Assembly: GCA_037893245.1 (NCBI GenBank)
Contig: JBAIAA010000259.1
Coordinates: 124,001-188,000 of the forward strand
From: Crossaster papposus
Taxonomy: Eukaryota > Echinodermata > Asteroidea > Velatida > Solasteridae
Direction: 5' to 3'
DNA: 64,000 bases
Position numbers and translations under genes: made by a program. The notes under the pieces were generated by a model that saw nothing but the letters and a program-made list of their open reading frames with translations, had not been told where the DNA came from and ran no database searches. Below, piece after piece: positions 1 through 64,000 of this stretch; the stretch's first letter is position 1, and every line of letters starts with the position of its first letter.

Positions 1-3000
1 GTTTACATAATTCTATGCACATGGAATCAAGCGTAAAGCCGCTTTCAGTCCGCATACAGTGCTAGAGTTGTGTAAGATGTACGCACAACGCTAAGTTTTA
101 TCACTGGTTTATAAATTACACAGTGACTTTATAGTACAGGCCATACAGTAGCTGACACAGGCGTGCAGCATATCCATGTTGTAAAGGACGCAATAATCGC
201 AGCGCTAACTGTGTGATCTATCACAGCGAGTTGTGAACTTTTGTCTTTTTCCGTACTGATTCGAATTACCTTACCCCACATGCATTCGACCCAAACTGGC
301 CCTTTACGTTTTAGACGAGTGTGAACCGCTAAACCACACCGTACGATATTCTATGTTGGTACACTAGGTACATGTACATGTACAGTATATACCAATATTG
401 ATGCCCGGGTATACGTACTCCATAAAGTTGTATGTGTGTGTGTGTGTTTGTTTTCCCGTAAATAAGAACCAACCAGCATATCAATACATGTACATCGCCT
501 GCTAAACCACAATTTCTCGTACTAAGGTCAGCTGAATGGGATGTACAGTAGCTGCGAAAATTCAGCTGGGGACCAACAAAAACACACATAAACTTGCTTT
601 AATAGTAAAACAAGCTTAATAATTACAAAATAAACTTGCATTAGACTTGTGCTGGGATGATCAGACTCTTTAGGCAACTTGTATTCTCAACTAAGGGATA
701 TTATTTATGTTTCATTATTATACATGGTAACCATTCAACCAAGGGTGTTTTTTTTGTATGGGGCACCACAAATTGAATAAATTAAATCACATATAAAACA
801 AAATAAAACATTAAGTCGGGGTTCAAACGTAAGAACAAAACTTTACACCCAAAATATACATTTGTAAATAAAAAGTAAAACAATTAACAATATTATATAA
901 TAAATTAGTCATATGTGCTTGACTCAATCACACACCAGACTAATTTCTTAATATAAGTTTGAAATTTATTATTATAAGAAAAGCTCGATCCCCAACAACT
1001 TAGACAGCAAGATCTTAGACAAATTTGATTCGTAATGAGGAATATTTCCAAGACAATGTTTAAACAGAGTGACACAAAATTTAAATTGAACGGTATCTGA
1101 CTTAATTAGTTTGGTAAAAACGTGTGGGTTTTTTTCTCGGACGAAATGAAATCTGAAAATTGGTAAATTTAAATAGAAAATGTTTTATAATACCCGTGGT
1201 AAAGAGGTTCAACACAGGATTAAAATAGTAATAAAGAAACGAGGGGAATAGTACAGGGCGAGTAAACAAAAAGTGAAACCCCGACACAAAACAAAATATA
1301 TTTCATATAAAAAACACCAAAGTTATGCTTACATGTAGTTGAAAATGAACCACACGTGAATACTGGGAGCTAAATTTTCTTAGTTCATGCATGCAGAGAC
1401 GTCTGCATTAAGGTATCAAAAGTACTAGACAAAACAGCTTGAGAATTTCTCTGAACGTACTCTCTATTCGAAAGAAATTTAAAAAAAACCCAATTTATTA
1501 TATACTAATACCACTGAGTAGATTTAGCCTGCTGAGGTCACCAGGGTCAAGTAGAAGGCTTGGCTTTTCTAGCCACAGAGGATCTCCACCTGTTGTGCTA
1601 CCCGATTTATAAGGTCAAAGGACAGTCACAGACACTTGCTGCGCGGGATAACTCTAACGCCATAACGGATTTTGCTAAGCCTGTACTAGCTCGCTGTACT
1701 GCAACAACGTTTGCACAACATCCCCTGAAAATAGTTATTCCTGAAACCATCAAATAACACTTCCTTGCCATGGTAGCCATAACAGTAGGTTATGATTTAG
1801 CCGTTGACGAAGTTGTCCGTCGAGTTATTCTGACTGAGCTTGACACCACCATGGAATTATTATGACCACAGAGCAAGGAACAGTGCATGACCAAACGGTC
1901 GGTGTTGCAGTGCTATGGATTTTGAACTAGTATTAACGGGGGTAAGTTAATTTGTTAATCGTCCAAAATAAATACTACTGAGTACTTTTTTATTACGATT
2001 TAGGCAACCACGTGATATTTTTGTCGCATAGTAATAGTATAACTAGTTTCAGTGATAACCTGTCCTTTCTCTATGTATTTTGCTGTATTCTTTTGTTTTA
2101 CTATGCATGGTCTTACAACTTGGTCATGTTGTTTGTTGGGCTTGTTAGTCAGGACTATTTTGAGTTTGAACTTAGATTTGTTCTGTATTGTTCTACGTCT
2201 GCTACTAGTACTACTAGTACTATTCGAATGCAGACAAACTCTCAAACACATGCAGGGTTTTCCCTGTATAAAGCCTAGACACATGCTGGAAATGATAGAG
2301 GGAACAGTATACAATTGTTCGTGTTTAACAAAACCCTTGATAACCTCGTATTTATATTGTTCGATATTAAATTAAAGTCCTGGTAAGTGAAATTATGTCT
2401 TTTCACACTTTTCAGGGTTCGCTGGCGCCAAAACCGTCTCCTTGTGATCATTCATTTGGTGAGACTACCCGGATGGGCGGAGGGCTACTCTTTCAGGAGG
2501 ATAGACTATTATTTTGAGGAAAACATGGAGGTCAGTAACTCAAATTTCAAGATTAATCGATCATTATTGGAACATTTGGGGGAAAATTCAAGGAAACCTG
2601 CAAAGCGATATTAAATTTTAATATTACTGTTCGTCGTGTGCACATATCCCTTGGACTATAAAAACAAATATACCTTTGATGTTGCATAATTCAATTGTTT
2701 GTACCCACCATGCCCACTGGCTATTGTTTTGAATTTAATGATAACCTTTATCTCTCCTGACAAAATTAATGAGCTCACTGCATACCCTTTTACTCACGCT
2801 TACTCACAAAAAGAACAATAAACCTCGACGGTTGAAACACATAAAAGCACAATCAGCAATCCTGGCCATGATTATATTAATTAAGATTTTACCTTTCGGT
2901 TTTTATCCATGTTACAGTTGTTTTCCTAGTTCCGGATCGCTTTCAATAAAAACTCCCCTCTTTTTATGGCTCGTGCCCCGAAACAAAAATCTCAGTGCAT

Positions 3001-4690
3001 TTTTAAAAGAAACATGTAAGCTTCTTGATACACAAATATTTTTTTAATAAATTATCCATAAAGGAATTGCGGCTACATTTTTGACTCGCACTTTGACATG
3101 TTTGGACGGTTTGTAGAAAATCACAAGAGTCGCAAAACCAAAATATGTCACTCACAACGTGTGATTTCGATTATGCCCTTTTGTAATCTACAGTTGTATT
3201 AACTCATGCATCGATTATTTGTTGAGTCAAAATCAGTAGAAAAATCTCTAGTATTAAAACATCTTACAAAGAGTGAACTTGTACTTTTTCATAGTTTCAG
3301 ATCGCGCTTAAAATACGTCCATCGACTGCACGCCCACAAGCAATTTTATGTGACATGTTCTAAGTCAGTTTATCGGCTCTTTCCCGCGCGCACCACGGTA
3401 TGGTCGCACTGCGCTACACAAACGAAAATTTCAAAATCAATGTCTTACCCAAGTCGTCTTTTTAAAACTGTATTGGAAGTATTTAAAATGTTTTTTTTTT
3501 TTTAATATTTAAATACTAAAATCGGCTTGACTCGAGTTGGTTCTAGCTAACATGTATTTTCTCGCGCGATTATTTGTTTATGTACGAAGCAGTTTTAACC
3601 GATCCGGAATTTGTTAAGTCGATTCGCAACTACAGCAAAAGGATGTCGGCACTTTTATATATTTATTTTATTTATTTATTAACCACTTCAAACAGCGAAA
3701 GAACCGCCAATTACCGGAATGAGATAAACATACACACAATCTCTCCCAGAGAGATTGTATATAACAATAGGCCTATATGAAATATAAATGTAAATGTCGT
3801 TTTGACGTTGTATTTTTAAAATTAGAAGAGCAATATTGAAACAAAAACAATAGTATCTCCACCACCCAAAGTAAATGATACTAAACCCATTTCACTTGAA
3901 TGTTGAGGATTGGTCTAGCCGAAAGCAGTCTGAATAATTGTTGCCATCTCGAACTAGGAAAACGACTGTATCAGCGTAGTACTAGTACTACTACTAGGGA
4001 ACTCAAAATGAATGTTAGAAAAACATTGTTTGCTGAAGTATTTGTTGCTGCTAACCGATCAGTTTTAATCCACCGGAAGTGAAACTCATTACCAAACGGG
4101 CTGAGGACAAGCATGGGACGAGTCAGAATCGCTCTTCACACGTCTCAATCAGTATAGCTCGAGCAATCTAATGAATGACTTTGCAAATAACTGGTGCCTG
4201 TCAATGATTACGTGTTTTGTGTCAGGTATACTATAGGTCTCTCGCAAGTCTCGTCATTTTCTAAACTTCCTTTTTTACACTTTATCTTTCTGTTCACATT
4301 ACAAAAGGTGTATTCATTGAAAATCCGCTAACTTCAACGGAAATTGTGTGCAACATTCACCGATCATTGCGTAATACGCGTACGAGACAACATACTTCTG
4401 CGGCTTCTGCACAGGCAGTGAGGCTTTCGACTTTGAGTTACTTCAGTTGCCAGACTTCGCCGCTTTCGAGGTTTTCCGCGTATAACAAAGAGGAGCAAGA
4501 TCCCCCAAAACAAAAACTATGGTAGGTCAACAAGATAGGCCTACGTATTAATAATAATAATTATAATAATAATACAAATAATAATAGCATTGAACGATGA
4601 AATGTATTGACTATTATACAATATGATGCATGTGTGTGAATATTGTGAATACGTCATTTGAGGGTTTGTTTTTCATTTTATTACTTTTAA
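1..4690. other. AT-rich DNA, no recognisable gene
   Basis: I see no coding region with family features. All open frames are short and most lack any composition bias. Simple repeats include a TG run near 433-448, ACATGTAC words near 369-383, a T run near 3,490-3,503 and a TAA microsatellite at about 4,549-4,590. A stretch near 2,413-2,530 after a TTTTCAG sequence could be a small exon but nothing supports it further. It is probably host intergenic or intronic sequence. Confidence 0.5.
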
Positions 4691-7380
4691 AGTTTACCGA
4701 TCCTGGGGTTCTAGTATAGTGATGGCTTCAATAGTCCAATCCTGGGGTCTCGGTGCATATAGATAGGTGGTGAAAACACGTTTAGTTTTTGGAACACAAT
4801 AGGAATCCCGGTCATATTTCAAAATGCATTGAAAGCGGGCTTGTATAAAGCAACATAAATATGTTGTTTTCAACTTGAACCCTCGGCTGCCAAATTCTGT
4901 AATACTCACACACGTTCTAAAACTATTAATTGCAGTGTTTATTTTGTCTGCTCTATTATGGAATATCATTACCCCCACAATGAAGGTATAATCTATGCTC
5001 ACATGCAATTTTCCACGATGAATATAAATACGAATACATTTCTAGTTTGATTTGTCGTAGTTTTTCAGTATAGTCTAGATTTGTTAAAAGGTTTCTGTGA
5101 AATACTTAAACAATATTACTGTTAAATTCTTTATCAAGCGTTTGAGACCAGCATTGCTAGCTTTATGCTTTATGTTTTGTTTGAAAAACTTAACCTTGAT
5201 GGCATTGCCTGTTAAACCACATGTGGTTCGGTTCACCCTGCGCGACCTGGGCGCCTGGCCCCAGCTCAATTTACAACCAAAAACTTGACTGTGCCTCACT
5301 TAACAGGCCGACCTTTTTTTCTTAATGACATGGACCCTAATCAATCAGTCTTTGAATAGGCGGAGCTAAAACTCATGGATGCCGAGAAAGGCACGAAAAA
5401 CAGCGTTTGTTTGCAACCGGCGTCGAGCAGTTATTCTTATGTAATTTGTTTTTTTCGCGATCGCCGTCTGGCGATCGCGAATTTGTCTTTATAAAATATT
5501 TTTGTACAGAATAATTACAAGATATCTAGCGCAATAATTTTGCTGGATGCCTAACATCATTATTTACTTTTAGATGAGTAAGATATTTCTTAATAATTCG
5601 GTAGTAAATATTTTCGATATCTGCAAATGATGTATCTAATAACACAATCGTATAAATATTATAAGAAAAACGTTTACTAAAATCAAAACAACCTTTTTTT
5701 CTTCAAACTATAGGCCTATACATGTATACTGATTACGTTTTTATTTAAAATTGTAGTCTTGCTGCTGTCGTATTGAGTGTGTGTGACAACTTTGGAACTT
5801 TGTTTTCGAGGGCTAACTTTGGCATCAATTTACTACAGTTTTATGTTGGATTTTGTTTAATCCAGTACACGTATTGCTGACTCTTACAAATATATACATA
5901 GACTTTGTTTTCAAAAAAGTTGAAATTCAAATTCCGAAATCAAGAGAAGGCTTATTTTAGCCGTGTTTCTAAATCGTGGAATTCTGTGTTGGCAGTGGGT
6001 GATGGCTTTTATAGTTCGATCCTGGAATGTCATCAACAGAAGTGCGTGATGGATACACATTATTTTTCGCACAAACCAACATAAATGCAACCGTTTCTTC
6101 TGTTCTTTTTTGAATTTAAAGAGAAGAAGCCATACTCAGGTTAGCCCAGGACAAACAAAGTACTGTTCTATTTACATGCATGCTCTTTGATTTTGTTTTT
6201 CTAATATCGGCCGACCATTTGTTTTTATCTGTATAATATATGCCATTTTGTATGGTGAAATGTTCTTATATTTACTTTGATCTATACAGTTCTATACAAG
6301 ATTATCAAGAATATGACTTACAAGTACGTGATTATTTTTGATAGTAGATTTGTTTGAAGAGACATTGTGAATTACTTGAAAATCTTACTGTGAAATCTTA
6401 AATCAAGCGGTTGAGAACAGCATTGATTTGTTCGAATATCAACTTTAACCTTGGTAGCATTGGACTGTCAATTTGTCAAACCATAGGTGAAACCATGGTC
6501 AAACCAAGTGTACTAGTTCTGTTCATAAAACACTTGAGATATAGGCCTACCATGGAGGTATGAGAACGGCGAACAAGCTCAATTTGACCGCAAATGATTA
6601 TTGCGCCTGAACATCGGGGGGTGGAGGGGGGGGGGGGGGGGGAGGCATTGCTGTAACGGGGTGACCTTTTTATAAAAAGGCATGAACCCCCCCAATCAAT
6701 CTGTACTGGGATGGGCGGAGAGAAAACTATAGGTGTAGTAAACAAAACTCATAATGTACAAAACAATTTAACCATTGAAACCTTTTTGGGTGTTAATTAG
6801 ATGATTGTTAGAAAGGAAGAGTTTTGAATGTAATGTTTAGATCACCAGACCTCCAGGCTCCAGGACTGACAAACTTTTACTACAACCAAAGTCCTTGTTT
6901 GTTTCTTTTCTTGGAACTATGTTAATTACATTTATAATTTATATTTCTTCACGATAACAACAAGCATGTTCTTGGAAAGTTTAGAACTTTGTTTTGAAGG
7001 GCCATCAAAAGCATCAATGTTCACATATAGTTCAATATTGGATAGTTACACGTGTATTTTGTTTAATCCAGTACACGTATTGGTGACTGTTACAAACATA
7101 ATTATAGACAGACTGTTTTCCCCAAAAGTTGAAAAACAAATTCCAAAAACCAAAAAGAAGGCTTTTTTTAGCAGTGTTTCTAAATCGTGGAATTCTGTGG
7201 TGGCAGTGGGTGATGGCTTTTATAGTTCGATCTTGGAATGTCATCCACGGGAGTGCGTGCTGGATACACAATATTTGTCGCACAAAACAACATAAATGCA
7301 TCCGTTTTTTCTGTTCTCTTTTGAAATTAAAAAGAAAAGAAGCATACGTTAACCCGCACAACGCATGCTCTTTGAGTTTT
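4691..7380. repeat. Diverged duplications related to the 503-bp array
   Basis: Blocks recur in the same order with strong divergence. One block at about 5,970-6,140 returns at about 7,180-7,350, sharing the phrase GGCAGTGGGTGATGGC and a TTTATAGTTCGATC core. Another at about 5,090-5,380 returns at about 6,360-6,740 and resembles the conserved part of the units at 7,540-7,740 (a GGCGGAG/AGCTAAAACT end). I read this as an older tandem series of which the 503-bp array is the recently amplified part. A G run lies at 6,626-6,642. No protein is evident. Confidence 0.5.
5454..5481. repeat. CpG-rich perfect hairpin
   Basis: Two 12-base arms (TTCGCGATCGCC and its reverse complement) surround a GTCT loop. 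The arms contain two GCGATCGC-type words and stand out in AT-rich surroundings. The function is unknown; a transposon scar or protein site is possible. Confidence 0.6.
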
Positions 7381-9240
7381 CCACTATTTTTTTGTTTTAA
7401 AACGTTGCTGCTTCTCGCACATTTCCTGTAAGATTATTTGATGGGTAAAAAGCAAATACTTTGTTTAATTTTTCTTTGTAATAGAGGATATTTTTTTAAA
7501 GTGTACATCCTAACCCTTGTTTATTATTTGTAAAGTGAAACTTGAACTTTCACGGCCTTGTCGTGTCGAACCACACAGAGTTGGATAGCGAAGCCCATGA
7601 GACTGGAGGCTCGCTAGCTCAATTGATGACATCTGCTTGAAATTTGGCGGGAATTCTCTAACGGGCCCACGTTTTTATCAATAAATATAAGCGCTCAGCG
7701 TCAGTGAAGCTAAAACTATGGATTCAGTAAAATATTTTATTATTTTTGCAAGTTGATTTTGGCAGTCCTGTTTTTGTTTAAAATGTGTAGTCTATTTATT
7801 ATTTTACAAAAGAAGAAAATATTGTTGTTCAACTTCATACAACAAGATGTATACTTTATTCACAGGCAAGCTCGTTGAGTTGTCCACTGTTATTTTTTAT
7901 AAAAACGTTGCTGCTTCTCGCACATTTTCTGTAAGATTATTTGATGGGTAAAAAGCAAATACTTTGTTTAATTTTTCTTTGTAATAGAGGATATTTTTTA
8001 AAAGTGTACATCCTAACCCTTGTTTATTATTTGTAAAGTGAAACTTGAACTTTCACGGCCTTGTCGTGTCGAACCACACAGAGTTGGATAGCGAAGCCCA
8101 TGAGACTGGAGGCTCGCTAGCTCAATTGATGACATCTGCTTGAAATTTGTCGGGAATTCTCTAACGGGCCCACGTGTTTATCAATAAATATAAGCGCTCA
8201 GCGTCAGTGAAGCTAAAACTATGGATTCAGTAAAATATTTTATTATTTTTGCAAGTTGATTTTGGCAGTCCTGTTTTTGTTTAAAATGTGTAGTCTATTT
8301 ATTATTTTACAAAAGAAGAAAATATTGTTGTTTAACTTCATACAACAAGATGTATACTTTATTCACAGGCAAGCTCGTTGAGTTGTCCACTGTTATTTTT
8401 TATAAAAACGTTGCTGCTTCTCGCACATTTTCTGTAAGATTATTTGATGGGTAAAAAGCAAATACTTTGTTTAATTTTTCTTTGTAATAGAGGATATTTT
8501 TTAAAAGTGTACATCCTAACCCTTGTTTATTATTTGTAAAGTGAAACTTGAACTTTCACGGCCTTGTCGTGTCGAACCACACAGAGTTGGATAGCGAAGC
8601 CCATGAGACTGGAGGCTCGCTAGCTCAATTGATGACATCTGCTTGAAATTTGGCGGGAATTCTCTAACGGGCCCACGTGTTTATCAATAAATATAAGCGC
8701 TCAGCGTCAGTGAAGCTAAAACTATGGATTCAGTAAAATATTTTATTATTTTTGCAAGTTGATTTTGGCAGTCCTGTTTTTGTTTAAAATGTGTAGTCTA
8801 TTTATTATTTTACAAAAGAAGAAAATATTGTTGTTTAACTTCATACAACAAGATGTATACTTTATTCACAGGCAAGCTCGTTGAGTTGTCCACTGTTATT
8901 TTTTATAAAAACGTTGCTGCTTCTCGCACATTTTCTGTAAGATTATTTGATGGGTAAAAAGCAAATACTTTGTTTAATTTTTCTTTGTAATAGAGGATAT
9001 TTTTTAAAAGTGTACATCCTAACCCTTGTTTATTATTTGTAAAGTGAAACTTGAACTTTCACGGCCTTGTCGTGTCGAACCACACAGAGTTGGATAGGGC
9101 TAGCGAAGCCCATGAGACTGGAGGCTCGCTAGCTCAATTGATGACATCTGCTTGAAATTTGGCGGGAATTCTCTAACGGGCCCACGTTTTTATCAATGAT
9201 AAGCGCTCAGCGTCATTGAAGTTAAAACTATGAATCCAGT
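7381..9240. repeat. Tandem array, 503-bp unit, about 3.7 copies
   Basis: The anchor GTTGCTGCTTCTCGCACA starts at 7,404, 7,907, 8,410 and 8,913, so the period is exactly 503 bp three times in a row. Copies differ by only a few bases; the last copy has a 5-base insertion near 9,097 and diverges after about 9,240. Each unit carries a conserved, less AT-rich segment of about 170 bp ending in a TAAATATAAGCGCTC sequence. No ORF of useful length exists. The copies are young or homogenised. Confidence 0.9.
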
Positions 9241-10168
9241 AAAATATGTTAAAACTTAAAGGTTTTTTTTTCAGAATGTAGATTTCATATTGATACAAAA
9301 CACCGTATATCTCCACATTATGACAGATTCATGCTTTGAAATGTATACATTAGTTATGTAGCACGTGTTGTTTAATTAGTTTTGTGTCTTTTGAACAAAC
9401 ATTTTGTTTTTTTCTTTATGTGGACTGTCGGTTATTTTTTTTAAACAGAAGAAAATATTGTTATTTAAATTCATACCACAAGATTAATACTTTATTCACA
9501 CGCATGCTCGTTGAGTTGTCCACTATTACTGAAACAAAAATATTGTGTTTTCTTTAAGTTGACTGTCGGGCAGCACTGTCAGACTTTTGAATAATGATGT
9601 AAAACATGTGATTGAGAATAAATATTTTACCTCCTTCAAAAATGTGTTATTGAATGTTTGTTGTTAAATGTGTCACAAGAGGGTGGGGGGGGGGGGGGGG
9701 TGTACAGGTTGTTGGTGGATTTGTGTTAATGGGGGAGGGGGGGGGGGGGTGAATACGATAGGGGGAGATAAAATAAGTGACTAAGTCAATAAATTGCAGG
9801 GGAAGCATTTGAAACCTTGAAGCTGGTAATTTTGTTCAATAATTATGGCTGAACGCACATGAATTTCCGCGAATTATAGTCTAACATAAAACAAGGAAAG
9901 CTGAAATCTGGTTTCGGGGGTTATGGTTTCGGTATTTGGAAATTGCGGAGGCGAAGGGTGCACTTACTTAGTGTGGAAGCTATCTGGAACTAGAAATGAA
10001 AATGATCGCCGGAGACGGCCGGATATAGCAACGAAATGGGTTGGTTTCGTGTTCAATTAGGCGTCAATTTCCGCATGCGAAAACGTGATTTTTTAAACAG
10101 TGTTGGTTCAAAATGGTATGTGGCGGCGCCTAGTAAACGCCGTTAAAAATATAAGCGGTCCCCAGGCC
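9241..10168. other. Spacer with G runs before the virus-like block
   Basis: No gene is recognisable. Two G tracts lie at 9,685-9,700 and 9,737-9,749. From about 9,900 the composition turns more CpG-rich, which may mark the left limit of the virus-like block, but no clean junction is visible. Confidence 0.4.
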
Positions 10169-10511
10169 ATGTCCGACGTAGACGTCGTCAAAACGATCTT
10201 GGGGCATTGGAGCATATATTGGTGGCCATTTTTACACCCAGACGCAAGGGAAAAACACTGCGGTCATAGAGACAGAATTGGGCCTATCTACGCCCATGAC
10301 GACCCTGATGGCAATACATGACCAGTTGTCGGCTTTTAAAATATTAGAGGCGTCTCACGAGTTAAAATCAACGGCCGCCGAGCTCGAGACTGGCGCCGAA
10401 TCGGATGCCATCAAAAGACAAATCACTAACTATCTAGGGTCGCTCCGTGGAATCGCACAACTATTTGCGCAGATGATCAGCCACTTTAAAACAATAGATC
10501 CCCCGTCTTGA
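10169..10511 (+). pseudogene. Virus-like ORF with one frameshift
   Basis: A start at 10,169 opens a frame that runs sensibly for about a dozen codons (MSDVDVVKTIL), after which the meaningful frame is the next one, which stays open to 10,511. The switch falls at a G run near 10,205-10,212. The total is about 112 residues, alpha-helical in look, with no family I recognise. I call it virus-like because it is CpG-rich, compact, 195 bp upstream of a similar ORF, and matches the style of the block at 50.7-58.2 kb. A sequencing error in the G run could also explain the shift. A start further upstream (ATG at 10,112) is possible in the first frame. Confidence 0.5.
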
Positions 10512-10705
10512 GCTCGGGTTATTTCGAGCGCCTCCTCTGTTATTTTAAGAGGAGAAAACATGCTCGTACACTTAACACATTCGTTTCTATAGGGGCGGGG
10601 ATTTATTTAAAGGTTTTTATATTAAAACAAAGTATAACAGTATGAAAAGTATATATTCTAATTAATGCCTGGAGGTTTGTTTGTTTTTGTTCCAAGTTAA
10701 CAAGA

Positions 10706-11122
10706 ATGGCTCTAAATTATACGCGCGGGGCCGAATTGTTTTCTATCGCGGCAAAACAGATTACGGCCACTAAATTAAAAACACTGCTTAAAAAAAAACA
10801 CGGCGCCAATAACAAAGAGGCGACCGATCTCGTTTATCCCTCATTAAATTGTGTCACGGCTCTCGAAATTGCTTTTCAGGTAAAGCAAGCGACATGGAGT
10901 CCGCATTCGTGTGATTTGTTCTGTATATGGGACAGACACAAAGAAGCGTGCATGGTTTATCTGTTTACCGATCTTTTGTGTACCGTGACTGTCGCACACA
11001 GTCTATCTGGTGAACCCGGTTTTGGACAAAAGTTGAGGCGCCAACTCGACGAGGCGTTTAAAGACTCTAAAATCGGCGCAACTCGCGGCACAGGAGGAAA
11101 AAAAGACAAAGACAGAATTTAG
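10706..11122 (+). CDS. Virus-like hypothetical protein, 138 aa
   Basis: The ORF starts at an ATG at 10,706 and ends at a TAG at 11,120-11,122. It is CpG-rich, with a mixed globular composition, several Cys residues in the middle (LNCVTALEIAF, SCDLFCIWD) and a Gly/Lys-rich tail (GGKKDKDRI). I recognise no domain. The final codons lie inside the inverted-repeat element that starts at 11,113, so the natural C terminus may have been longer. It follows the broken ORF at 10,169 in the same direction with a 194-bp gap. It probably comes from the same viral source as the 50.7-58.2 kb block, but that is inference from composition and layout. Confidence 0.55.
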   Translation: MALNYTRGAELFSIAAKQITATKLKTLLKKKHGANNKEATDLVYPSLNCVTALEIAFQVKQATWSPHSCDLFCIWDRHKEACMVYLFTDLLCTVTVAHSLSGEPGFGQKLRRQLDEAFKDSKIGATRGTGGKKDKDRI

Positions 11123-11428
11123 AGTAAACAGTAAGTAATCATATTGAACTTTAAGTTAATTTATAAGTTAATCTTCACATACATTTGAAAGTTAATTTGA
11201 AAGATTTGTGTAGATTTGTTATATATATTTCTATATTAGACTATTAGAGTGACATACCGTTCCTCCCTATCCTCAACATTCAATAATAAATTCACCACAT
11301 ATTTCAGATTCAGGGTAGGCTGGAAACATATTTCCCCTGTCATGAAAATATTACCTTGGTACGGCCTACTTACTAAATGCCTGTCTAAACAATTCAATAT
11401 GATTACTTACTGTTTACTCTAAATTCTG
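11113..11428. mobile_element. 316-bp inverted-repeat element (MITE)
   Basis: The ends are near-perfect inverted repeats of about 36 bp starting CAGAATTTAGAGTAAACAG. Ends beginning CAG suit a hAT-type element, but no 8-bp duplication is visible on the flanks. The left arm overlaps the end of the virus-like ORF. The missing duplication suggests that one flank was rearranged after insertion. Confidence 0.6.
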
Positions 11429-11559
11429 CCTCCACGCTCTAGCCAATCGTAATCAGTAAACATGGATTTCCATCAAGGATTCCCGGAAAATCACAAATTA
11501 TTTTGTGTGCAGAAGATAATTTTTTTTTTGAATGTCCATTCAGGGGCTCCGTACTTAAA

Positions 11560-12720
11560 TGCGGACGCCGAAAAAAAAAATGCGACGCCGAAAGAAAAAA
11601 AATGAAAAACTAGACATGTGTTTGTGGACAAACACAGAGCTGTTTCGAGTGTCTAACGTTACTGTCAATATGTGTGTGCCAAGTCTGAAGTCGATTGGAT
11701 TTACACAAGTGCCAAAGATATATTAGTTGAAAGAAACGTGTACAAATCCTATGGGGAAAAGTGCACATTTAATATGACGTCACATGACACCCGATGATGT
11801 CATCATCACATCATTTTAATTTTCGTTTATAACACATCCCGAAATACCTGTATACCAAGTTTGACCCCAATCGGACCTGTACTTCCAGAGATAGGGTCCT
11901 AAAACCTGCACCTTTAATGTGACGTCACATGACCCCGGATGAAGTCATCATGACGATTTTCCCCTTGGCCCTTCTGGGGATGGTGGTTGAGGTGTGTTCT
12001 AATTAGTCTCAAGTCGATAACATTGACGAAAGTGTCAAAGTCAATAATCTAAAGAAAAACGTGTACAAAACATATGGGGACAAATTTGAACCTTTAACGT
12101 GACGTCACGTGACCTTGAATGACGCAATCGTGCCGAATTTCTTCCAAGATCATTTGTGGGTGGTGTTCTAAGTGTATGCCAAGTCTCAAGTCGATCGGAT
12201 TTACTAAAGTGTGAAAGTCAATAGTCTGAAGAAATACGTGTACAAAACCTATGGGTAAACCCTATGGGAAAAACTACACCTTTAATGTGACGCCACAAGA
12301 CACCCGGTGGTGTCATCGTGACGTCATCTGGAATACTTGCATACCAAGTTTGGCCCTAATCGAGCCTGTACTTCCATAGAGGGTCATAAAAACTTAACCT
12401 TTAATGTGACGTCACATGACGCTTGATGACGTCTTCATCATATGTCATCTTAATTTTCATCGTGGAATACTTGCATATATACCAAGTTTAACCCCAATCG
12501 GCCTGTACTTACAGAGATAGAGTCTTATAACTACCGATACACCTTTAATGTGACGTCACATGACCCACGATGGATGACGTTAACGAATAAATTGTGTGTT
12601 TAAACTATCTGTGGGTGGTGCAGGCATGGCCTAATTGTGTGCAGAGTGCCAAGTCCGCGATCCGATTGAAAAGTGCCAACATGTAGTTGTTTTTTGTTTT
12701 TAGCTTGAACAAAATTTCAC
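11560..12720. repeat. CRE-palindrome repeat block, left copy
   Basis: The block starts with A-rich DNA carrying GCGACGCCGAAA words, a small hairpin at 11,618-11,635 (GTGTTTGT, GG, ACAAACAC), then repeat modules that each contain a TGACGTCA-centred palindrome. Exact 14-base palindromes occur at 11,917-11,930, 12,097-12,110, 12,404-12,417 and 12,548-12,561. The module text (CAAGTCGATCGGATTTAC; GTACTTCCAGAGATAG) is the same as in the large block at 44.3-47.9 kb. No coding function is seen. Confidence 0.8.
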
Positions 12721-12969
12721 TAAATTTAATGGAGTGTAGGCTATGTTGGGGTTGAATTTTTGTTTTGCTCACCGTACGTTAGGATTTTGTCGATTTTATG
12801 CCCATTTTTTGGTTTATTGGTTTGGTTTTTTATCGTGAACTACATTAAAAAGCAGCACCATATGAAAGTAAATCTTAGAAATTTTCAATGTCCCGGAATT
12901 TTAACTTTGTGAACTAAAAAGGGAGCGCCGTGTAGAGCTTGCGTATGAACTGCAGAGCCGGCCAGGAAC

Positions 12970-13735
12970 GTATACGACATCGTCAGCTCTGTTTTTCATA
13001 AAGTGCGCCCTCTTTTTGTATTGACGTTCAGCAAGCAGTTAGTATGGTTCCGCTACAGTCTGATGGAATGTGATTGGCTTAACAACGTGAAGGCCTGGGA
13101 ACAAGATGTATGCTGCATTTGCAACTGCGACGAGGTAAGGTACGCGGCGTGGTCGTTCGTGTAAATTAAATTGTAATCTAAAAGTTTTTGCTGTGGTATT
13201 TTATTATTATTTTCTGTTTAAAATGAAGTTGTAAAGTATTGGATATTGGTTTACAAATAGTATAGAAGAAAATGGACATGATTGATGGTTATGGGAAATG
13301 AAAAAAATTGTTTTTTTGGCATACGAACGAGTATGTTTACGTGTACGTGCAGTCATGCATGTAATTTGTATGATGCAGGCTAGCCCAGGTTGGACTCCTC
13401 CGTTGTGTACAACGCGACGGAGTCTAGGGTATCAATGTTTCCTGCCATAGCGAAAAAATTTACAACAACATTTTTTCATATTTTTACCTGATGAAGGAAG
13501 CCAAAATCTCGCTTATGTATTCCTTGTGTCTGGAACTAAAGATCGTCATGGGTTATTAAAAGTTAATGTTTCTTTAGGCAACTTATTTACAGAAAATAAA
13601 TTTCAAATCCACGCTTTTGGAAGTGAACATCATGTACGAACTCTCTACAATCCCTACATGCGTGCGCGGGTACCCGGCAGCCGCGCCGGCCTACAACTGA
13701 TAAGCCAGGCGCGTGCACGGTACCCGCGCACGCAT
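12970..13735. repeat. Tandem duplication, copy 1 (766 bp, empty site)
   Basis: This segment is repeated immediately after itself: the word GTATACGACATCGTCAG starts at 12,970 and 13,736. The second copy is split by the Gypsy element at 13,925-19,922 and continues to about 20,503. Copy 1 keeps the intact target (GGTCGTTCGTGTAAATT at about 13,151), which defines the insertion site. The segment also includes one arm of a large palindrome. A CGACGAGGTAAGG sequence at about 13,127-13,139 looks like a splice donor but is unsupported. Confidence 0.85.
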
Positions 13736-13924
13736 GTATACGACATCGTCAGCTCTGTTTTTCATAAAGTGCGCCCTCTTTTTGTATTGACGTTCAGCAA
13801 GCAGTTAGTATGGTTCCGCTACAGTCTGATGGAATGTGATTGGCTTAACAACGTGAAGGCCTGGGAACAAGATGTATGCTGCATTTGCAACTGCGACGAG
13901 GTAAGGTACGCGGCGTGGTCGTTC

Positions 13925-14177
13925 TGTAACGGGTCAAACGTCACTAAGGTTGCGAATGCACAGACTAGAGTTAAGAGATAATAAGTTAAAGACTATTTCT
14001 AACGATAAACTGACCTTTTAATATCAGACATTCACGGAAGTTGAGCCAGCGTGACTGGCAGCCATATTGCAAAGTCCCAGCATGCTTTGCGGTTACATCA
14101 TTTACATATTATAATTAGGTAAGCATAGTTGGGAGAACATACATGTACATATAGTATTGGTATTAGCGGCCGCTACA
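13925..14177 (-). repeat. 3' LTR of the Gypsy element
   Basis: It is 253 bp, begins TGTAACGGG and ends GCGGCCGCTACA in plus-strand reading, with the TG...CA ends expected of an LTR. It matches the copy at 19,670-19,922 over the full length. Confidence 0.95.
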
Positions 14178-14189
14178 CTCCCCCCTCTT
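14178..14189 (-). other. Polypurine tract
   Basis: Directly inside the 3' LTR the minus strand reads AAGAGGGGGGAG, the expected primer for second-strand synthesis in an LTR retrotransposon. Confidence 0.85.
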
Positions 14190-14720
14190 AGACTATGTCT
14201 ACAAAAGCAGAAGAGGGAGAAACAAAAGTGCCAAACAATATTTCTCACAAAGTTTTTTCTCGTCATCTCTGAAAAAAAACAAGACGCTTGTCTTTCTGGT
14301 AGTATAACAAATACAAATACAAATTAACTGTTCATGGCTATCTGCTCAAACAATGAATAAGGTGTACTTTTAAAATAACAACTTGATCCAAGTATCTGGG
14401 ATCGTATGACACCATGCACTTCAGAAAATACCTACAGATGGTCAAAAAACATGTTTTTTGCTACAAATAGACCAGATAATAGGAGAGACTGTTCTAGGCT
14501 TGTTAACAATCAAATCAGCCAAAATCACACAATTTGTCAATGTGGGAGAATTAAAGTTTTTTTTTTTCAACAATAACACCAGTAACATGTTAAAAAGTTT
14601 AAACACTTGGTAAAGTTCTTTTGCCTTTGTATCCTCAATCAAAAACACAACTAATTTTCAGCACAGCTAGAAAAACAAAAATGCAACAATGCTATGACAG
14701 TATAAATGTCAAAGGTTCCT
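14190..14720 (-). other. 3' non-coding region of the Gypsy element
   Basis: AT-rich sequence between the gag-pol stop and the polypurine tract. The only open frame is a short one with no features. There is no envelope-like ORF, so the element has the plain gag-pol layout. Confidence 0.6.
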
Positions 14721-17700
14721 TCATGGAGAGGAGTTTGGTTTTGGAACTGGCTTGATCTGCCCGACATGAACGATCAGTTCCTTGTGAGGAGTATGAATGT
14801 GAGCAATCTTAAGATTGACTGGAGTGGTGCGTTCCATCACCACAAACGGTCCTTGCCAACGTGGTGCTAACTTGGCACTGAAGGACTTGCTCGCCTTGGA
14901 CTGGGGGTGGGTTTGCACCATGACATGATCTCCTGTTTTCACCGTGGGTTCAGAGCGAGCCTTGTCGTAGTGCTGCTTGCGTTTGCGACGAGCCTGTTCG
15001 GCGTGTACAACGACTTGCTCATGGACATCCACAGCATCAGGTGGTGGCGGGTTACCAAGACGAGATGTGTCCCACTTGTTGGTGAGCGGAGTTTTCATGC
15101 TGCGTCCTAACATGAGTACCGCTGGTTCCACTCCTGTTGTCTCATGTGTGGCAGAGTTCAATGCGAACGCGAATTCCGAGACATGCGTATCCCATGTGCG
15201 ATGGTCGGTACTGGTGTACGCCTGCAACATCGCTTTTATGTTCCTATTCACTCGTTCCACCCAGTTAGATTGAGGGTGATACGGCGATATGAACAGTTGC
15301 TCGACACCCCAATCAGAACAGACAGAGGCAAGGGCGCGACTCGTGAATTGGGGGCCGTTATCGGAGAGGAGCGACCGTGGGGCGCCATAGCGACTGAAGA
15401 GTTGGCGAACTATGGTGCACGCAACTGTTTTTCCGGTGGCATTTTTCAGAGGAAAGATTTCTGTCCATTTAGAGAAATGATCCACTGCGACTAGGAGATA
15501 CTCATGACCTCCGTAGCTTTTTGGGAGGGGTCCCATCAGATCAACGGCCACGACTTCCCAAGGTGCATCAGAGTGCGTGGATAGCATGAGACCAGCTGGT
15601 TTGCGATATGTTGGCTTTGTCACCTGACACGTGCGGCATGAGCGGACGAAACTACGGACTGATTTTGACACTCCTTTCCACCACAGATACTGGTGGGCTA
15701 TGCGATCCAGAGTCTTTGTCCTTCCAAGATGGCCGGCCGCTGGTTTAGCATGGAGCTCAACCATAACATCTCGTTGGAGGGATGCAGGGACGACGATAGA
15801 CCAGGTTGGATTTATGTAATGGAGTAGGACACCATCACGAACTCTGTATTCAGTAGCTTGTTTGCGGATGCGATTGGATTCACGCGAATCGGTCGGTAGC
15901 TGGTTTTCTGCGAGGAATTGTATCAAAAGACACAGTTGTGTGTCCGCGAGCTGTGCAGATTTTAGCTGGGCGCGAGAGAACATGGTAGGCGCGTTCCTAT
16001 CCGAGGTGTGGAAGGTGGTCCACTCCAGTTCTTTGCGGTGTTCCCATCGCTTTTTTCGACATGACGGACACGAGTATTTCGCCATGGAAGCGGCGCGTTT
16101 GGGCCGGATATGTACACACTTGTGATGAAACCAGGCATTGCAGTCATCACATTGGATCCAATTGATCACCTCATCTTGGGGGTCGCAGCACACAGTAGCT
16201 GCACAGAGTGACATGGGAGGGTTGTCGTCCACATCAGCATAATGTGATGTGTCGGTAGTAGGAGTAGTGTCACGGGGTGTCTCTAGAACTTGTGCTTGAA
16301 CCACTCCTATGACATTTGGCATTTCCGCGATTCTGGACAATGCGTCAGGAACGCAGTGAAGTGGACCCGGTCTGTATACTACATCAAAGACAAAGTCCTG
16401 CAGTCGGAGGACCCATCGAGCCAGTCTACCAGTCTGTTTCGCTTTGCGAAACAACCAGCAAAGGGCCTGATGGTCAGTCACTACACGGCAGCGTTGGCCT
16501 TCAAGGTAGGGTCGCCACTTTTCAAGGGCCCAGACGACAGCGAGGCATTCCCTCTCTGTGGTGCTGTAGTTGCGTTCAGCAGCAGTAAGGGCTCTGCTGG
16601 CATATGCGATTGTTCGTTGGCCAGTCTCTTGGGTCTGGAGAAGGATGGCTCCGAGGCCGATGTCGCTTGCATCAGTGTGCACAGCAAAGGGTCGATCCAT
16701 CTCCGGGTAACCGAGGATTGGTTCTGATGTCAGTGCATTTCTTAGTGTTTCAAACGCGGCTTTGCATGCTGGAGACCAACACCAGGTGGTGTTTTTTCTC
16801 CGCAGCTGGTGTAGGGGCTCTGCAACATCCGCAAAGTTGGGGATGAATTTCTGGTACCAGCCTACCATCCCGAGAAAACGCTCAAGTTGTTTAAGCGTGT
16901 TGGGCACAGGGTAGGTCGATATGGTCGCGATCTTGTTGGGGTTTGGTTTCAGGCCATCGCGACTGGTGACGTGGCCTAAGTATGACATTTCTCTGCAGGC
17001 AAAGTTGCACTTCTCAAAGTTCACTGTTAGGTGTGCAGCGCGAAGCTTCAACAGAATCTCGTGAAGATCACTGAAGTGTTGTTCTACGGTGTTTGAGTAG
17101 CAGATTATATCGTCCAAGTAGACGAAGCAGTTATGCCCGACGAGATTGCCCAGCACTTCAGACATGAGACGCTGAAAGCTGGCGGGGCCGTTAACGACAC
17201 CGAAAGGCATAACCTTGAAGTGAAAGAGACCTTCCTCGCAGATGAATGCGGTTTTTTCTGCATCATCTGGTTTCATGCCCATTTGCCAGTACCCACTCTT
17301 AAGATCTAGTGAGCTGAACACCTGGGCACCATGAAGAGAGTCCAGAATGGCATCAATTGTAGGCATGGGGTATGCGTCCAGTTTCGTAACCCTGTTCAGT
17401 TTACGGTAGTCCACACAAAGACGGTATTGGCCCGATTTCTTCGGGACCATCAGGACAGGTGCAGCCCAAGGAGACTTCGACGGAACCACTTTCCCAGACT
17501 GGAGAAGTGTGTCAAGGTCGTCCCTTAGAGCCCGTCTTTTGTCTGGTGAAAGCCGATATGGCGGGGAACGTAGTGGTTGCGCGTCACCAACCACAATGTG
17601 ATGTTGTGCTATGTCCGTGTGACCTGGCTGGTCGGAGATAACGTCAGGGAACTCATTGAGAAGAGTGTCCAGCTGTTGGTGTTCGTCACCTGTCAAGACA

Positions 17701-19295
17701 GGCTTGTCGAGCGAGGATGCAGACCGTTCAGGTAAGTCATTGTAGACGGTGGAGACTGTCTCAACCTGTGCAGGCGGTTGAGAGGGGACACCCAGCAAAG
17801 GGAACTTGATGTGGTGGTCAGAATCTATGGTCTCTGACCAGTAGCAGTTCTCACCGAAATCCAAAGTAAGATGCGCTTTGTGTACAAAGTCCATGCCGAG
17901 CAGGATGGGGGCCGGCAGTCGATGAACCCGGTGAAGTTGAACAGTTGTCAGAACACCACCAACACCGAGTGTCACTGGGACGGTACCAAGCGTGCAGAGC
18001 TTGGTCCCATCAACCATGACTAAAGTCTCTGTTGAGTCTTGGGAGGCGGGGGATAAGTCAAGCCCTTGGCATATGTCCTCAGTTACCAAGGACAGACTGG
18101 AGCCAGTGTCAACAAAGGCCATGACACTGTTGCCGTTGACAGTCACTTCAATTTGTGGACCACTTTTTTGTGGTGCCGTTGTCTGCACAAAGTTCACCTT
18201 GTTCGCTGAGAAAGGCCTAGTTTCAGGCTTAGCTGGTGGAGGAGAGGGCCTGGCTGTCGATTGATAAGGCGATTGCATGGGGGGAGGGAGGGGACATTCC
18301 TGTACCTTGTGTCCCATCTGCTTACAGCGGTAGCAGACACTGGTGAATTGTCCCGGCCTGTATTGTCTGTTAGGTTGCGATGCCGGTTTGGCAGGCGAGG
18401 CTTTGTAGGTTGCTGGTGGAGGCAGAGCGTTGGAGGTTTTGTTCGACGATATGGGTGGAGTGGAATGCGAAGTCGAACGCTGATGCAACAGGTGTTCGTC
18501 CGCTGCTCTGGCAACTTCGGCAACTGTCTTCAGTTTGCGCTCTTGAAGTTTGAGCCGAAGTCCGTCATTTCGGATAGTCGATAGAAATTGGTCTATCATG
18601 ACCAAGTTGAAGCAACGAGTTATTTCAGGAGTCTTCTCGGCCTCCTCTCCTAGTTCCATCCACTTATGGAAGTACAGTCCAAGTCGCGTGGAGTAATCTT
18701 CGAAAGTCTCGTCTGCTTTCTTTTGATCAGTTTTGAAGAGTTGACGATACGCCTCTGGCGTACGAAGGTATCTTCTTTCGATTGCTGCGACAATTGTATC
18801 AAAGTTAAGCTTGTCAGTCTCGCTCAGAGAGTAGAAGACTTTCTGTGCCTTGCCAGTCAGGTATGGCTCTAGAAGTCTAGGCCAATCTCCCTTTGGCTTC
18901 TTAGCTGCGGTGGCCAAGCGTTTAAACGTGGTCAAATAACAAGTTATATCGTCGTCGCTTCCAAGTTTATGGAAGTCGGGGAGTTTGGGTCCCAGCTGTA
19001 CCGATGGTCGTTTTGATGCCTCGGCGATTGCCTCTGAAAAAGACTTGCAGATTCGGTCCGTTTCATGTCGACGATCAATTTCAAGTCCGTGAAGCAACTG
19101 GACAAGTTCAGATGCCCCAAGTCCTTTAGACGGTGTACCTGCATCTGCGTCTTCCACCATGTTTGGAAGATCACACAGACATTCAGTGCGTTCTTGTTTG
19201 GTTGCTATCACTGTAGTGTCAATGTGATTGAGCTCACACAGTCTACCTATGTGTTCAGCTGTGAACCTGCGAAGGTATGTCGTTCTGTCCGACAT
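14721..19295 (-). CDS. Gag-Pol polyprotein of Ty3/Gypsy element, with PHD finger
   Basis: This single ORF of 1,524 residues (ATG at 19,293-19,295; an upstream TTG is not needed) encodes structural and enzymatic parts of an LTR retrotransposon. In order: Gag domain about 95-265; CCHC knuckle about 321-334 (CYRCKQMGHKVQEC); aspartic protease with FVDTGSS near 394-400; reverse transcriptase about 590-760 with FVYLDD near 724-729; RNase H with HTDAS near 873; a PHD-type zinc finger about 1,035-1,082 (CDDCNAWFHHKC, CPSC); integrase with its HHCC zinc domain about 1,180-1,225, then catalytic Asp in VAVDLMG, Asp in LSDNGPQF and Glu in NWVERVNRN; and a C-terminal GPF-like module ending near 1,515. 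All catalytic motifs are present and there is no stop or frameshift, so the protein could work. The PHD finger between RNase H and integrase is unusual and might steer integration to modified histones (inference). No chromodomain is seen. Confidence 0.95.
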   Translation of the reverse strand: MSDRTTYLRRFTAEHIGRLCELNHIDTTVIATKQERTECLCDLPNMVEDADAGTPSKGLGASELVQLLHGLEIDRRHETDRICKSFSEAIAEASKRPSVQLGPKLPDFHKLGSDDDITCYLTTFKRLATAAKKPKGDWPRLLEPYLTGKAQKVFYSLSETDKLNFDTIVAAIERRYLRTPEAYRQLFKTDQKKADETFEDYSTRLGLYFHKWMELGEEAEKTPEITRCFNLVMIDQFLSTIRNDGLRLKLQERKLKTVAEVARAADEHLLHQRSTSHSTPPISSNKTSNALPPPATYKASPAKPASQPNRQYRPGQFTSVCYRCKQMGHKVQECPLPPPMQSPYQSTARPSPPPAKPETRPFSANKVNFVQTTAPQKSGPQIEVTVNGNSVMAFVDTGSSLSLVTEDICQGLDLSPASQDSTETLVMVDGTKLCTLGTVPVTLGVGGVLTTVQLHRVHRLPAPILLGMDFVHKAHLTLDFGENCYWSETIDSDHHIKFPLLGVPSQPPAQVETVSTVYNDLPERSASSLDKPVLTGDEHQQLDTLLNEFPDVISDQPGHTDIAQHHIVVGDAQPLRSPPYRLSPDKRRALRDDLDTLLQSGKVVPSKSPWAAPVLMVPKKSGQYRLCVDYRKLNRVTKLDAYPMPTIDAILDSLHGAQVFSSLDLKSGYWQMGMKPDDAEKTAFICEEGLFHFKVMPFGVVNGPASFQRLMSEVLGNLVGHNCFVYLDDIICYSNTVEQHFSDLHEILLKLRAAHLTVNFEKCNFACREMSYLGHVTSRDGLKPNPNKIATISTYPVPNTLKQLERFLGMVGWYQKFIPNFADVAEPLHQLRRKNTTWCWSPACKAAFETLRNALTSEPILGYPEMDRPFAVHTDASDIGLGAILLQTQETGQRTIAYASRALTAAERNYSTTERECLAVVWALEKWRPYLEGQRCRVVTDHQALCWLFRKAKQTGRLARWVLRLQDFVFDVVYRPGPLHCVPDALSRIAEMPNVIGVVQAQVLETPRDTTPTTDTSHYADVDDNPPMSLCAATVCCDPQDEVINWIQCDDCNAWFHHKCVHIRPKRAASMAKYSCPSCRKKRWEHRKELEWTTFHTSDRNAPTMFSRAQLKSAQLADTQLCLLIQFLAENQLPTDSRESNRIRKQATEYRVRDGVLLHYINPTWSIVVPASLQRDVMVELHAKPAAGHLGRTKTLDRIAHQYLWWKGVSKSVRSFVRSCRTCQVTKPTYRKPAGLMLSTHSDAPWEVVAVDLMGPLPKSYGGHEYLLVAVDHFSKWTEIFPLKNATGKTVACTIVRQLFSRYGAPRSLLSDNGPQFTSRALASVCSDWGVEQLFISPYHPQSNWVERVNRNIKAMLQAYTSTDHRTWDTHVSEFAFALNSATHETTGVEPAVLMLGRSMKTPLTNKWDTSRLGNPPPPDAVDVHEQVVVHAEQARRKRKQHYDKARSEPTVKTGDHVMVQTHPQSKASKSFSAKLAPRWQGPFVVMERTTPVNLKIAHIHTPHKELIVHVGQIKPVPKPNSSP

Positions 19296-19650
19296 GATTT
19301 GGTATCCCAAGGGGTTGCCAAATATCAGTGAACAAACAATATCAGCAGTGACGATGTAAAACTCTAGAGAAGTTAATGTTTATGGAACGAAGGCAGTCGA
19401 CGGTAGCCAGAAGGATATCAGACGACACGAAGCCTCTTAGTTCAAAACAAGTTCACGAAACAGTTTCACATGTGGAGAAGTACTAGCTGTATATAGTTCA
19501 CAAAACTGACAGGTTTGTATTATTTGTCAGTTGACGACTTGCAAATAAAACGCCCGAAAAACGTTCGGCAAATTGGCGACAGAAATCGTGACAATTTGTT
19601 CAGTTCAACACGATAAAAATAATCCGCAAATATCTCCAAATCCTTAGTGC

Positions 19651-19668
19651 ATCCTGCCGACTACGCCA
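19651..19668 (-). other. Primer-binding site
   Basis: On the minus strand, one base inside the 5' LTR, the sequence TGGCGTAGTCGGCAGGAT begins with TGG, complementary to a tRNA 3' CCA end. I did not assign the tRNA. Confidence 0.8.
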
Positions 19669-19669
19669 G

Positions 19670-19922
19670 TGTAACGGGTCAAACGTCACTAAGGTTGCGA
19701 ATGCACAGACTAGAGTTAAGAGATAATAAGTTAAAGACTATTTCTAACGATAAACTGACCTTTTAATATCAGACATTCACGGAAGTTGAGCCAGCGTGAC
19801 TGGCAGCCATATTGCAAAGTCCCAGCATGCTTTGCGGTTACATCATTTACATATTATAATTAGGTAAGCATAGTTGGGAGAACATACATGTACATATAGT
19901 ATTGGTATTAGCGGCCGCTACA
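19670..19922 (-). repeat. 5' LTR of the Gypsy element
   Basis: This is the second 253-bp LTR, matching 13,925-14,177 by eye over its full length. It should hold the promoter for the minus-strand transcript. Confidence 0.95.
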
Positions 19923-20103
19923 CTTCGTGTAAATTAAATTGTAATCTAAAAGTTTTTGCTGTGGTATTTTATTATTATTTTCTGTTTAAAATGAAGTTGT
20001 AAAGTATTGGATATTGGTTTACAAATAGTATAGAAGAAAATGGACATGATTGATGGTTATGGGAAATGAAAAAAATTGTTTTTTTGGCATACGAACGAGT
20101 ATG

Positions 20104-20813
20104 TTTACGTGTACGTGCAGTCATGCATGTAATTTGTATGATGCAGGCTAGCCCAGGTTGGACTCCTCCGTTGTGTACAACGCGACGGAGTCTAGGGTAT
20201 CAATGTTTCCTGCCATAGCGAAAAAATTTACAACAACATTTTTTCATATTTTTACCTGATGAAGGAAGCCAAAATCTCGCTTATGTATTCCTTGTGTCTG
20301 GAACTAAAGATCGTCATGGGTTATTAAAAGTTAATGTTTCTTTAGGCAACTTATTTACAGAAAATAAATTTCAAATCCACGCTTTTGGAAGTGAACATCA
20401 TGTACGAACTCTCTACAATCCCTACATGCGTGCGCGGGTACCCGGCAGCCGCGCCGGCCTACAACTGATAAGCCAGGCGCGTGCACGGTACCCGCGCACG
20501 CATGTAGGGATTGTAGAGAGTTCGTACATGATGTTCACTTCCAAAAGCGTGGATTTGAAATTTATTTTCTGTAAATAAGTTGCCTAAAGACACGTTAACT
20601 TTTAATAACCCATGACGATCTTTAGTTCCAGACACAAGGAATACATAAGCGAGATTTTGGCTTCCTTCATCAGGTAAAAATATGAAAAAATGTTGTTGTA
20701 AAAATTTTCGCTATGGCAGGAGACATTGATACCCTGGACGTCAGTCGTAATGCAATGAAGAACGTCGTCCAACCTGGGCTAGATGCAGGCCTGACTGCAC
20801 GTACATGTAAACG
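20104..20813. repeat. Large palindrome, arms about 330 bp
   Basis: The left arm (20,104-20,442) is the reverse complement of the right arm (20,487-20,813) with scattered differences, around a 44-bp GC-rich spacer. The innermost part is CATGCGTGCGCGGGTACC and its complement. Another copy of the left arm and spacer occurs at about 13,340-13,735 as part of the tandem duplication. The arm holds a stretch that reads like protein (LVSGTKDRHGLLKVNVSLG...; frame open from 13,450 and again from about 20,221), possibly a captured exon fragment, but I recognise no family. Confidence 0.8.
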
Positions 20814-20820
20814 GTTTCGA

Positions 20821-20922
20821 TCCAACTCGGCCCCATGCCAACTCGGACCCATGTGGACTCGGACCCATGCCAACTCGGACTCACTACCAACTCGGACTCA
20901 CTACCAACTCGGACCCATGCTA
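20821..20922 (+). repeat. Minisatellite, CAACTCGGAC type
   Basis: Short repeats of about 20 bp built on CCATGCCAACTCGGAC run here. An inverted relative lies at 21,379-21,560, so the two arrays flank the AT-rich interval 20,923-21,378 in opposite orientation. Confidence 0.75.
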
Positions 20923-21378
20923 ATTTTTTTTCCCAGCCTTTTAATTTTTTGTTATCACGTTTTCATTTTGTTTTTTTCCTTTGTCGTTTTAACTTTCTTT
21001 TTTTAATTTTGTGTTTCATGCCTCCCTATATAATTTAAGCATTTTTCTTGTTGTTAAGAACAGATAATCGAAAAATTACTTTTTTGCGTCTTAAATAAAT
21101 GCATATTGAATTTAATGTAAGTTCATTTTGAAAACTGCGTTCGTATTTTTCATTACATGATGCCATTTCTGAGGCATTTGTTAAATTCAATTGGGTGTTG
21201 TTTGTTTGGTACACACACAAACTACAGAATGAATAAGGAACATTTAAAATGTAGATATACGTGTATTCGTGTGTGTGTGTGAGAAATGAGCAAAATCAAC
21301 GCAGCGCAGAATAATGTACTACACGAGCCAAAAGGGTTGGATGCACCAATTTTGTTAAGGGGTGGGGGGCATTGTTGG

Positions 21379-21560
21379 GTCCGAGTTTGTAGTAATTGGG
21401 TCCGAGTTGGTAGTGGGTCAGAGTTAGTTTTGGGTCCGAGTCGGTAGTGGGTTTGAGTTGACATGGGTTCGAGTTGGCAGTGGGTCCGAGTTGGCATGGG
21501 TTCGAGTTGGCATGGGTTCGAGTTGGCATGGGTCCGAGTTGGTTTGGGTCCGAGTTGACC
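21379..21560 (-). repeat. Minisatellite, inverted relative of 20,821-20,922
   Basis: The plus strand shows GGGTCCGAGTTGGCATGG-type repeats, the reverse complement of the array at 20,821-20,922. The copies are more diverged. Open frames across it are only repeat translation. Confidence 0.75.
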
Positions 21561-21865
21561 TGATACCATGTACACGATGCCTATGCATTGTTGAACGTGT
21601 AGGCTACAGTAGAGGTTCTTTTTTGGCAAATAACAAAATGGCAGCAAGGCTATATGGAACGCCAAAGAGGCATAAACCCCGTTCAACGCATCGATCGGTC
21701 TTTTGCATCGACCGATCGGTGACTTTTACAATGCATATTCACAATGTATACATTGTACTGCACGTGGTGCAGTACACAATGTACACTGCACCACGTGCGT
21801 AGTCTTCGTATACCATGACACATGTACATGTACATGTACGTAAACATACGGATTACGTGCTTTAA

Positions 21866-22099
21866 CCAGTTCGCGCCGGGATTATTTTAACATCGCCGAG
21901 CCCACGGGCGGGATTATTTTTAACGAAACTCAATCCGAAGCGTGTTCAGACTGATAGTGCCGGGAAGCACACCCACGCATTTCCGGCCTTGCCCGCTGCT
22001 GACATACATTTCCGAACTTGAACTTGGCGTGTTTATGCGTCATCCGTTTTGAATCTGGGAAAATTTTTGCGTTTATATACGTCATCCGGCGCGAACTGG
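21866..22099 (+). mobile_element. piggyBac-type MITE, copy 1 (234 bp)
   Basis: The ends are CCAGTTCGCGCC and its complement, with TTAA on both sides (21,862-21,865 and 22,100-22,103). The matching site in the opposite arm of the foldback element (near 22,872-22,879) is empty and has one TTAA. A TTAA duplication is typical of the piggyBac superfamily. It encodes no protein. Confidence 0.85.
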
Positions 22100-22485
22100 T
22101 TAAGGAAGTAGAAAGAAATCACATGTCCGGTTACATTTCTCTCTTTACGAACTTGCCGTACCGCCTTGTCTACTAGTACTTGGGTAAGTTACCACATGAT
22201 GATACATGTAGGCCTAGATAGTAGATGAAAGTGTCATCTTATTTTTTCGAGTATTTTGATTGATATTAGTATTACTATCATGAAGTTAACAAAATAATCC
22301 TGCCTGACATTACAGCCAAGCCTAATTAGCATGCATGTGTCCTCCATTTAGATCAGGTAGACAAGTTTTAAAAAAAGTAGCGTCTCAGCTAACACAATTT
22401 GTACACAAATATGCCAACTCTATGTACACGAAGTTTGATTGTACACGAAACACGATACACGTTGGGTTGCTCGGGAGTGGGGAGT

Positions 22486-22510
22486 GGGGGGGGGGGGGGG
22501 GGGGGGGGGG
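22486..22510 (+). repeat. G25 run in the foldback loop
   Basis: An uninterrupted G tract lies in the loop between the two arms of the foldback element. It could form a quadruplex and its exact length is unreliable in any assembly. Confidence 0.8.
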
Positions 22511-23129
22511 CATGTTTGAGTACCACTGTTTGTAACAAAAATCTTCAAGATGAAGCACGTAAACAATTAGTTGAATGCCATATTATAGGAATATAATTAT
22601 TTGTTTTCCCAAACTTGTCTACCTGATCTAAATGAGGACACATGCATGCTAATTAGGCTTGGCTGTAATGTTAGGCAGGATGATTTTGTTAACTTCATGA
22701 TAGTAATACTAATATCAATCAAAATACTCGAAAAAATAAGATGACACTTTCATCTACTATCTAGGCCTACATGTATCATCATGTGGTAACTTACCCAAGT
22801 ACTAGTAGACAAGGCGGTATGGCAAGTTCGTAAAGAGAGAAATGTAACCGAACATGTGATTTCTTTCTACTTCCTTAAAGCACGTAATCCGTATGTTTAC
22901 GTACATGTACATGTACATGTACATGTGTTATGGTATACGAAGACTACGCACGTGGTGCAGTGTACATTGTGTACTGCACCACGTGCAGTACAATGTATAC
23001 ATTGTGAATATGCGGCATTGTGAATATGCATCTAACGTATGATTGGCTCAACTAGATTGTGTACATGTACACGTACGTCAACAAGGTTGGTCGGGTTTAT
23101 GCCTCTTTGGCGCGGTGTACTTTTCATCG

Positions 23130-23615
23130 GTCTTTTTTCATCGGTCTTTTTTCATCGATCGGTCGATGGCAACGACCGATCGGTCGATGTAAAAGACCGA
23201 TCGGTAGAAAGAAAGACCGATCGCTCGATGTAAAAGACCGATCGGTCGATGTAAAAGACCGATCGGTAGAAAGAAAGACCGATCGGTCGATCGATGTAAA
23301 AGACCGATCGGTAGAAAGACCGATCGGTCGATGTAAAAGACCGATCGGTCGATGTAAAAGACCGATCGGTCGATGTAAAAGACCGATCGGTCGATGTAAA
23401 AGACCGATCGGTCGATGTAAAAGACCGATCGGTAGAAAGACCGATCGGTCGATGTAAAAGACCGATCGGTCGATGTAAAAGACCGATCGGTCGATGTAAA
23501 AGACCGATCGGTAGAAAGACCGATCGGTCGATGTAAAAAACCGATCGATGTACAAGACCGATCGGTCGATGTAAAAGACCGATCGGTCGATGCAAAAGAC
23601 CGATCGATGCGTTGA
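23130..23615. repeat. 21-bp minisatellite with palindromic core
   Basis: Units of 21 bp start GACCGATCGGTCGATG and are followed by TAAAA; a shorter variant has TAGAAAG. The core ACCGATCGGT is a perfect palindrome. The opposite arm of the foldback element (about 21,690-21,735) holds only about two units, so the array expanded after the arms formed. Long open frames here in several phases are a by-product of a 21-bp period. Confidence 0.9.
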
Positions 23616-23645
23616 ACGGGGTTTATGCCTCTTTGGCGTTCCATA

Positions 23646-24203
23646 AGGCTAGGGCTGTATATCGTGCAGTGTGATGATGGAGTCCATAATAATTGTTTAC
23701 GTTTATTTTATGGCCTATTTAACAGAATTATAATTCAACTAAATTATAATAATACTGTTGTATTTTGTTGCTATCTCAGTGGTTGTGTGGAAGGGCTGTG
23801 GGGAGTCAAGAATATTTGCAAAGGTTTTTTTTTTTCAAATGAAATTGTTTGTCAGTTTCACTTCTAGATTCATGTCTTTTAAACATTTTTGCTTTTGTTT
23901 TGTGTACTGGTTGGACCTATTTGCAAGGTGTGTGTGGATTTATTAAAGTTGCCGCTTAACTGCAAAATTGCCTTTACACCACTGATTGGTTGATCTTTAT
24001 TGACAGGAATATATTATTATGAAAAAAAAAAAATTTCGTCATCAGGTTGCTACATGTTTGGGAAGGTTTAAACTTTATTAGGTATGTTAAAATTGGTTGG
24101 CATGGTTGGTTCATCATCTGTAACGTGATGTTAGGGGAGTTAGTTTGGTGTAGGTTTTTTTTTCCTTGCCTTCCACCACTGTGACCTAAGTTTGAATTTG
24201 CCC
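23646..24203. other. AT-rich spacer, nothing recognised
   Basis: The stretch has T- and A-rich tracts and no credible ORF or family feature. Confidence 0.4.
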
Positions 24204-25057
24204 GGGGTAATCAATCATCCTGAGCCACGCAGAGCCGTTAGGCCAAATAAAAAAAAAACATGTTTAGCGTCACCGCCCGCTTCCTTTTGGGGGGCCGCCT
24301 CCTTTTTTCTTTTCTTTTTCTTTTTGAAAAAAATGATAAATTTGTACATTTTGGTAAAAAAATTAAAAAGAATTAAATTTTTTTTTTAAAGAAATTGAAG
24401 ATCGTATTTTAGACTTTAGAATCATGTGTGTACATGTTCTGGAAATATTTTGTTTCTAATAGGAGGGCTAGGGTGCGACGTGTAGTCGTGTACGGTGCAT
24501 ACATGATCAACCCACATGAATTTTGATTTTTAATCGTGGGTGAACCATGTTTTAATTTTAAATTGCAAGATAGGGTGTGACATGTTCACTACATGACTCG
24601 AATTAAAATGTGTCAGGCGGCCAAACCCTTGCTCTGTCTCCGGCTACAGCTTATTGCTAAACTGTAAGAATGAAGCCCGAGATGAAGAAAAAGATGGGTT
24701 CGAAAAACATTTCTATTGGTCCATTCGCTTGGACATCTGAGGTGTTTTCACAAATGTTCATCCTCCCAAGTAAAAATTAAAAGTAATCGGAAAAATTGTA
24801 GAAATTAACGTACAGAACGTGAAATAAAGCACTGCTATTATATACAAGTAGTATACAGAATAAGAACATAAAAGACTGAAAAGCTAAGTAAATGCCAATA
24901 AAATTAAATAAAGTGGTAAAAATTGTCGTTTTACCAGGGGTAGACGTTCATATCATGTATTGGCCAACTTGTTTAATGATTGCTGCGAATGTCCGCAAGG
25001 TTTGAGGGTGACAATTCAAGAGCCTGTTAAACTCTGCGTGGCTCAGGATGGGGTAAT
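24204..25057. mobile_element. Inverted-repeat element, perhaps hAT-like
   Basis: An 18-bp inverted repeat, ATCCTGAGCCACGCAGAG, lies at 24,217-24,234 and, complemented, at 25,032-25,049. The 8-bp word GGGGTAAT flanks it at 24,204-24,211 and 25,050-25,057, which would suit a hAT duplication. However, five extra bases separate the left flank from the repeat, so the exact left end is unsure. The inside is non-coding. Confidence 0.6.
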
Positions 25058-25595
25058 ACGTAAATAGGATTTTCAGTCCCCAGGATATTTTTCTGAGGTT
25101 TTCCTCCTACATATAAAATGAACTTTGATTCACATTGTCTTCTCTTACTGATAGAACAGTGGATTCCACTGAATGGGCTGCCCACCAGAAATTATAAATA
25201 AATAACATAAATAAATGCTGGACCGTCATGATCTAGAGACATTTTTTTAAATTTAATGAGACATTTTTTGTATCTAAAAATAAATATGACATGTATTTAA
25301 GGTAAAACAAAATCAAATGTTGGGCATTTTTAATTGTTATAAAAACAGTGGTGATTTTGGTTGATTTAGTACATGTAACATGCACTTTGTTGTTGCACAT
25401 GTATGTAAATTAATCATATACATGTACCGAACATGTAGAATGTAAATCATGATTGGGATAGTACACTACAAATGTAGGCCTTTGTTTCTTTTTTGTTTGA
25501 GTGTAATTTAGGTGAGCAAATGTTTCCTATTGAAAAATGGATATTTAAAAAAAAATATCATTTTGTGTACAGAAAACTACCAAAGACAAGCCACC
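25058..25595. other. Upstream region of the Helentron ORF1
   Basis: AT-rich sequence with ACATGTA words and no ORF. It may contain the left end of the Helentron and its promoter, but I could not identify a terminus. Confidence 0.4.
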
Positions 25596-28500
25596 ATGAA
25601 GTTTCAGAGGGAGTCAGTGATGAGGAGTGTGCGAGGTATGGAGAAGGCGAGGAGTCCCCTGTCTGTCCGTGTTGTGTCTCATTTCATTTCCCAATCGTCC
25701 ATGCCATCATTTCATTTCTTTCCTTATGTGTCTTTCCTTCCTTCATCATCACTCACTTCATTATCCAATGTATGCGGGGCTCACCAGGCCGCTAATCCTG
25801 GCAGAATTGACGAAAACGGGGCTCACCAGGCCGTTAATCCTGGCAGAATGAATGAATACGGGGCTCACCAGGCCGTTAATCCTGGCAGAATTGACGAAAA
25901 CGGGGCTCACCAGGCCGTTAATTCTGGCAGAATAAATGAATACGGGGCTCACCAGGCCGTTAATCCTGGCAGAATTGACGAAAACGGGGCTCACCAGGCC
26001 GTTAATCCTGGCAGAATGAAAATATATAATGAAAACAATGATAACGTATATAGTCAATCTATAGTGAATGAATGCGGGGCTCACCAGGCCGCTAATCCTG
26101 GCAGAATTGACGAATACGGGGCTCACCAGGCCGTTAATCCTGGCAGAATGAATGAATATGATGAAAACTATGATAATGTATATAGTCAATCTATGGTGAA
26201 CGAATGCGGGGTTCATGAGGCCGCTAATCCTGGCAGAATAAATGAATATGATGAAAATAGTGATGATAAGACCATTAATTCTTGTAGTTTGAATGAAACA
26301 TGTGGAACAATGTGGACAAAGCAATGTGAAGCAAACCTGATAAAGCGATGCAAAACGCTGTTGGCAAAGCAGAAACCAACTGTGAATGTACAATGTAACG
26401 AGTCTGTGTTGTATAATTTGGACATTTCAACAGGTGTAGAAATGATTGAGATGGGTCTGCCAGAGATACATTCTACTGATGGCATGTTTAGCAAAGCATA
26501 TGTTACAGTCGAGAAGATGACGAAATGGTTATGGAAGGTAAGCCAGGTACACATGCAGAGATTGCAGAAGTTGACAAGGAGAGTAAGTAAGCATGGAAGA
26601 ATGATGAAGTGTTTACATGGAAAGAAGTACTGTGCTGGAGGTAAGATACTGGACTATGTTGTAGAGGAGTTTGAATGGAAAAGTAGACAGAAGTCTGGAA
26701 GAGTAAGAACAAATGTAAAGAAGAGGCAAGCTCCCAAGAAGTCTTACAATAGACAAAGAGGTGGCAAAAGAATAGAACAGCGTATGAGTAAAGATGAGAG
26801 AAATGTTCATGCATATGCCCAGAAAGTAATGTTTTCCCATACACGGAGTACGTTAAAGATGGTGTTGCATAAGCAGTATCAGAACTGTAACAAAAGAGGT
26901 CAGAAGAATCAAGGAAACAAATATGTCGACAGAAAGAGAAGCGGTGATGATAGGATGGAATTTGGGAAAAGTACAAATAAACAACAGTTGTACAAGAAAA
27001 GTCAAAAGAAGATGTTTGGGCATACTGAAACCACTGCAGTTAATAAGATGATGGATAATGTGAATAAATCATATAAGAGACGGAGAAGAGAGAGGAAGAA
27101 TGTCAGGCATGCGACATGTGTAAAGGAACCTGTTGAAGGGGGTCATGCATTAAAAATCAGTGATGAGAACGTGACGGATACACAAACGATGAAAACAAGA
27201 GATGACCATACAAACAGCAAGGACACATGTAAAATAACGAGGCCAACTGAAGTGTATGAAATCTGCGATAAACAGTGCTGGTTGTGTGATACGAATATTG
27301 AGTCAACCGAAAGTAAAGTTCAGTGTGATGGTTGTAACATATGGTACCATGTCAACTGTATGAATTTCAAGAAGATGGAATATTTTTTGGTTAACAAATC
27401 ATTTACTTGGTTATGTCTTAGATGTGGAATGACTACTTACTGTAAGTCTCTATTGAATGACCTTGGTATTCCTACAGATACAAACATCTATGAGGTGCCA
27501 ATACAAGAAAGATGCAGAGACAGCAAGCATTTACCAATGAAGAGGTGTGTAGATGAACCATGCAAAGACAAATTCGATCAAGCACAAGAAAAGCACATTG
27601 TAAGTGAAGTAAAGAACAATGAGAGTTGTTTTACATGTAAGACCGAAGATAGAACAGATAATCATTGGGTGAGAACTAACGGTATAACAGTATGGGTACA
27701 AAAGCAGTCCGGAGGTTATTCTTTAAGGAGCAAAAAGGGGAAAACTACCGAAGAAAGCAAAACAGATGACGATGATCCTACCATAGGAATTGGAAATGAA
27801 AATAGTAAAGAGAGTTCTAATCAAGCAATGAAAACTGAGCGTACATGTGATGTGGAGATGGATAAAGTATATGGACAGAGTAGTAGAAAAAGGAGTATAA
27901 AGAGAAAAGCATCCCAAGCTCCTGAAATGAAATTAAAAGGGAAAAACAAAATGATGACGGATGAAATTCAAGAAATAGCTGATAGATTGACGACTACAAA
28001 AACAAACTTTGAAGATAGTTGTACATCAGCGGGAATTATACAAGAAGAATTCCTTGTAGATGTGGTAGTACAAAATAAAGAAGATGCAAGGTGTGTGCTT
28101 TTGCCAGAAAAGATTGTACACGGTAGTTTTCATCAAGGCCATCGTAAATTTGGATGTCACAGTGGCAAACAATGTGTAGCAAATGGATTGAGTTGTGTGT
28201 TAATGAGTAGGTTGAAGAAACTAAGACATTGGACTTATTCTGACATGGATAGGGCATTGAATACTGGAAATGAGTTATATGGTCATTTATCTCGGAGCTC
28301 TACAGTTAATCATGACTACTTGTTGGTGACAGAACTGCCAAATGAGTTGGATCTGCTGAATCATCATTTCAGTATGAAATTTAATGATTCTGTTTGTGGT
28401 GCATTCGGAGAAGAATTCAATTTAACGGAATTTGACATGATACCAATGAATCATGCTTTGGAACAGACTCTGCAGCAGAATTATGCATGTTTCATAACTT

Positions 28501-29618
28501 TCCATGGAAATACATTTGTTGTAATGGCTCAAGATGGCATGTATTATATTTTTGATTCACACTCCAGGGATAAACGAGGTTATCAAGTTGCTGAAGGTCA
28601 GAGTTTACTGAAACGTGTAGCTACATGGCAAGATGTGCACAGGTACTGTACTGATTTGGCCAGATCTATGAATTTATCTAACAATGAGCAGTTTGAAATT
28701 ACAGGTGCATCTGTGTGGTTAGATGATGAGGTAAGACAGGATGCTAATGGTACTACACAAGAGACTGGACATTTGTTATTAGGGAGCAGTGATCGTAGTG
28801 AAGACATAGGTAGAGTCAGTACTAGTTCTGGAGTTGAGCTTGGATCTCATAGTGGCTTGTCAAGTACACATAGTGATATGACAAATAATATGAAGGAAGA
28901 GGACAAAGGCAGTTTGCATGGAACGAGTTGCAATAATGAATCAGATGGAGGCAGTGATGTGGAAATCGACAGAGTGACACAAATGCAGGGTTTTAAGTTT
29001 GTTCCGTTGACATGTGGTAGTAAGGATGCACTGTGTAAACAACATAGAATGGGCCATGTGCTACTGGATTGCAATGAAATTTCAGATAAATGTGAAGAAA
29101 TGGGACGACCTGATTCAGTGAAAAGAATTAAAGGAGATGGCAACTGCTTTTTCAGGGCAATGTCATATGCTGTATCAGGAACTGAAGATAACCATATGCA
29201 ATTAAGAATGGCTACTGTTAATCATCTGTTGAAAAATGGAAATAAATTTAATGGTTTTCTCCGACAAGGCTATGTAAATGTGGAAGAATATGTCATGAAG
29301 AAAAGAATGTTTGACTGTGGAACGTGGGCTACTGAGGTTGAAATCATGGTAATGGCAGACATGTTATGTACAGATATTTATACATTTGAAGATGGAAGCA
29401 AGTGGTATGTTTTTGGTGCAAGTACCTTTGATAAAGAGGCTGTAACATCAGATGAAGGAGTTTACTTGTATCATAGGCAAAGGATTCACTACGATGTTGT
29501 GTTGTCAGTTTTTGAAGTAACAAGACAAACTCATAATGGACAACATAATCCAAGCAATGGAGGAGATTTAAAATATGGAAAAGATGCTACTGACAGTAAA
29601 TCTGAAAAAAATAAATAA
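25596..29618 (+). CDS. Helentron ORF1: PHD finger, tegument-like protease and OTU protease
   Basis: The chosen ATG at 25,596 has a perfect GCCACCATG context; an upstream GTG frame at 25,512 is less likely. The protein has 1,340 residues. Residues about 60-215 are repeats of the 14-residue type [14 protein letters not shown]. Basic stretches follow (about 310-500). A PHD-type finger spans about 560-612 ([27 protein letters not shown]). Residues about 845-1,020 resemble the cysteine protease of herpesvirus large tegument proteins (family C76): GKQCVANGL holds the likely Cys (about 860) and FDSHSRD (about 986) the Asp and His. Residues about 1,175-1,308 form an OTU protease with GDGNCFFRA (Asp and Cys) and a late His in RIHYDVV. 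Both proteases are deubiquitinase folds, so this protein may edit ubiquitin on Rep or host factors (inference). It is uninterrupted and overlaps ORF2 by 44 bases in another frame. Confidence 0.85.
25775..26245 (+). repeat. In-frame 42-bp repeats in ORF1
   Basis: Units of 42 bp begin GGGGCTCACCAGGCCGTTAA. They encode alternating IDEN/MNEY endings and are interrupted by two longer spacers ([12 protein letters not shown] and similar). The period is a multiple of three, so the frame is kept. The copies are very similar and probably vary in number between alleles. Confidence 0.9.
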
Positions 29619-32600
29619 TGGTAAACGGCGTAAACGGGCAAATAAAAAACTACAACAAAAAATCAAAAGGGAGAAAAGTAAGGAATTGTATGAACAGAAA
29701 GTGAATAAACCAAACAAAAATGACCCAAAGCAACAAAAAATCAAAAGGGAGAAAAGTAAGGAATTGTATGAACAGAAAGTGAATAAACCAAACAAAAATG
29801 ACCCAAAGCAACAAAAAATTAATGTTTCAAAATATAAAAAAGAAAAGTATAGTAATGATTCTGAATACAAAGAAAAGGCAAAAAAATGTGCAAAAAAGAT
29901 GTATCGTGATAATCTGGAATATAAAGAGAAGCTAATCATTAAGGAGAAAACAAAGTATTGTGATAATCGTGAATACAGAGAGAAGAAAATTGCTCAGGGA
30001 AAAACAAAGTATTGCGATAATACTGAATACAGAGAGAAGCTAATCACCAAGGGGAAAACAAAGTATTGTAATAATGCTGAATACAGAGAGAAGCTAATCA
30101 CCAAGGGGAAAACAAAGTATTGTGATAATCGTGAATACAGAGAGAAGAAAATTGCTCAGGGGAAAACAAAGTATTGCGATAATGCTGAATACAGAGAGAA
30201 GCTAATCACTAAGGGAAAAACAAAGTATTGTGATAATGCTGAATACAGAGGGAAGCTAATCACCAAGGAGAAAACAAAGTATTGTGATAATCGTGAATAC
30301 AGAGAGAAGAAAATTGCTAAGGGGAAAGCAAAGTATTGCGATAATGCTGAATACAGAGAGAAGCTAATCACTAAGGGAAAAACAAAGTATTGTGATAATC
30401 GTGAATACAGAGAGAAGAAAATTGCTCAGGGGAAAACAAAGTATTGCAATAATGCTGAATACAGAGAGAAGCTAATCACTAAGGGAAAAACAAAGTATTG
30501 TGATAATGCTGAATACAGAGGGAAGCTAATCACCAAGGAGAAAACAAAGTATTGTGATAAGCGTGAATACAGAGAGAAAAAAATTGCTCAGGGGAAAACA
30601 AAGTATTGCAATAATGCTGAATACAGAGAGAAGCTAATCACTAAGGGGAAAACAAAGTATTGTGATAATGCTGAATACAGAGAGAAACTAATCACTAAGG
30701 GGAAAACAAAGTACCACGTTGATGCCGCTTACAGACAGAAAAAAATTAACAGAGCTAAATGTAAATACCATGGCAACGGTTCGTACAGAAGTAAGCTCAT
30801 TGCAAAAATAAAAAATAAATACAAATGTATTACTTCTTACAGGACAAAATTAATACAATATGGGAAAAACAAGTACAAAACAAATAAGAATTATCGTAAA
30901 AACATGGCAGAGAGGAAATACAGACGTAGTGTGATTGATAAAGCGAAAAGGCTTAACATTGCTTTTGTTATCAAGACATTTAAAGAAAGCATATCTAACG
31001 GACCTGAGTATGTGTGTGCTTGCTGCTATAAACTGTTGTTTAAAAAGCAAGTTGTAAAATGTAATATGGATAAATACAAAGACCAGATTGTTTTCAGTAA
31101 CAAATACCTACATACTTGCAATGACCATTGTGAATCAAGGTGTATGATTGCAGAATCAAGCAGATCACGTTTATGGATATGTTATACGTGTCATAGGAAA
31201 TTACTTGTTAAAAAAGTCCCTGCTGAAGCAAGTGTGAATAATTTAAATCTGATAGATATTCCTGAAGAATTGGCTTGTTTGAATACACTAGAAGAGCATC
31301 TAATAGCCATAAACGTCCCGTTTGTTAAAATGGTTGCATTACCTAAGGGTGGACAACATGGTGTTAAAGGCCCAATTGTTTGTGTGCCCTCAAATATAAC
31401 AGACACAGTAAAAGCACTACCAAGGCCTGCAACTAATGATCAGATGATCCGTGTAAAGTTGAAGAGAAAACTGAGTTATAAAGGATATTATCAATATCAG
31501 TTTGTGAATAAACAAAATGTTGAGAATGCTTTACGTTATCTTCAGCAAAACAATAAGTGGTTCAGTCATATTGAAGTAAACCCTGATTGGGATACTCCAT
31601 TGTGTGAGGAAGAAAATGATGAAATGTGCAAGTCTGAAAAAGATGCAAAAGGAGTCGATGATGAAAGTGTTACTGATGAGGAAACTGATGAGGAAACCGA
31701 TGATGATCGTTTACGAGGCATGGCGTTAGACAGTTGTTTGCAGCAAACTATACTGGATCAATATTTCGACGATGTTACGAGTGTGGCTCCATGTGAAGGC
31801 AATAGTCCAATTCGAATATTAATGGAAAAGGGTAATGAGGCAAAATGCTTCCCAGCATTATTTCCAGTAGGTCAACCAATATTTGATGATGAACATGAAG
31901 TGAGGGTAACATTGGGTAGATATTTGCATAATCGGTTAATGAATGTTGATAACAGATTTGCAAAGAGTACACAATACATCTTTTATGCTCAGTATTTGGC
32001 AGAGATTCAGAAAGTTATGTCTAGTGTATCTATTGCATTGCGAAAAGGATGTGATAAAAAGTATAACGGTGACAAAGTAAATGCATCGATGATTAATGAC
32101 AGGGACCAGTTAAAAGATATTTTGAAATCGGACAGTGGATATAAATTTCTCAAACCTATCCGTGGTACACCCCCATATTGGCAAGCAGCACAGAAGGATG
32201 TTTTAGCTATGATCAGGCAGCTTGGAATACCTACATGGTTTTGTTCATTTTCTGCAGCAGATATGCGATGGCCTGAAGTAATTAATACAATTTTGAGACA
32301 GCAAGGTGATTCTAGAAATGTGAAAGATTTGGACTGGAATGAGAAATGTACAATATTGAGAAGTAATCCTGTTACTGCTGCAAGAATGTTTGATCAGCGA
32401 TTCCATACATTTCTCAGAGATGTTATACTGTCCAGAGCAGAACCCATCGGAAAAGTCAAAGACTATTTTTACAGAGTAGAATTTCAGCAAAGAGGGTCAC
32501 CACACACACATTGTCTTTTCTGGATTGAAAATGCACCAAAGTTAGAACATGACAGTAAAAAAAAGGTTGTAAAGTTTATTGACAAATATATAAGTTGTAG

Positions 32601-32817
32601 TTTGCCATCAGAAAAACAAGACAAAGAGTTAAATGAAATCATCAGTCATGTGCAGGTACATAGTAAAAAACATTCAAAATCGTGCAAGAAGAAGGGTACC
32701 GAGTGCAGGTTTAATTTCCCAAGACCTCCATCTGAACGAACGTTCATTACAGAGCCTATGCCAACAGATGATGAGAATGAAACTACACGTAGTGATGAGA
32801 ATAAAAACTACACGTAG
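29575..32817 (+). pseudogene. Helentron ORF2, N-terminal part: zinc fingers and HUH Rep
   Basis: The ORF starts at an ATG at 29,575, inside the end of ORF1. Residues about 90-380 are near-perfect 20-residue repeats ([18 protein letters not shown] type). After about residue 480 come Cys/His clusters ([26 protein letters not shown]) like the fingers that precede Helitron Rep domains. The Helitron-like N-terminal domain follows ([30 protein letters not shown]), and the HUH metal-binding motif is [10 protein letters not shown] near nt 32,500. The Rep nicks single-stranded DNA and starts rolling-circle transposition (family knowledge). This frame ends at 32,817 because of a one-base gain in a duplicated segment near 32,785-32,815; the rest of the gene continues in another frame. 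The copy is therefore broken, unless frameshifting rescues it. Confidence 0.8.
29850..30715 (+). repeat. 60-bp tandem repeats coding Lys/Tyr-rich units
   Basis: About 14 copies of a 60-bp unit, around GAATACAGAGAGAAGCTAAT and AAAACAAAGTATTG. Two or three subtypes alternate (LITKG and KIAQG endings), suggesting amplification of a two- or three-unit block. Diverged copies continue to about 30,900. The period is a multiple of three, so the frame holds. Confidence 0.9.
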
Positions 32818-35800
32818 TGATGAGAATGAAACTAATGATGGTAAAAGCAGTGAAAGCAACAAGGCCAAGGAATTACTACAATCAATATGGACTGCAATAC
32901 AGAAACCTGAGAATGAACACATGACAACCAATGAATTATTTGCAAGTGTAAATCTTACACAAAGTGATTTTGAAAACGCTAACGATGTATTAAGTTGCAA
33001 AACAAGTTTAGTTCATAAGAGACAACCACAAGATGTGTGGGTTAATTTATACAATCCACATTTGATAAGATGTTGGAATGCAAACATGGATATTCAGTAC
33101 ATCTGTGATGCTTATGCTTGTGTTGCCTATGTGGTATCTTACATGTCAAAAGCGGAACGTGAAATGAGTATACTGTTGTCACAGGCTCAGGCTGAAGCAC
33201 AGAAAGGAAACTTGGATGCTAGACAGAGTATGAAGGAAATTGGTTGTGTGTATTTGCATAATCGCGAGGTCTCGGCACAAGAAGCAGTATATCGTGTTTG
33301 TAATCTGAGATTGAAAGAAGGATCACGGAAAGTGGAATTTATACCTGTTGGTGAAAATCCAATTAGAATGAGCAAGCCACTCAGTATTATTCAAAGAACA
33401 TGTGATGAAGATGATAGTATTTGGATGACTAGCAGAATTGATAGATACATAGCAAGACCAAAAATTGATATCTTTGAAACAATGTGCTTGGCAACTTTTT
33501 GCTCTGATTATAGAGTCATATATACTAATATAGTTAAAACAAGTCGTTCTCCAATATATAAATTAAAGAATGGTTTAGGACACATACAGAAACGTAGTCG
33601 AACTGATCCAGCAGTTATACGATTTCCTAGATTTTCAGCTGAAAAATATCCTGAGAAGTACTATCAGAGTATCCTGCAATTGTATCTTCCATATCGTGTT
33701 GATGTTCATTTGAAACCGCAGCAGTTTGAATCTTATGAAGAATTTTATAGCAATGGCATTATTAAGATCTGTGGTGTATTAAAACTTGTCAAAAATGTTG
33801 TTAGAAATAACCGATCATTGTATGAAGCTAGTGCTGAGGCTGTAGATGAAGCTGAGGAAATGTTGGAGAAGTATGGTACACAAGAAGATGCTTGGGCATT
33901 GATAGCTCCAGAAGCTGAAATGGAAAGACTTGAATGCGCAGGGGAAAAAAAAGAACAAGTGGAAGATGGTGACAGTGATTCTGATATTCCTGATTTAAAA
34001 TCTATAAAAGATGATAGTGTAAAATGTACTATTGATCCACACAGACTAAATGTATCCAAACAAGAAGCAATGAATTTGATGAGGTGTCTCAATGTTAAAC
34101 AAAAAGAAGTATTTTACAAAGTAAGGCAATGGTGTTTAGACAAAGTCAATGGTGAAAACCCTGAACCGTTTCGTGTATTTGTTACTGGTGGAGCTGGTAC
34201 AGGGAAAAGTCATTTAATAAAGTGTATCTACTATGAAGCAACAAGACTTTTTGGAAGAATGATGGAGAATCCTGATGATGTATCAGTCTTACTTACAGCC
34301 CCTACAGGTGTTGCTGCATATAATATCCATGGTTCGACAATTCACAGTGCTTTGTCAATTACTACAAATGCAAGATTGCCATATCAACCACTTGGTGAGG
34401 AGAAGATTAGTACACTGCGGCATAAATTAAGGCAACTACAGATTTTAATTGTTGATGAGATTTCAATGGTGAGTCATAAACTCTTGTGCTACATCCATGG
34501 TCGTCTGCGACAGGTAAAACAATCACAAAATCATAACCACTTTGGAAATGTCAGCGTATTAGCGGTTGGTGATTTTTATCAGTTACCTCCAGTAAAAGGA
34601 AAATCTTTGTACCAGACTGGTGTTACAACTGATTTGTGGAATGATAACTTTTGCAAAGTAGAACTGACTGACATAATGAGACAAAAGGATGATGCAAAGT
34701 TTGCTGAGGTGTTGAACAGATTACGGATTAGAAAGAAAAAGCAAAGTTTACAAAGTGATGATAAGAAACTGCTACAATCACGTGAGACTGGAGAAGATTG
34801 GATTGATGCTGTGCATATTTACCCATGCAATAAGGAGGTGAATGAGTACAACACACAGACTCTTTTTGCTAAATGTTCAGATTCCATAAAAACGTGTGTC
34901 CTTGCTAAAGATTTTCAGAAAGATGCCAAAAGTGGGAAAATGATACCCTTAAAAAAAAAAGTAAAGAAATCTTCGAACACAAATTTACCTGATTTTCTAT
35001 GGCTTGGTATTGGTGCTAGAGTCATGCTTACAAGGAATCTTGACGTTTCTGATGGACTTGTTAATGGCGTCTTCGGTACCGTAATTGACATTGTCATGTT
35101 ATCTAATGATGCTCAATCACCTAAGTCCATTAAAGTTAAATTTGATAATGAGAATATTGGTTTAAAACTAAAACAACAGTCCTCTGGTAATGATGTTGAC
35201 ACTGTCAGTATTGAAATGGTGGAAGACAGTTTTAATAAACAGTGTGTGAGACACCAGTTCCCTCTTAAGTTAGCTTGGGCATGTACAGCTCACAAGGTGC
35301 AAGGCATGAGTTTGGACAAGGCAGTGGTGTGTCTGACCCGTACATTTTCAGCAGGACAAGCATATGTTAGTTTGAGTAGAGTTGTATCACTGAATGGTCT
35401 TGTGATAGAAGGGTTTGATGAGAAATATATTTATTGTAACGAGGCAGTAGCTGAGGCAATGAGTAAAATGGCATTGTATATTGATAACAATGAAATCAAG
35501 GACGATCATTGTTATAACACAAGCATTGCTATGCATAATATTCAAGGACTTCAGGCACACGCAATTGATTTGAAAGCTAATGATGAAATGATGTCATGTG
35601 ATTTCATTTGCCTGACAGAAACATGGACTGACAAAGACTTTGATTGTGATATGGATATGAGTGATTACACATGGTATCATCAACCAAGAAGTATGTGTTA
35701 TGATAACTCCAGTCATGTGTCATGCATGTTAAAAGAACAGAGTCGTGGAGGTGTAGCTGTGTGTGGCAAAAAGGACAGAGTGTTTAGTAGGATACATTTG

Positions 35801-35992
35801 CCAATCAACAATCTTGAATATATTGCATTTCAATTAGATGCAATTTCAAATGTGTCATTAGTTGTTGTAATAGTTTATCGACCCCCATCCTATACATTAA
35901 AGGAATTTGTACAAGTTCTTGAAATGTTATTGAGTGAAATACACAAGATTCAAACTCGTGCATTGTTATGGGGGATTTTAACGAAGATATAA
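32798..35992 (+). pseudogene. Helentron ORF2, middle part: Rep tyrosine region, PIF1-like helicase, start of endonuclease
   Basis: This frame continues the Rep protein after the shift near 32,800. The Rep tyrosine region is AYVVSYMSKAER (nt about 33,125-33,160), matching the two-tyrosine motif of Helitron Reps. The helicase follows: Walker A GGAGTGKS near 34,190, Walker B ILIVDEISMVS near 34,445, VGDFYQLPPVKG near 34,565, ACTAHKVQGMSL near 35,280 and YVSLSRV near 35,365. These are the signatures of PIF1-family helicases that unwind DNA during rolling-circle transposition. From about 35,530 an apurinic-type endonuclease begins (HNIQGL, CLTETWT, RGGVAVCGK, VYRPPSY). The frame stops at 35,992 after a shift in a G run near 35,968, and the endonuclease is completed in the next frame. 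Helicase motifs look intact; the two shifts are the only damage I see. Confidence 0.85.
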
Positions 35993-36177
35993 TGAAAAAA
36001 GAATCTCATGTAAAGACACTGATGGATAATCACGGATATAAGCAGTGTTTAAGTCATGCAACAACTGAAAAAGCTACTTTACTTGATCATGTTTATGTAA
36101 AAGATATAGACGATATTCATGTGCATATTAATCCAACTTACTACAGCTACCATGAGGCAGTTATCATTCGGTTTTAG
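35968..36177 (+). pseudogene. Helentron ORF2, C-terminal end of the endonuclease
   Basis: In the frame next to the helicase ORF, the sequence starts with MGDFNEDI, the conserved GDFN block of apurinic-type endonucleases, and continues to LLDHVYVK and SYHEAVII, the late Asp-His block. It is the missing end of the endonuclease. The frame change occurs in the GGGGG run at about 35,969-35,974. Ends with a TAG at 36,175-36,177. Confidence 0.8.
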
Positions 36178-36221
36178 TTTTACTTGTATGAAATTAATAC
36201 CGGTACATGTACATTGTACAA

Positions 36222-36243
36222 CACAATTTGTCAAAAAATTGTG
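36222..36243. repeat. Hairpin downstream of Helentron ORF2
   Basis: CACAATTT (36,222-36,229) and AAATTGTG (36,236-36,243) form an 8-bp stem with a 6-base loop. Helitron-like elements often have a hairpin near the 3' end, but no terminal motif could be confirmed. Confidence 0.4.
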
Positions 36244-36419
36244 AAACAAGGATAGAAACACTATTATAAAATGTGAAATTAAACAATTGTTTTATCATAT
36301 TAAAATAGGATGGAATTAGGTTACCCAAAAAATATTAGGATAATAAAATGTGCATGGGAACTGAAAATGACAAGATACACGTAGCATGACAAACAAGACC
36401 AATGAAATAGTATCATTAC

Positions 36420-36830
36420 ATGTACATGTATTAACCCTAACGCTGTTCAATCCTCCAAAATCCTTATTGCAGTTTGGGACGATTTTTGGGGATTGAGATT
36501 GAATTGTATAAGTTATAAAAAATGAGGATTTTTGAGGATTAAGGCGGTTTTCAAAAAATGAGGTTTCTCGACGATTGACTTTATTCATTCCTCCAGAATC
36601 CTCATTGCAGTTTTGGAGGAGTTTTGAGGATTGAGGTTCAATGGTATTTAATAAAAATGACGATTTTGAAAGATTGAGGCACAAGGCAGTAAGTACATGT
36701 ACCCTTTGATTTTACACAAGTTGATTTTTGAGGATTGACGATGAGTGCATTTTTTTTAGTAGGGCAATCCAAGGATTTTGCAGGATTGAGGACGGTTGCT
36801 AGCCTAGGCGGTTAGGGTTAATTAATAAAA
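36420..36830. repeat. Degenerate GAGGATT-type repeats
   Basis: Phrases such as TCCTCATTGCAGTTTTGGAG and TTTTGAGGATTGAGG recur about every 100-130 bp with heavy divergence. Related words appear near 39,105-39,160 and 41,690-41,740, tying this stretch to the duplicated flanks of the satellite. Confidence 0.5.
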
Positions 36831-36989
36831 ATAATGAAGAAACAGTATGGTAACTAATAAGTGGAAAATTATGGTAACTAAGAACGATAAATATTAGGGT
36901 CAACAATGAAGGCAAATAGTGTGGTCAAGGAAGAGGATACTTTTAAAAAAAGGTAAATAAACAATACCTGTGACATTTCCTCTGTCCTC

Positions 36990-37660
36990 ATCATCGCTAG
37001 ATTATGACCATTACTGACTATAACTATATGCACAAAGCATCATGACATCCAGAACTGTGTGTGGTAATGCACTAATTCTCTCGGTCATCACCACATGATG
37101 ATCACCGCTCACTATAAGTAACTATATGTGGAGCATCGTCACATTAACAGTTTTAACATTTCACCTGTCCAGCTGGTCATCACTGCATGATGACCACCAC
37201 TCACTATAACTGTGGAGCATCGTCACATTCACAGCTACATTTCCCCCGTCCTCCTGGTCATCACTGGATGATGACCATCACTCACTATAACTGTGGAGCA
37301 TCGTCGCATCCACAGCTGTGTGGGACATTTCACCTGTCCACCTGGTCATTACCGGATGCATTGATGACCAGCGCCGACTACTACTAGAGCATCGTCATCA
37401 CATTCACAGCTGTGTGTGGAATTTTACCAGTCTTCCTCGTCATCACTGAATTATGACCACGTTTCAATATAATTGTGGACCATCGTCGTTGCATCCACAA
37501 CTGACATTTCACCAGTCCTCCTGATCGTCATTGGATGATGACTACCACCGACTATAACTGTGGAGTATCGTCACATCTACAGCTGTGTGGGATACCATAT
37601 TTCATCTGTCTTGGTCATCACTGACTATAACTGTAGAGTAAGTTACATCTACAGCTGTTT
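36990..37660. repeat. 91-bp-type satellite, diverged block
   Basis: Units include CACTATAACTGTGGAGCATC, CATTCACAGCTGTGTG and CTGGTCATCACTGGATGATG. Copies differ considerably in length and sequence. This is the same family as the larger array at 39.2-41.2 kb. Confidence 0.8.
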
Positions 37661-37861
37661 TTGCCAATGGCAGTAATAGTCTGGTTCATAGTAATTACGC
37701 TTTATTGCATGTACATGTACATGTATTGTGTAGAGCGACAGAGGCGGAAACATGTCATTTGACACACACAGAATGGCGAAACACCCAAATGTACTTGCGA
37801 CAATTTTCCGTGTTTTTCTGGACTTTTTTGGCTGAATTTTACAAAAAAGGTATTTATGAAT

Positions 37862-38026
37862 GGAAATAAATGTGTGTTCGGTCGGTATTAATCACTCTGT
37901 TTAATACCGCTTGGAGTCTGGGTGCTGATAATTACCCTCGCCTTCGGTTCGGGTAATTATCAGCACCCAGACTTCGAGCAATATTAAACAGAGTGATTAA
38001 AACCTCTCGAACACACATTTATTTCC
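37862..38026. repeat. 165-bp foldback hairpin
   Basis: Arms start GGAAATAAATGTGTGTTCG and are near-perfect inverse copies with a very short GC-rich loop (TCGCCTTCGGTTCG). The inner 24 bp around GTCTGGGTGCTGATAATTAC pair perfectly. It may be a tiny MITE or a hairpin-RNA source; no clear target duplication is visible. Confidence 0.8.
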
Positions 38027-38115
38027 TTATTAATAAAAAACGACTTCACAATATTTTTGGCAAGCGCACATTCCTTCACATAGTCATTCTACAAAATACA
38101 TCGAGAAGACATTAA

Positions 38116-38349
38116 CCAGTTCGCGCCGGATGACGTATATAAACGCAAAAATTCCCCCAAATTCAAAACGGATGACGCATAAACACGTCAAGTTCAAGTT
38201 CGGAAATGTATGTCAGCAGCGCGCAAGGCCGGAAATGCGTGGGTGTGCTTCCCGGCACTATCAGCCTGAACACGCTTCGGATCGAGTTTCGTTAAAAATA
38301 ATCCCGTCCATCGGCTCGGCGATGTTAAAATAATCCCGGCGCGAACTGG
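38116..38349 (-). mobile_element. piggyBac-type MITE, copy 2 (234 bp)
   Basis: CCAGTTCGCGCC ends are flanked by TTAA at 38,112-38,115 and 38,350-38,353. It has the same length as copy 1 and lies in the opposite orientation. Confidence 0.9.
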
Positions 38350-38641
38350 TTAAAGAATATGTCCTGATTTGCAAAAACGTATACGTCAGAAGTAACAGGG
38401 ACACCAAAACTGGACACCATTTATTATAGAACGATGTCTTCACATTTTTGATGATAACTGATAGAAAGAATACGACTGTCCATTTATGTACTGTATTTAA
38501 AGACCAGGATACACCATTTGCAGATATTCTGGATGTCGTTCAGATGAAACAGTGGAGTTGATAGACATTGGGAAATTATCAAGTAAGGATATCTGACAAT
38601 CTCCAAAAATGTGGACTATGTAATATATACATGTAATATTT

Positions 38642-39230
38642 TATTGACCATTGTGCTGCCAAACCTCGGCAATTTGTTTTAGGTTTTAACTCCAACTCTC
38701 CATGGTGTGTGAACAATATATTGATTTTTGGGATTGAAGACTGTCATTGTTAGGATTAATCTGAGATGTGTTTATATATGAGGTACCAATATGGCGATAT
38801 ACGATAGGCAGTATAGGATATGTAGACAAAAGAGGGGGGGGGGACCTTTGCTACGTAATGTACTGGGTTTAAAATGGGGGGGGGGGGGGGGGGGTGGAGG
38901 GTGTGTTTCAAAAAAGTGTGAATTTTTTCAACAATAGTCGGCTTTTAAGGTATTTTATAATTGTTAATTAGTTTTATTTTGTAACATTTGCATATAGAGT
39001 GTACTGACTCTAAAGGCTATGTATCATTAGCCTTACTTGCCTGAGTTCTGTTCAATGCCTAAAGGCTATGCTAATTTTGTAATTATACATGTACTTGACC
39101 CTAATCTTCCTAAGTTCTCTTAAATCTTTCTAAACCCTCAACGCAGTTTTGGAGTCCTGGCAACGAAAATAAATAGTGCGGTCAAGGAGGAGGAGACAAA
39201 TGGTAAAAAAATTGGGTTAACAAGGAGGGA
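38642..39230. repeat. Satellite flank, copy 1
   Basis: This stretch (TTGACCATTGTGCTGCCAAA, TGTTTATATATGAGGTA, a G19 run at 38,876-38,894) returns in the same order at 41,248-41,745. The duplicated flank brackets the main satellite array. Confidence 0.8.
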
Positions 39231-41225
39231 AAACAATATGTCCTCACGGTCAATACTGGATGATGACCACCACTCACTAATTGTAGAGCATCCTCACATT
39301 CACAGCTGTGTGTGACATGTCAGCAGTCTTCCTGGTCATCACTGGATGACGACCACAACTCACTATAACTGTGGAGTATCGTCATCACATTTACAGCTGT
39401 GTGTGACATTTCAGCAATCTTCCTGGTCATCACTAGATGATGACTACAACTCACTATAACTGTGGAGTATTGTTGTCACATTCACAGCTGTGTGTGAAAT
39501 TTCGCAAGTTTTCTTGGTCATCACTGGATGATGACCACCACTCACTATAACTGTGGAGCATTGTCACATTCACAGCTGTGACATTTCACCTGTCGTCCTG
39601 GTCATTGCTGGATGAATTGATAACCAGCGCTGATTATAACTGTAGAGTATCGTCGTCGCATCCACAGTTGTGTGTAAATTTCACCTGTCCTCGTCATCAC
39701 TGGATAATGATCACCATTCAATATAATTGTGGACCATCGTCTTCACATCCACAACTGTGCATAACATTTCACCATCACTCACTATAACTGTAGAGCATTG
39801 TCGGGACATTCACAGCTGTGACATTTCACCAGTCCTCCTGGTCAATACTGGATGACCACCACTCACTATAACTGTGGAGTATCGTCATCACATTCACAGC
39901 TGTGTGTGACATGTCAGCGGTCTTCCTGGTCATCACTGGATGTTGACCACAACTCACGATAACTGTGGAGTATCGTCATCACATTCACAGCTGTGTGTGA
40001 CATGTCAGCAGTCTTCCTGGTCAACACTAATATGATGACTACAACTTACTATAACTGTGGAGTATCGTCATCACATTCACAGCTGTGTGTGACATGTCAG
40101 CGGTCTTCCTGGTCATCCCTGGATGTTGACCACCACTCACTATAACTGTGGAGTATCGTCATCACATTCACAGCTGTGTTTGACATGTCAGCAGTCTTCC
40201 TGGTCATCACTAATATGATGACTACAACTCACTATAACTGTGGAGTATCGTCATCACATTCACAGCTGTGTGTGACATGTCAGCGGTCTTCCTGGTCATC
40301 TCTGGATGTTGACCACAACTCACTATAACTGTGGAGTATCGTCATCACATTCACAGCTGTGTGTGACATGTCAGCGGTCTTTCTGGTCATCACTGAATGT
40401 TGACTACAACTCACTATAACTGCGGAGTATCATCATCACATTCACAGCTGTGTTTGACATGTCAGCGGTCTTCCTGGTCATCACTGGATGTTGACCACCA
40501 CTCACTATAACTGTGGAGTATCGTCATCACATTCACAGCTGTGTGTGACATGTCAGCAGTCTTCCTGGTCATCACTAATATGATGACTACAACTCACTAT
40601 AACTGTGGAGTATCGTCATCACATTCACAGCTGTGTGTGACATGTCAGCGGTCTTCCCGGTCATCACTGGATGTTAACCACAACTCACGATAACTGTAGA
40701 GTATCGTCATCACATTCACAGCTGTGTGTGACATGTCAGCGGTCTTCCTGGTCATCACTAATATGATGACTACAACTCACTATAACTGTGGAGTATCGTC
40801 ATCACATTCACAGCTGTGTGTGACATGTCAGCGGTCTTCTCGGTCATCACTGGATGTTAACCACAACTCACGATAACTGTAGAGTATCGTCATCACATTC
40901 ACAGCTGTGTGTGACATATGTCAGCAGTCTTCCTGGTCAACACTAATTAATATGATGACTACAACTTACTATAACTGTGGAGTATCGTCATCACATTCAC
41001 AGCTGTGTGTGACATGTCAGCGGTCTTCCTGGTCATCACTGGATGTTGACTACAACTCGCTATAACTGTGGAGTTGTGTCGTCACATTCACAGCTGTGTG
41101 CGACATGTCAGCAGTCTTCCTGGTCATCACTAGATGATGACTACAACTCACTATAACTGTGGAGTTGTGTCGTCACATTCACAGCTGTGTGTGACATTTC
41201 ACCAGTCTCCTGGTCATGATGACGA
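39231..41225. repeat. 91-bp satellite array, main block
   Basis: The word GTGGAGTATCGTCATCAC recurs at about 39,371, 39,874, 39,964, 40,057, 40,148 and 40,240, giving spacings of 90-93 bp. Units alternate between two subtypes (GGATGTTGACCACAAC and AATATGATGACTACAAC), so a two-unit higher-order repeat of about 183 bp is being amplified. Each unit contains CACAGCTGTG, a palindromic E-box-like word. Confidence 0.9.
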
Positions 41226-41247
41226 CCCCCTCCCACCTCTTTTTTTT

Positions 41248-41745
41248 ATTGACCATCGTGCTGCCAAACCTCGGCAATTATTTTATGGTTTTATCTCCAA
41301 CTCTCTATGCTGTGTGAACAATTAAATTGATTTTGGAGAATTGAGGACTGTTAGTGTTAAGATTAATCAAGGATGTGTTTATATATGAGGTATTGGTATG
41401 GGGATATATGATCTACGGTATAGGGTATGTAGACAAAAGGGGGTAGCCTTTGCCACATATTGTACTGGGTATAAAATGGGGGGGGGGGGGGTTTAAACAA
41501 GTGTGAAGTTGTTTAACACTAGTTGGCTATCAACATATTTTATAATTGTTAATTAGTTGTATGTGTGATATTTGAAAATGGAGTGTACTGACTTTAAAGA
41601 CTATGTATCATTGCCTTACTTGCCCGAGTTCTATTCAATGTTTAGAGGCTATGCTAATTTGGTAATTTTACATGCACTTGACCCTAATCTTCCTAAAACC
41701 TTCTAAATTTTGCTAAACCCTCAATGCATTTTTAGAGTCCTGGCA
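41248..41745. repeat. Satellite flank, copy 2
   Basis: It is homologous to 38,642-39,170, including the G run (41,478-41,491) and the TGTTTATATATGAGGTA word, with perhaps 10-20% divergence by eye. Confidence 0.75.
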
Positions 41746-42718
41746 AAAACGGGCTTTTGTTGATAAAACATACCATACTAGCCTTATTGTTTATGTTCAG
41801 CCATGCATAATTGAGCTTTTGAAGTCATCCATACTGTTTCTAAATGTCATTGCCGCTGACTCAACCCAATACAGTGATTTGTAGAAAACCGGGGCATTAA
41901 TCACTACTCCGATAAACACATTCACAGGAGGATTTAGGATGATTTTAGGATGATTTTTAATATTGCATAAACATTGTTTTGGGGACACCAATACTCCTAA
42001 ATTCTGTGTATAGCCAATATTTATTTGTGAAAAACGACTAACTTCTACATGCTTAAATGGATTTTGATAAAACTTAGATGCAGTGAGCGGTAGATGAAAA
42101 CACAATTCTTCAGGGGATTACTGAGGTCACATCGGGTCATTTCAGGTTATTGGAAATGCAAACACTTTTTTTTTTTTTTTTAATTCAAAACTTATATTGA
42201 TTGCTTGCGTAAAAAGACGAACACTTGCGAGCCGAATAACATTTGTTACACGGTGGCAATTAAAAAACTTAGCACAATTTGCCCTTTGCACACTTTCACC
42301 CTAACCATGCAAAACCCGATCAGACAACTTTACACAATTTTAGCCGGTTCAGGAATTCCATTGTATACACGGGAATCACTCAACCGGATATATTTATAGT
42401 ATGAAGTTACAACATTTTGACTCTCCAGCCCATGCTTATGGCGGAAGTGTGCAAAAGGACAATTCAAGATGGTTCACCCTAAGCATGGAGAGACCCGATC
42501 TGACAACTACACAATTTGAGCCGGTTCAGTATTAAAATCGAAGTACCAGATATAGTTATTGTGTAAAGTTACAAGATGAAGACTTTCCAGTCCATGCTTT
42601 TGGCGGAAGTGTGCTAAGGACAAATTTAAGATGGTACCTTGCAAAAAGGTCTAAGGGTTGGGAGCCTAATCTCAGTGGTTTTTCAAATCGTGTACAACTT
42701 TGAGTTCATGACTGTTAA
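41746..42718. other. Spacer with diverged direct repeats
   Basis: No gene is seen. Phrases around CCATGCTTATGGCGGAAGTG and AGCCGGTTCAG occur two or three times between 42,290 and 42,640, pointing to an old tandem duplication. A T run ends near 42,181. Confidence 0.4.
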
Positions 42719-42913
42719 CCAGTTCGCGCCAGGATTATTTTAACGAAACTCGATCTGAAGCGGGTTCAGGCCAATAGTGCTGGGAACCACACCCACGCAT
42801 TTCCGGCCTTGCTCGCTGCTGACAGACATTTCTGAACTTGGCGTGTTTATGCGTCATCCGTTTGGAATTTGGGGAAAACTTTTCGTTTATATACGTCATC
42901 CGGCGCGAACTAG
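42719..42913 (+). mobile_element. piggyBac-type MITE, copy 3 (195 bp, shortened)
   Basis: The left end is CCAGTTCGCGCC; the right end has one change (GGCGCGAACTAG). TTAA lies at 42,715-42,718 and 42,914-42,917. It lacks about 40 bp of the interior present in copies 1 and 2. Confidence 0.85.
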
Positions 42914-42917
42914 TTAA

Positions 42918-43620
42918 GTTAATTTTCATTGCAATCTGACAGCCCTACTACAGAATGACACGTTGTTGACTTTACATGTACATACTTTGTTATGTATTTA
43001 TTGATTATTATTCAGGTACAGTTCTTTTTTAACTTTAATGCCAATACAATAATGTTTGAATAAGGATGTTAACTTCAAAAGTATAAACAGTACTTGTATT
43101 TTCAGTCAAAACAAAATTCACTAAAATATTTTAAATGCTTTATAAGAATATCATTCATAATAAAACAGGTCAAATGTTGTGCTGTACAAGTTTAAAGTAC
43201 CGGTATATTATTATCTCGCATTTTAACCACCTTAATTCCTTCAACCAAACAGTAGTGTTAGGAATGTTTTCAAATATAGGTTTGTACATCTGAATTTGCA
43301 ATATTATTTTTGATTAAAGATTTTTGTTCTTACATAATTATTGAAAAAAAATAAAAAAATTATACATTTATATGAATGTCACTTCTCATGTCCCTTTATA
43401 CGCATACAATATGTTGTCATTTTAAGGGAAACTTTTGTTTATTGCTTGTCAAATAAAACCTAATTGCCTTCATAAATGAACTCCATAGAAATTTGCCACA
43501 AAAATATTTTCCACTTCAGATTTGTAAGCAGAAACGTACGTTTACTCTAAAGTTACATCTTTCTTGAAAACAATTAAGAGAAATGTTTTCATAATGTAGG
43601 TTACGCCCTAACAAAAAATG
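42918..43620. other. AT-rich spacer, nothing recognised
   Basis: No ORF, family repeat or hairpin of note was found in this interval. Confidence 0.4.
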
Positions 43621-43671
43621 TTAATGTTGGATTTGGTACATGCATTAAGCATGTACCAAATCCAACATTAA
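43621..43671. repeat. Perfect 51-base hairpin, 23-bp arms
   Basis: The arms (43,621-43,643 and 43,649-43,671) are perfect complements around a 5-base loop ATTAA. The outer ends are TTAATG and CATTAA. It has a pre-miRNA-like stem but no bulges, and could instead be the remnant of a TTAA-target element. Confidence 0.7.
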
Positions 43672-43824
43672 AAAAATTATTGTCAGCTTGTATGATTGTC
43701 AGCTCAATCCTTAAAAAAAAATTGCCTAAATGTATCATTTCCTGCCAAGGGATACCTCCTGGCCAGAGTTATCCCGGTAACGGTTAAGAGTACCTGACTC
43801 ATTTTGTACCAACACTTTCGTTTT

Positions 43825-44300
43825 ATCACAAGTAAACTCGATCACTTGCAACATTGAGGGCAGCAAACAACTTTAACAGTTGCGGATAGAGCGTAGCACA
43901 AGTAAACTCGAGCACTTGCAACAATGAGGGCAGCAAACAACTTTAACAGTTGCAGATAGAGGGTCTATTGCTGCGTTCCAATCGCGTCGTGTTTATCGTT
44001 TTCACCGTCAATTTCATCATGTTCACGAGTAGGTTGCATTCTAAACGCTACTCGCCAAGACGCACGCGCAAAGTCGGTTAGTTGTGCGGTACGGTAAGGA
44101 CATTCTCGCGCGAGAACTCGTACGTGAACCAACACGCATGTGCGAGTATAATATTCGTTTACAAAGTCGTGAACATGGAGAAAACAATCTACCTCGAGTT
44201 CTAGTTCACCACTGGCACGAGTTACAAGGCGATTAGATAAACTCGATCACTTGCAACAATGAGGGCAGCAAAATACCGTAACAGTTGCACATAGAGGGTC
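43825..44300. repeat. 73-bp duplication, CACTTGCAACA type
   Basis: A segment of about 73 bp (GTAAACTCGA..CACTTGCAAC ... AACAACTTTAACAGTTGC) occurs twice at about 43,830-43,975 and once more at about 44,238-44,300. A 260-bp unrelated CpG-rich segment separates copies 2 and 3 and may be an insertion. Confidence 0.65.
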
Positions 44301-45643
44301 CTAAAAGCTGCACTTTTAAAGTGACGTCACATGACCCACGATAACGTCGGCGTTTCGATTTTTCTCTTGTTCTTACTGAAGATGGTTGTCGAGGTGTCTG
44401 CTATAAGTCTTAAGTCGATCAGATTTGCCAAAGTCAATAGTCAAAACGTAATTACCCCTGTAACGTGACGTCACGTGACCTTGAATAACGTAATCGCGAC
44501 GAATTTCTTCTAGGACCTTTCGTGGGTTGTGTTCTAAGTGTATACCAAGTCTCAAGTCGATCGGATTTACTAAAATGTCAAAGTGTATTGGCCGAAAAAA
44601 ACGTCTAAAAATCCTAGACCCACGATGACGTCATCATCACGAGTTTTCTCTTGGCCCTCCTGGGGATGGTGGTCGAAGTGTGTGCTAGGTCTCAAGTCGA
44701 TCAAATTTACGAAAGTGTCAAAGTCAATAGTCTAAAGAAAAACGTGTACAAAACCTATGGGGGAAAAATTGAACCTTTAACGTCATGTCACGTGACCTTG
44801 AATTACGCAATCGTGCCAAATTTCCTCCAGAACCATCTGTGGGTGGTGTTCTAAGTGTATGCTAAGTCTGGAGTCGAGTGAATTTACCAAAGTGTCAAAG
44901 TCAATAGTCTGAAGGAAAACGTGTACAAAACCTATGGGGAAAACTACACCTTTAATGTGACGTCACATGACACCTGATGACGTCATCATGTCGTCAACTT
45001 AATTTGCGTCTATAACACATCCCGGAATACCTGAATACCAAGTTTGACCCTAATTGGACATGTACTTTCAGAGATATAGAGTCCTAAAAACTGCACCTTT
45101 AATGTGACGTCACATGACACCCGATGACGTCATCATAATGTCATCTTAATGTTCGTCTATAACTCATCCTGGAATACATGAATACCAAGTTTGACCCCAA
45201 TCGTACGTGTACTTCCAGAGATAGAAGGTCCTAAAAACTGCGCCTTTAACGTGACGTCACATGACCCCCGATGACGTAATCATGACGATTTTCCTCTTGG
45301 CCCTCCTGAGGATGGTGGTTGAGGTTTGTATCAAGTCTAAAGTCAATCGGATTGACCAAAGTGTCAAAGTCAATAGCCTAAAGGAAAACGTGTACAAAAC
45401 CTATGGAGAAAAATTGCACCTTTAACGTGACGTCACGTGACCTTGAAAAATGTAATCGCGACGAATTTCTTCTAGGACCATCTACAGATGCTGGTCTAAG
45501 TATGTGCAAAATCTCAAGTCGATCGGATTTACCAAAGTGTCAAAGTGTATTGGCAGAAAAAACGTGACAAAAAAGAAAAAAAAGAAAAAAAAGAAAAAGA
45601 AAAAAAAGAAAAAAAAGAAAAAAAAAAACTTTAACGAAAACAA

Positions 45644-45673
45644 AAGCTGTTTCGGCTGAAAGGCCGAAACAGC
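45644..45673. repeat. Hairpin in A-rich segment
   Basis: Stem AGCTGTTTCGGC with its complement and loop TGAAAG. The same hairpin occurs at 46,471-46,499 and 50,520-50,548 with loop GAAAA, always between A-rich tracts and next to CGCCGAAA words. Confidence 0.75.
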
Positions 45674-46470
45674 TAATAAAAAAAATGGGGCGCCGAAAAA
45701 AAAAATAAAAATAAAAACTAGACATGTGTTTGTGGACAAACACAGAGCTGTTTCGAGTGTCTAAAATTACTTTCAATATGTGTGTGGTGATCTTTTCTGT
45801 GCGCCAAGTCTCAAGTCGATCAGATTTACTCAAGTGTCAAAGGCAATAGTCTAAAGAAAAACGTGTAAAAAACCTATGGGAAAAAAATAGAAACTTTAAC
45901 GTGACGCCCCGTGACCTTGAATCACGTAATCGTGCCGAATTTCTTCTAGGGCCGTCTGTTGATGGTGGTCTAAGTGTGTGCAAAGTCTCAAGTCGATCGG
46001 ATTTACTAAAGTGTCAAAGTCAATAGTCTAAAGAAAAACGTGTACAAAACAAATGGGAGAAAAATGTGAACCTTTAATGTGACGTCACGTGACATTGAAT
46101 GACGCAATCGTGCCAAATTTCTTTCAGAAACATCTGGGGGTGGTGTTCTAAGTGTATGCCAAGTTTCAAGTCTGTCGGATTTACCGAAGTGCCAAAGTCA
46201 ATAGTCTGAAGAAAAACGTGTACAAAACCTATGGGGAAGATTAAACCTTTAACGTGACGTCACGTGACCTTGAATGACGCAATCGAGCCAAATTTCTTCT
46301 AGGACCATCTGTGGGTGGAGGTCTAAGTATATACCAAGTCTCAAGTCGATTGGATTCACCAAAGTGCCAAAGTGTATTGGCAGAACAAACGTGTGTAAAT
46401 CCTATGGGTAAAAACACTGAAAGTGGAAAAAAAAAAAAAAAAGAAAAACAAAAACTTTAACGAAAACAAA

Positions 46471-46499
46471 AGCTGTTTCGGTGAAAAACCGAAACAGCT
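46471..46499. repeat. Hairpin in A-rich segment
   Basis: Stem AGCTGTTTCGGT and its complement with a 5-base GAAAA loop. The last stem base pair differs from the copy at 45,644 on both sides (C/G replaced by T/A), so pairing is kept. Confidence 0.75.
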
Positions 46500-48308
46500 A
46501 AAAATGCGACGCCGAAAAAATAAAATAAAAAAATAAAAAAAATGCGACGCCGAAAAAAAAAAATCAAACGCCACAAAAAAAAAAAAATCTTTAAAAAAAT
46601 AAAAATAAACTAGACATGTGTTTGTGGACAAACACAGAGCTGTTTCGAATGTCTAAAATGACTTTCAATATGTGGGTGGTGGTCTAGTGTGTATCAAGTC
46701 TGAAATCGATCGGATTTACCAAAGTGCCAAATATATTGCTTGAAAAAAACGTGTACAAATGCTATTAAAAAAACTGAACGTTTAATGTGACGTCACATGA
46801 CCCACGATGACGTCATCATCACGAGTTTTCTCTTGGCCTTCCTGTGGATGGTGGTCGAAGTGTGTGCTAGGTATCAAGTCGATCAAAATTACGAAAGTGT
46901 CAAAGTCAATAGTCTAAAGAAAAACGTGTACAAAACCTATGGGGGGAAAATTGAACCTTTAACGTCATGTCACGTGACCTTGAATTACGCAATCGTGCCA
47001 AATTTCCTCCAGAACCATCTGTGGGTGGTGTTCTAAGTGTATGCTAAGTCTGGAGTCGAGTGAATTTACCAAAGTGTCAAAGTCAATAGTCTGAAGGAAA
47101 ACGTGTACAAAACCTATGGGGAAAACTACACCTTTAATGTGACGTCACATGACACCTGATGACGTCATCATGACGTCAACTTAATTTTCGTCTATAACAC
47201 ATTCTGGAATACTTGCATACCAAGTTTGGCCCCAATCAGACATGTACTTCCAGAGATAGAGGGTCCTAAAATCTGCCCCTTTAATGTGACGTCACATGAC
47301 CCACGATGACGTCATCCTGACGATTTTCACCTTGGCCCTCCTGGGTATGGTGGTCGAGGTGTGTGCTAAGTCTGAAGTCGATCGGATTTACCAAATTGTC
47401 AAATTCAATAGTCTAAAGAAAAACGTGTACAAAACCTATGGAGAAAATTGAACCTTTAATGTGACGTCACATGACACCCGATGATGTCATAATTACGTCA
47501 TCTTAATTTTCGTCTATAACACATCCTCGAATACTTGCAAACCAAGTTTGACCCCAACCGGACTTGTACTTTCAGAGTTAGAGAGTCTTAAAAACTACAC
47601 CTTTAATGTGACGTCACATGACCCGCGATGACGTCATCTTGATTACTTTTCATTTGGCCCTCCTAAGGATAGTGGTCGAGGTCTGTGCTAAGTCTCAAGT
47701 CGATCGAATTTACAGAAGTGTCAAATTCATTAGTCTGAAGAAAAACGTGTACAAATCCTATGGGGAAAAATTGCACCTTTAACGTGACGTCACGTGACCA
47801 CGAATGACGTAATCGCAACGAATTTCTTCTAGGATCATCTGTGGGTGGTGGTCTAAGAGTAGGCCAAGTCTGAAGACGATCGGACTTACGAAAGTGTCAA
47901 AGTGTATTGTCCGAACAAAAAACGTGTACAAACCCTATGGGGAAAAGTCTGAAGGAGAACAAGAAAAAAAAAAAAACTAGAACTACGTCTGTTCGAGGAA
48001 CAGAACATAGGGCTTTTTCGCATTCGCAATTTTTTAGATTAATTTTTTTTTTAATTTAAATTTTATACCATCAAAATAATTTAAAATCATCGAAAACGAA
48101 TTTAAGTTAATTTAAACAGATTAAAATGAATCCAAACTGATTAAAACGATGACGTCAAACGTTTGTGAACATTTTGTGCAACTATCTATCACCTAACAAT
48201 ACAAACGTATGTTATGTTAGCACGTTCCGTTGCTGAGATATGACTTAAAGGTCGAAAAACGTAATAATTCAAATATAATCGTAATATGATGTAACATTTG
48301 TCAACATG

Positions 48309-48323
48309 CCGCTAGATGGCGCT
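48309..48323 (+). promoter_or_regulatory. CTCF-like site, copy 1
   Basis: CCGCTAGATGGCGCT matches the core of the bilaterian CTCF motif (CC-C-AG--GGCGC) except for minor positions. It starts 125 bp upstream of an ETS palindrome. Confidence 0.55.
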
Positions 48324-48433
48324 ATAACATTTTAAGAAGTCACCGTTAACTTGTTTGTTACTTACAACCTAGCCAGCGCCTAACATCGTTGAAAGTAAGT
48401 TCACATCGTTTTCCACTTTTAAATTATTATGCA

Positions 48434-48453
48434 CTTCCGGTTTGGACCGGAAG
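48434..48453. promoter_or_regulatory. ETS palindrome, copy 1
   Basis: CTTCCGGTTTGGACCGGAAG contains two head-to-head ACCGGAAG-type ETS sites separated by four bases. Confidence 0.55.
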
Positions 48454-48749
48454 AAAGGGTCATTTTTGTGTGCATGTAATACAAATTATGAAGACCATGG
48501 ATTAATCTATCAATTTCCTTATAAAATTTAAATCAGATCTTTTACAGTTGATTTTATATTGATTTTCAAAGATTAAATCTAGAAATATTTGGTTGCTTGT
48601 AATCTGACATTTGATGACGTCATCGTGACGTAATTAACAGAAAGCTCGAGAGCTGTCTTTACTTTGCTATCTGATGCAAAAATCTGGATTATATCTATAG
48701 CGGTTGATTTTTAAGCGATTGTTTAAGGTTTAAAGGATTTTTCATTGTA

Positions 48750-48770
48750 ACTTCCGGTTTGGTGACGTCA
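48750..48770 (+). promoter_or_regulatory. ETS-CRE composite
   Basis: ACTTCCGG at 48,750-48,757 is followed five bases later by TGACGTCA at 48,763-48,770. The same pair with the same spacing lies at 49,809-49,829. Confidence 0.5.
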
Positions 48771-48896
48771 TAAATATTTCTCCTTCCCAATATGGTCTAA
48801 GCACGAAGCTGATTATATACACCGGTTATAAAGTGGTTTCAGCAAACTTCGCCACACACATCAACAGATTATTCATTTTAACAATTTTTCAACCTG

Positions 48897-48911
48897 CCGC
48901 TAGAGGGCGCT
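48897..48911 (+). promoter_or_regulatory. CTCF-like site, copy 2
   Basis: CCGCTAGAGGGCGCT is very close to the CTCF core consensus. The ETS palindrome follows at 49,023-49,042, 126 bp from start to start. Confidence 0.6.
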
Positions 48912-49955
48912 ATAACATATTATGACGTCGCCTGATTTTTTTTGGGAAAAGTTTATTCTAGCCTGACACTAACATCGTTGAAAGTAAGTTCATATCATTT
49001 TTCACTTTCAAATTATGAGGCACTTCCGGTTTGGACCGGAAGGAAGGGTCACGTGATTTTAAGCACACGAGATAAAATGAAGATTCTGGATTATTCTATC
49101 TGTTGCCACAAAAATCAAGTTTCGGTCTTTTGTGGTTGATCTGTTATTGATTTTTTTAAAGATTAAATCTATTACACCTTTAAGATAACGTCACGTGACC
49201 CTGATGACGTCTTCATCATGGCGTCTGTCGGCGAGACTGGAGTTCACTATAGGGTCTTCACCTGGGTCAAGTTTTATGGCAATGCGACTTTGTTTTTCCG
49301 TTAAAAGTGCTTGGAATTGAGCAAACAACGTTTACACAGTCTATGGGGTTGGATTGTGCGTAACCGAAAGCGTGTTTACCTACCTGTCGTACGCGGCGCC
49401 CTTCCCCTTGGGCAATTTGATGACGTCATCCTGTTTCACAGGTTGGCGGCGAGTGTCCTCTCTAGTGAGCTTACATGTGCATGTACATGTACGTACAATG
49501 TCAGTAGTGATACATGCGCTCAATACATAATACACTATCCCTGTATACGTACATGTACAAACATGTACATGTACATGTATATTATACGTGTGCCATGCAC
49601 ACATAAGGGGGCAATGCTTTTTGCACCTAGGCCAAAACGATTCAATTTCAAGGGTGCCGCAGGGTATGTCCAAGTTCGTCTTTTGCCAAAAAACACAGGG
49701 AAGTTCGAGAACTACCTTTACACTAACCTTTAGAGCAAAAATCAAGATTATATCTGTCAGGTTTATTTTTTTAGGAATTTTCATATGAAAAGAAGTTTTT
49801 TCATTGTAACTTCCGGTCTGGTGACGTCATCATTTTTTCTTCTCGTCGACTTGTTCCTAGCCTGAAGCTGATTAAATACACCGGTTATAAAGTGATTTCA
49901 GCAAACTTCGCCACACACATCAACAGATTATTCATTTTAACAATTTTTCAACCTG

Positions 49956-49970
49956 CCGCTAGAGGGCGCT
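49956..49970 (+). promoter_or_regulatory. CTCF-like site, copy 3
   Basis: CCGCTAGAGGGCGCT, in the same orientation as copies 1 and 2. The ETS palindrome follows at 50,081-50,100, again 125 bp away. Confidence 0.6.
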
Positions 49971-50400
49971 ATAACATGTTATGACGTCACCAGTATTTTT
50001 TTTGAAAAATACAATCTAGCCAGACACTAACAACGTTGAAAGTAAGTTCATATCATTTTTCAGTTTTAAATTATAAGGCACTTCCGGTTTAGACCGGAAG
50101 GAAGGGTCACGTGACTTCACGCACACGAGATAAATTTAAGATCTTGGGTCATTCTATCTATTGCCACAAAAATCAAGTTTCGGTCTTTTGCGGTTGATTT
50201 GTTATTGATTTTCAAAGATTAAATTAATTGCACCTTTAAGATGACGTCACGTGACCCCTGATGACGTCACCATGACGTATGTCTGTTAGGACCGAGCTCA
50301 CCATAGGGTCTTCACTTGGGTAAAGTTTTGTTTGGATACGAATTTGTTGTCTATGAGAAGTGCTTGTGCAAAAAAACGTGTACAAAGTCTATGGGGTTTA

Positions 50401-50689
50401 GGTTACTAAAAGAAAAAAAAAAAAGAAAAAAAAAAATCAGAACAAAAACAAAGGCTTTTTCGCAAAATTTGCGAAAAAGCCAAAAAAAAAAGAAAAAAAA
50501 AAACTTTAACGATTACAATAGCTGTTTCGGTGAAAAACCGAAACAGCTAAAAAAAAAAAAAAAAAAATCTTAAAAAAAAAAAAAAAATCTAAAAAAAAAA
50601 AAAAAAAAAAAAAATAATAAATAAAATAAATCACGCTTAAATAATTAATATAACGCCCGATTTTTTTTCTCAATCGTTGGCACATATAG
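50401..50689. repeat. A-rich hairpin segment at the border of the virus-like block
   Basis: A near-perfect hairpin at 50,453-50,482 (GGCTTTTT...CGCAAAA and its complement with one unpaired base) and the AGCTGTTTCGGT hairpin at 50,520-50,548 are embedded in long A tracts. A tracts end near 50,621. The open viral frame begins immediately after, at 50,690, so the junction lies within this segment. Confidence 0.7.
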
Positions 50690-51253
50690 AACACCATAGC
50701 CGATCGATATCTGACTGTCATCGAAGAGGGTCTCGACCATTTGAGACCTGCCACGATAGCCGAAATCACGGCCGATCTGATCTTGACGCACAGGCGAGGT
50801 GTTTACGTGGCATCCGATTACAAAGGTAACCCGTGGCCCTTTTTAAATTTTGACGATGTTCAAACATTTTTTGGGCTGCCGGGCTTAAGAAAAACGGCAC
50901 TGGCGCCACTTACCGAAATCGTACCTTATGAATTTCAATATGCTTATGCCGCAGACAGTGAAAAGAGATTTTTGATTGAACGGATGTCGCAGACCAATAT
51001 CGTCGTGTCGACCGAACTCACGAAGGAAGCTAACGCTATTTTAAGCGAGGGGACCGGCGGCGGGAAGATGCGCGATAGTCTCGTCGCGGGTGCGCCCACT
51101 CTGGATGATTTAATCAAGCGAGTCAACGACGATCACAAGATGGCGAGCGCTTTAGAGATAAAGGCTAATCACGCATATAAAAAATACGACGAAATAAAAG
51201 AAGCGGGCGCCGACCAAAAAAAAAAGATTGCGATCGGCAGATGGCGATATTAA
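50690..51253 (+). CDS. Virus-like ORF, 5' end missing
   Basis: The frame is open from just after a TAG at 50,687-50,689 to a TAA at 51,251-51,253 (187 codons) and has no ATG near its start, so the N-terminal part of the gene seems to be lost at the junction with the A-rich segment. It is CpG-rich and includes LRPATIAEITADLIL, a Gly-rich loop (GTGGGKMRD) and a charged helical end (HAYKKYDEIKEAGADQKKK). I recognise no family. The last 13 bases overlap the start of the next ORF (ATG at 51,241), as is common in compact viral genomes. It is most likely the C-terminal part of a virion or replication protein, but that is a guess. Confidence 0.6.
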   Translation, partial: NTIADRYLTVIEEGLDHLRPATIAEITADLILTHRRGVYVASDYKGNPWPFLNFDDVQTFFGLPGLRKTALAPLTEIVPYEFQYAYAADSEKRFLIERMSQTNIVVSTELTKEANAILSEGTGGGKMRDSLVAGAPTLDDLIKRVNDDHKMASALEIKANHAYKKYDEIKEAGADQKKKIAIGRWRY

Positions 51254-53677
51254 ATCAATCGCTAAAATCGGTCAAAGACATACAGCAACGAATTCTAAAC
51301 GCCGATTTTCGAGTTACCCTCGCAAACGACGACGACGACCGAGAACCTCTGTTTGTGCAAAGTCTTGCCGCGACGCAACCATATACTGCGCTGTTAAGGC
51401 TGGCTCACACTATGACGAATAGGGGGGTACGGCAAGCTACGGTAAGCTGCGAATTTCAATTTTGAATTTGCCGCCACTCATCGTGTGTTGCCGTCAGTTG
51501 TCGCTGACAAATCCGCTAGCGACCGCAGACGACGGAAATCATCAGTCGCGTCCGTCGGCAAATTTTGAGCTTGTTGTAAATTTTGTGGCGGCAAAACATT
51601 CGTTGTGATTCCGTTCAGATTTCGTTAGAGACCGCAACCCTCATTTCCTTGACGTTTCCATGCCGTGCGATTCCGTCTCTAGTCGTTTTAAGGTCGTCAC
51701 AATTTCGTTGGTAGTCGTTGTCAACGACCATTGACGGCAAAACAACGGCAAGTGACGTCACATCTCGAACCCTGACGACACATTGCGGCAAGTAACGAAA
51801 TTGTAACGACCTTGGTGCGACGATGGATTGCGAATTTTGGTCGGAGGGTGACGGGTGATGACTGTTGATGGCGGGTCGTTTGCGAGTACCTGCGGCATTG
51901 CAACGGTGGCCTGCGATGGGTTACGATTTTGCAACGATGGTCCACGATTTTAAACTTTTAGTGCGATTTTTCACGTTGTGTGACGCCAGAACGTTGTGAA
52001 GAGTGGGAACGCCAAACTCGACTATTTATACGACCCGCACACACACACAAGTGTGTAAAGGCCTTCGATCGTGGACGGGGTATTGTCCGACCGTCTTCCC
52101 TCTTTTGTTTATACTCTAACGTTTTTTGATGATCGCCATAGGATTTGTACACGGGAAAAGATCGTGGACGTTGTGTCAATCGTGGACCCATTGTTTGACT
52201 CCCAATTCTTTTGTCCGACGACCACGATTGCCGGTCAATACAAACGCACACACACACAGGCTTTGATATCGACCGCAACCCACCGTCAGCCACCGTTCCT
52301 TGCCGCCAGCCAATCCGCTGCTAGCCGTCTGACCTCGTTCCTTGTTGTCGGGCTCCGTCGAGACATCGTCACTCGCCGCCCAGACAACGTCCGAGTTTGG
52401 TCGCCCGCCTCCGTTCCCTGCCGCAGCCATTCGTCCCTTGCCGTCGTGTTGTCGCTGGAGGTCGTTCCCAACCGTCAGCGAATCTTGGTTTTCCCCTTTT
52501 GCCGTCGCTTTGCCGCCAACATTTTTTATTTTCACGTTCGTCGCCCTTCGTTGGGTCTTTGCCGCTACTATGTGAGCCAGCCTTTAGACGAGAGCGGAAC
52601 CGAGACAAAAACACATCGAAAAAAACTCCACCAGACGACGGACGAATTTCGATTAATTAAAACGGTTAATAAACTCACCCAACAGTTACGATCACAGGCC
52701 TTAGAAAACAAAAAGAGGCCACGCAGTTTTCCATCAACCACTCGAATCTCGAGTTGCACGCAAAGGTGTTACCCACGCGTTTAAAAGCAAGCGAAGACGT
52801 ATCGTCTAAACTCAACCAATCAATAATGCGCAAAGACAGATTAAACACAAATTTGCGGACCCACATCAACAAAATCGAAGACATGTTAAAGAGCGTCACG
52901 GCAACGCTGCGACTATCCGAAGAAGATCGAACAAAAATTATGCAAACGACATCGTCTGGCGCAAGTGTCGGCGATCGCGATGCGGGCTCATCCTATACCA
53001 ACTCCATCGACGATTTTAACGCATTGACCGATATTGATCAAAGAGCGAGAGAGACCCTCGACGTGTTTTACGAACTTCTCGGATCTTATGGGACAGCCGA
53101 TCAGAGCAAGGCAAAAAACAAAGGGCTTAAAGAGCTTGACGTATCTCGACTCGCATACGACAGGGTGTTGTATGACTATTGTGTAAGGCCAATACCAATA
53201 TTTGGCGAGACACACGATCAAAAACACTTAGAAGAGGTAAATCGGTGGATAGGCTCATCGGAGGTCAAAGACCGTTTTATAAACGACTGTATATCCGCTC
53301 GAGCGGGTGGAGTGTTTGCACCTCGACAACAGCAAACGGCTATCGCGAGAGACGCCGCAATATTTGTCACAAAAGATACCTATTGTATCAATGTCAATCC
53401 GCTGACGGACGACCGAAAAGACGCGGCCCAAGAAGCACTAAGCAAAGCGGGATCAGCTCTGGGTGTTCAAAACGCGTTTCAAAAACGCTATCTCTCGGTG
53501 CAATTTAAAAGCAAAGGCGACGTCGGTGCCGTTATCAATCGCCCGCTGAGAGACAGATGGGACCAGTTCACGCAAAACTTGTTCCGCCTCGGCACCAGTT
53601 CGTTTACCGACACAGGTCAAACATTATCTCCTATGCTCACCGAAACCAGTCTTAAAAAATGTATAGTACCTTTTTAA
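51241..53677 (+). pseudogene. Virus-like coiled-coil gene, split by a transposon and a frameshift
   Basis: The ATG at 51,241 overlaps the end of the previous ORF. The first 52 codons reach 51,396, where a 1,187-bp transposon is inserted. The frame resumes directly after the duplicated TTA at 52,584-52,586 and continues until an A-rich run near 52,700-52,720, where the sensible frame changes by one; it then stays open to 53,677. The host-free length would be about 415 residues. The later part (about 300 residues) has heptad-like helices near its start (LRTHINKIEDMLKSVTATL) and a globular end (RDRWDQFTQNLFRLGTSSF). No family is recognised. Two separate lesions show the gene is dead here. Confidence 0.7.
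51397..52583. mobile_element. PIF/Harbinger-type MITE, 1,187 bp, inside a viral ORF
   Basis: The inverted ends are AGGCTGGCTCACA (13 bp, with further similarity). The target duplication is TTA at 51,394-51,396 and 52,584-52,586; a TWA triplet target is typical of PIF/Harbinger elements. The interior is CpG-rich with repeated CCGTC/CGTTG words. An ORF of 237 codons that runs out of its right end (52,071-52,784) mixes element and viral sequence and is not a gene. It encodes no transposase. Confidence 0.85.
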
Positions 53678-53704
53678 AAATTATACACGGGATCGCAACG
53701 ATTT

Positions 53705-53884
53705 ATGTTAAAAAATATGCGGTATACTATTTTTAGCGACGAACAACTCGGTTTTTCTCAATACGTTAAATACGACAGAGTGAGCGATTTACGACCAGAT
53801 GCGTTTTTGTCTTTTGACGGACGCACAGATAAGTGGACCGCGCTTGTACAACATTTTTGCGCCGAACTCATATCGCCTGTGTAG
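53705..53884 (+). CDS. Small virus-like ORF, 59 aa
   Basis: ATG at 53,705-53,707 and TAG at 53,882-53,884. It lies 27 bp after the previous stop and 4 bp before the start of the dUTPase gene, in the same direction. It is CpG-rich with an ordinary globular composition (MRYTIFSDEQLGFSQYV, LSFDGRTDKWTALV). I recognise no family. Tight packing and composition make it more credible than its length suggests. Confidence 0.55.
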   Translation: MLKNMRYTIFSDEQLGFSQYVKYDRVSDLRPDAFLSFDGRTDKWTALVQHFCAELISPV

Positions 53885-53888
53885 AAAT

Positions 53889-56525
53889 ATGGCCGGCGTA
53901 ATACCCCTGTCACACCGGAGCTACGCTGCCGTTGCGCTCCCACGGCGACTAAAAAAGTTGAAAAATGCAGTAGAAGCGCAGTATGATCGCCAATAGCGTA
54001 GTGGGAACGTAGTGGAGTCTACCTAGGTCGTGGAAGGGTCTCCATGGTCGCCTAACATCGCAGAGGGTCGGCGACCTGGTCCAAAACGCAGTGAGAGCGT
54101 AGTGGGATCTCAAAGAACGTACTACGGACGTAGTGAAGTCTACCTGAGCGTGTCATGATCGTAGCAAGAGCGAGTTGGTATCGCCGTCTGCCCAATCTGC
54201 GACTGATACCCCTGTCAGACCGGTGTGCAATCCCACAGCGACCTTACTGCGATGCAGTTTTCATCAAAAACGCAGTGGGGTTGCCAACAAATCCTGAAAT
54301 CTATGAGGTAGGTAGCTCACAATACGCTCTTGACTCGCTCACTGCGCTCTCACTACACTCTCACTGCGACCTATGCGTTCCCAGTTTGATTATCGCCGCG
54401 CTCTCGCTGCGCTCCCACTACGCTCTACGCGATCTCGCTGCGACCAAGGCGACCTCGCTACGACCTCGCTACGACCTTACTACGCTGTCACTACGTCCCC
54501 ACTACGTTCTATGCGTTTGTACCGCGTTCGCGCGGCGACTATAAACACAGCGAGCTCGATGTTGCTGGATATTTGCTATCTGTTGTACAATTATTATGTT
54601 CTGCCTCTCTACATCCATGGTGAAGAGGAGATGCACATTAGTATGTTGTGTGGAGGATATAGGCTGCATTTTTTAACATTTGTGGCCATTACGCATGTCA
54701 AAGTCAGAACGTACTATACACGCAGTATAATCTCCGTATAATCGCACTGTGAACGTACAGGAAGCTCCGTAACATCGCCATGGACGCATTAGGGGCGCCA
54801 TAGTCGTACTGGCAGCCCCGTGTGGACGCAGTATGAGCGTGAAGAAGCCCTATACGACGTAGTAGAAGCGCAGTAGGAGCGCGGTAAGAGCGTAGTGAGA
54901 GCGTGACAAGCGTACAGTGGTTGTTCTTCAGACGTACTTCAGTCGCAGATTGGGCAGACGGCGATACCAACTCGCTCTTGCTACGATCATGACACGCTCA
55001 GGTAGACTTCACGGCGTCCCAAGTACGTTCTTTGAGATCCCACTACGTTCTCACTGCGCACCCAGGGCGTTTGGACCAGGTCGCCGACCCTCTGCGATTG
55101 TTTTGAGCAGGCTCAAAACAATCGCCGAGGTTTCGCGACCATGGAGAACCTCCCCGACCTAGGTAGACTTCACTGCGTTCGGACTACGCTCTTGGCGATC
55201 CTACTGCGCTTCTACTGCGTTTTAGTGTTTTTAGTTGCCGTGGGAGCGCAACGGCAGCGTAGCTCCGGTGTGACAGGGGTATTACCACGGATGTAGAGAG
55301 GCAGAACATAATAATTGTACAATAGATAGCAAATATCCAGCAACATCGAGCTCGCTGTATTTATAGTCGCCGCGCGAACGCGGTACAAACGCGCAAAACG
55401 TAGTGGGGACGTAGTGAGTGCGTAGTAAGGTCGTAGCGAGGTCGTAGTGAGGTCGTCTTGGTCGCAGCGAGATCGCGTGGAGCGTAGTGGAAGCGCAGTG
55501 GGAGCGCGGCGAGGAACGCATAGGTCACAGTGAGAGTGTAGTGAGAGCGCAGTGAGCGAGTCAAGAGCGTACTGTGAGCTACCTACATCATAGATTTCAT
55601 GGTTTTTTTGCCAGTTTTCGGCGACCCCACTGCGTTTTTGATGAAAACTTCATCGCAGTAAGGTTGCCGTGAGATCGCACTCCGGTGTGACAGGGGTATA
55701 AACAACTCGGTAGACGGAAACAAATGGTGCCTCCAGCACGTAAAGGACGCCATAGATCGTTGCGAGGTCCATTTTACGGCTCTGACGAGTTCGGCGCTCA
55801 TGCCTACGCGCGCCACAGAGGGATCTGCGGGTCTAGATATTTTTACGGACATAACATCTCCCGTCGACCAGGCGAAACCTATTACGCCAGGACGGGCATA
55901 ATATTAGAACATCACCCATACGAAAACGCCATGGTCAAAGCTAAGTCGAGCATGATCTGCAGGGGGCTGTTAGCCGTCCCGTATATCGTCAAGGTGGGCC
56001 TTGGCGATAACCAACGTCGACAGCGGAGAGCTAAGGATATTGCCAAAGAGTAAAATCGCCCAGATCGTGTTTTACGACAACGAAAAATCCGATATAGACA
56101 AATCGGAAGACGCGGCACTATATGTCGCCGAAGATACGACGGTAAAGGCAAACTGCATCGCGACTGTCTGCACCGCAAACAAGCTCTATCCGAGCACGGT
56201 CAATACGTGCGGGTTTGTTAAGAGCTTATATGACCCTTGCGCATACACCTATGTGATTTCTGGCGTCATCGATAACGACTTTGAAAACAAAATCGCCGTC
56301 GTCGTCGTCAACATGGCAAACCAGGATGTGCTTTACAAAAAAGGCGTCAAAATCGCAGAGTTAAGTCATCATGAAATTGCCGGCATGGGCGCCTGGGCAT
56401 CTGTACACAAACCCTCAAAGTCTGTCTTTGCCGCACCTCTGCTCTCTCCCGGCGCCAAACCACGCGTTGGCGGTTTTGGTTCGACCGGGTTTTGGGCTAC
56501 CGAACATCTCAATGTGATGATTTAA
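53889..56525 (+). pseudogene. dUTPase-family gene, split by a transposon and out of frame for about 130 bp
   Basis: dUTPase hydrolyses dUTP to dUMP and keeps uracil out of viral DNA. The ATG is at 53,889, five bases after the small ORF. A 1,797-bp transposon sits near codon 4 (53,902-55,698); from 55,702 the same frame reads to EGSAGLDIF at 55,818-55,844, a clear dUTPase motif I. Between about 55,866 and 55,998 the meaningful frame is the neighbouring one (TGIILEHHP; AKSSMICRGL, like motif II), then the first frame returns with ILPKSKIAQIVF (motif IV type), SGVIDNDFENKI (motif III type), KKGVKIAEL (motif IV type) and GGFGSTGF (motif V) before the stop at 56,525. The host-free length is about 278 residues, roughly twice a trimeric dUTPase, and motif IV-type strands occur twice, so it looks like a two-barrel enzyme such as those of herpesviruses. 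The two opposite shifts may be sequencing errors or decay. Confidence 0.8.
53902..55698. mobile_element. Composite PIF/Harbinger-type MITE, 1,797 bp
   Basis: Outer ends are TACCCCTGTCACACCGG and its near-complement, with TAA duplications at 53,899-53,901 and 55,699-55,701. Inside there are two interleaved inverted-repeat pairs: 53,902-54,204 pairs with about 54,935-55,283, and 54,205-54,625 pairs with about 55,284-55,698. Terminus-like sequences therefore also occur internally near 54,207 and 55,283. This points to a dimer or to one related copy inserted into or recombined with another. Many GCGTAGTG/CACTACGC words recur. No transposase. Confidence 0.8.
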
Positions 56526-56636
56526 AACAAATCTGCAGTTTTAACTTTCATAACGAGTTTTTTATGTAATTTGCCAGATTTTATATTTTTGTTTAATCTT
56601 AAAGCCCCCAAAGTGTTATGTTAAAACCGTAAACTT

Positions 56637-56642
56637 AATAAA
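56637..56642 (+). terminator. Possible polyadenylation signal of the dUTPase gene
   Basis: AATAAA lies 112 bp after the dUTPase stop, in the 179-bp gap between this gene and the convergent membrane-protein ORF. Confidence 0.45.
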
Positions 56643-56704
56643 CGGTATGGTGTTTTTTTCGACAAAAGACACCAACCGATTATTTTTACTTTTACATATT
56701 TCAA

Positions 56705-57148
56705 TCAGGCATCTCCAAACAAAAAACTGTTTTTTGTTTGAGTTTTAGTAGATGTGTATATTTCAAGGTCTGAATCGATTTCGTCAGACTCTATTAAAGT
56801 TGTTAGTTCCTTTTTTGTAACTGCTGGGCGTTTCCACACTTTGCTTTTTGATATTTTTTTTTGGTTTAAAGACATGTTATAGTTGTTGACTCTAGAAAGT
56901 AACGGCGTTTTTTGGGGGATAGTCGTGTTGTAACAATTAACGAGGAGAAACATCGCCGCTGTCAAGGTACTAATCAGCGTGATCAGCGTAAAAATAAAAA
57001 ACGTGGTATCTAACAACTCAGACATCCACGCGGTTAAAAATACAAATTCGCGGCGTAATTGCAGTATGTCTTCTTGCATAACAGGCATGCCCGGTATGGG
57101 TCTGTAGTCTGCTGCGTTGCACATTATCTCTTCTAGATTTTTGGTCAT
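56705..57148 (-). CDS. Virus-like single-pass membrane protein, 147 aa
   Basis: The minus-strand ATG occupies 57,146-57,148. A hydrophobic segment at about residues 46-71 (TTFFIFTLITLISTLTAAMF) is long enough to span a membrane. The N-terminal 45 residues are short and mixed and the C-terminal 75 are polar with Lys/Ser/Thr and an acidic patch (IESDEIDSDLEIY). I see no signal peptide. It converges on the dUTPase gene and its start codon overlaps that of the divergent ORF at 57,147. A minor virion or infected-cell membrane protein is likely, but no family is recognised. Confidence 0.6.
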   Translation of the reverse strand: MTKNLEEIMCNAADYRPIPGMPVMQEDILQLRREFVFLTAWMSELLDTTFFIFTLITLISTLTAAMFLLVNCYNTTIPQKTPLLSRVNNYNMSLNQKKISKSKVWKRPAVTKKELTTLIESDEIDSDLEIYTSTKTQTKNSFLFGDA

Positions 57149-57464
57149 GGCGTTTTATCTCGGCGATACTCTCGTAGAACGACCAGCTTTTTGTATGGGA
57201 GCACAAGACGATCTTTTTCAGACGAGCACCGCCAAGAGAGAGTGGTTAATCAAAACGTTTAACGATTCGCCGTTAGACAACCCGTTAAACCCATATATAA
57301 CTAAAGCACACGAAAATTTGACCAGACAAAACGTCGATAGAGTGATACTGGCGTGTGCGTTATGGGGCACTGGAGTCAAACCGTCGCTCGACGGTTTTAT
57401 ATCTGGTGACAGACGGGCGACTGCAATATACAACGGAGCGCTGCCTTTTGCGCTAGTTCGATAA
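57147..57464 (+). CDS. Virus-like ORF, 105 aa
   Basis: The first ATG is at 57,147-57,149 (an in-frame TTG at 57,117 is an unlikely start). It encodes MAFYLGDTLVERPAFCMG and ends in NGALPFALVR at 57,464. It abuts the next open frame, which has no ATG near its start, so both may be one gene split by a shift near 57,447-57,465. Composition is CpG-rich and no family is recognised. Its promoter would have to lie within the divergent membrane-protein ORF. Confidence 0.6.
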   Translation: MAFYLGDTLVERPAFCMGAQDDLFQTSTAKREWLIKTFNDSPLDNPLNPYITKAHENLTRQNVDRVILACALWGTGVKPSLDGFISGDRRATAIYNGALPFALVR

Positions 57465-57465
57465 T

Positions 57466-58211
57466 TTGTGTGTCTGTGCGTTTTTACCGCTCGTCACACA
57501 GCCTCGTGTGCTGGACGCAATTGAACGGCGCCAAAAAAGTCAGACAATTTTTGAAGAGATTGATGCAGACGCAGTGTCGTCGTTTGACAGATTGATGATC
57601 GACGTCGATCACCGTTATCAATTTGATTTTACCAGGCCTCAGATTGTAAGACTTGCTACAATATTTGCAGCGTGGTTTGAAGTAGAGCAACGATTGGTCG
57701 ACGCGCACGTCGCCCAAAATAAACTGGCGCCCGTCGACGCACTGTGCGATTTTGTATTTGTGGTTTTGCCGACATGCGTATCCGAAATCAATCGGTGCAG
57801 TTTAAATCCTCTAGTGGCTAATTATGCTGGGTTTTTGAGATGTGCGCGAGCGCTATATGCCGTGGCTATACGATCGGTGCCTGGTAATCGCTTGATACAA
57901 GATTTTGATACGCGCGTCGTGGCACCTCTGCGTGTGCATTACACAAAATTAAAATCGAGTTTGGGGGAGTGGAGAGAGCCCACATATTGTTGCGAATCAC
58001 CTCCAACATTAAGATTGTCCCTCTTAGAAAATGCGATTTTTGGAAATGATCCCGAGGCGCGCTTCACTAACCCGTTTTCACTGCGCGTACTGGTCGACGT
58101 CGCGCAGCTCTTTAAATATATCGACGCAGACAGGGGTTGCTTTTTTTGGCTCAACTGCATTTTGAGGCCGCTGAGACTGCGCTGTATTGACGGTCGCCCA
58201 AATAGACCAGC
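57466..58211 (+). pseudogene. Virus-like ORF, first part, cut by a 5.1-kb element
   Basis: An open frame without a near ATG starts right after the stop of the previous ORF and reads through about 248 codons to the insertion point at 58,211; the apparent stop (58,225-58,227) belongs to the inserted element. Features include FEEIDADAVSSFDRLMIDV, several Cys residues and an aromatic Cys-rich segment near its end (CFFWLNCIL). The frame continues beyond the element from 63,316. No family is recognised. It is probably a structural or replication protein of the same virus; the initial part may be the ORF at 57,147. Confidence 0.6.
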
Positions 58212-58319
58212 TAGTCAGGTGGCTTAGCGACAATTTTCAGGATTAACGTTACCGGCCGGACAAAAGTACCAAATTTGGCATAGAGTTTATTTTCGACCTA
58301 TCTATTGATTTTATCCGTG

Positions 58320-58700
58320 GAACCCACTTGATCGGTTCCGATTTTCCAAGATGGCGGCCAAAATCCAAGATGGCCGCCAGAAACAAAGGAAATGTCATAT
58401 ATCTGGCTGTAAAAATCGGAGATGAACAAATGAGGTGTCAATTCAGGTGTTTCCGGGGTCACTGAAACAGATGCTGGTTATGGCATGTTGCTCGGGTCAC
58501 CCATTTCCAAGATGGCTGCCAAATTTAAAAATGGCCGCCAAAAAAAAGAAAATTACGTATTTCTGACTGTGAAAATCGGAAATGAACAAATGAGGTGTGA
58601 ATTCAGGGGTTTCTTGGGTCACTGAAACAGATGCTGGTCATGGCACTTTGCTCGGGTCACCCATTTCCAAGATGGTGGCCAATATAACAAAAAATACACA
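58320..58700. repeat. Subterminal repeats with YY1-like words, left arm
   Basis: About three diverged repeats contain CCAAGATGGCGGCC or AAGATGGCTGCC. AAGATGGCGGC is the consensus YY1 site. The inverted counterpart lies at about 62,700-63,195. Confidence 0.65.
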
Positions 58701-59040
58701 TTGTCACTGTTAAGCCTGTACATACTGGTAGTATTCAGGAATTGTATCTACAATTGTTCAATACAATGTATTGTAACGGAACTGGGTAGGGCCTATATGC
58801 CGACTCGTATGCACGTCTAGTTAATCTAAAAATATATTGCTCATGTAGGATCACGCTTTCATACTGCGTGATACATGGCGCAGAGGCCAATCATCAACGC
58901 ACGGCTGCATGATCAGCGTTAAGCAACCAATTACCGGTTCACGTATCTTCTGCCTGGTAACTGCATAGATAATTAGCGCGTGGTGACCAATCGCCGTAGC
59001 GCATTTTCGCGACTTCTGTGGTCTTTTGCGCCGTTTCTAG
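58701..59040. other. Interior of foldback element, no gene
   Basis: Non-coding sequence between the left arm and the Gypsy relic. Short inverted words occur but no family feature. Confidence 0.4.
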
Positions 59041-61280
59041 TCAGTTCGGTGGATGGCGTCAATACTAGAAGAAGTACCTGAAGTACCCAAAGAATTACTG
59101 TGGGCACAATTGCGACAGTTGAGGTTGACTCGGTAGTGGTGCCGGGTGAGAGTCGTTGGTGTGAGGTTTAAGGAGGCTTGCCAAGTTACCTGCATGATAT
59201 AATACGACCGTAGTAAGATCAACCTCGCTGAGGAATATCATGAGGAGGTGAAGGCATGCCTGATAGAATTTCAGGATGTATTTTCTTCTAAAGCACCACA
59301 TCAGTACGGGCGATGCGAGGCCTAACAAGGAGAGGCTTCGGCGCAATCCCTTGTGTAATCAGGAGGAGATATAGAGGCAGGTTGGAGATTTGAAGAAGCG
59401 AGGGTTTATCGAGCCATCCTATATAGTCCCTGGGCTGCAAATGTTGTGTTAGTCCGGAAGAAGGACGGAACTAAGCGATTTTGTGTCGACTATCGGGGTC
59501 TGAATAAGGTAACAATCAAAGATGCTTACCCTGTCCCTCGTATCGACGAGACACTAGATGCGTTGGTGGGTGCACAGTGGTTTTCCACTCTCGATTTAGC
59601 GTCCGGTTATTAGCAGGTCGACCTCGATGAGGATGCCAACCAGAAGTTAACCTTTGTAGTGCGGAACGGTTTATACAGCTGGCGCTGCATGCCCTTTGGT
59701 CTGTGCAACGCCTCTGCGACATTTGAAAAATTGATGAAGAGGGTGATGACAGGTCTTCAGTGGGACATCCTGCTGATATACCTGGACGATGTCATTGTGT
59801 TTGGCAAGACTGTAAAAGAGGAGATTGAACGACTGCAAGTCGTCTTCTCCAGGTTGAGGCGAGCTGGTTTGAAGTTGAAGCCTGGTAAGTGCTTCTTGTT
59901 TCAGATATCAGTGGGCTATTTGGGACATATTGTGTCGCCTGAAGGTGTGGCTACCGACCTTGAGAAGGTTCGGGCCGTGGCCAATTGGCCAACACCTAAG
60001 TGTGTTTAGGAAGTTTGAAGCTTTTTAGGCCTCGCTTCATATTACCGGATGTTTTTTAGGGGATTTGCAGAGGTTGCTTCACCGTTGCATGCGCTGACTG
60101 AAAAGTCGCGTGAGTTCAAGTGGACAGATGCCTTCCAACAGGCATTTGTTGAGTTAAAGTTGAGTTAAAGTGGGGATGGGATTGGGGCAGTTTTGTCTCA
60201 GATCCATGATGGGGAAGAGAAGGTTATCGGCTTTGCGAGCTGTAAACTCAGCAAGGCAGAGAGGAACTACTGTGTTACCCGGAGAGAACTTCTGGCGGGA
60301 GTTGTCTACCTCAGGAAGTTTAGACAGTTCCTGTATGGTCAGAAGGTGCTACTCTGAACCGACCATGCTGCTCTTATAGGTGAATGCTTAATTTTAAGGA
60401 CCCCAAGGATCAGCTTGCCAGGTGGCTGGAAGTGATCAGCGAGTACGATTTGACAATTCAACACAGACCTGGGCGGAAGCATGGAAATGCTGATGGGTTG
60501 TCCCGGAAGGCCTGCGAACAGTGTGGTCGTGCTGACGCTGATGAAGCGTCAGAGACCGTTGAGGCTTCGAATAAGGCCAAGGTGACAACGATCAGTGAGG
60601 TTGACGATGGTCGCCATGTGGTTGACTCTGACATGCCGATCCTAGAGGCGAGGGTGAGGTGCATCTTTGCTCAACCACACTTGCCTAAGGATGCAGTCAG
60701 AGAGGGTCAACTTGATGACAGAAGTATTGGTTGGGTGATTAGGTCCTCTTGGAATCAGTGGAAGGTGCAGGACGGTGTCCTAGAAATTAGGAGTCCGGCG
60801 ATGGGAAGTCCGTGAGGTTGCGACTGGCACTTCCTGATAAATTTAGAGAGGTCGTACTTCAGGAGCTGCATGGTGGCCGGACGAGTGGCCAGACGAGTGG
60901 GCATTTAGGGGTCAATAAGACTTTGGTCAAGGTCAAGTTGCAATACTATTGGCTCGGAATGACCGCGGATGTGAGGTCATTTATCAGACTAGATGTTGCG
61001 AGCTGTGTGGGAGGAGGACATCTCCTGCGAAGTAAAGAGTTTCCCCGCTCAAACAGTATTTGGTGGTCGAGCTCATGGAGAAAGTGGCGGTGGATTTGCT
61101 GGGGCCACTCCCTCGGTGTGACACTTTAGGAAACCTGCAAGGAGGTATCCTGAGAGGAAGCATAGGCTTCCCGTTAGATATAGGGATTAGGTTAGCCATC
61201 ACCAAGGAACACTTATTTGGACGGCAAGCTGGTGCAGGAAGAAGCGCCAGTTTTGACTGCCAGTTTTGTCGGAGTTAATC
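59041..61280 (+). pseudogene. Decayed Ty3/Gypsy pol
   Basis: Pieces of pol lie in order in changing frames with stop codons. FQDVFSSKAP near 59,265 precedes the reverse transcriptase, which runs [18 protein letters not shown] near 59,460, STLDLASGY followed by a TAG near 59,611, and CMPFGLCNASATF and LIYLDDVIVFG to about 59,800. RNase H remains around 60,180-60,370, then a connecting region (IQHRPGRKHGNADGLSRK) near 60,450. The integrase zinc region (HLGVNKTL) lies near 60,900 and DLLGPLPR near 61,095. The lineage differs from the intact element at 13.9-19.9 kb. Neither LTR was found. Several stops and shifts make it clearly dead. Confidence 0.8.
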
Positions 61281-61321
61281 CGTCACATCCTACACCACAT
61301 TAACATATCCATACCACTTTA

Positions 61322-61342
61322 TAAGATTCAGCTTTGCTGAAT
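61322..61342. repeat. Short hairpin before the Tc1 element
   Basis: AGATTCAGC, TTT, GCTGAATCT. Just downstream, 61,382-61,435 carries a TATATAGCGCTTTT...AAAGCGCTTTATATA inverted pair, a motif common in animal intergenic DNA. Confidence 0.5.
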
Positions 61343-61450
61343 CTAAAAATAATTTACACCTCTATATAATAATGCTAGTTCTTATATAGCGCTTTTAGAC
61401 TCCCACAATGTGGGTGTATCAAAGCGCTTTATATACAAATTTCTGTCATA

Positions 61451-62686
61451 AACACCTCAACAAAAGTAACTCCCCCTCACTACAGTTCGTCATAACATCG
61501 TCAGGTAAAACATTTTACCAATCAAACTTAGTTAAAAATAATCCTATGACTGTTTCCTAAATGTTGTTGGAAAATAAAAGATGTCCATAACTTCATGGCT
61601 GAATGAGCTCAAATGAATGAACAAAACTGCCCTTCTCAAAAGTCACAAAAGTTGATCAAATCTTCAGGTTAGTATCGCGTGTATCCACAACGCCTGTTAA
61701 TGACCGCCTGGTCTTCGACCACCCAACCGCCAGAGAGTTTCGACGCAGACGATTACATGGCGCTTGCACAATGCTGGACTTTGTGCTCGACGTCTAGTGA
61801 AGAAGGCCACCCTGGAACTACGACACTGACAAGCGCGTATGTTATGGGCCACAGCTCATGTTCGATGGACCAGACAGCAGTGGAGCAATGGGTTGTTCAC
61901 GGTGAGATGAGAAGTTGTCTGCGTCACATTGATGGCCGGAGACGTGTGTGGCGTCGAGTTAGAGAGCAACATGCCGAGTGCTGTGTTCAGCCAGTTACAG
62001 CCTATGGTGGCGGTAGTGTAATGGTGTGGGGTGGTATTAGCCTTACCAGGAAAACACCACTTGTGCAGATTGCTGGCAACCTGACAGCTCAACGATATGT
62101 TGACGAAGTGCTGCGTCCACATGTTGCACCACTTGCTGCAGCCCACGGTGGAGCATTTGTTTACATGGATGGCAATGCCCCACCACACAGAGGGAGAGTA
62201 GCTACTGCATACTTGGCTGGTGAAGTCATCAATCGAATGGTGTGTCCGGCATGCTCGCCTGACCTCAATCCCTTAGAGCACCTCTGGGACCAGCTGAAGC
62301 GATCTGTATATCCTCACATCAACGCCAACAGCAACCTGGCTCACCTATCCCATCTTCTGCAGGTTCAGTGGAATGCACACAGCAGCGTGTCGCCAGCTTG
62401 ATCAACACCATGAGAAGACGGTGCCAGGCGGTCATTACTAACAAGCGTGGTGGATACACGCGATACTGACCTGAAGATTTGATCAACTTTTGTGACTTTT
62501 GAGAAGGGCAGTTTTGTTCATTCATTTGAGCTCATTCAGCCATGAAGTTATGGACATCTTGTATTTTCCAACAACATTTAGGAAACAGTCATGGGATTAT
62601 TTTTAACTAAGTTTGATTGGTAAATGTTTTACCTGACGATGTTATGACGAACTGTTGAGAGGGGGAGTTACTTTTGTTGAGGTGTT
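61451..62686 (+). mobile_element. Tc1/mariner element, decayed, with long inverted repeats
   Basis: Ends AACACCTCAACAAAAGTAAC and complement are flanked by TA (61,449-61,450 and 62,687-62,688). The inverted repeats are about 235 bp long each. The single transposase reading frame is damaged. Confidence 0.85.
61679..62401 (+). pseudogene. Tc1-type transposase remnant
   Basis: The middle and late parts are recognisable: GRRRVWRR, GGGSVMVWGGIS, NLTAQRYVDEVLRPHV and SPDLNPLEHLWDQLKR, which carries the catalytic Glu. The first catalytic block is degenerate, the second reads MDGNAPPH in place of the usual Asp-Asn-Ala form, and the N-terminal DNA-binding part is out of frame. The natural C-terminal end (INTMRRRCQAV, nt about 62,402-62,435) lies in another frame after a shift near 62,385. 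The protein cannot be active. Confidence 0.8.
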
Positions 62687-62699
62687 TATATCTTAAATG

Positions 62700-63195
62700 T
62701 AGTATTGGCGGCCATTTTGAAATTTGTCATTTGAGCAAAATGTCATGGCCAGCATCTATTTCCGTGACCCCAGAAACCCCTGAATTGACACCTCATTTGT
62801 TCATTTTCGATTTTCACATTCAGATATACGTAATTTTCTTTTTTTTGGCAGCCATTTTGAAATTTGGCCGCCATATTAGAAATGGGTGACCCGAGCAACA
62901 TGCCATGACCAGCATCGGTTTAAGTGACCCCGGAAACACCTGAATTGACACCTCATTTGTTCATTTCCAATTTTCACACTCAGAAATACGTAATTTCCTT
63001 TTTTTTGGCGGCCATTTTGAAATCTGGCCGCCATCTTGGAAATGGGTTACCCGAGCTACATGCCATGACCAGCATCTGTTTCACTGACCCCGGCAACACC
63101 TGAATTGACACCTCATTTGTTCATCTCCAATTTTTATGACATTTCCTTTGTTTCTGGCGGCCATCTTGGATTTTGGCCGCCATCTTGGAAAATCG
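62700..63195. repeat. Subterminal repeats with YY1-like words, right arm
   Basis: Inverted counterpart of the left arm repeats, with GGCGGCCATCTTGG or GGCAGCCATTTTG words and CACCTCATTTGTTCAT phrases in three to four copies. Confidence 0.65.
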
Positions 63196-63315
63196 GAACC
63201 GATCAAGTGGGTTCCACGGATAAAATCAATAGATAGGTCGAAAAGAAACTCCATGCCAAATTTGGTACTTTTGTCCGGCCGGTAACGTTAAATTTGCTAA
63301 GCCACCTGACTAAGC

Positions 63316-63733
63316 CTCGTTAAAGACAAAATGCGCCGATAACTTTTTCTTTACTCTGTCGGCTGCCACGTTAAAAAAACTCTGTCAACAAAATCGATAT
63401 ATAAACGTGGACGCCCGAGATGTCAGCGACAACGCCGACGAGGGACTGCACATCGACATGCCCGCGGATCTTTTTGTGTTTTATGATGCCGTTCGCCGGT
63501 TTGGGTGTTGCTGCGACGACGTTTATTCTGCGTTTATAAACAGCGTTGTCGACAGCGGTAGAAGGCTCAGCGGCCGTCTCTATGTGCCGACGAACGCCGA
63601 TAAGTCTAGTGGTAAAAAGACTGGCAAAATTAAGGTGGCTCATCACGTCGAGCAAGTGGTCGCCGCTGTATGTAACTCCGTCGTACGTGTGAGCAAAACC
63701 GTCGTGTTTGTGAGTAGAGCGTCGTACGTGTGA
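63316..63733 (+). pseudogene. Virus-like ORF, second part, after the 5.1-kb element
   Basis: The frame is open from the right edge of the element through CADNFFFTLSAATLKKL and MPADLFVFYDAVRRF to about 63,680, where a 41-bp tandem repeat begins and the frame soon stops (63,733). Its phase equals that of the ORF ending at 58,211 once the element and one AGC are ignored, so both parts belong to one gene. It is CpG-rich, with a Cys cluster (FGCCCDDVY) and a basic tail (SSGKKTGKIK). No family is recognised. The end may be altered by the repeat expansion. Confidence 0.6.
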
Positions 63734-64000
63734 GCAAAACCGTCGTGTTTGTGAGTAGAGCGTCGTGCGTGTGGAGAGCCCCGTCGTACGTGTGAGCAAA
63801 ACCGTCGTGTGTGTGAGTAGAGCGTCGTGCGTGTGGAGAGCTGCGTCGTACGTGTGAGCAAAACCGTCGTGTTTGTGAGTAGAGCGTCGTATGTGTGAGC
63901 AAAACCGTCGTGTTTGTGAGTAGAGCGTCGTACGTGTGAGCAAAACCGTCGTGTTTGTGAGTAGAGCGTCGTGCGTGTGGAGAGCCCCGTCGTACGTGTG
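63679..64000. repeat. 41-bp tandem repeat, runs off the window
   Basis: Units of 41 bp (CGTCGTACGTGTGAGCAAAA, then CCGTCGTGTTTGTGAGTAGAG) alternate with a shorter 20-21 bp variant (CGTCGTGCGTGTGGAGAG). The two halves of the unit resemble each other, so it grew from a motif of about 20 bp. As 41 is not a multiple of three, no frame stays open. Minus-strand ORFs across it are repeat translation. Confidence 0.85.

What the first reader, a model, noticed from the sequence alone, without database searches (positions are those of the whole stretch)
50690..64000. Endogenous large-DNA-virus fragment dated by three transposon insertions inside its ORFs
Seen: a TTA-flanked MITE, a TAA-flanked MITE and an AGC-flanked 5.1-kb foldback element each interrupt a CpG-rich ORF, and in all three cases the frames on both sides agree when the element and one duplicated triplet are ignored. 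Known: target duplications are made at insertion. Inferred: the viral genes were already in host DNA when the elements arrived, so this is not a contaminating free virus. The viral lineage is unknown apart from its dUTPase.
Basis: partly seen in the sequence, partly recalled or inferred. Interest (0 to 1): 0.88.

Follow-up and report, generated by a model that had tools for sequence, protein, structure and literature searches.

The report
Broken herpesvirus-like genes with transposon insertions
A stretch of animal chromosome carries the broken remains of a herpes-like virus into which the host's own jumping genes later hopped, and the same genome also holds far better preserved copies of a distant cousin of that virus.

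Summary
Three elements (51397-52583, TSD TTA; 53902-55698, TSD TAA; 58212-63312, TSD AGC) sit in CpG-rich coding DNA. Each belongs to a host-wide repeat family whose other copies mostly end where these do. The codon phase of the TSD agrees on both sides in 3 of 3, though this is weak evidence at the middle element. The block lies in a 1.59-Mb contig.

The lineage is no longer unknown. The gene split by element 1 matches, on both sides, one uninterrupted 789-aa gene elsewhere in the same genome. That gene lies in an AT-rich element with a herpesvirus terminase (PF02499 8e-11; solved terminase subunit 3, 4e-14) and a family B polymerase, held on C692 and C866 and partly on C3. On C692 and C866 inverted repeats about 111 kb apart bracket it.

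So this is most likely a decayed fragment of an endogenous herpesvirus-like genome: a new member of a known kind (amphioxus, Capitella). The relatives are more interesting than the fragment.

The parts
50640..51393 (+). Left piece of viral gene 1 (ORF 50690-51250, then another frame up to E1)
   Evidence: aligns to residues 165-267 of the 789-aa C692 ORF, score 106 against a best of 76 in 200 shuffles; the last stretch 51232-51393 does not align
51394..52586 (.). E1, MITE-like element 51397-52583 with TTA duplications 51394-51396 and 52584-52586
   Evidence: 20 other full-length copies among 40 scored of 2312 candidates
52587..53674 (+). Right piece of viral gene 1 (ORF 52673-53674)
   Evidence: BLASTP 6e-13 to the 789-aa ORF; residues 430-724 aligned, score 215 against a best shuffle of 96 of 200
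53705..53884 (+). Short ORF after gene 1, no detected homologue
53899..55701 (.). E2, MITE-like element 53902-55698 with TAA duplications 53899-53901 and 55699-55701
   Evidence: 30 other full-length copies among 40 scored of 428 candidates
55702..56522 (+). dUTPase gene in pieces of different frame; E2 lies at its start
   Evidence: PF00692 1.1e-9 on ORF 55974-56522; frames; no other copy in the genome at E<=0.1
56708..57154 (-). ORF of 149 aa with a hydrophobic stretch (by eye), no significant family match
57147..58208 (+). Viral ORF pieces (57108-57461 and 57457-58224) interrupted by E3
   Evidence: single copy in the genome for 57457-58224; codon bias; no homologue
58209..63315 (.). E3, foldback element 58212-63312 with AGC duplications 58209-58211 and 63313-63315
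   Evidence: left arm at 39 other scored places, 37 starting at base 1
61439..62698 (+). DDE_3 transposon nested in E3
   Evidence: PF13358 3.9e-9; TIRs of 267 columns, 96% alike
63316..63677 (+). ORF piece on the right of E3, same codon phase as the left piece
   Evidence: no homologue
63678..64000 (.). Tandem array (41/62/103-bp units), continuing to window-equivalent about 64,241 (its last degenerate unit to about 64,259)

Best explanation
The block is a truncated, decayed piece of a herpesvirus-like double-stranded DNA virus genome integrated in an animal chromosome. Three host DNA transposons (E1, E2, E3) jumped into it afterwards, each duplicating 3 bp. Shown: the insertions, that they are host-family elements, the contig context, the frame changes, and homology of the E1-split gene to an uninterrupted gene. 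Inferred: that the virus was herpesvirus-like (the homologous gene sits in an element with a herpesvirus-type terminase) and that the transposons came after integration. It most likely does nothing now; it is a genomic fossil.
For: Host-wide families inserted with exact bounds and 3-bp duplications; 1.59-Mb contig; gene 1 homologous on both sides of E1 to one 789-aa ORF; that ORF lies on C692 with a terminase (PF02499 8e-11, PF02500 1.4e-7; solved tripartite terminase subunit 3 at 4e-14) and a family B polymerase; a further polymerase on C657 with the same GC and CpG signature as the block; dUTPase.
Against: Only one gene of the block links it to the herpesvirus-like element, at 19-21% identity. 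The block itself holds no terminase, polymerase or capsid gene that was recognised. The dUTPase matches general dUTPases, best solved relatives Chlorella virus-type by my recollection, not herpesvirus ones. Relative codon usage of the block correlates better with the C692 polymerase (0.78) than with the C657 one (0.69), against the CpG-based link to C657. No reads were seen.
Confidence: 0.85

Rival explanations
1. The block comes from another kind of large dsDNA virus (for instance an NCLDV or a mirusvirus-like one) that shares gene 1 with the herpesvirus-like element through gene exchange.
For: Only gene 1 is shared; other ORFs have no homologue; dUTPase is not diagnostic.
Against: Gene 1 is collinear over much of its length with the gene in the terminase-bearing element; a CpG-rich polymerase related to that element's polymerase (41%) is in the same genome.
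Confidence: 0.12
2. The block is a free virus or other contaminant misassembled into the contig.
For: No read data could be examined.
Against: Three host-family transposons inside it; 1.59-Mb contig; broken frames.
Confidence: 0.02
3. The ORFs are not viral but remnants of host or transposon genes.
For: Most block ORFs have no recognised family.
Against: Gene 1 has its homologue among dense ORFs with a herpesvirus-type terminase; CpG and coding signal differ from surroundings.
Confidence: 0.03

Closest known systems
Integrated malacoherpesvirus-like genomes of amphioxus (BelcheriHV-1, PMC12373286; B. floridae, PMC2994540) and of Capitella teleta (PMC5552708)
   Same: Herpesvirus genes with terminase and polymerase assembled inside invertebrate or lancelet genomes (passages seen)
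   Different: The window block is a short fragment broken by host transposons and without a terminase; kinship of either lineage here to Malacoherpesviridae could not be tested
Teratorn (PMC10175614)
   Same: Multi-copy herpesvirus DNA in an animal genome (passages seen)
   Different: Teratorn is fused to a piggyBac transposon; no such transposase was seen among the 47 ORFs scanned here, but not all of the element was seen
Tarsier endogenous herpesvirus
   Same: A decayed herpesvirus fossil, as described in a passage of PMC10175614; its own paper PMC4063692 was seen only in a listing
   Different: By that passage a betaherpesvirus tied to telomeric integration; nothing of that kind was seen for the window block
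PIF/Harbinger-like MITEs (E1, E2)
   Same: TTA and TAA 3-bp duplications and short TIRs; the family rule is recalled
   Different: No transposase was sought

Membership tests
Endogenous viral element | Viral-type genes contiguous with host DNA and altered by host processes | tested here: met
   1.59-Mb contig; three host-family insertions; not tested with reads
Herpesvirales (window block) | Herpesvirus-type terminase | tested here: inconclusive
   None among the block's ORFs, but the block is a fragment; present in the C692 relative
Herpesvirales (window block) | Genes homologous to genes of a terminase-bearing herpesvirus-like element | tested here: met
   Gene 1, both sides of E1; one gene only
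Herpesvirales (C692/C866 element) | Herpesvirus-type terminase | tested here: met
   PF02499 8e-11 and PF02500 1.4e-7 above cut-offs; solved terminase subunit 3, 4e-14
Herpesvirales (C692/C866 element) | Family B DNA polymerase | tested here: met
   PF00136 1.7e-21; its best solved relatives are polymerase delta chains, no herpesvirus polymerase listed
Herpesvirales (C692/C866 element) | HK97-type major capsid protein, portal, protease | tested here: inconclusive
   No Pfam match in the 47 ORFs scanned; such proteins diverge beyond profile reach
Herpesvirales | Virion with T=16 capsid, tegument and envelope | not testable with these tools
   Needs virions
Malacoherpesviridae | Phylogenetic grouping with OsHV-1 and HaHV-1 | not testable with these tools
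   No malacoherpesvirus sequences were found in the collection
Teratorn-like element | Fused piggyBac transposase and transposon ends | tested here: inconclusive
   None in 47 ORFs scanned; about 100 of about 160 kb of the C692 element seen
PIF/Harbinger-type MITE (E1, E2) | 3-bp TWA duplication and TIRs | tested here: met
   rule recalled
PIF/Harbinger-type MITE (E1, E2) | Mobilised by a PIF/Harbinger transposase | not tested
   No search made

The most novel reading that the evidence does not exclude
This genome has been colonised more than once by herpesvirus-like viruses: a CpG-rich lineage, now fossil (window block, perhaps C657), and an AT-rich lineage present as at least two near-complete copies of about 160 kb with herpesvirus-style inverted repeats. 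On C692 the smaller repeat-bounded segment lies left of the 111-kb segment, on C866 right of it, while the large segment has the same orientation on both. That is how two genome isomers (inversion of the long segment) would look, so the copies would stem from separate integrations of replicating virus, or from an element that still flips.
Probability: 0.35. Interest if true: 0.86.

Novelty: new member of a known kind. Interest (0 to 1): 0.66.

Why it matters
Reports of endogenous herpesviruses are few, and those in invertebrates or lancelets fewer (papers seen). One genome with a fossil lineage whose decay is ordered by transposon insertions, and a second well-preserved lineage with inverted repeats, would allow the order, number and mechanism of herpesvirus integrations to be tested in a single host and would add deep branches to the herpesvirus tree.

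Tried and rejected
Homologue searches with window ORFs gave nothing: the search for homologous proteins with three ORFs and viral contigs with four window ORFs; three ORFs of the C692 element also found no relative there. A match of ORF 57469-58206 to the 1315-aa C692 ORF was rejected: 3 of 500 shuffles reach it and 95 targets had been tried. Two structure predictions without alignment (mean pLDDT 36.6 and 38.8) were too poor to search. PHROGs gave only a weak dCTP-deaminase match, 0.0043, to the dUTPase ORF among matches below 0.1 that make sense; NCBIfam, run on seven proteins, matched only the C692 polymerase and the window dUTPase, below their cut-offs. Rfam at gathering thresholds found nothing in the window. 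A paper search by assembly size did not name the host. Whether C692 and C866 are alleles or separate loci stays open: outer host flanks were not compared and the small-segment probe search did not complete. My first codon-bias run used two training pieces in the wrong phase and was replaced.
Full report
WHAT WAS CHECKED. The window is C259:124001-188000 of a 1.02-Gb, 1841-contig genome; the contig is 1,590,193 bp. From about 50 kb the CpG observed/expected ratio is 1.44-1.70 in the 1-kb bins that hold viral ORFs or E1, 1.20-1.26 over E2 and 0.56-1.01 over E3; the bins before 50 kb range from 0.33 to 1.42, with one at 1.85. The tandem array at the right ends near window-equivalent 64,241-64,259. 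About 300 bp further on begins what I read by eye as the first exon of a host gene (L002:1566, followed by GT; no program confirmed it). The left edge abuts A-rich DNA resembling that at 45.6 and 46.4 kb of the window and in L008.

THE THREE INSERTIONS. E1 (51397-52583), E2 (53902-55698) and E3 (58212-63312) have perfect 13-bp and 19-bp TIRs and arms of 471 columns 90% alike, with duplications TTA, TAA and AGC; the position of the duplication within the codon is the same on both sides in 3 of 3. All three are host families. E1 has 20 other copies matching all 1187 bp at 93-98% (40 of 2312 candidates scored). E2 has 30 others matching all 1797 bp at 88-98% (40 of 428 scored). The E3 left arm is at 39 other scored places at 95-99%, 37 of them starting at its first base (40 of 271 scored). 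E3 contains retroelement pol-like DNA (by eye) and a DDE_3 transposon (PF13358 3.9e-9) with TIRs of 267 columns, 96% alike, so later insertions are nested in it.

RESULTS AGAINST A SIMPLE PICTURE. Frame agreement at E2 rests on a few codons to the left. The codon-bias score favours the expected frame at E1-left (0.32), E2-right (0.27), E3-left (0.14) and E3-right (0.21), but not at E1-right (0.00, against 0.13 for a frame with one stop) or E2-left (0.02, against 0.22 for a frame with one stop). By my reading the viral genes also change frame near 51.2, 52.7, 55.88, 55.99 and 57.45 kb; a stop at 53,675 may be a natural end. The block looks like a fossil even without the transposons.

WHAT THE VIRUS WAS. 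Public viral and protein collections gave no homologue of the ORFs tried. The host genome did. ORF 52673-53674 has three relatives, on C692, C866 and C3 (E 8.5e-7, 8.5e-7, 1.5e-6). The C692 relative is a 789-aa open frame (BLASTP 6e-13). The piece left of E1 aligns to residues 165-267 of it (score 106; best of 200 shuffles 76) and the piece right of E1 to residues 430-724 (score 215; best shuffle 96). They are thus parts of one gene that is uninterrupted elsewhere. The short stretches directly beside E1, and the small ORF after the gene, do not align beyond the shuffles.

THE RELATIVE. On C692 the seven 10-kb pieces from 375 to 445 kb have 78-97% of their length in open frames of 150 aa or more; the next three have 58, 49 and 27%; seven host pieces of C259 have 4-38%. 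L032:6082-8148 matches the herpesvirus packaging families PF02499 (8e-11) and PF02500 (1.4e-7), both above cut-off; its best solved relatives are three sequences named tripartite terminase subunit 3 (4e-14), which I know as the HSV-1 protein. L027:2960-7327 is a family B polymerase (PF00136 1.7e-21) whose solved relatives are polymerases delta and alpha and other B-type ones, with no herpesvirus polymerase listed. In five Pfam calls I scanned 47 ORFs, including one from C657, one from C3 and a Tc1-like transposase at the edge; 7 of 47 had a match above a curated cut-off: two LRR proteins, a DUF5906 protein, the C692 polymerase, the C657 polymerase, the terminase and that transposase. A helicase-like match on the 1109-aa ORF is below cut-off.

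COPIES. Terminase: C692 and C866. Polymerase: C692, C866 and, at 41% in its core, C657. Helicase-like ORF: C692, C866 and part on C3. For matches of 400 bp or more, the compared C866 pieces are 99.2-100% and the C3 pieces 98.1-99.7% identical to C692, apart from one 403-bp repeat match at 91.8%. The C3 copy has stretches of 3.8 kb and 0.8 kb, and an end stretch, not found in the C692 pieces. The C657 polymerase has GC 0.45-0.47 and CpG o/e 1.55-1.59, like the window block, and is split by about 7.8 kb. Its GC3 (0.58) is nearer the block (0.51) than that of the C692 polymerase (0.29), but relative codon usage of the block correlates better with C692 (0.78) than with C657 (0.69), so a common lineage of block and C657 is only a possibility. 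The window dUTPase ORF and ORF 57457-58224 have no other copy in the genome.

INVERTED REPEATS. A 2-kb probe from the right edge of the C692 element (467400-469400, +) recurs at C692:354346-356346 (-), 100% over 2001 bp, and in part at 309539-311152 (-), 100%. On C866 it is at 675979-677661 (-) and 789139-790821 (+), 89%, and in part at 838669-840144 (+), 99%; a partial copy is on C395 (40 of 471 candidates scored; most other rows are a dispersed repeat of about 650 bp inside the probe). So a segment of about 111 kb is bracketed by inverted repeats on both contigs, with a further segment of about 43-48 kb on the left in C692 and on the right in C866, while the large segment has the same orientation on both (terminase, polymerase and helicase-like ORF all +). 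This resembles long-segment inversion in herpesviruses (recalled). It is not proven: the small segments were not compared, and an 800-bp sample of the C692 small segment shows only GC 0.29 and a 227-aa open frame. Alleles or misassembly are not excluded.

VERDICT. The window block is most likely a truncated, decayed fragment of an endogenous herpesvirus-like genome with three later host transposon insertions. The kind is known (PMC12373286, PMC5552708, PMC2994540: passages seen). My literature searches showed amphioxus, Capitella, medaka and other fish, tarsier and sturgeon cases in listings or passages; I make no claim that this case is absent from print.

Noticed in passing
G000 C692:309539-469400 and C866:675670-840144: Two elements of about 160 kb with herpesvirus-type terminase and inverted repeats about 111 kb apart; the order of large and small segment differs between the two contigs.
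   Followed up: partly
G000 C657:450292-461831 (L034): CpG-rich family B polymerase, 41% identical in its core to the C692 one, split by about 7.8 kb.
   Followed up: partly
window 55702-56522: The dUTPase may be double-length: within ORF 55974-56522 a DCD-type tail (residues 5-35, below cut-off) precedes a PF00692 match (49-130), and an AGLDIF motif lies upstream in another frame (motif role recalled).
   Followed up: partly
window 25512-35989: Long ORFs with PHD, Herpes_teg_N, OTU and PIF1 helicase matches: by recollection a Helitron/Helentron-like element.
   Followed up: no
L032:1685-2017, L018:8904-9236, L021:7973-8290, L016:6692-7019, L019:7291-7513: A repeat of about 220-330 bp, 87-96% alike, dispersed within the C692 viral element.
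   Followed up: no
C692:467400-469400 and 354346-356346: A repeat of about 650 bp found on many contigs at 97-99% lies inside the inverted repeat in both C692 copies: a host repeat may have entered the viral repeat before it was copied.
   Followed up: no
window 63678-64241 (equivalent): CpG-rich tandem array (41/62/103-bp units) at the right edge, just before a likely host exon; viral terminal repeat or host satellite is undecided.
   Followed up: no
L028:1899-2306 and L021:8671-9618: Near the right part of the C692 element: an ORF that looks death-domain-like by eye, and one with a weak Cyclin_N match (0.002, below cut-off).
   Followed up: no
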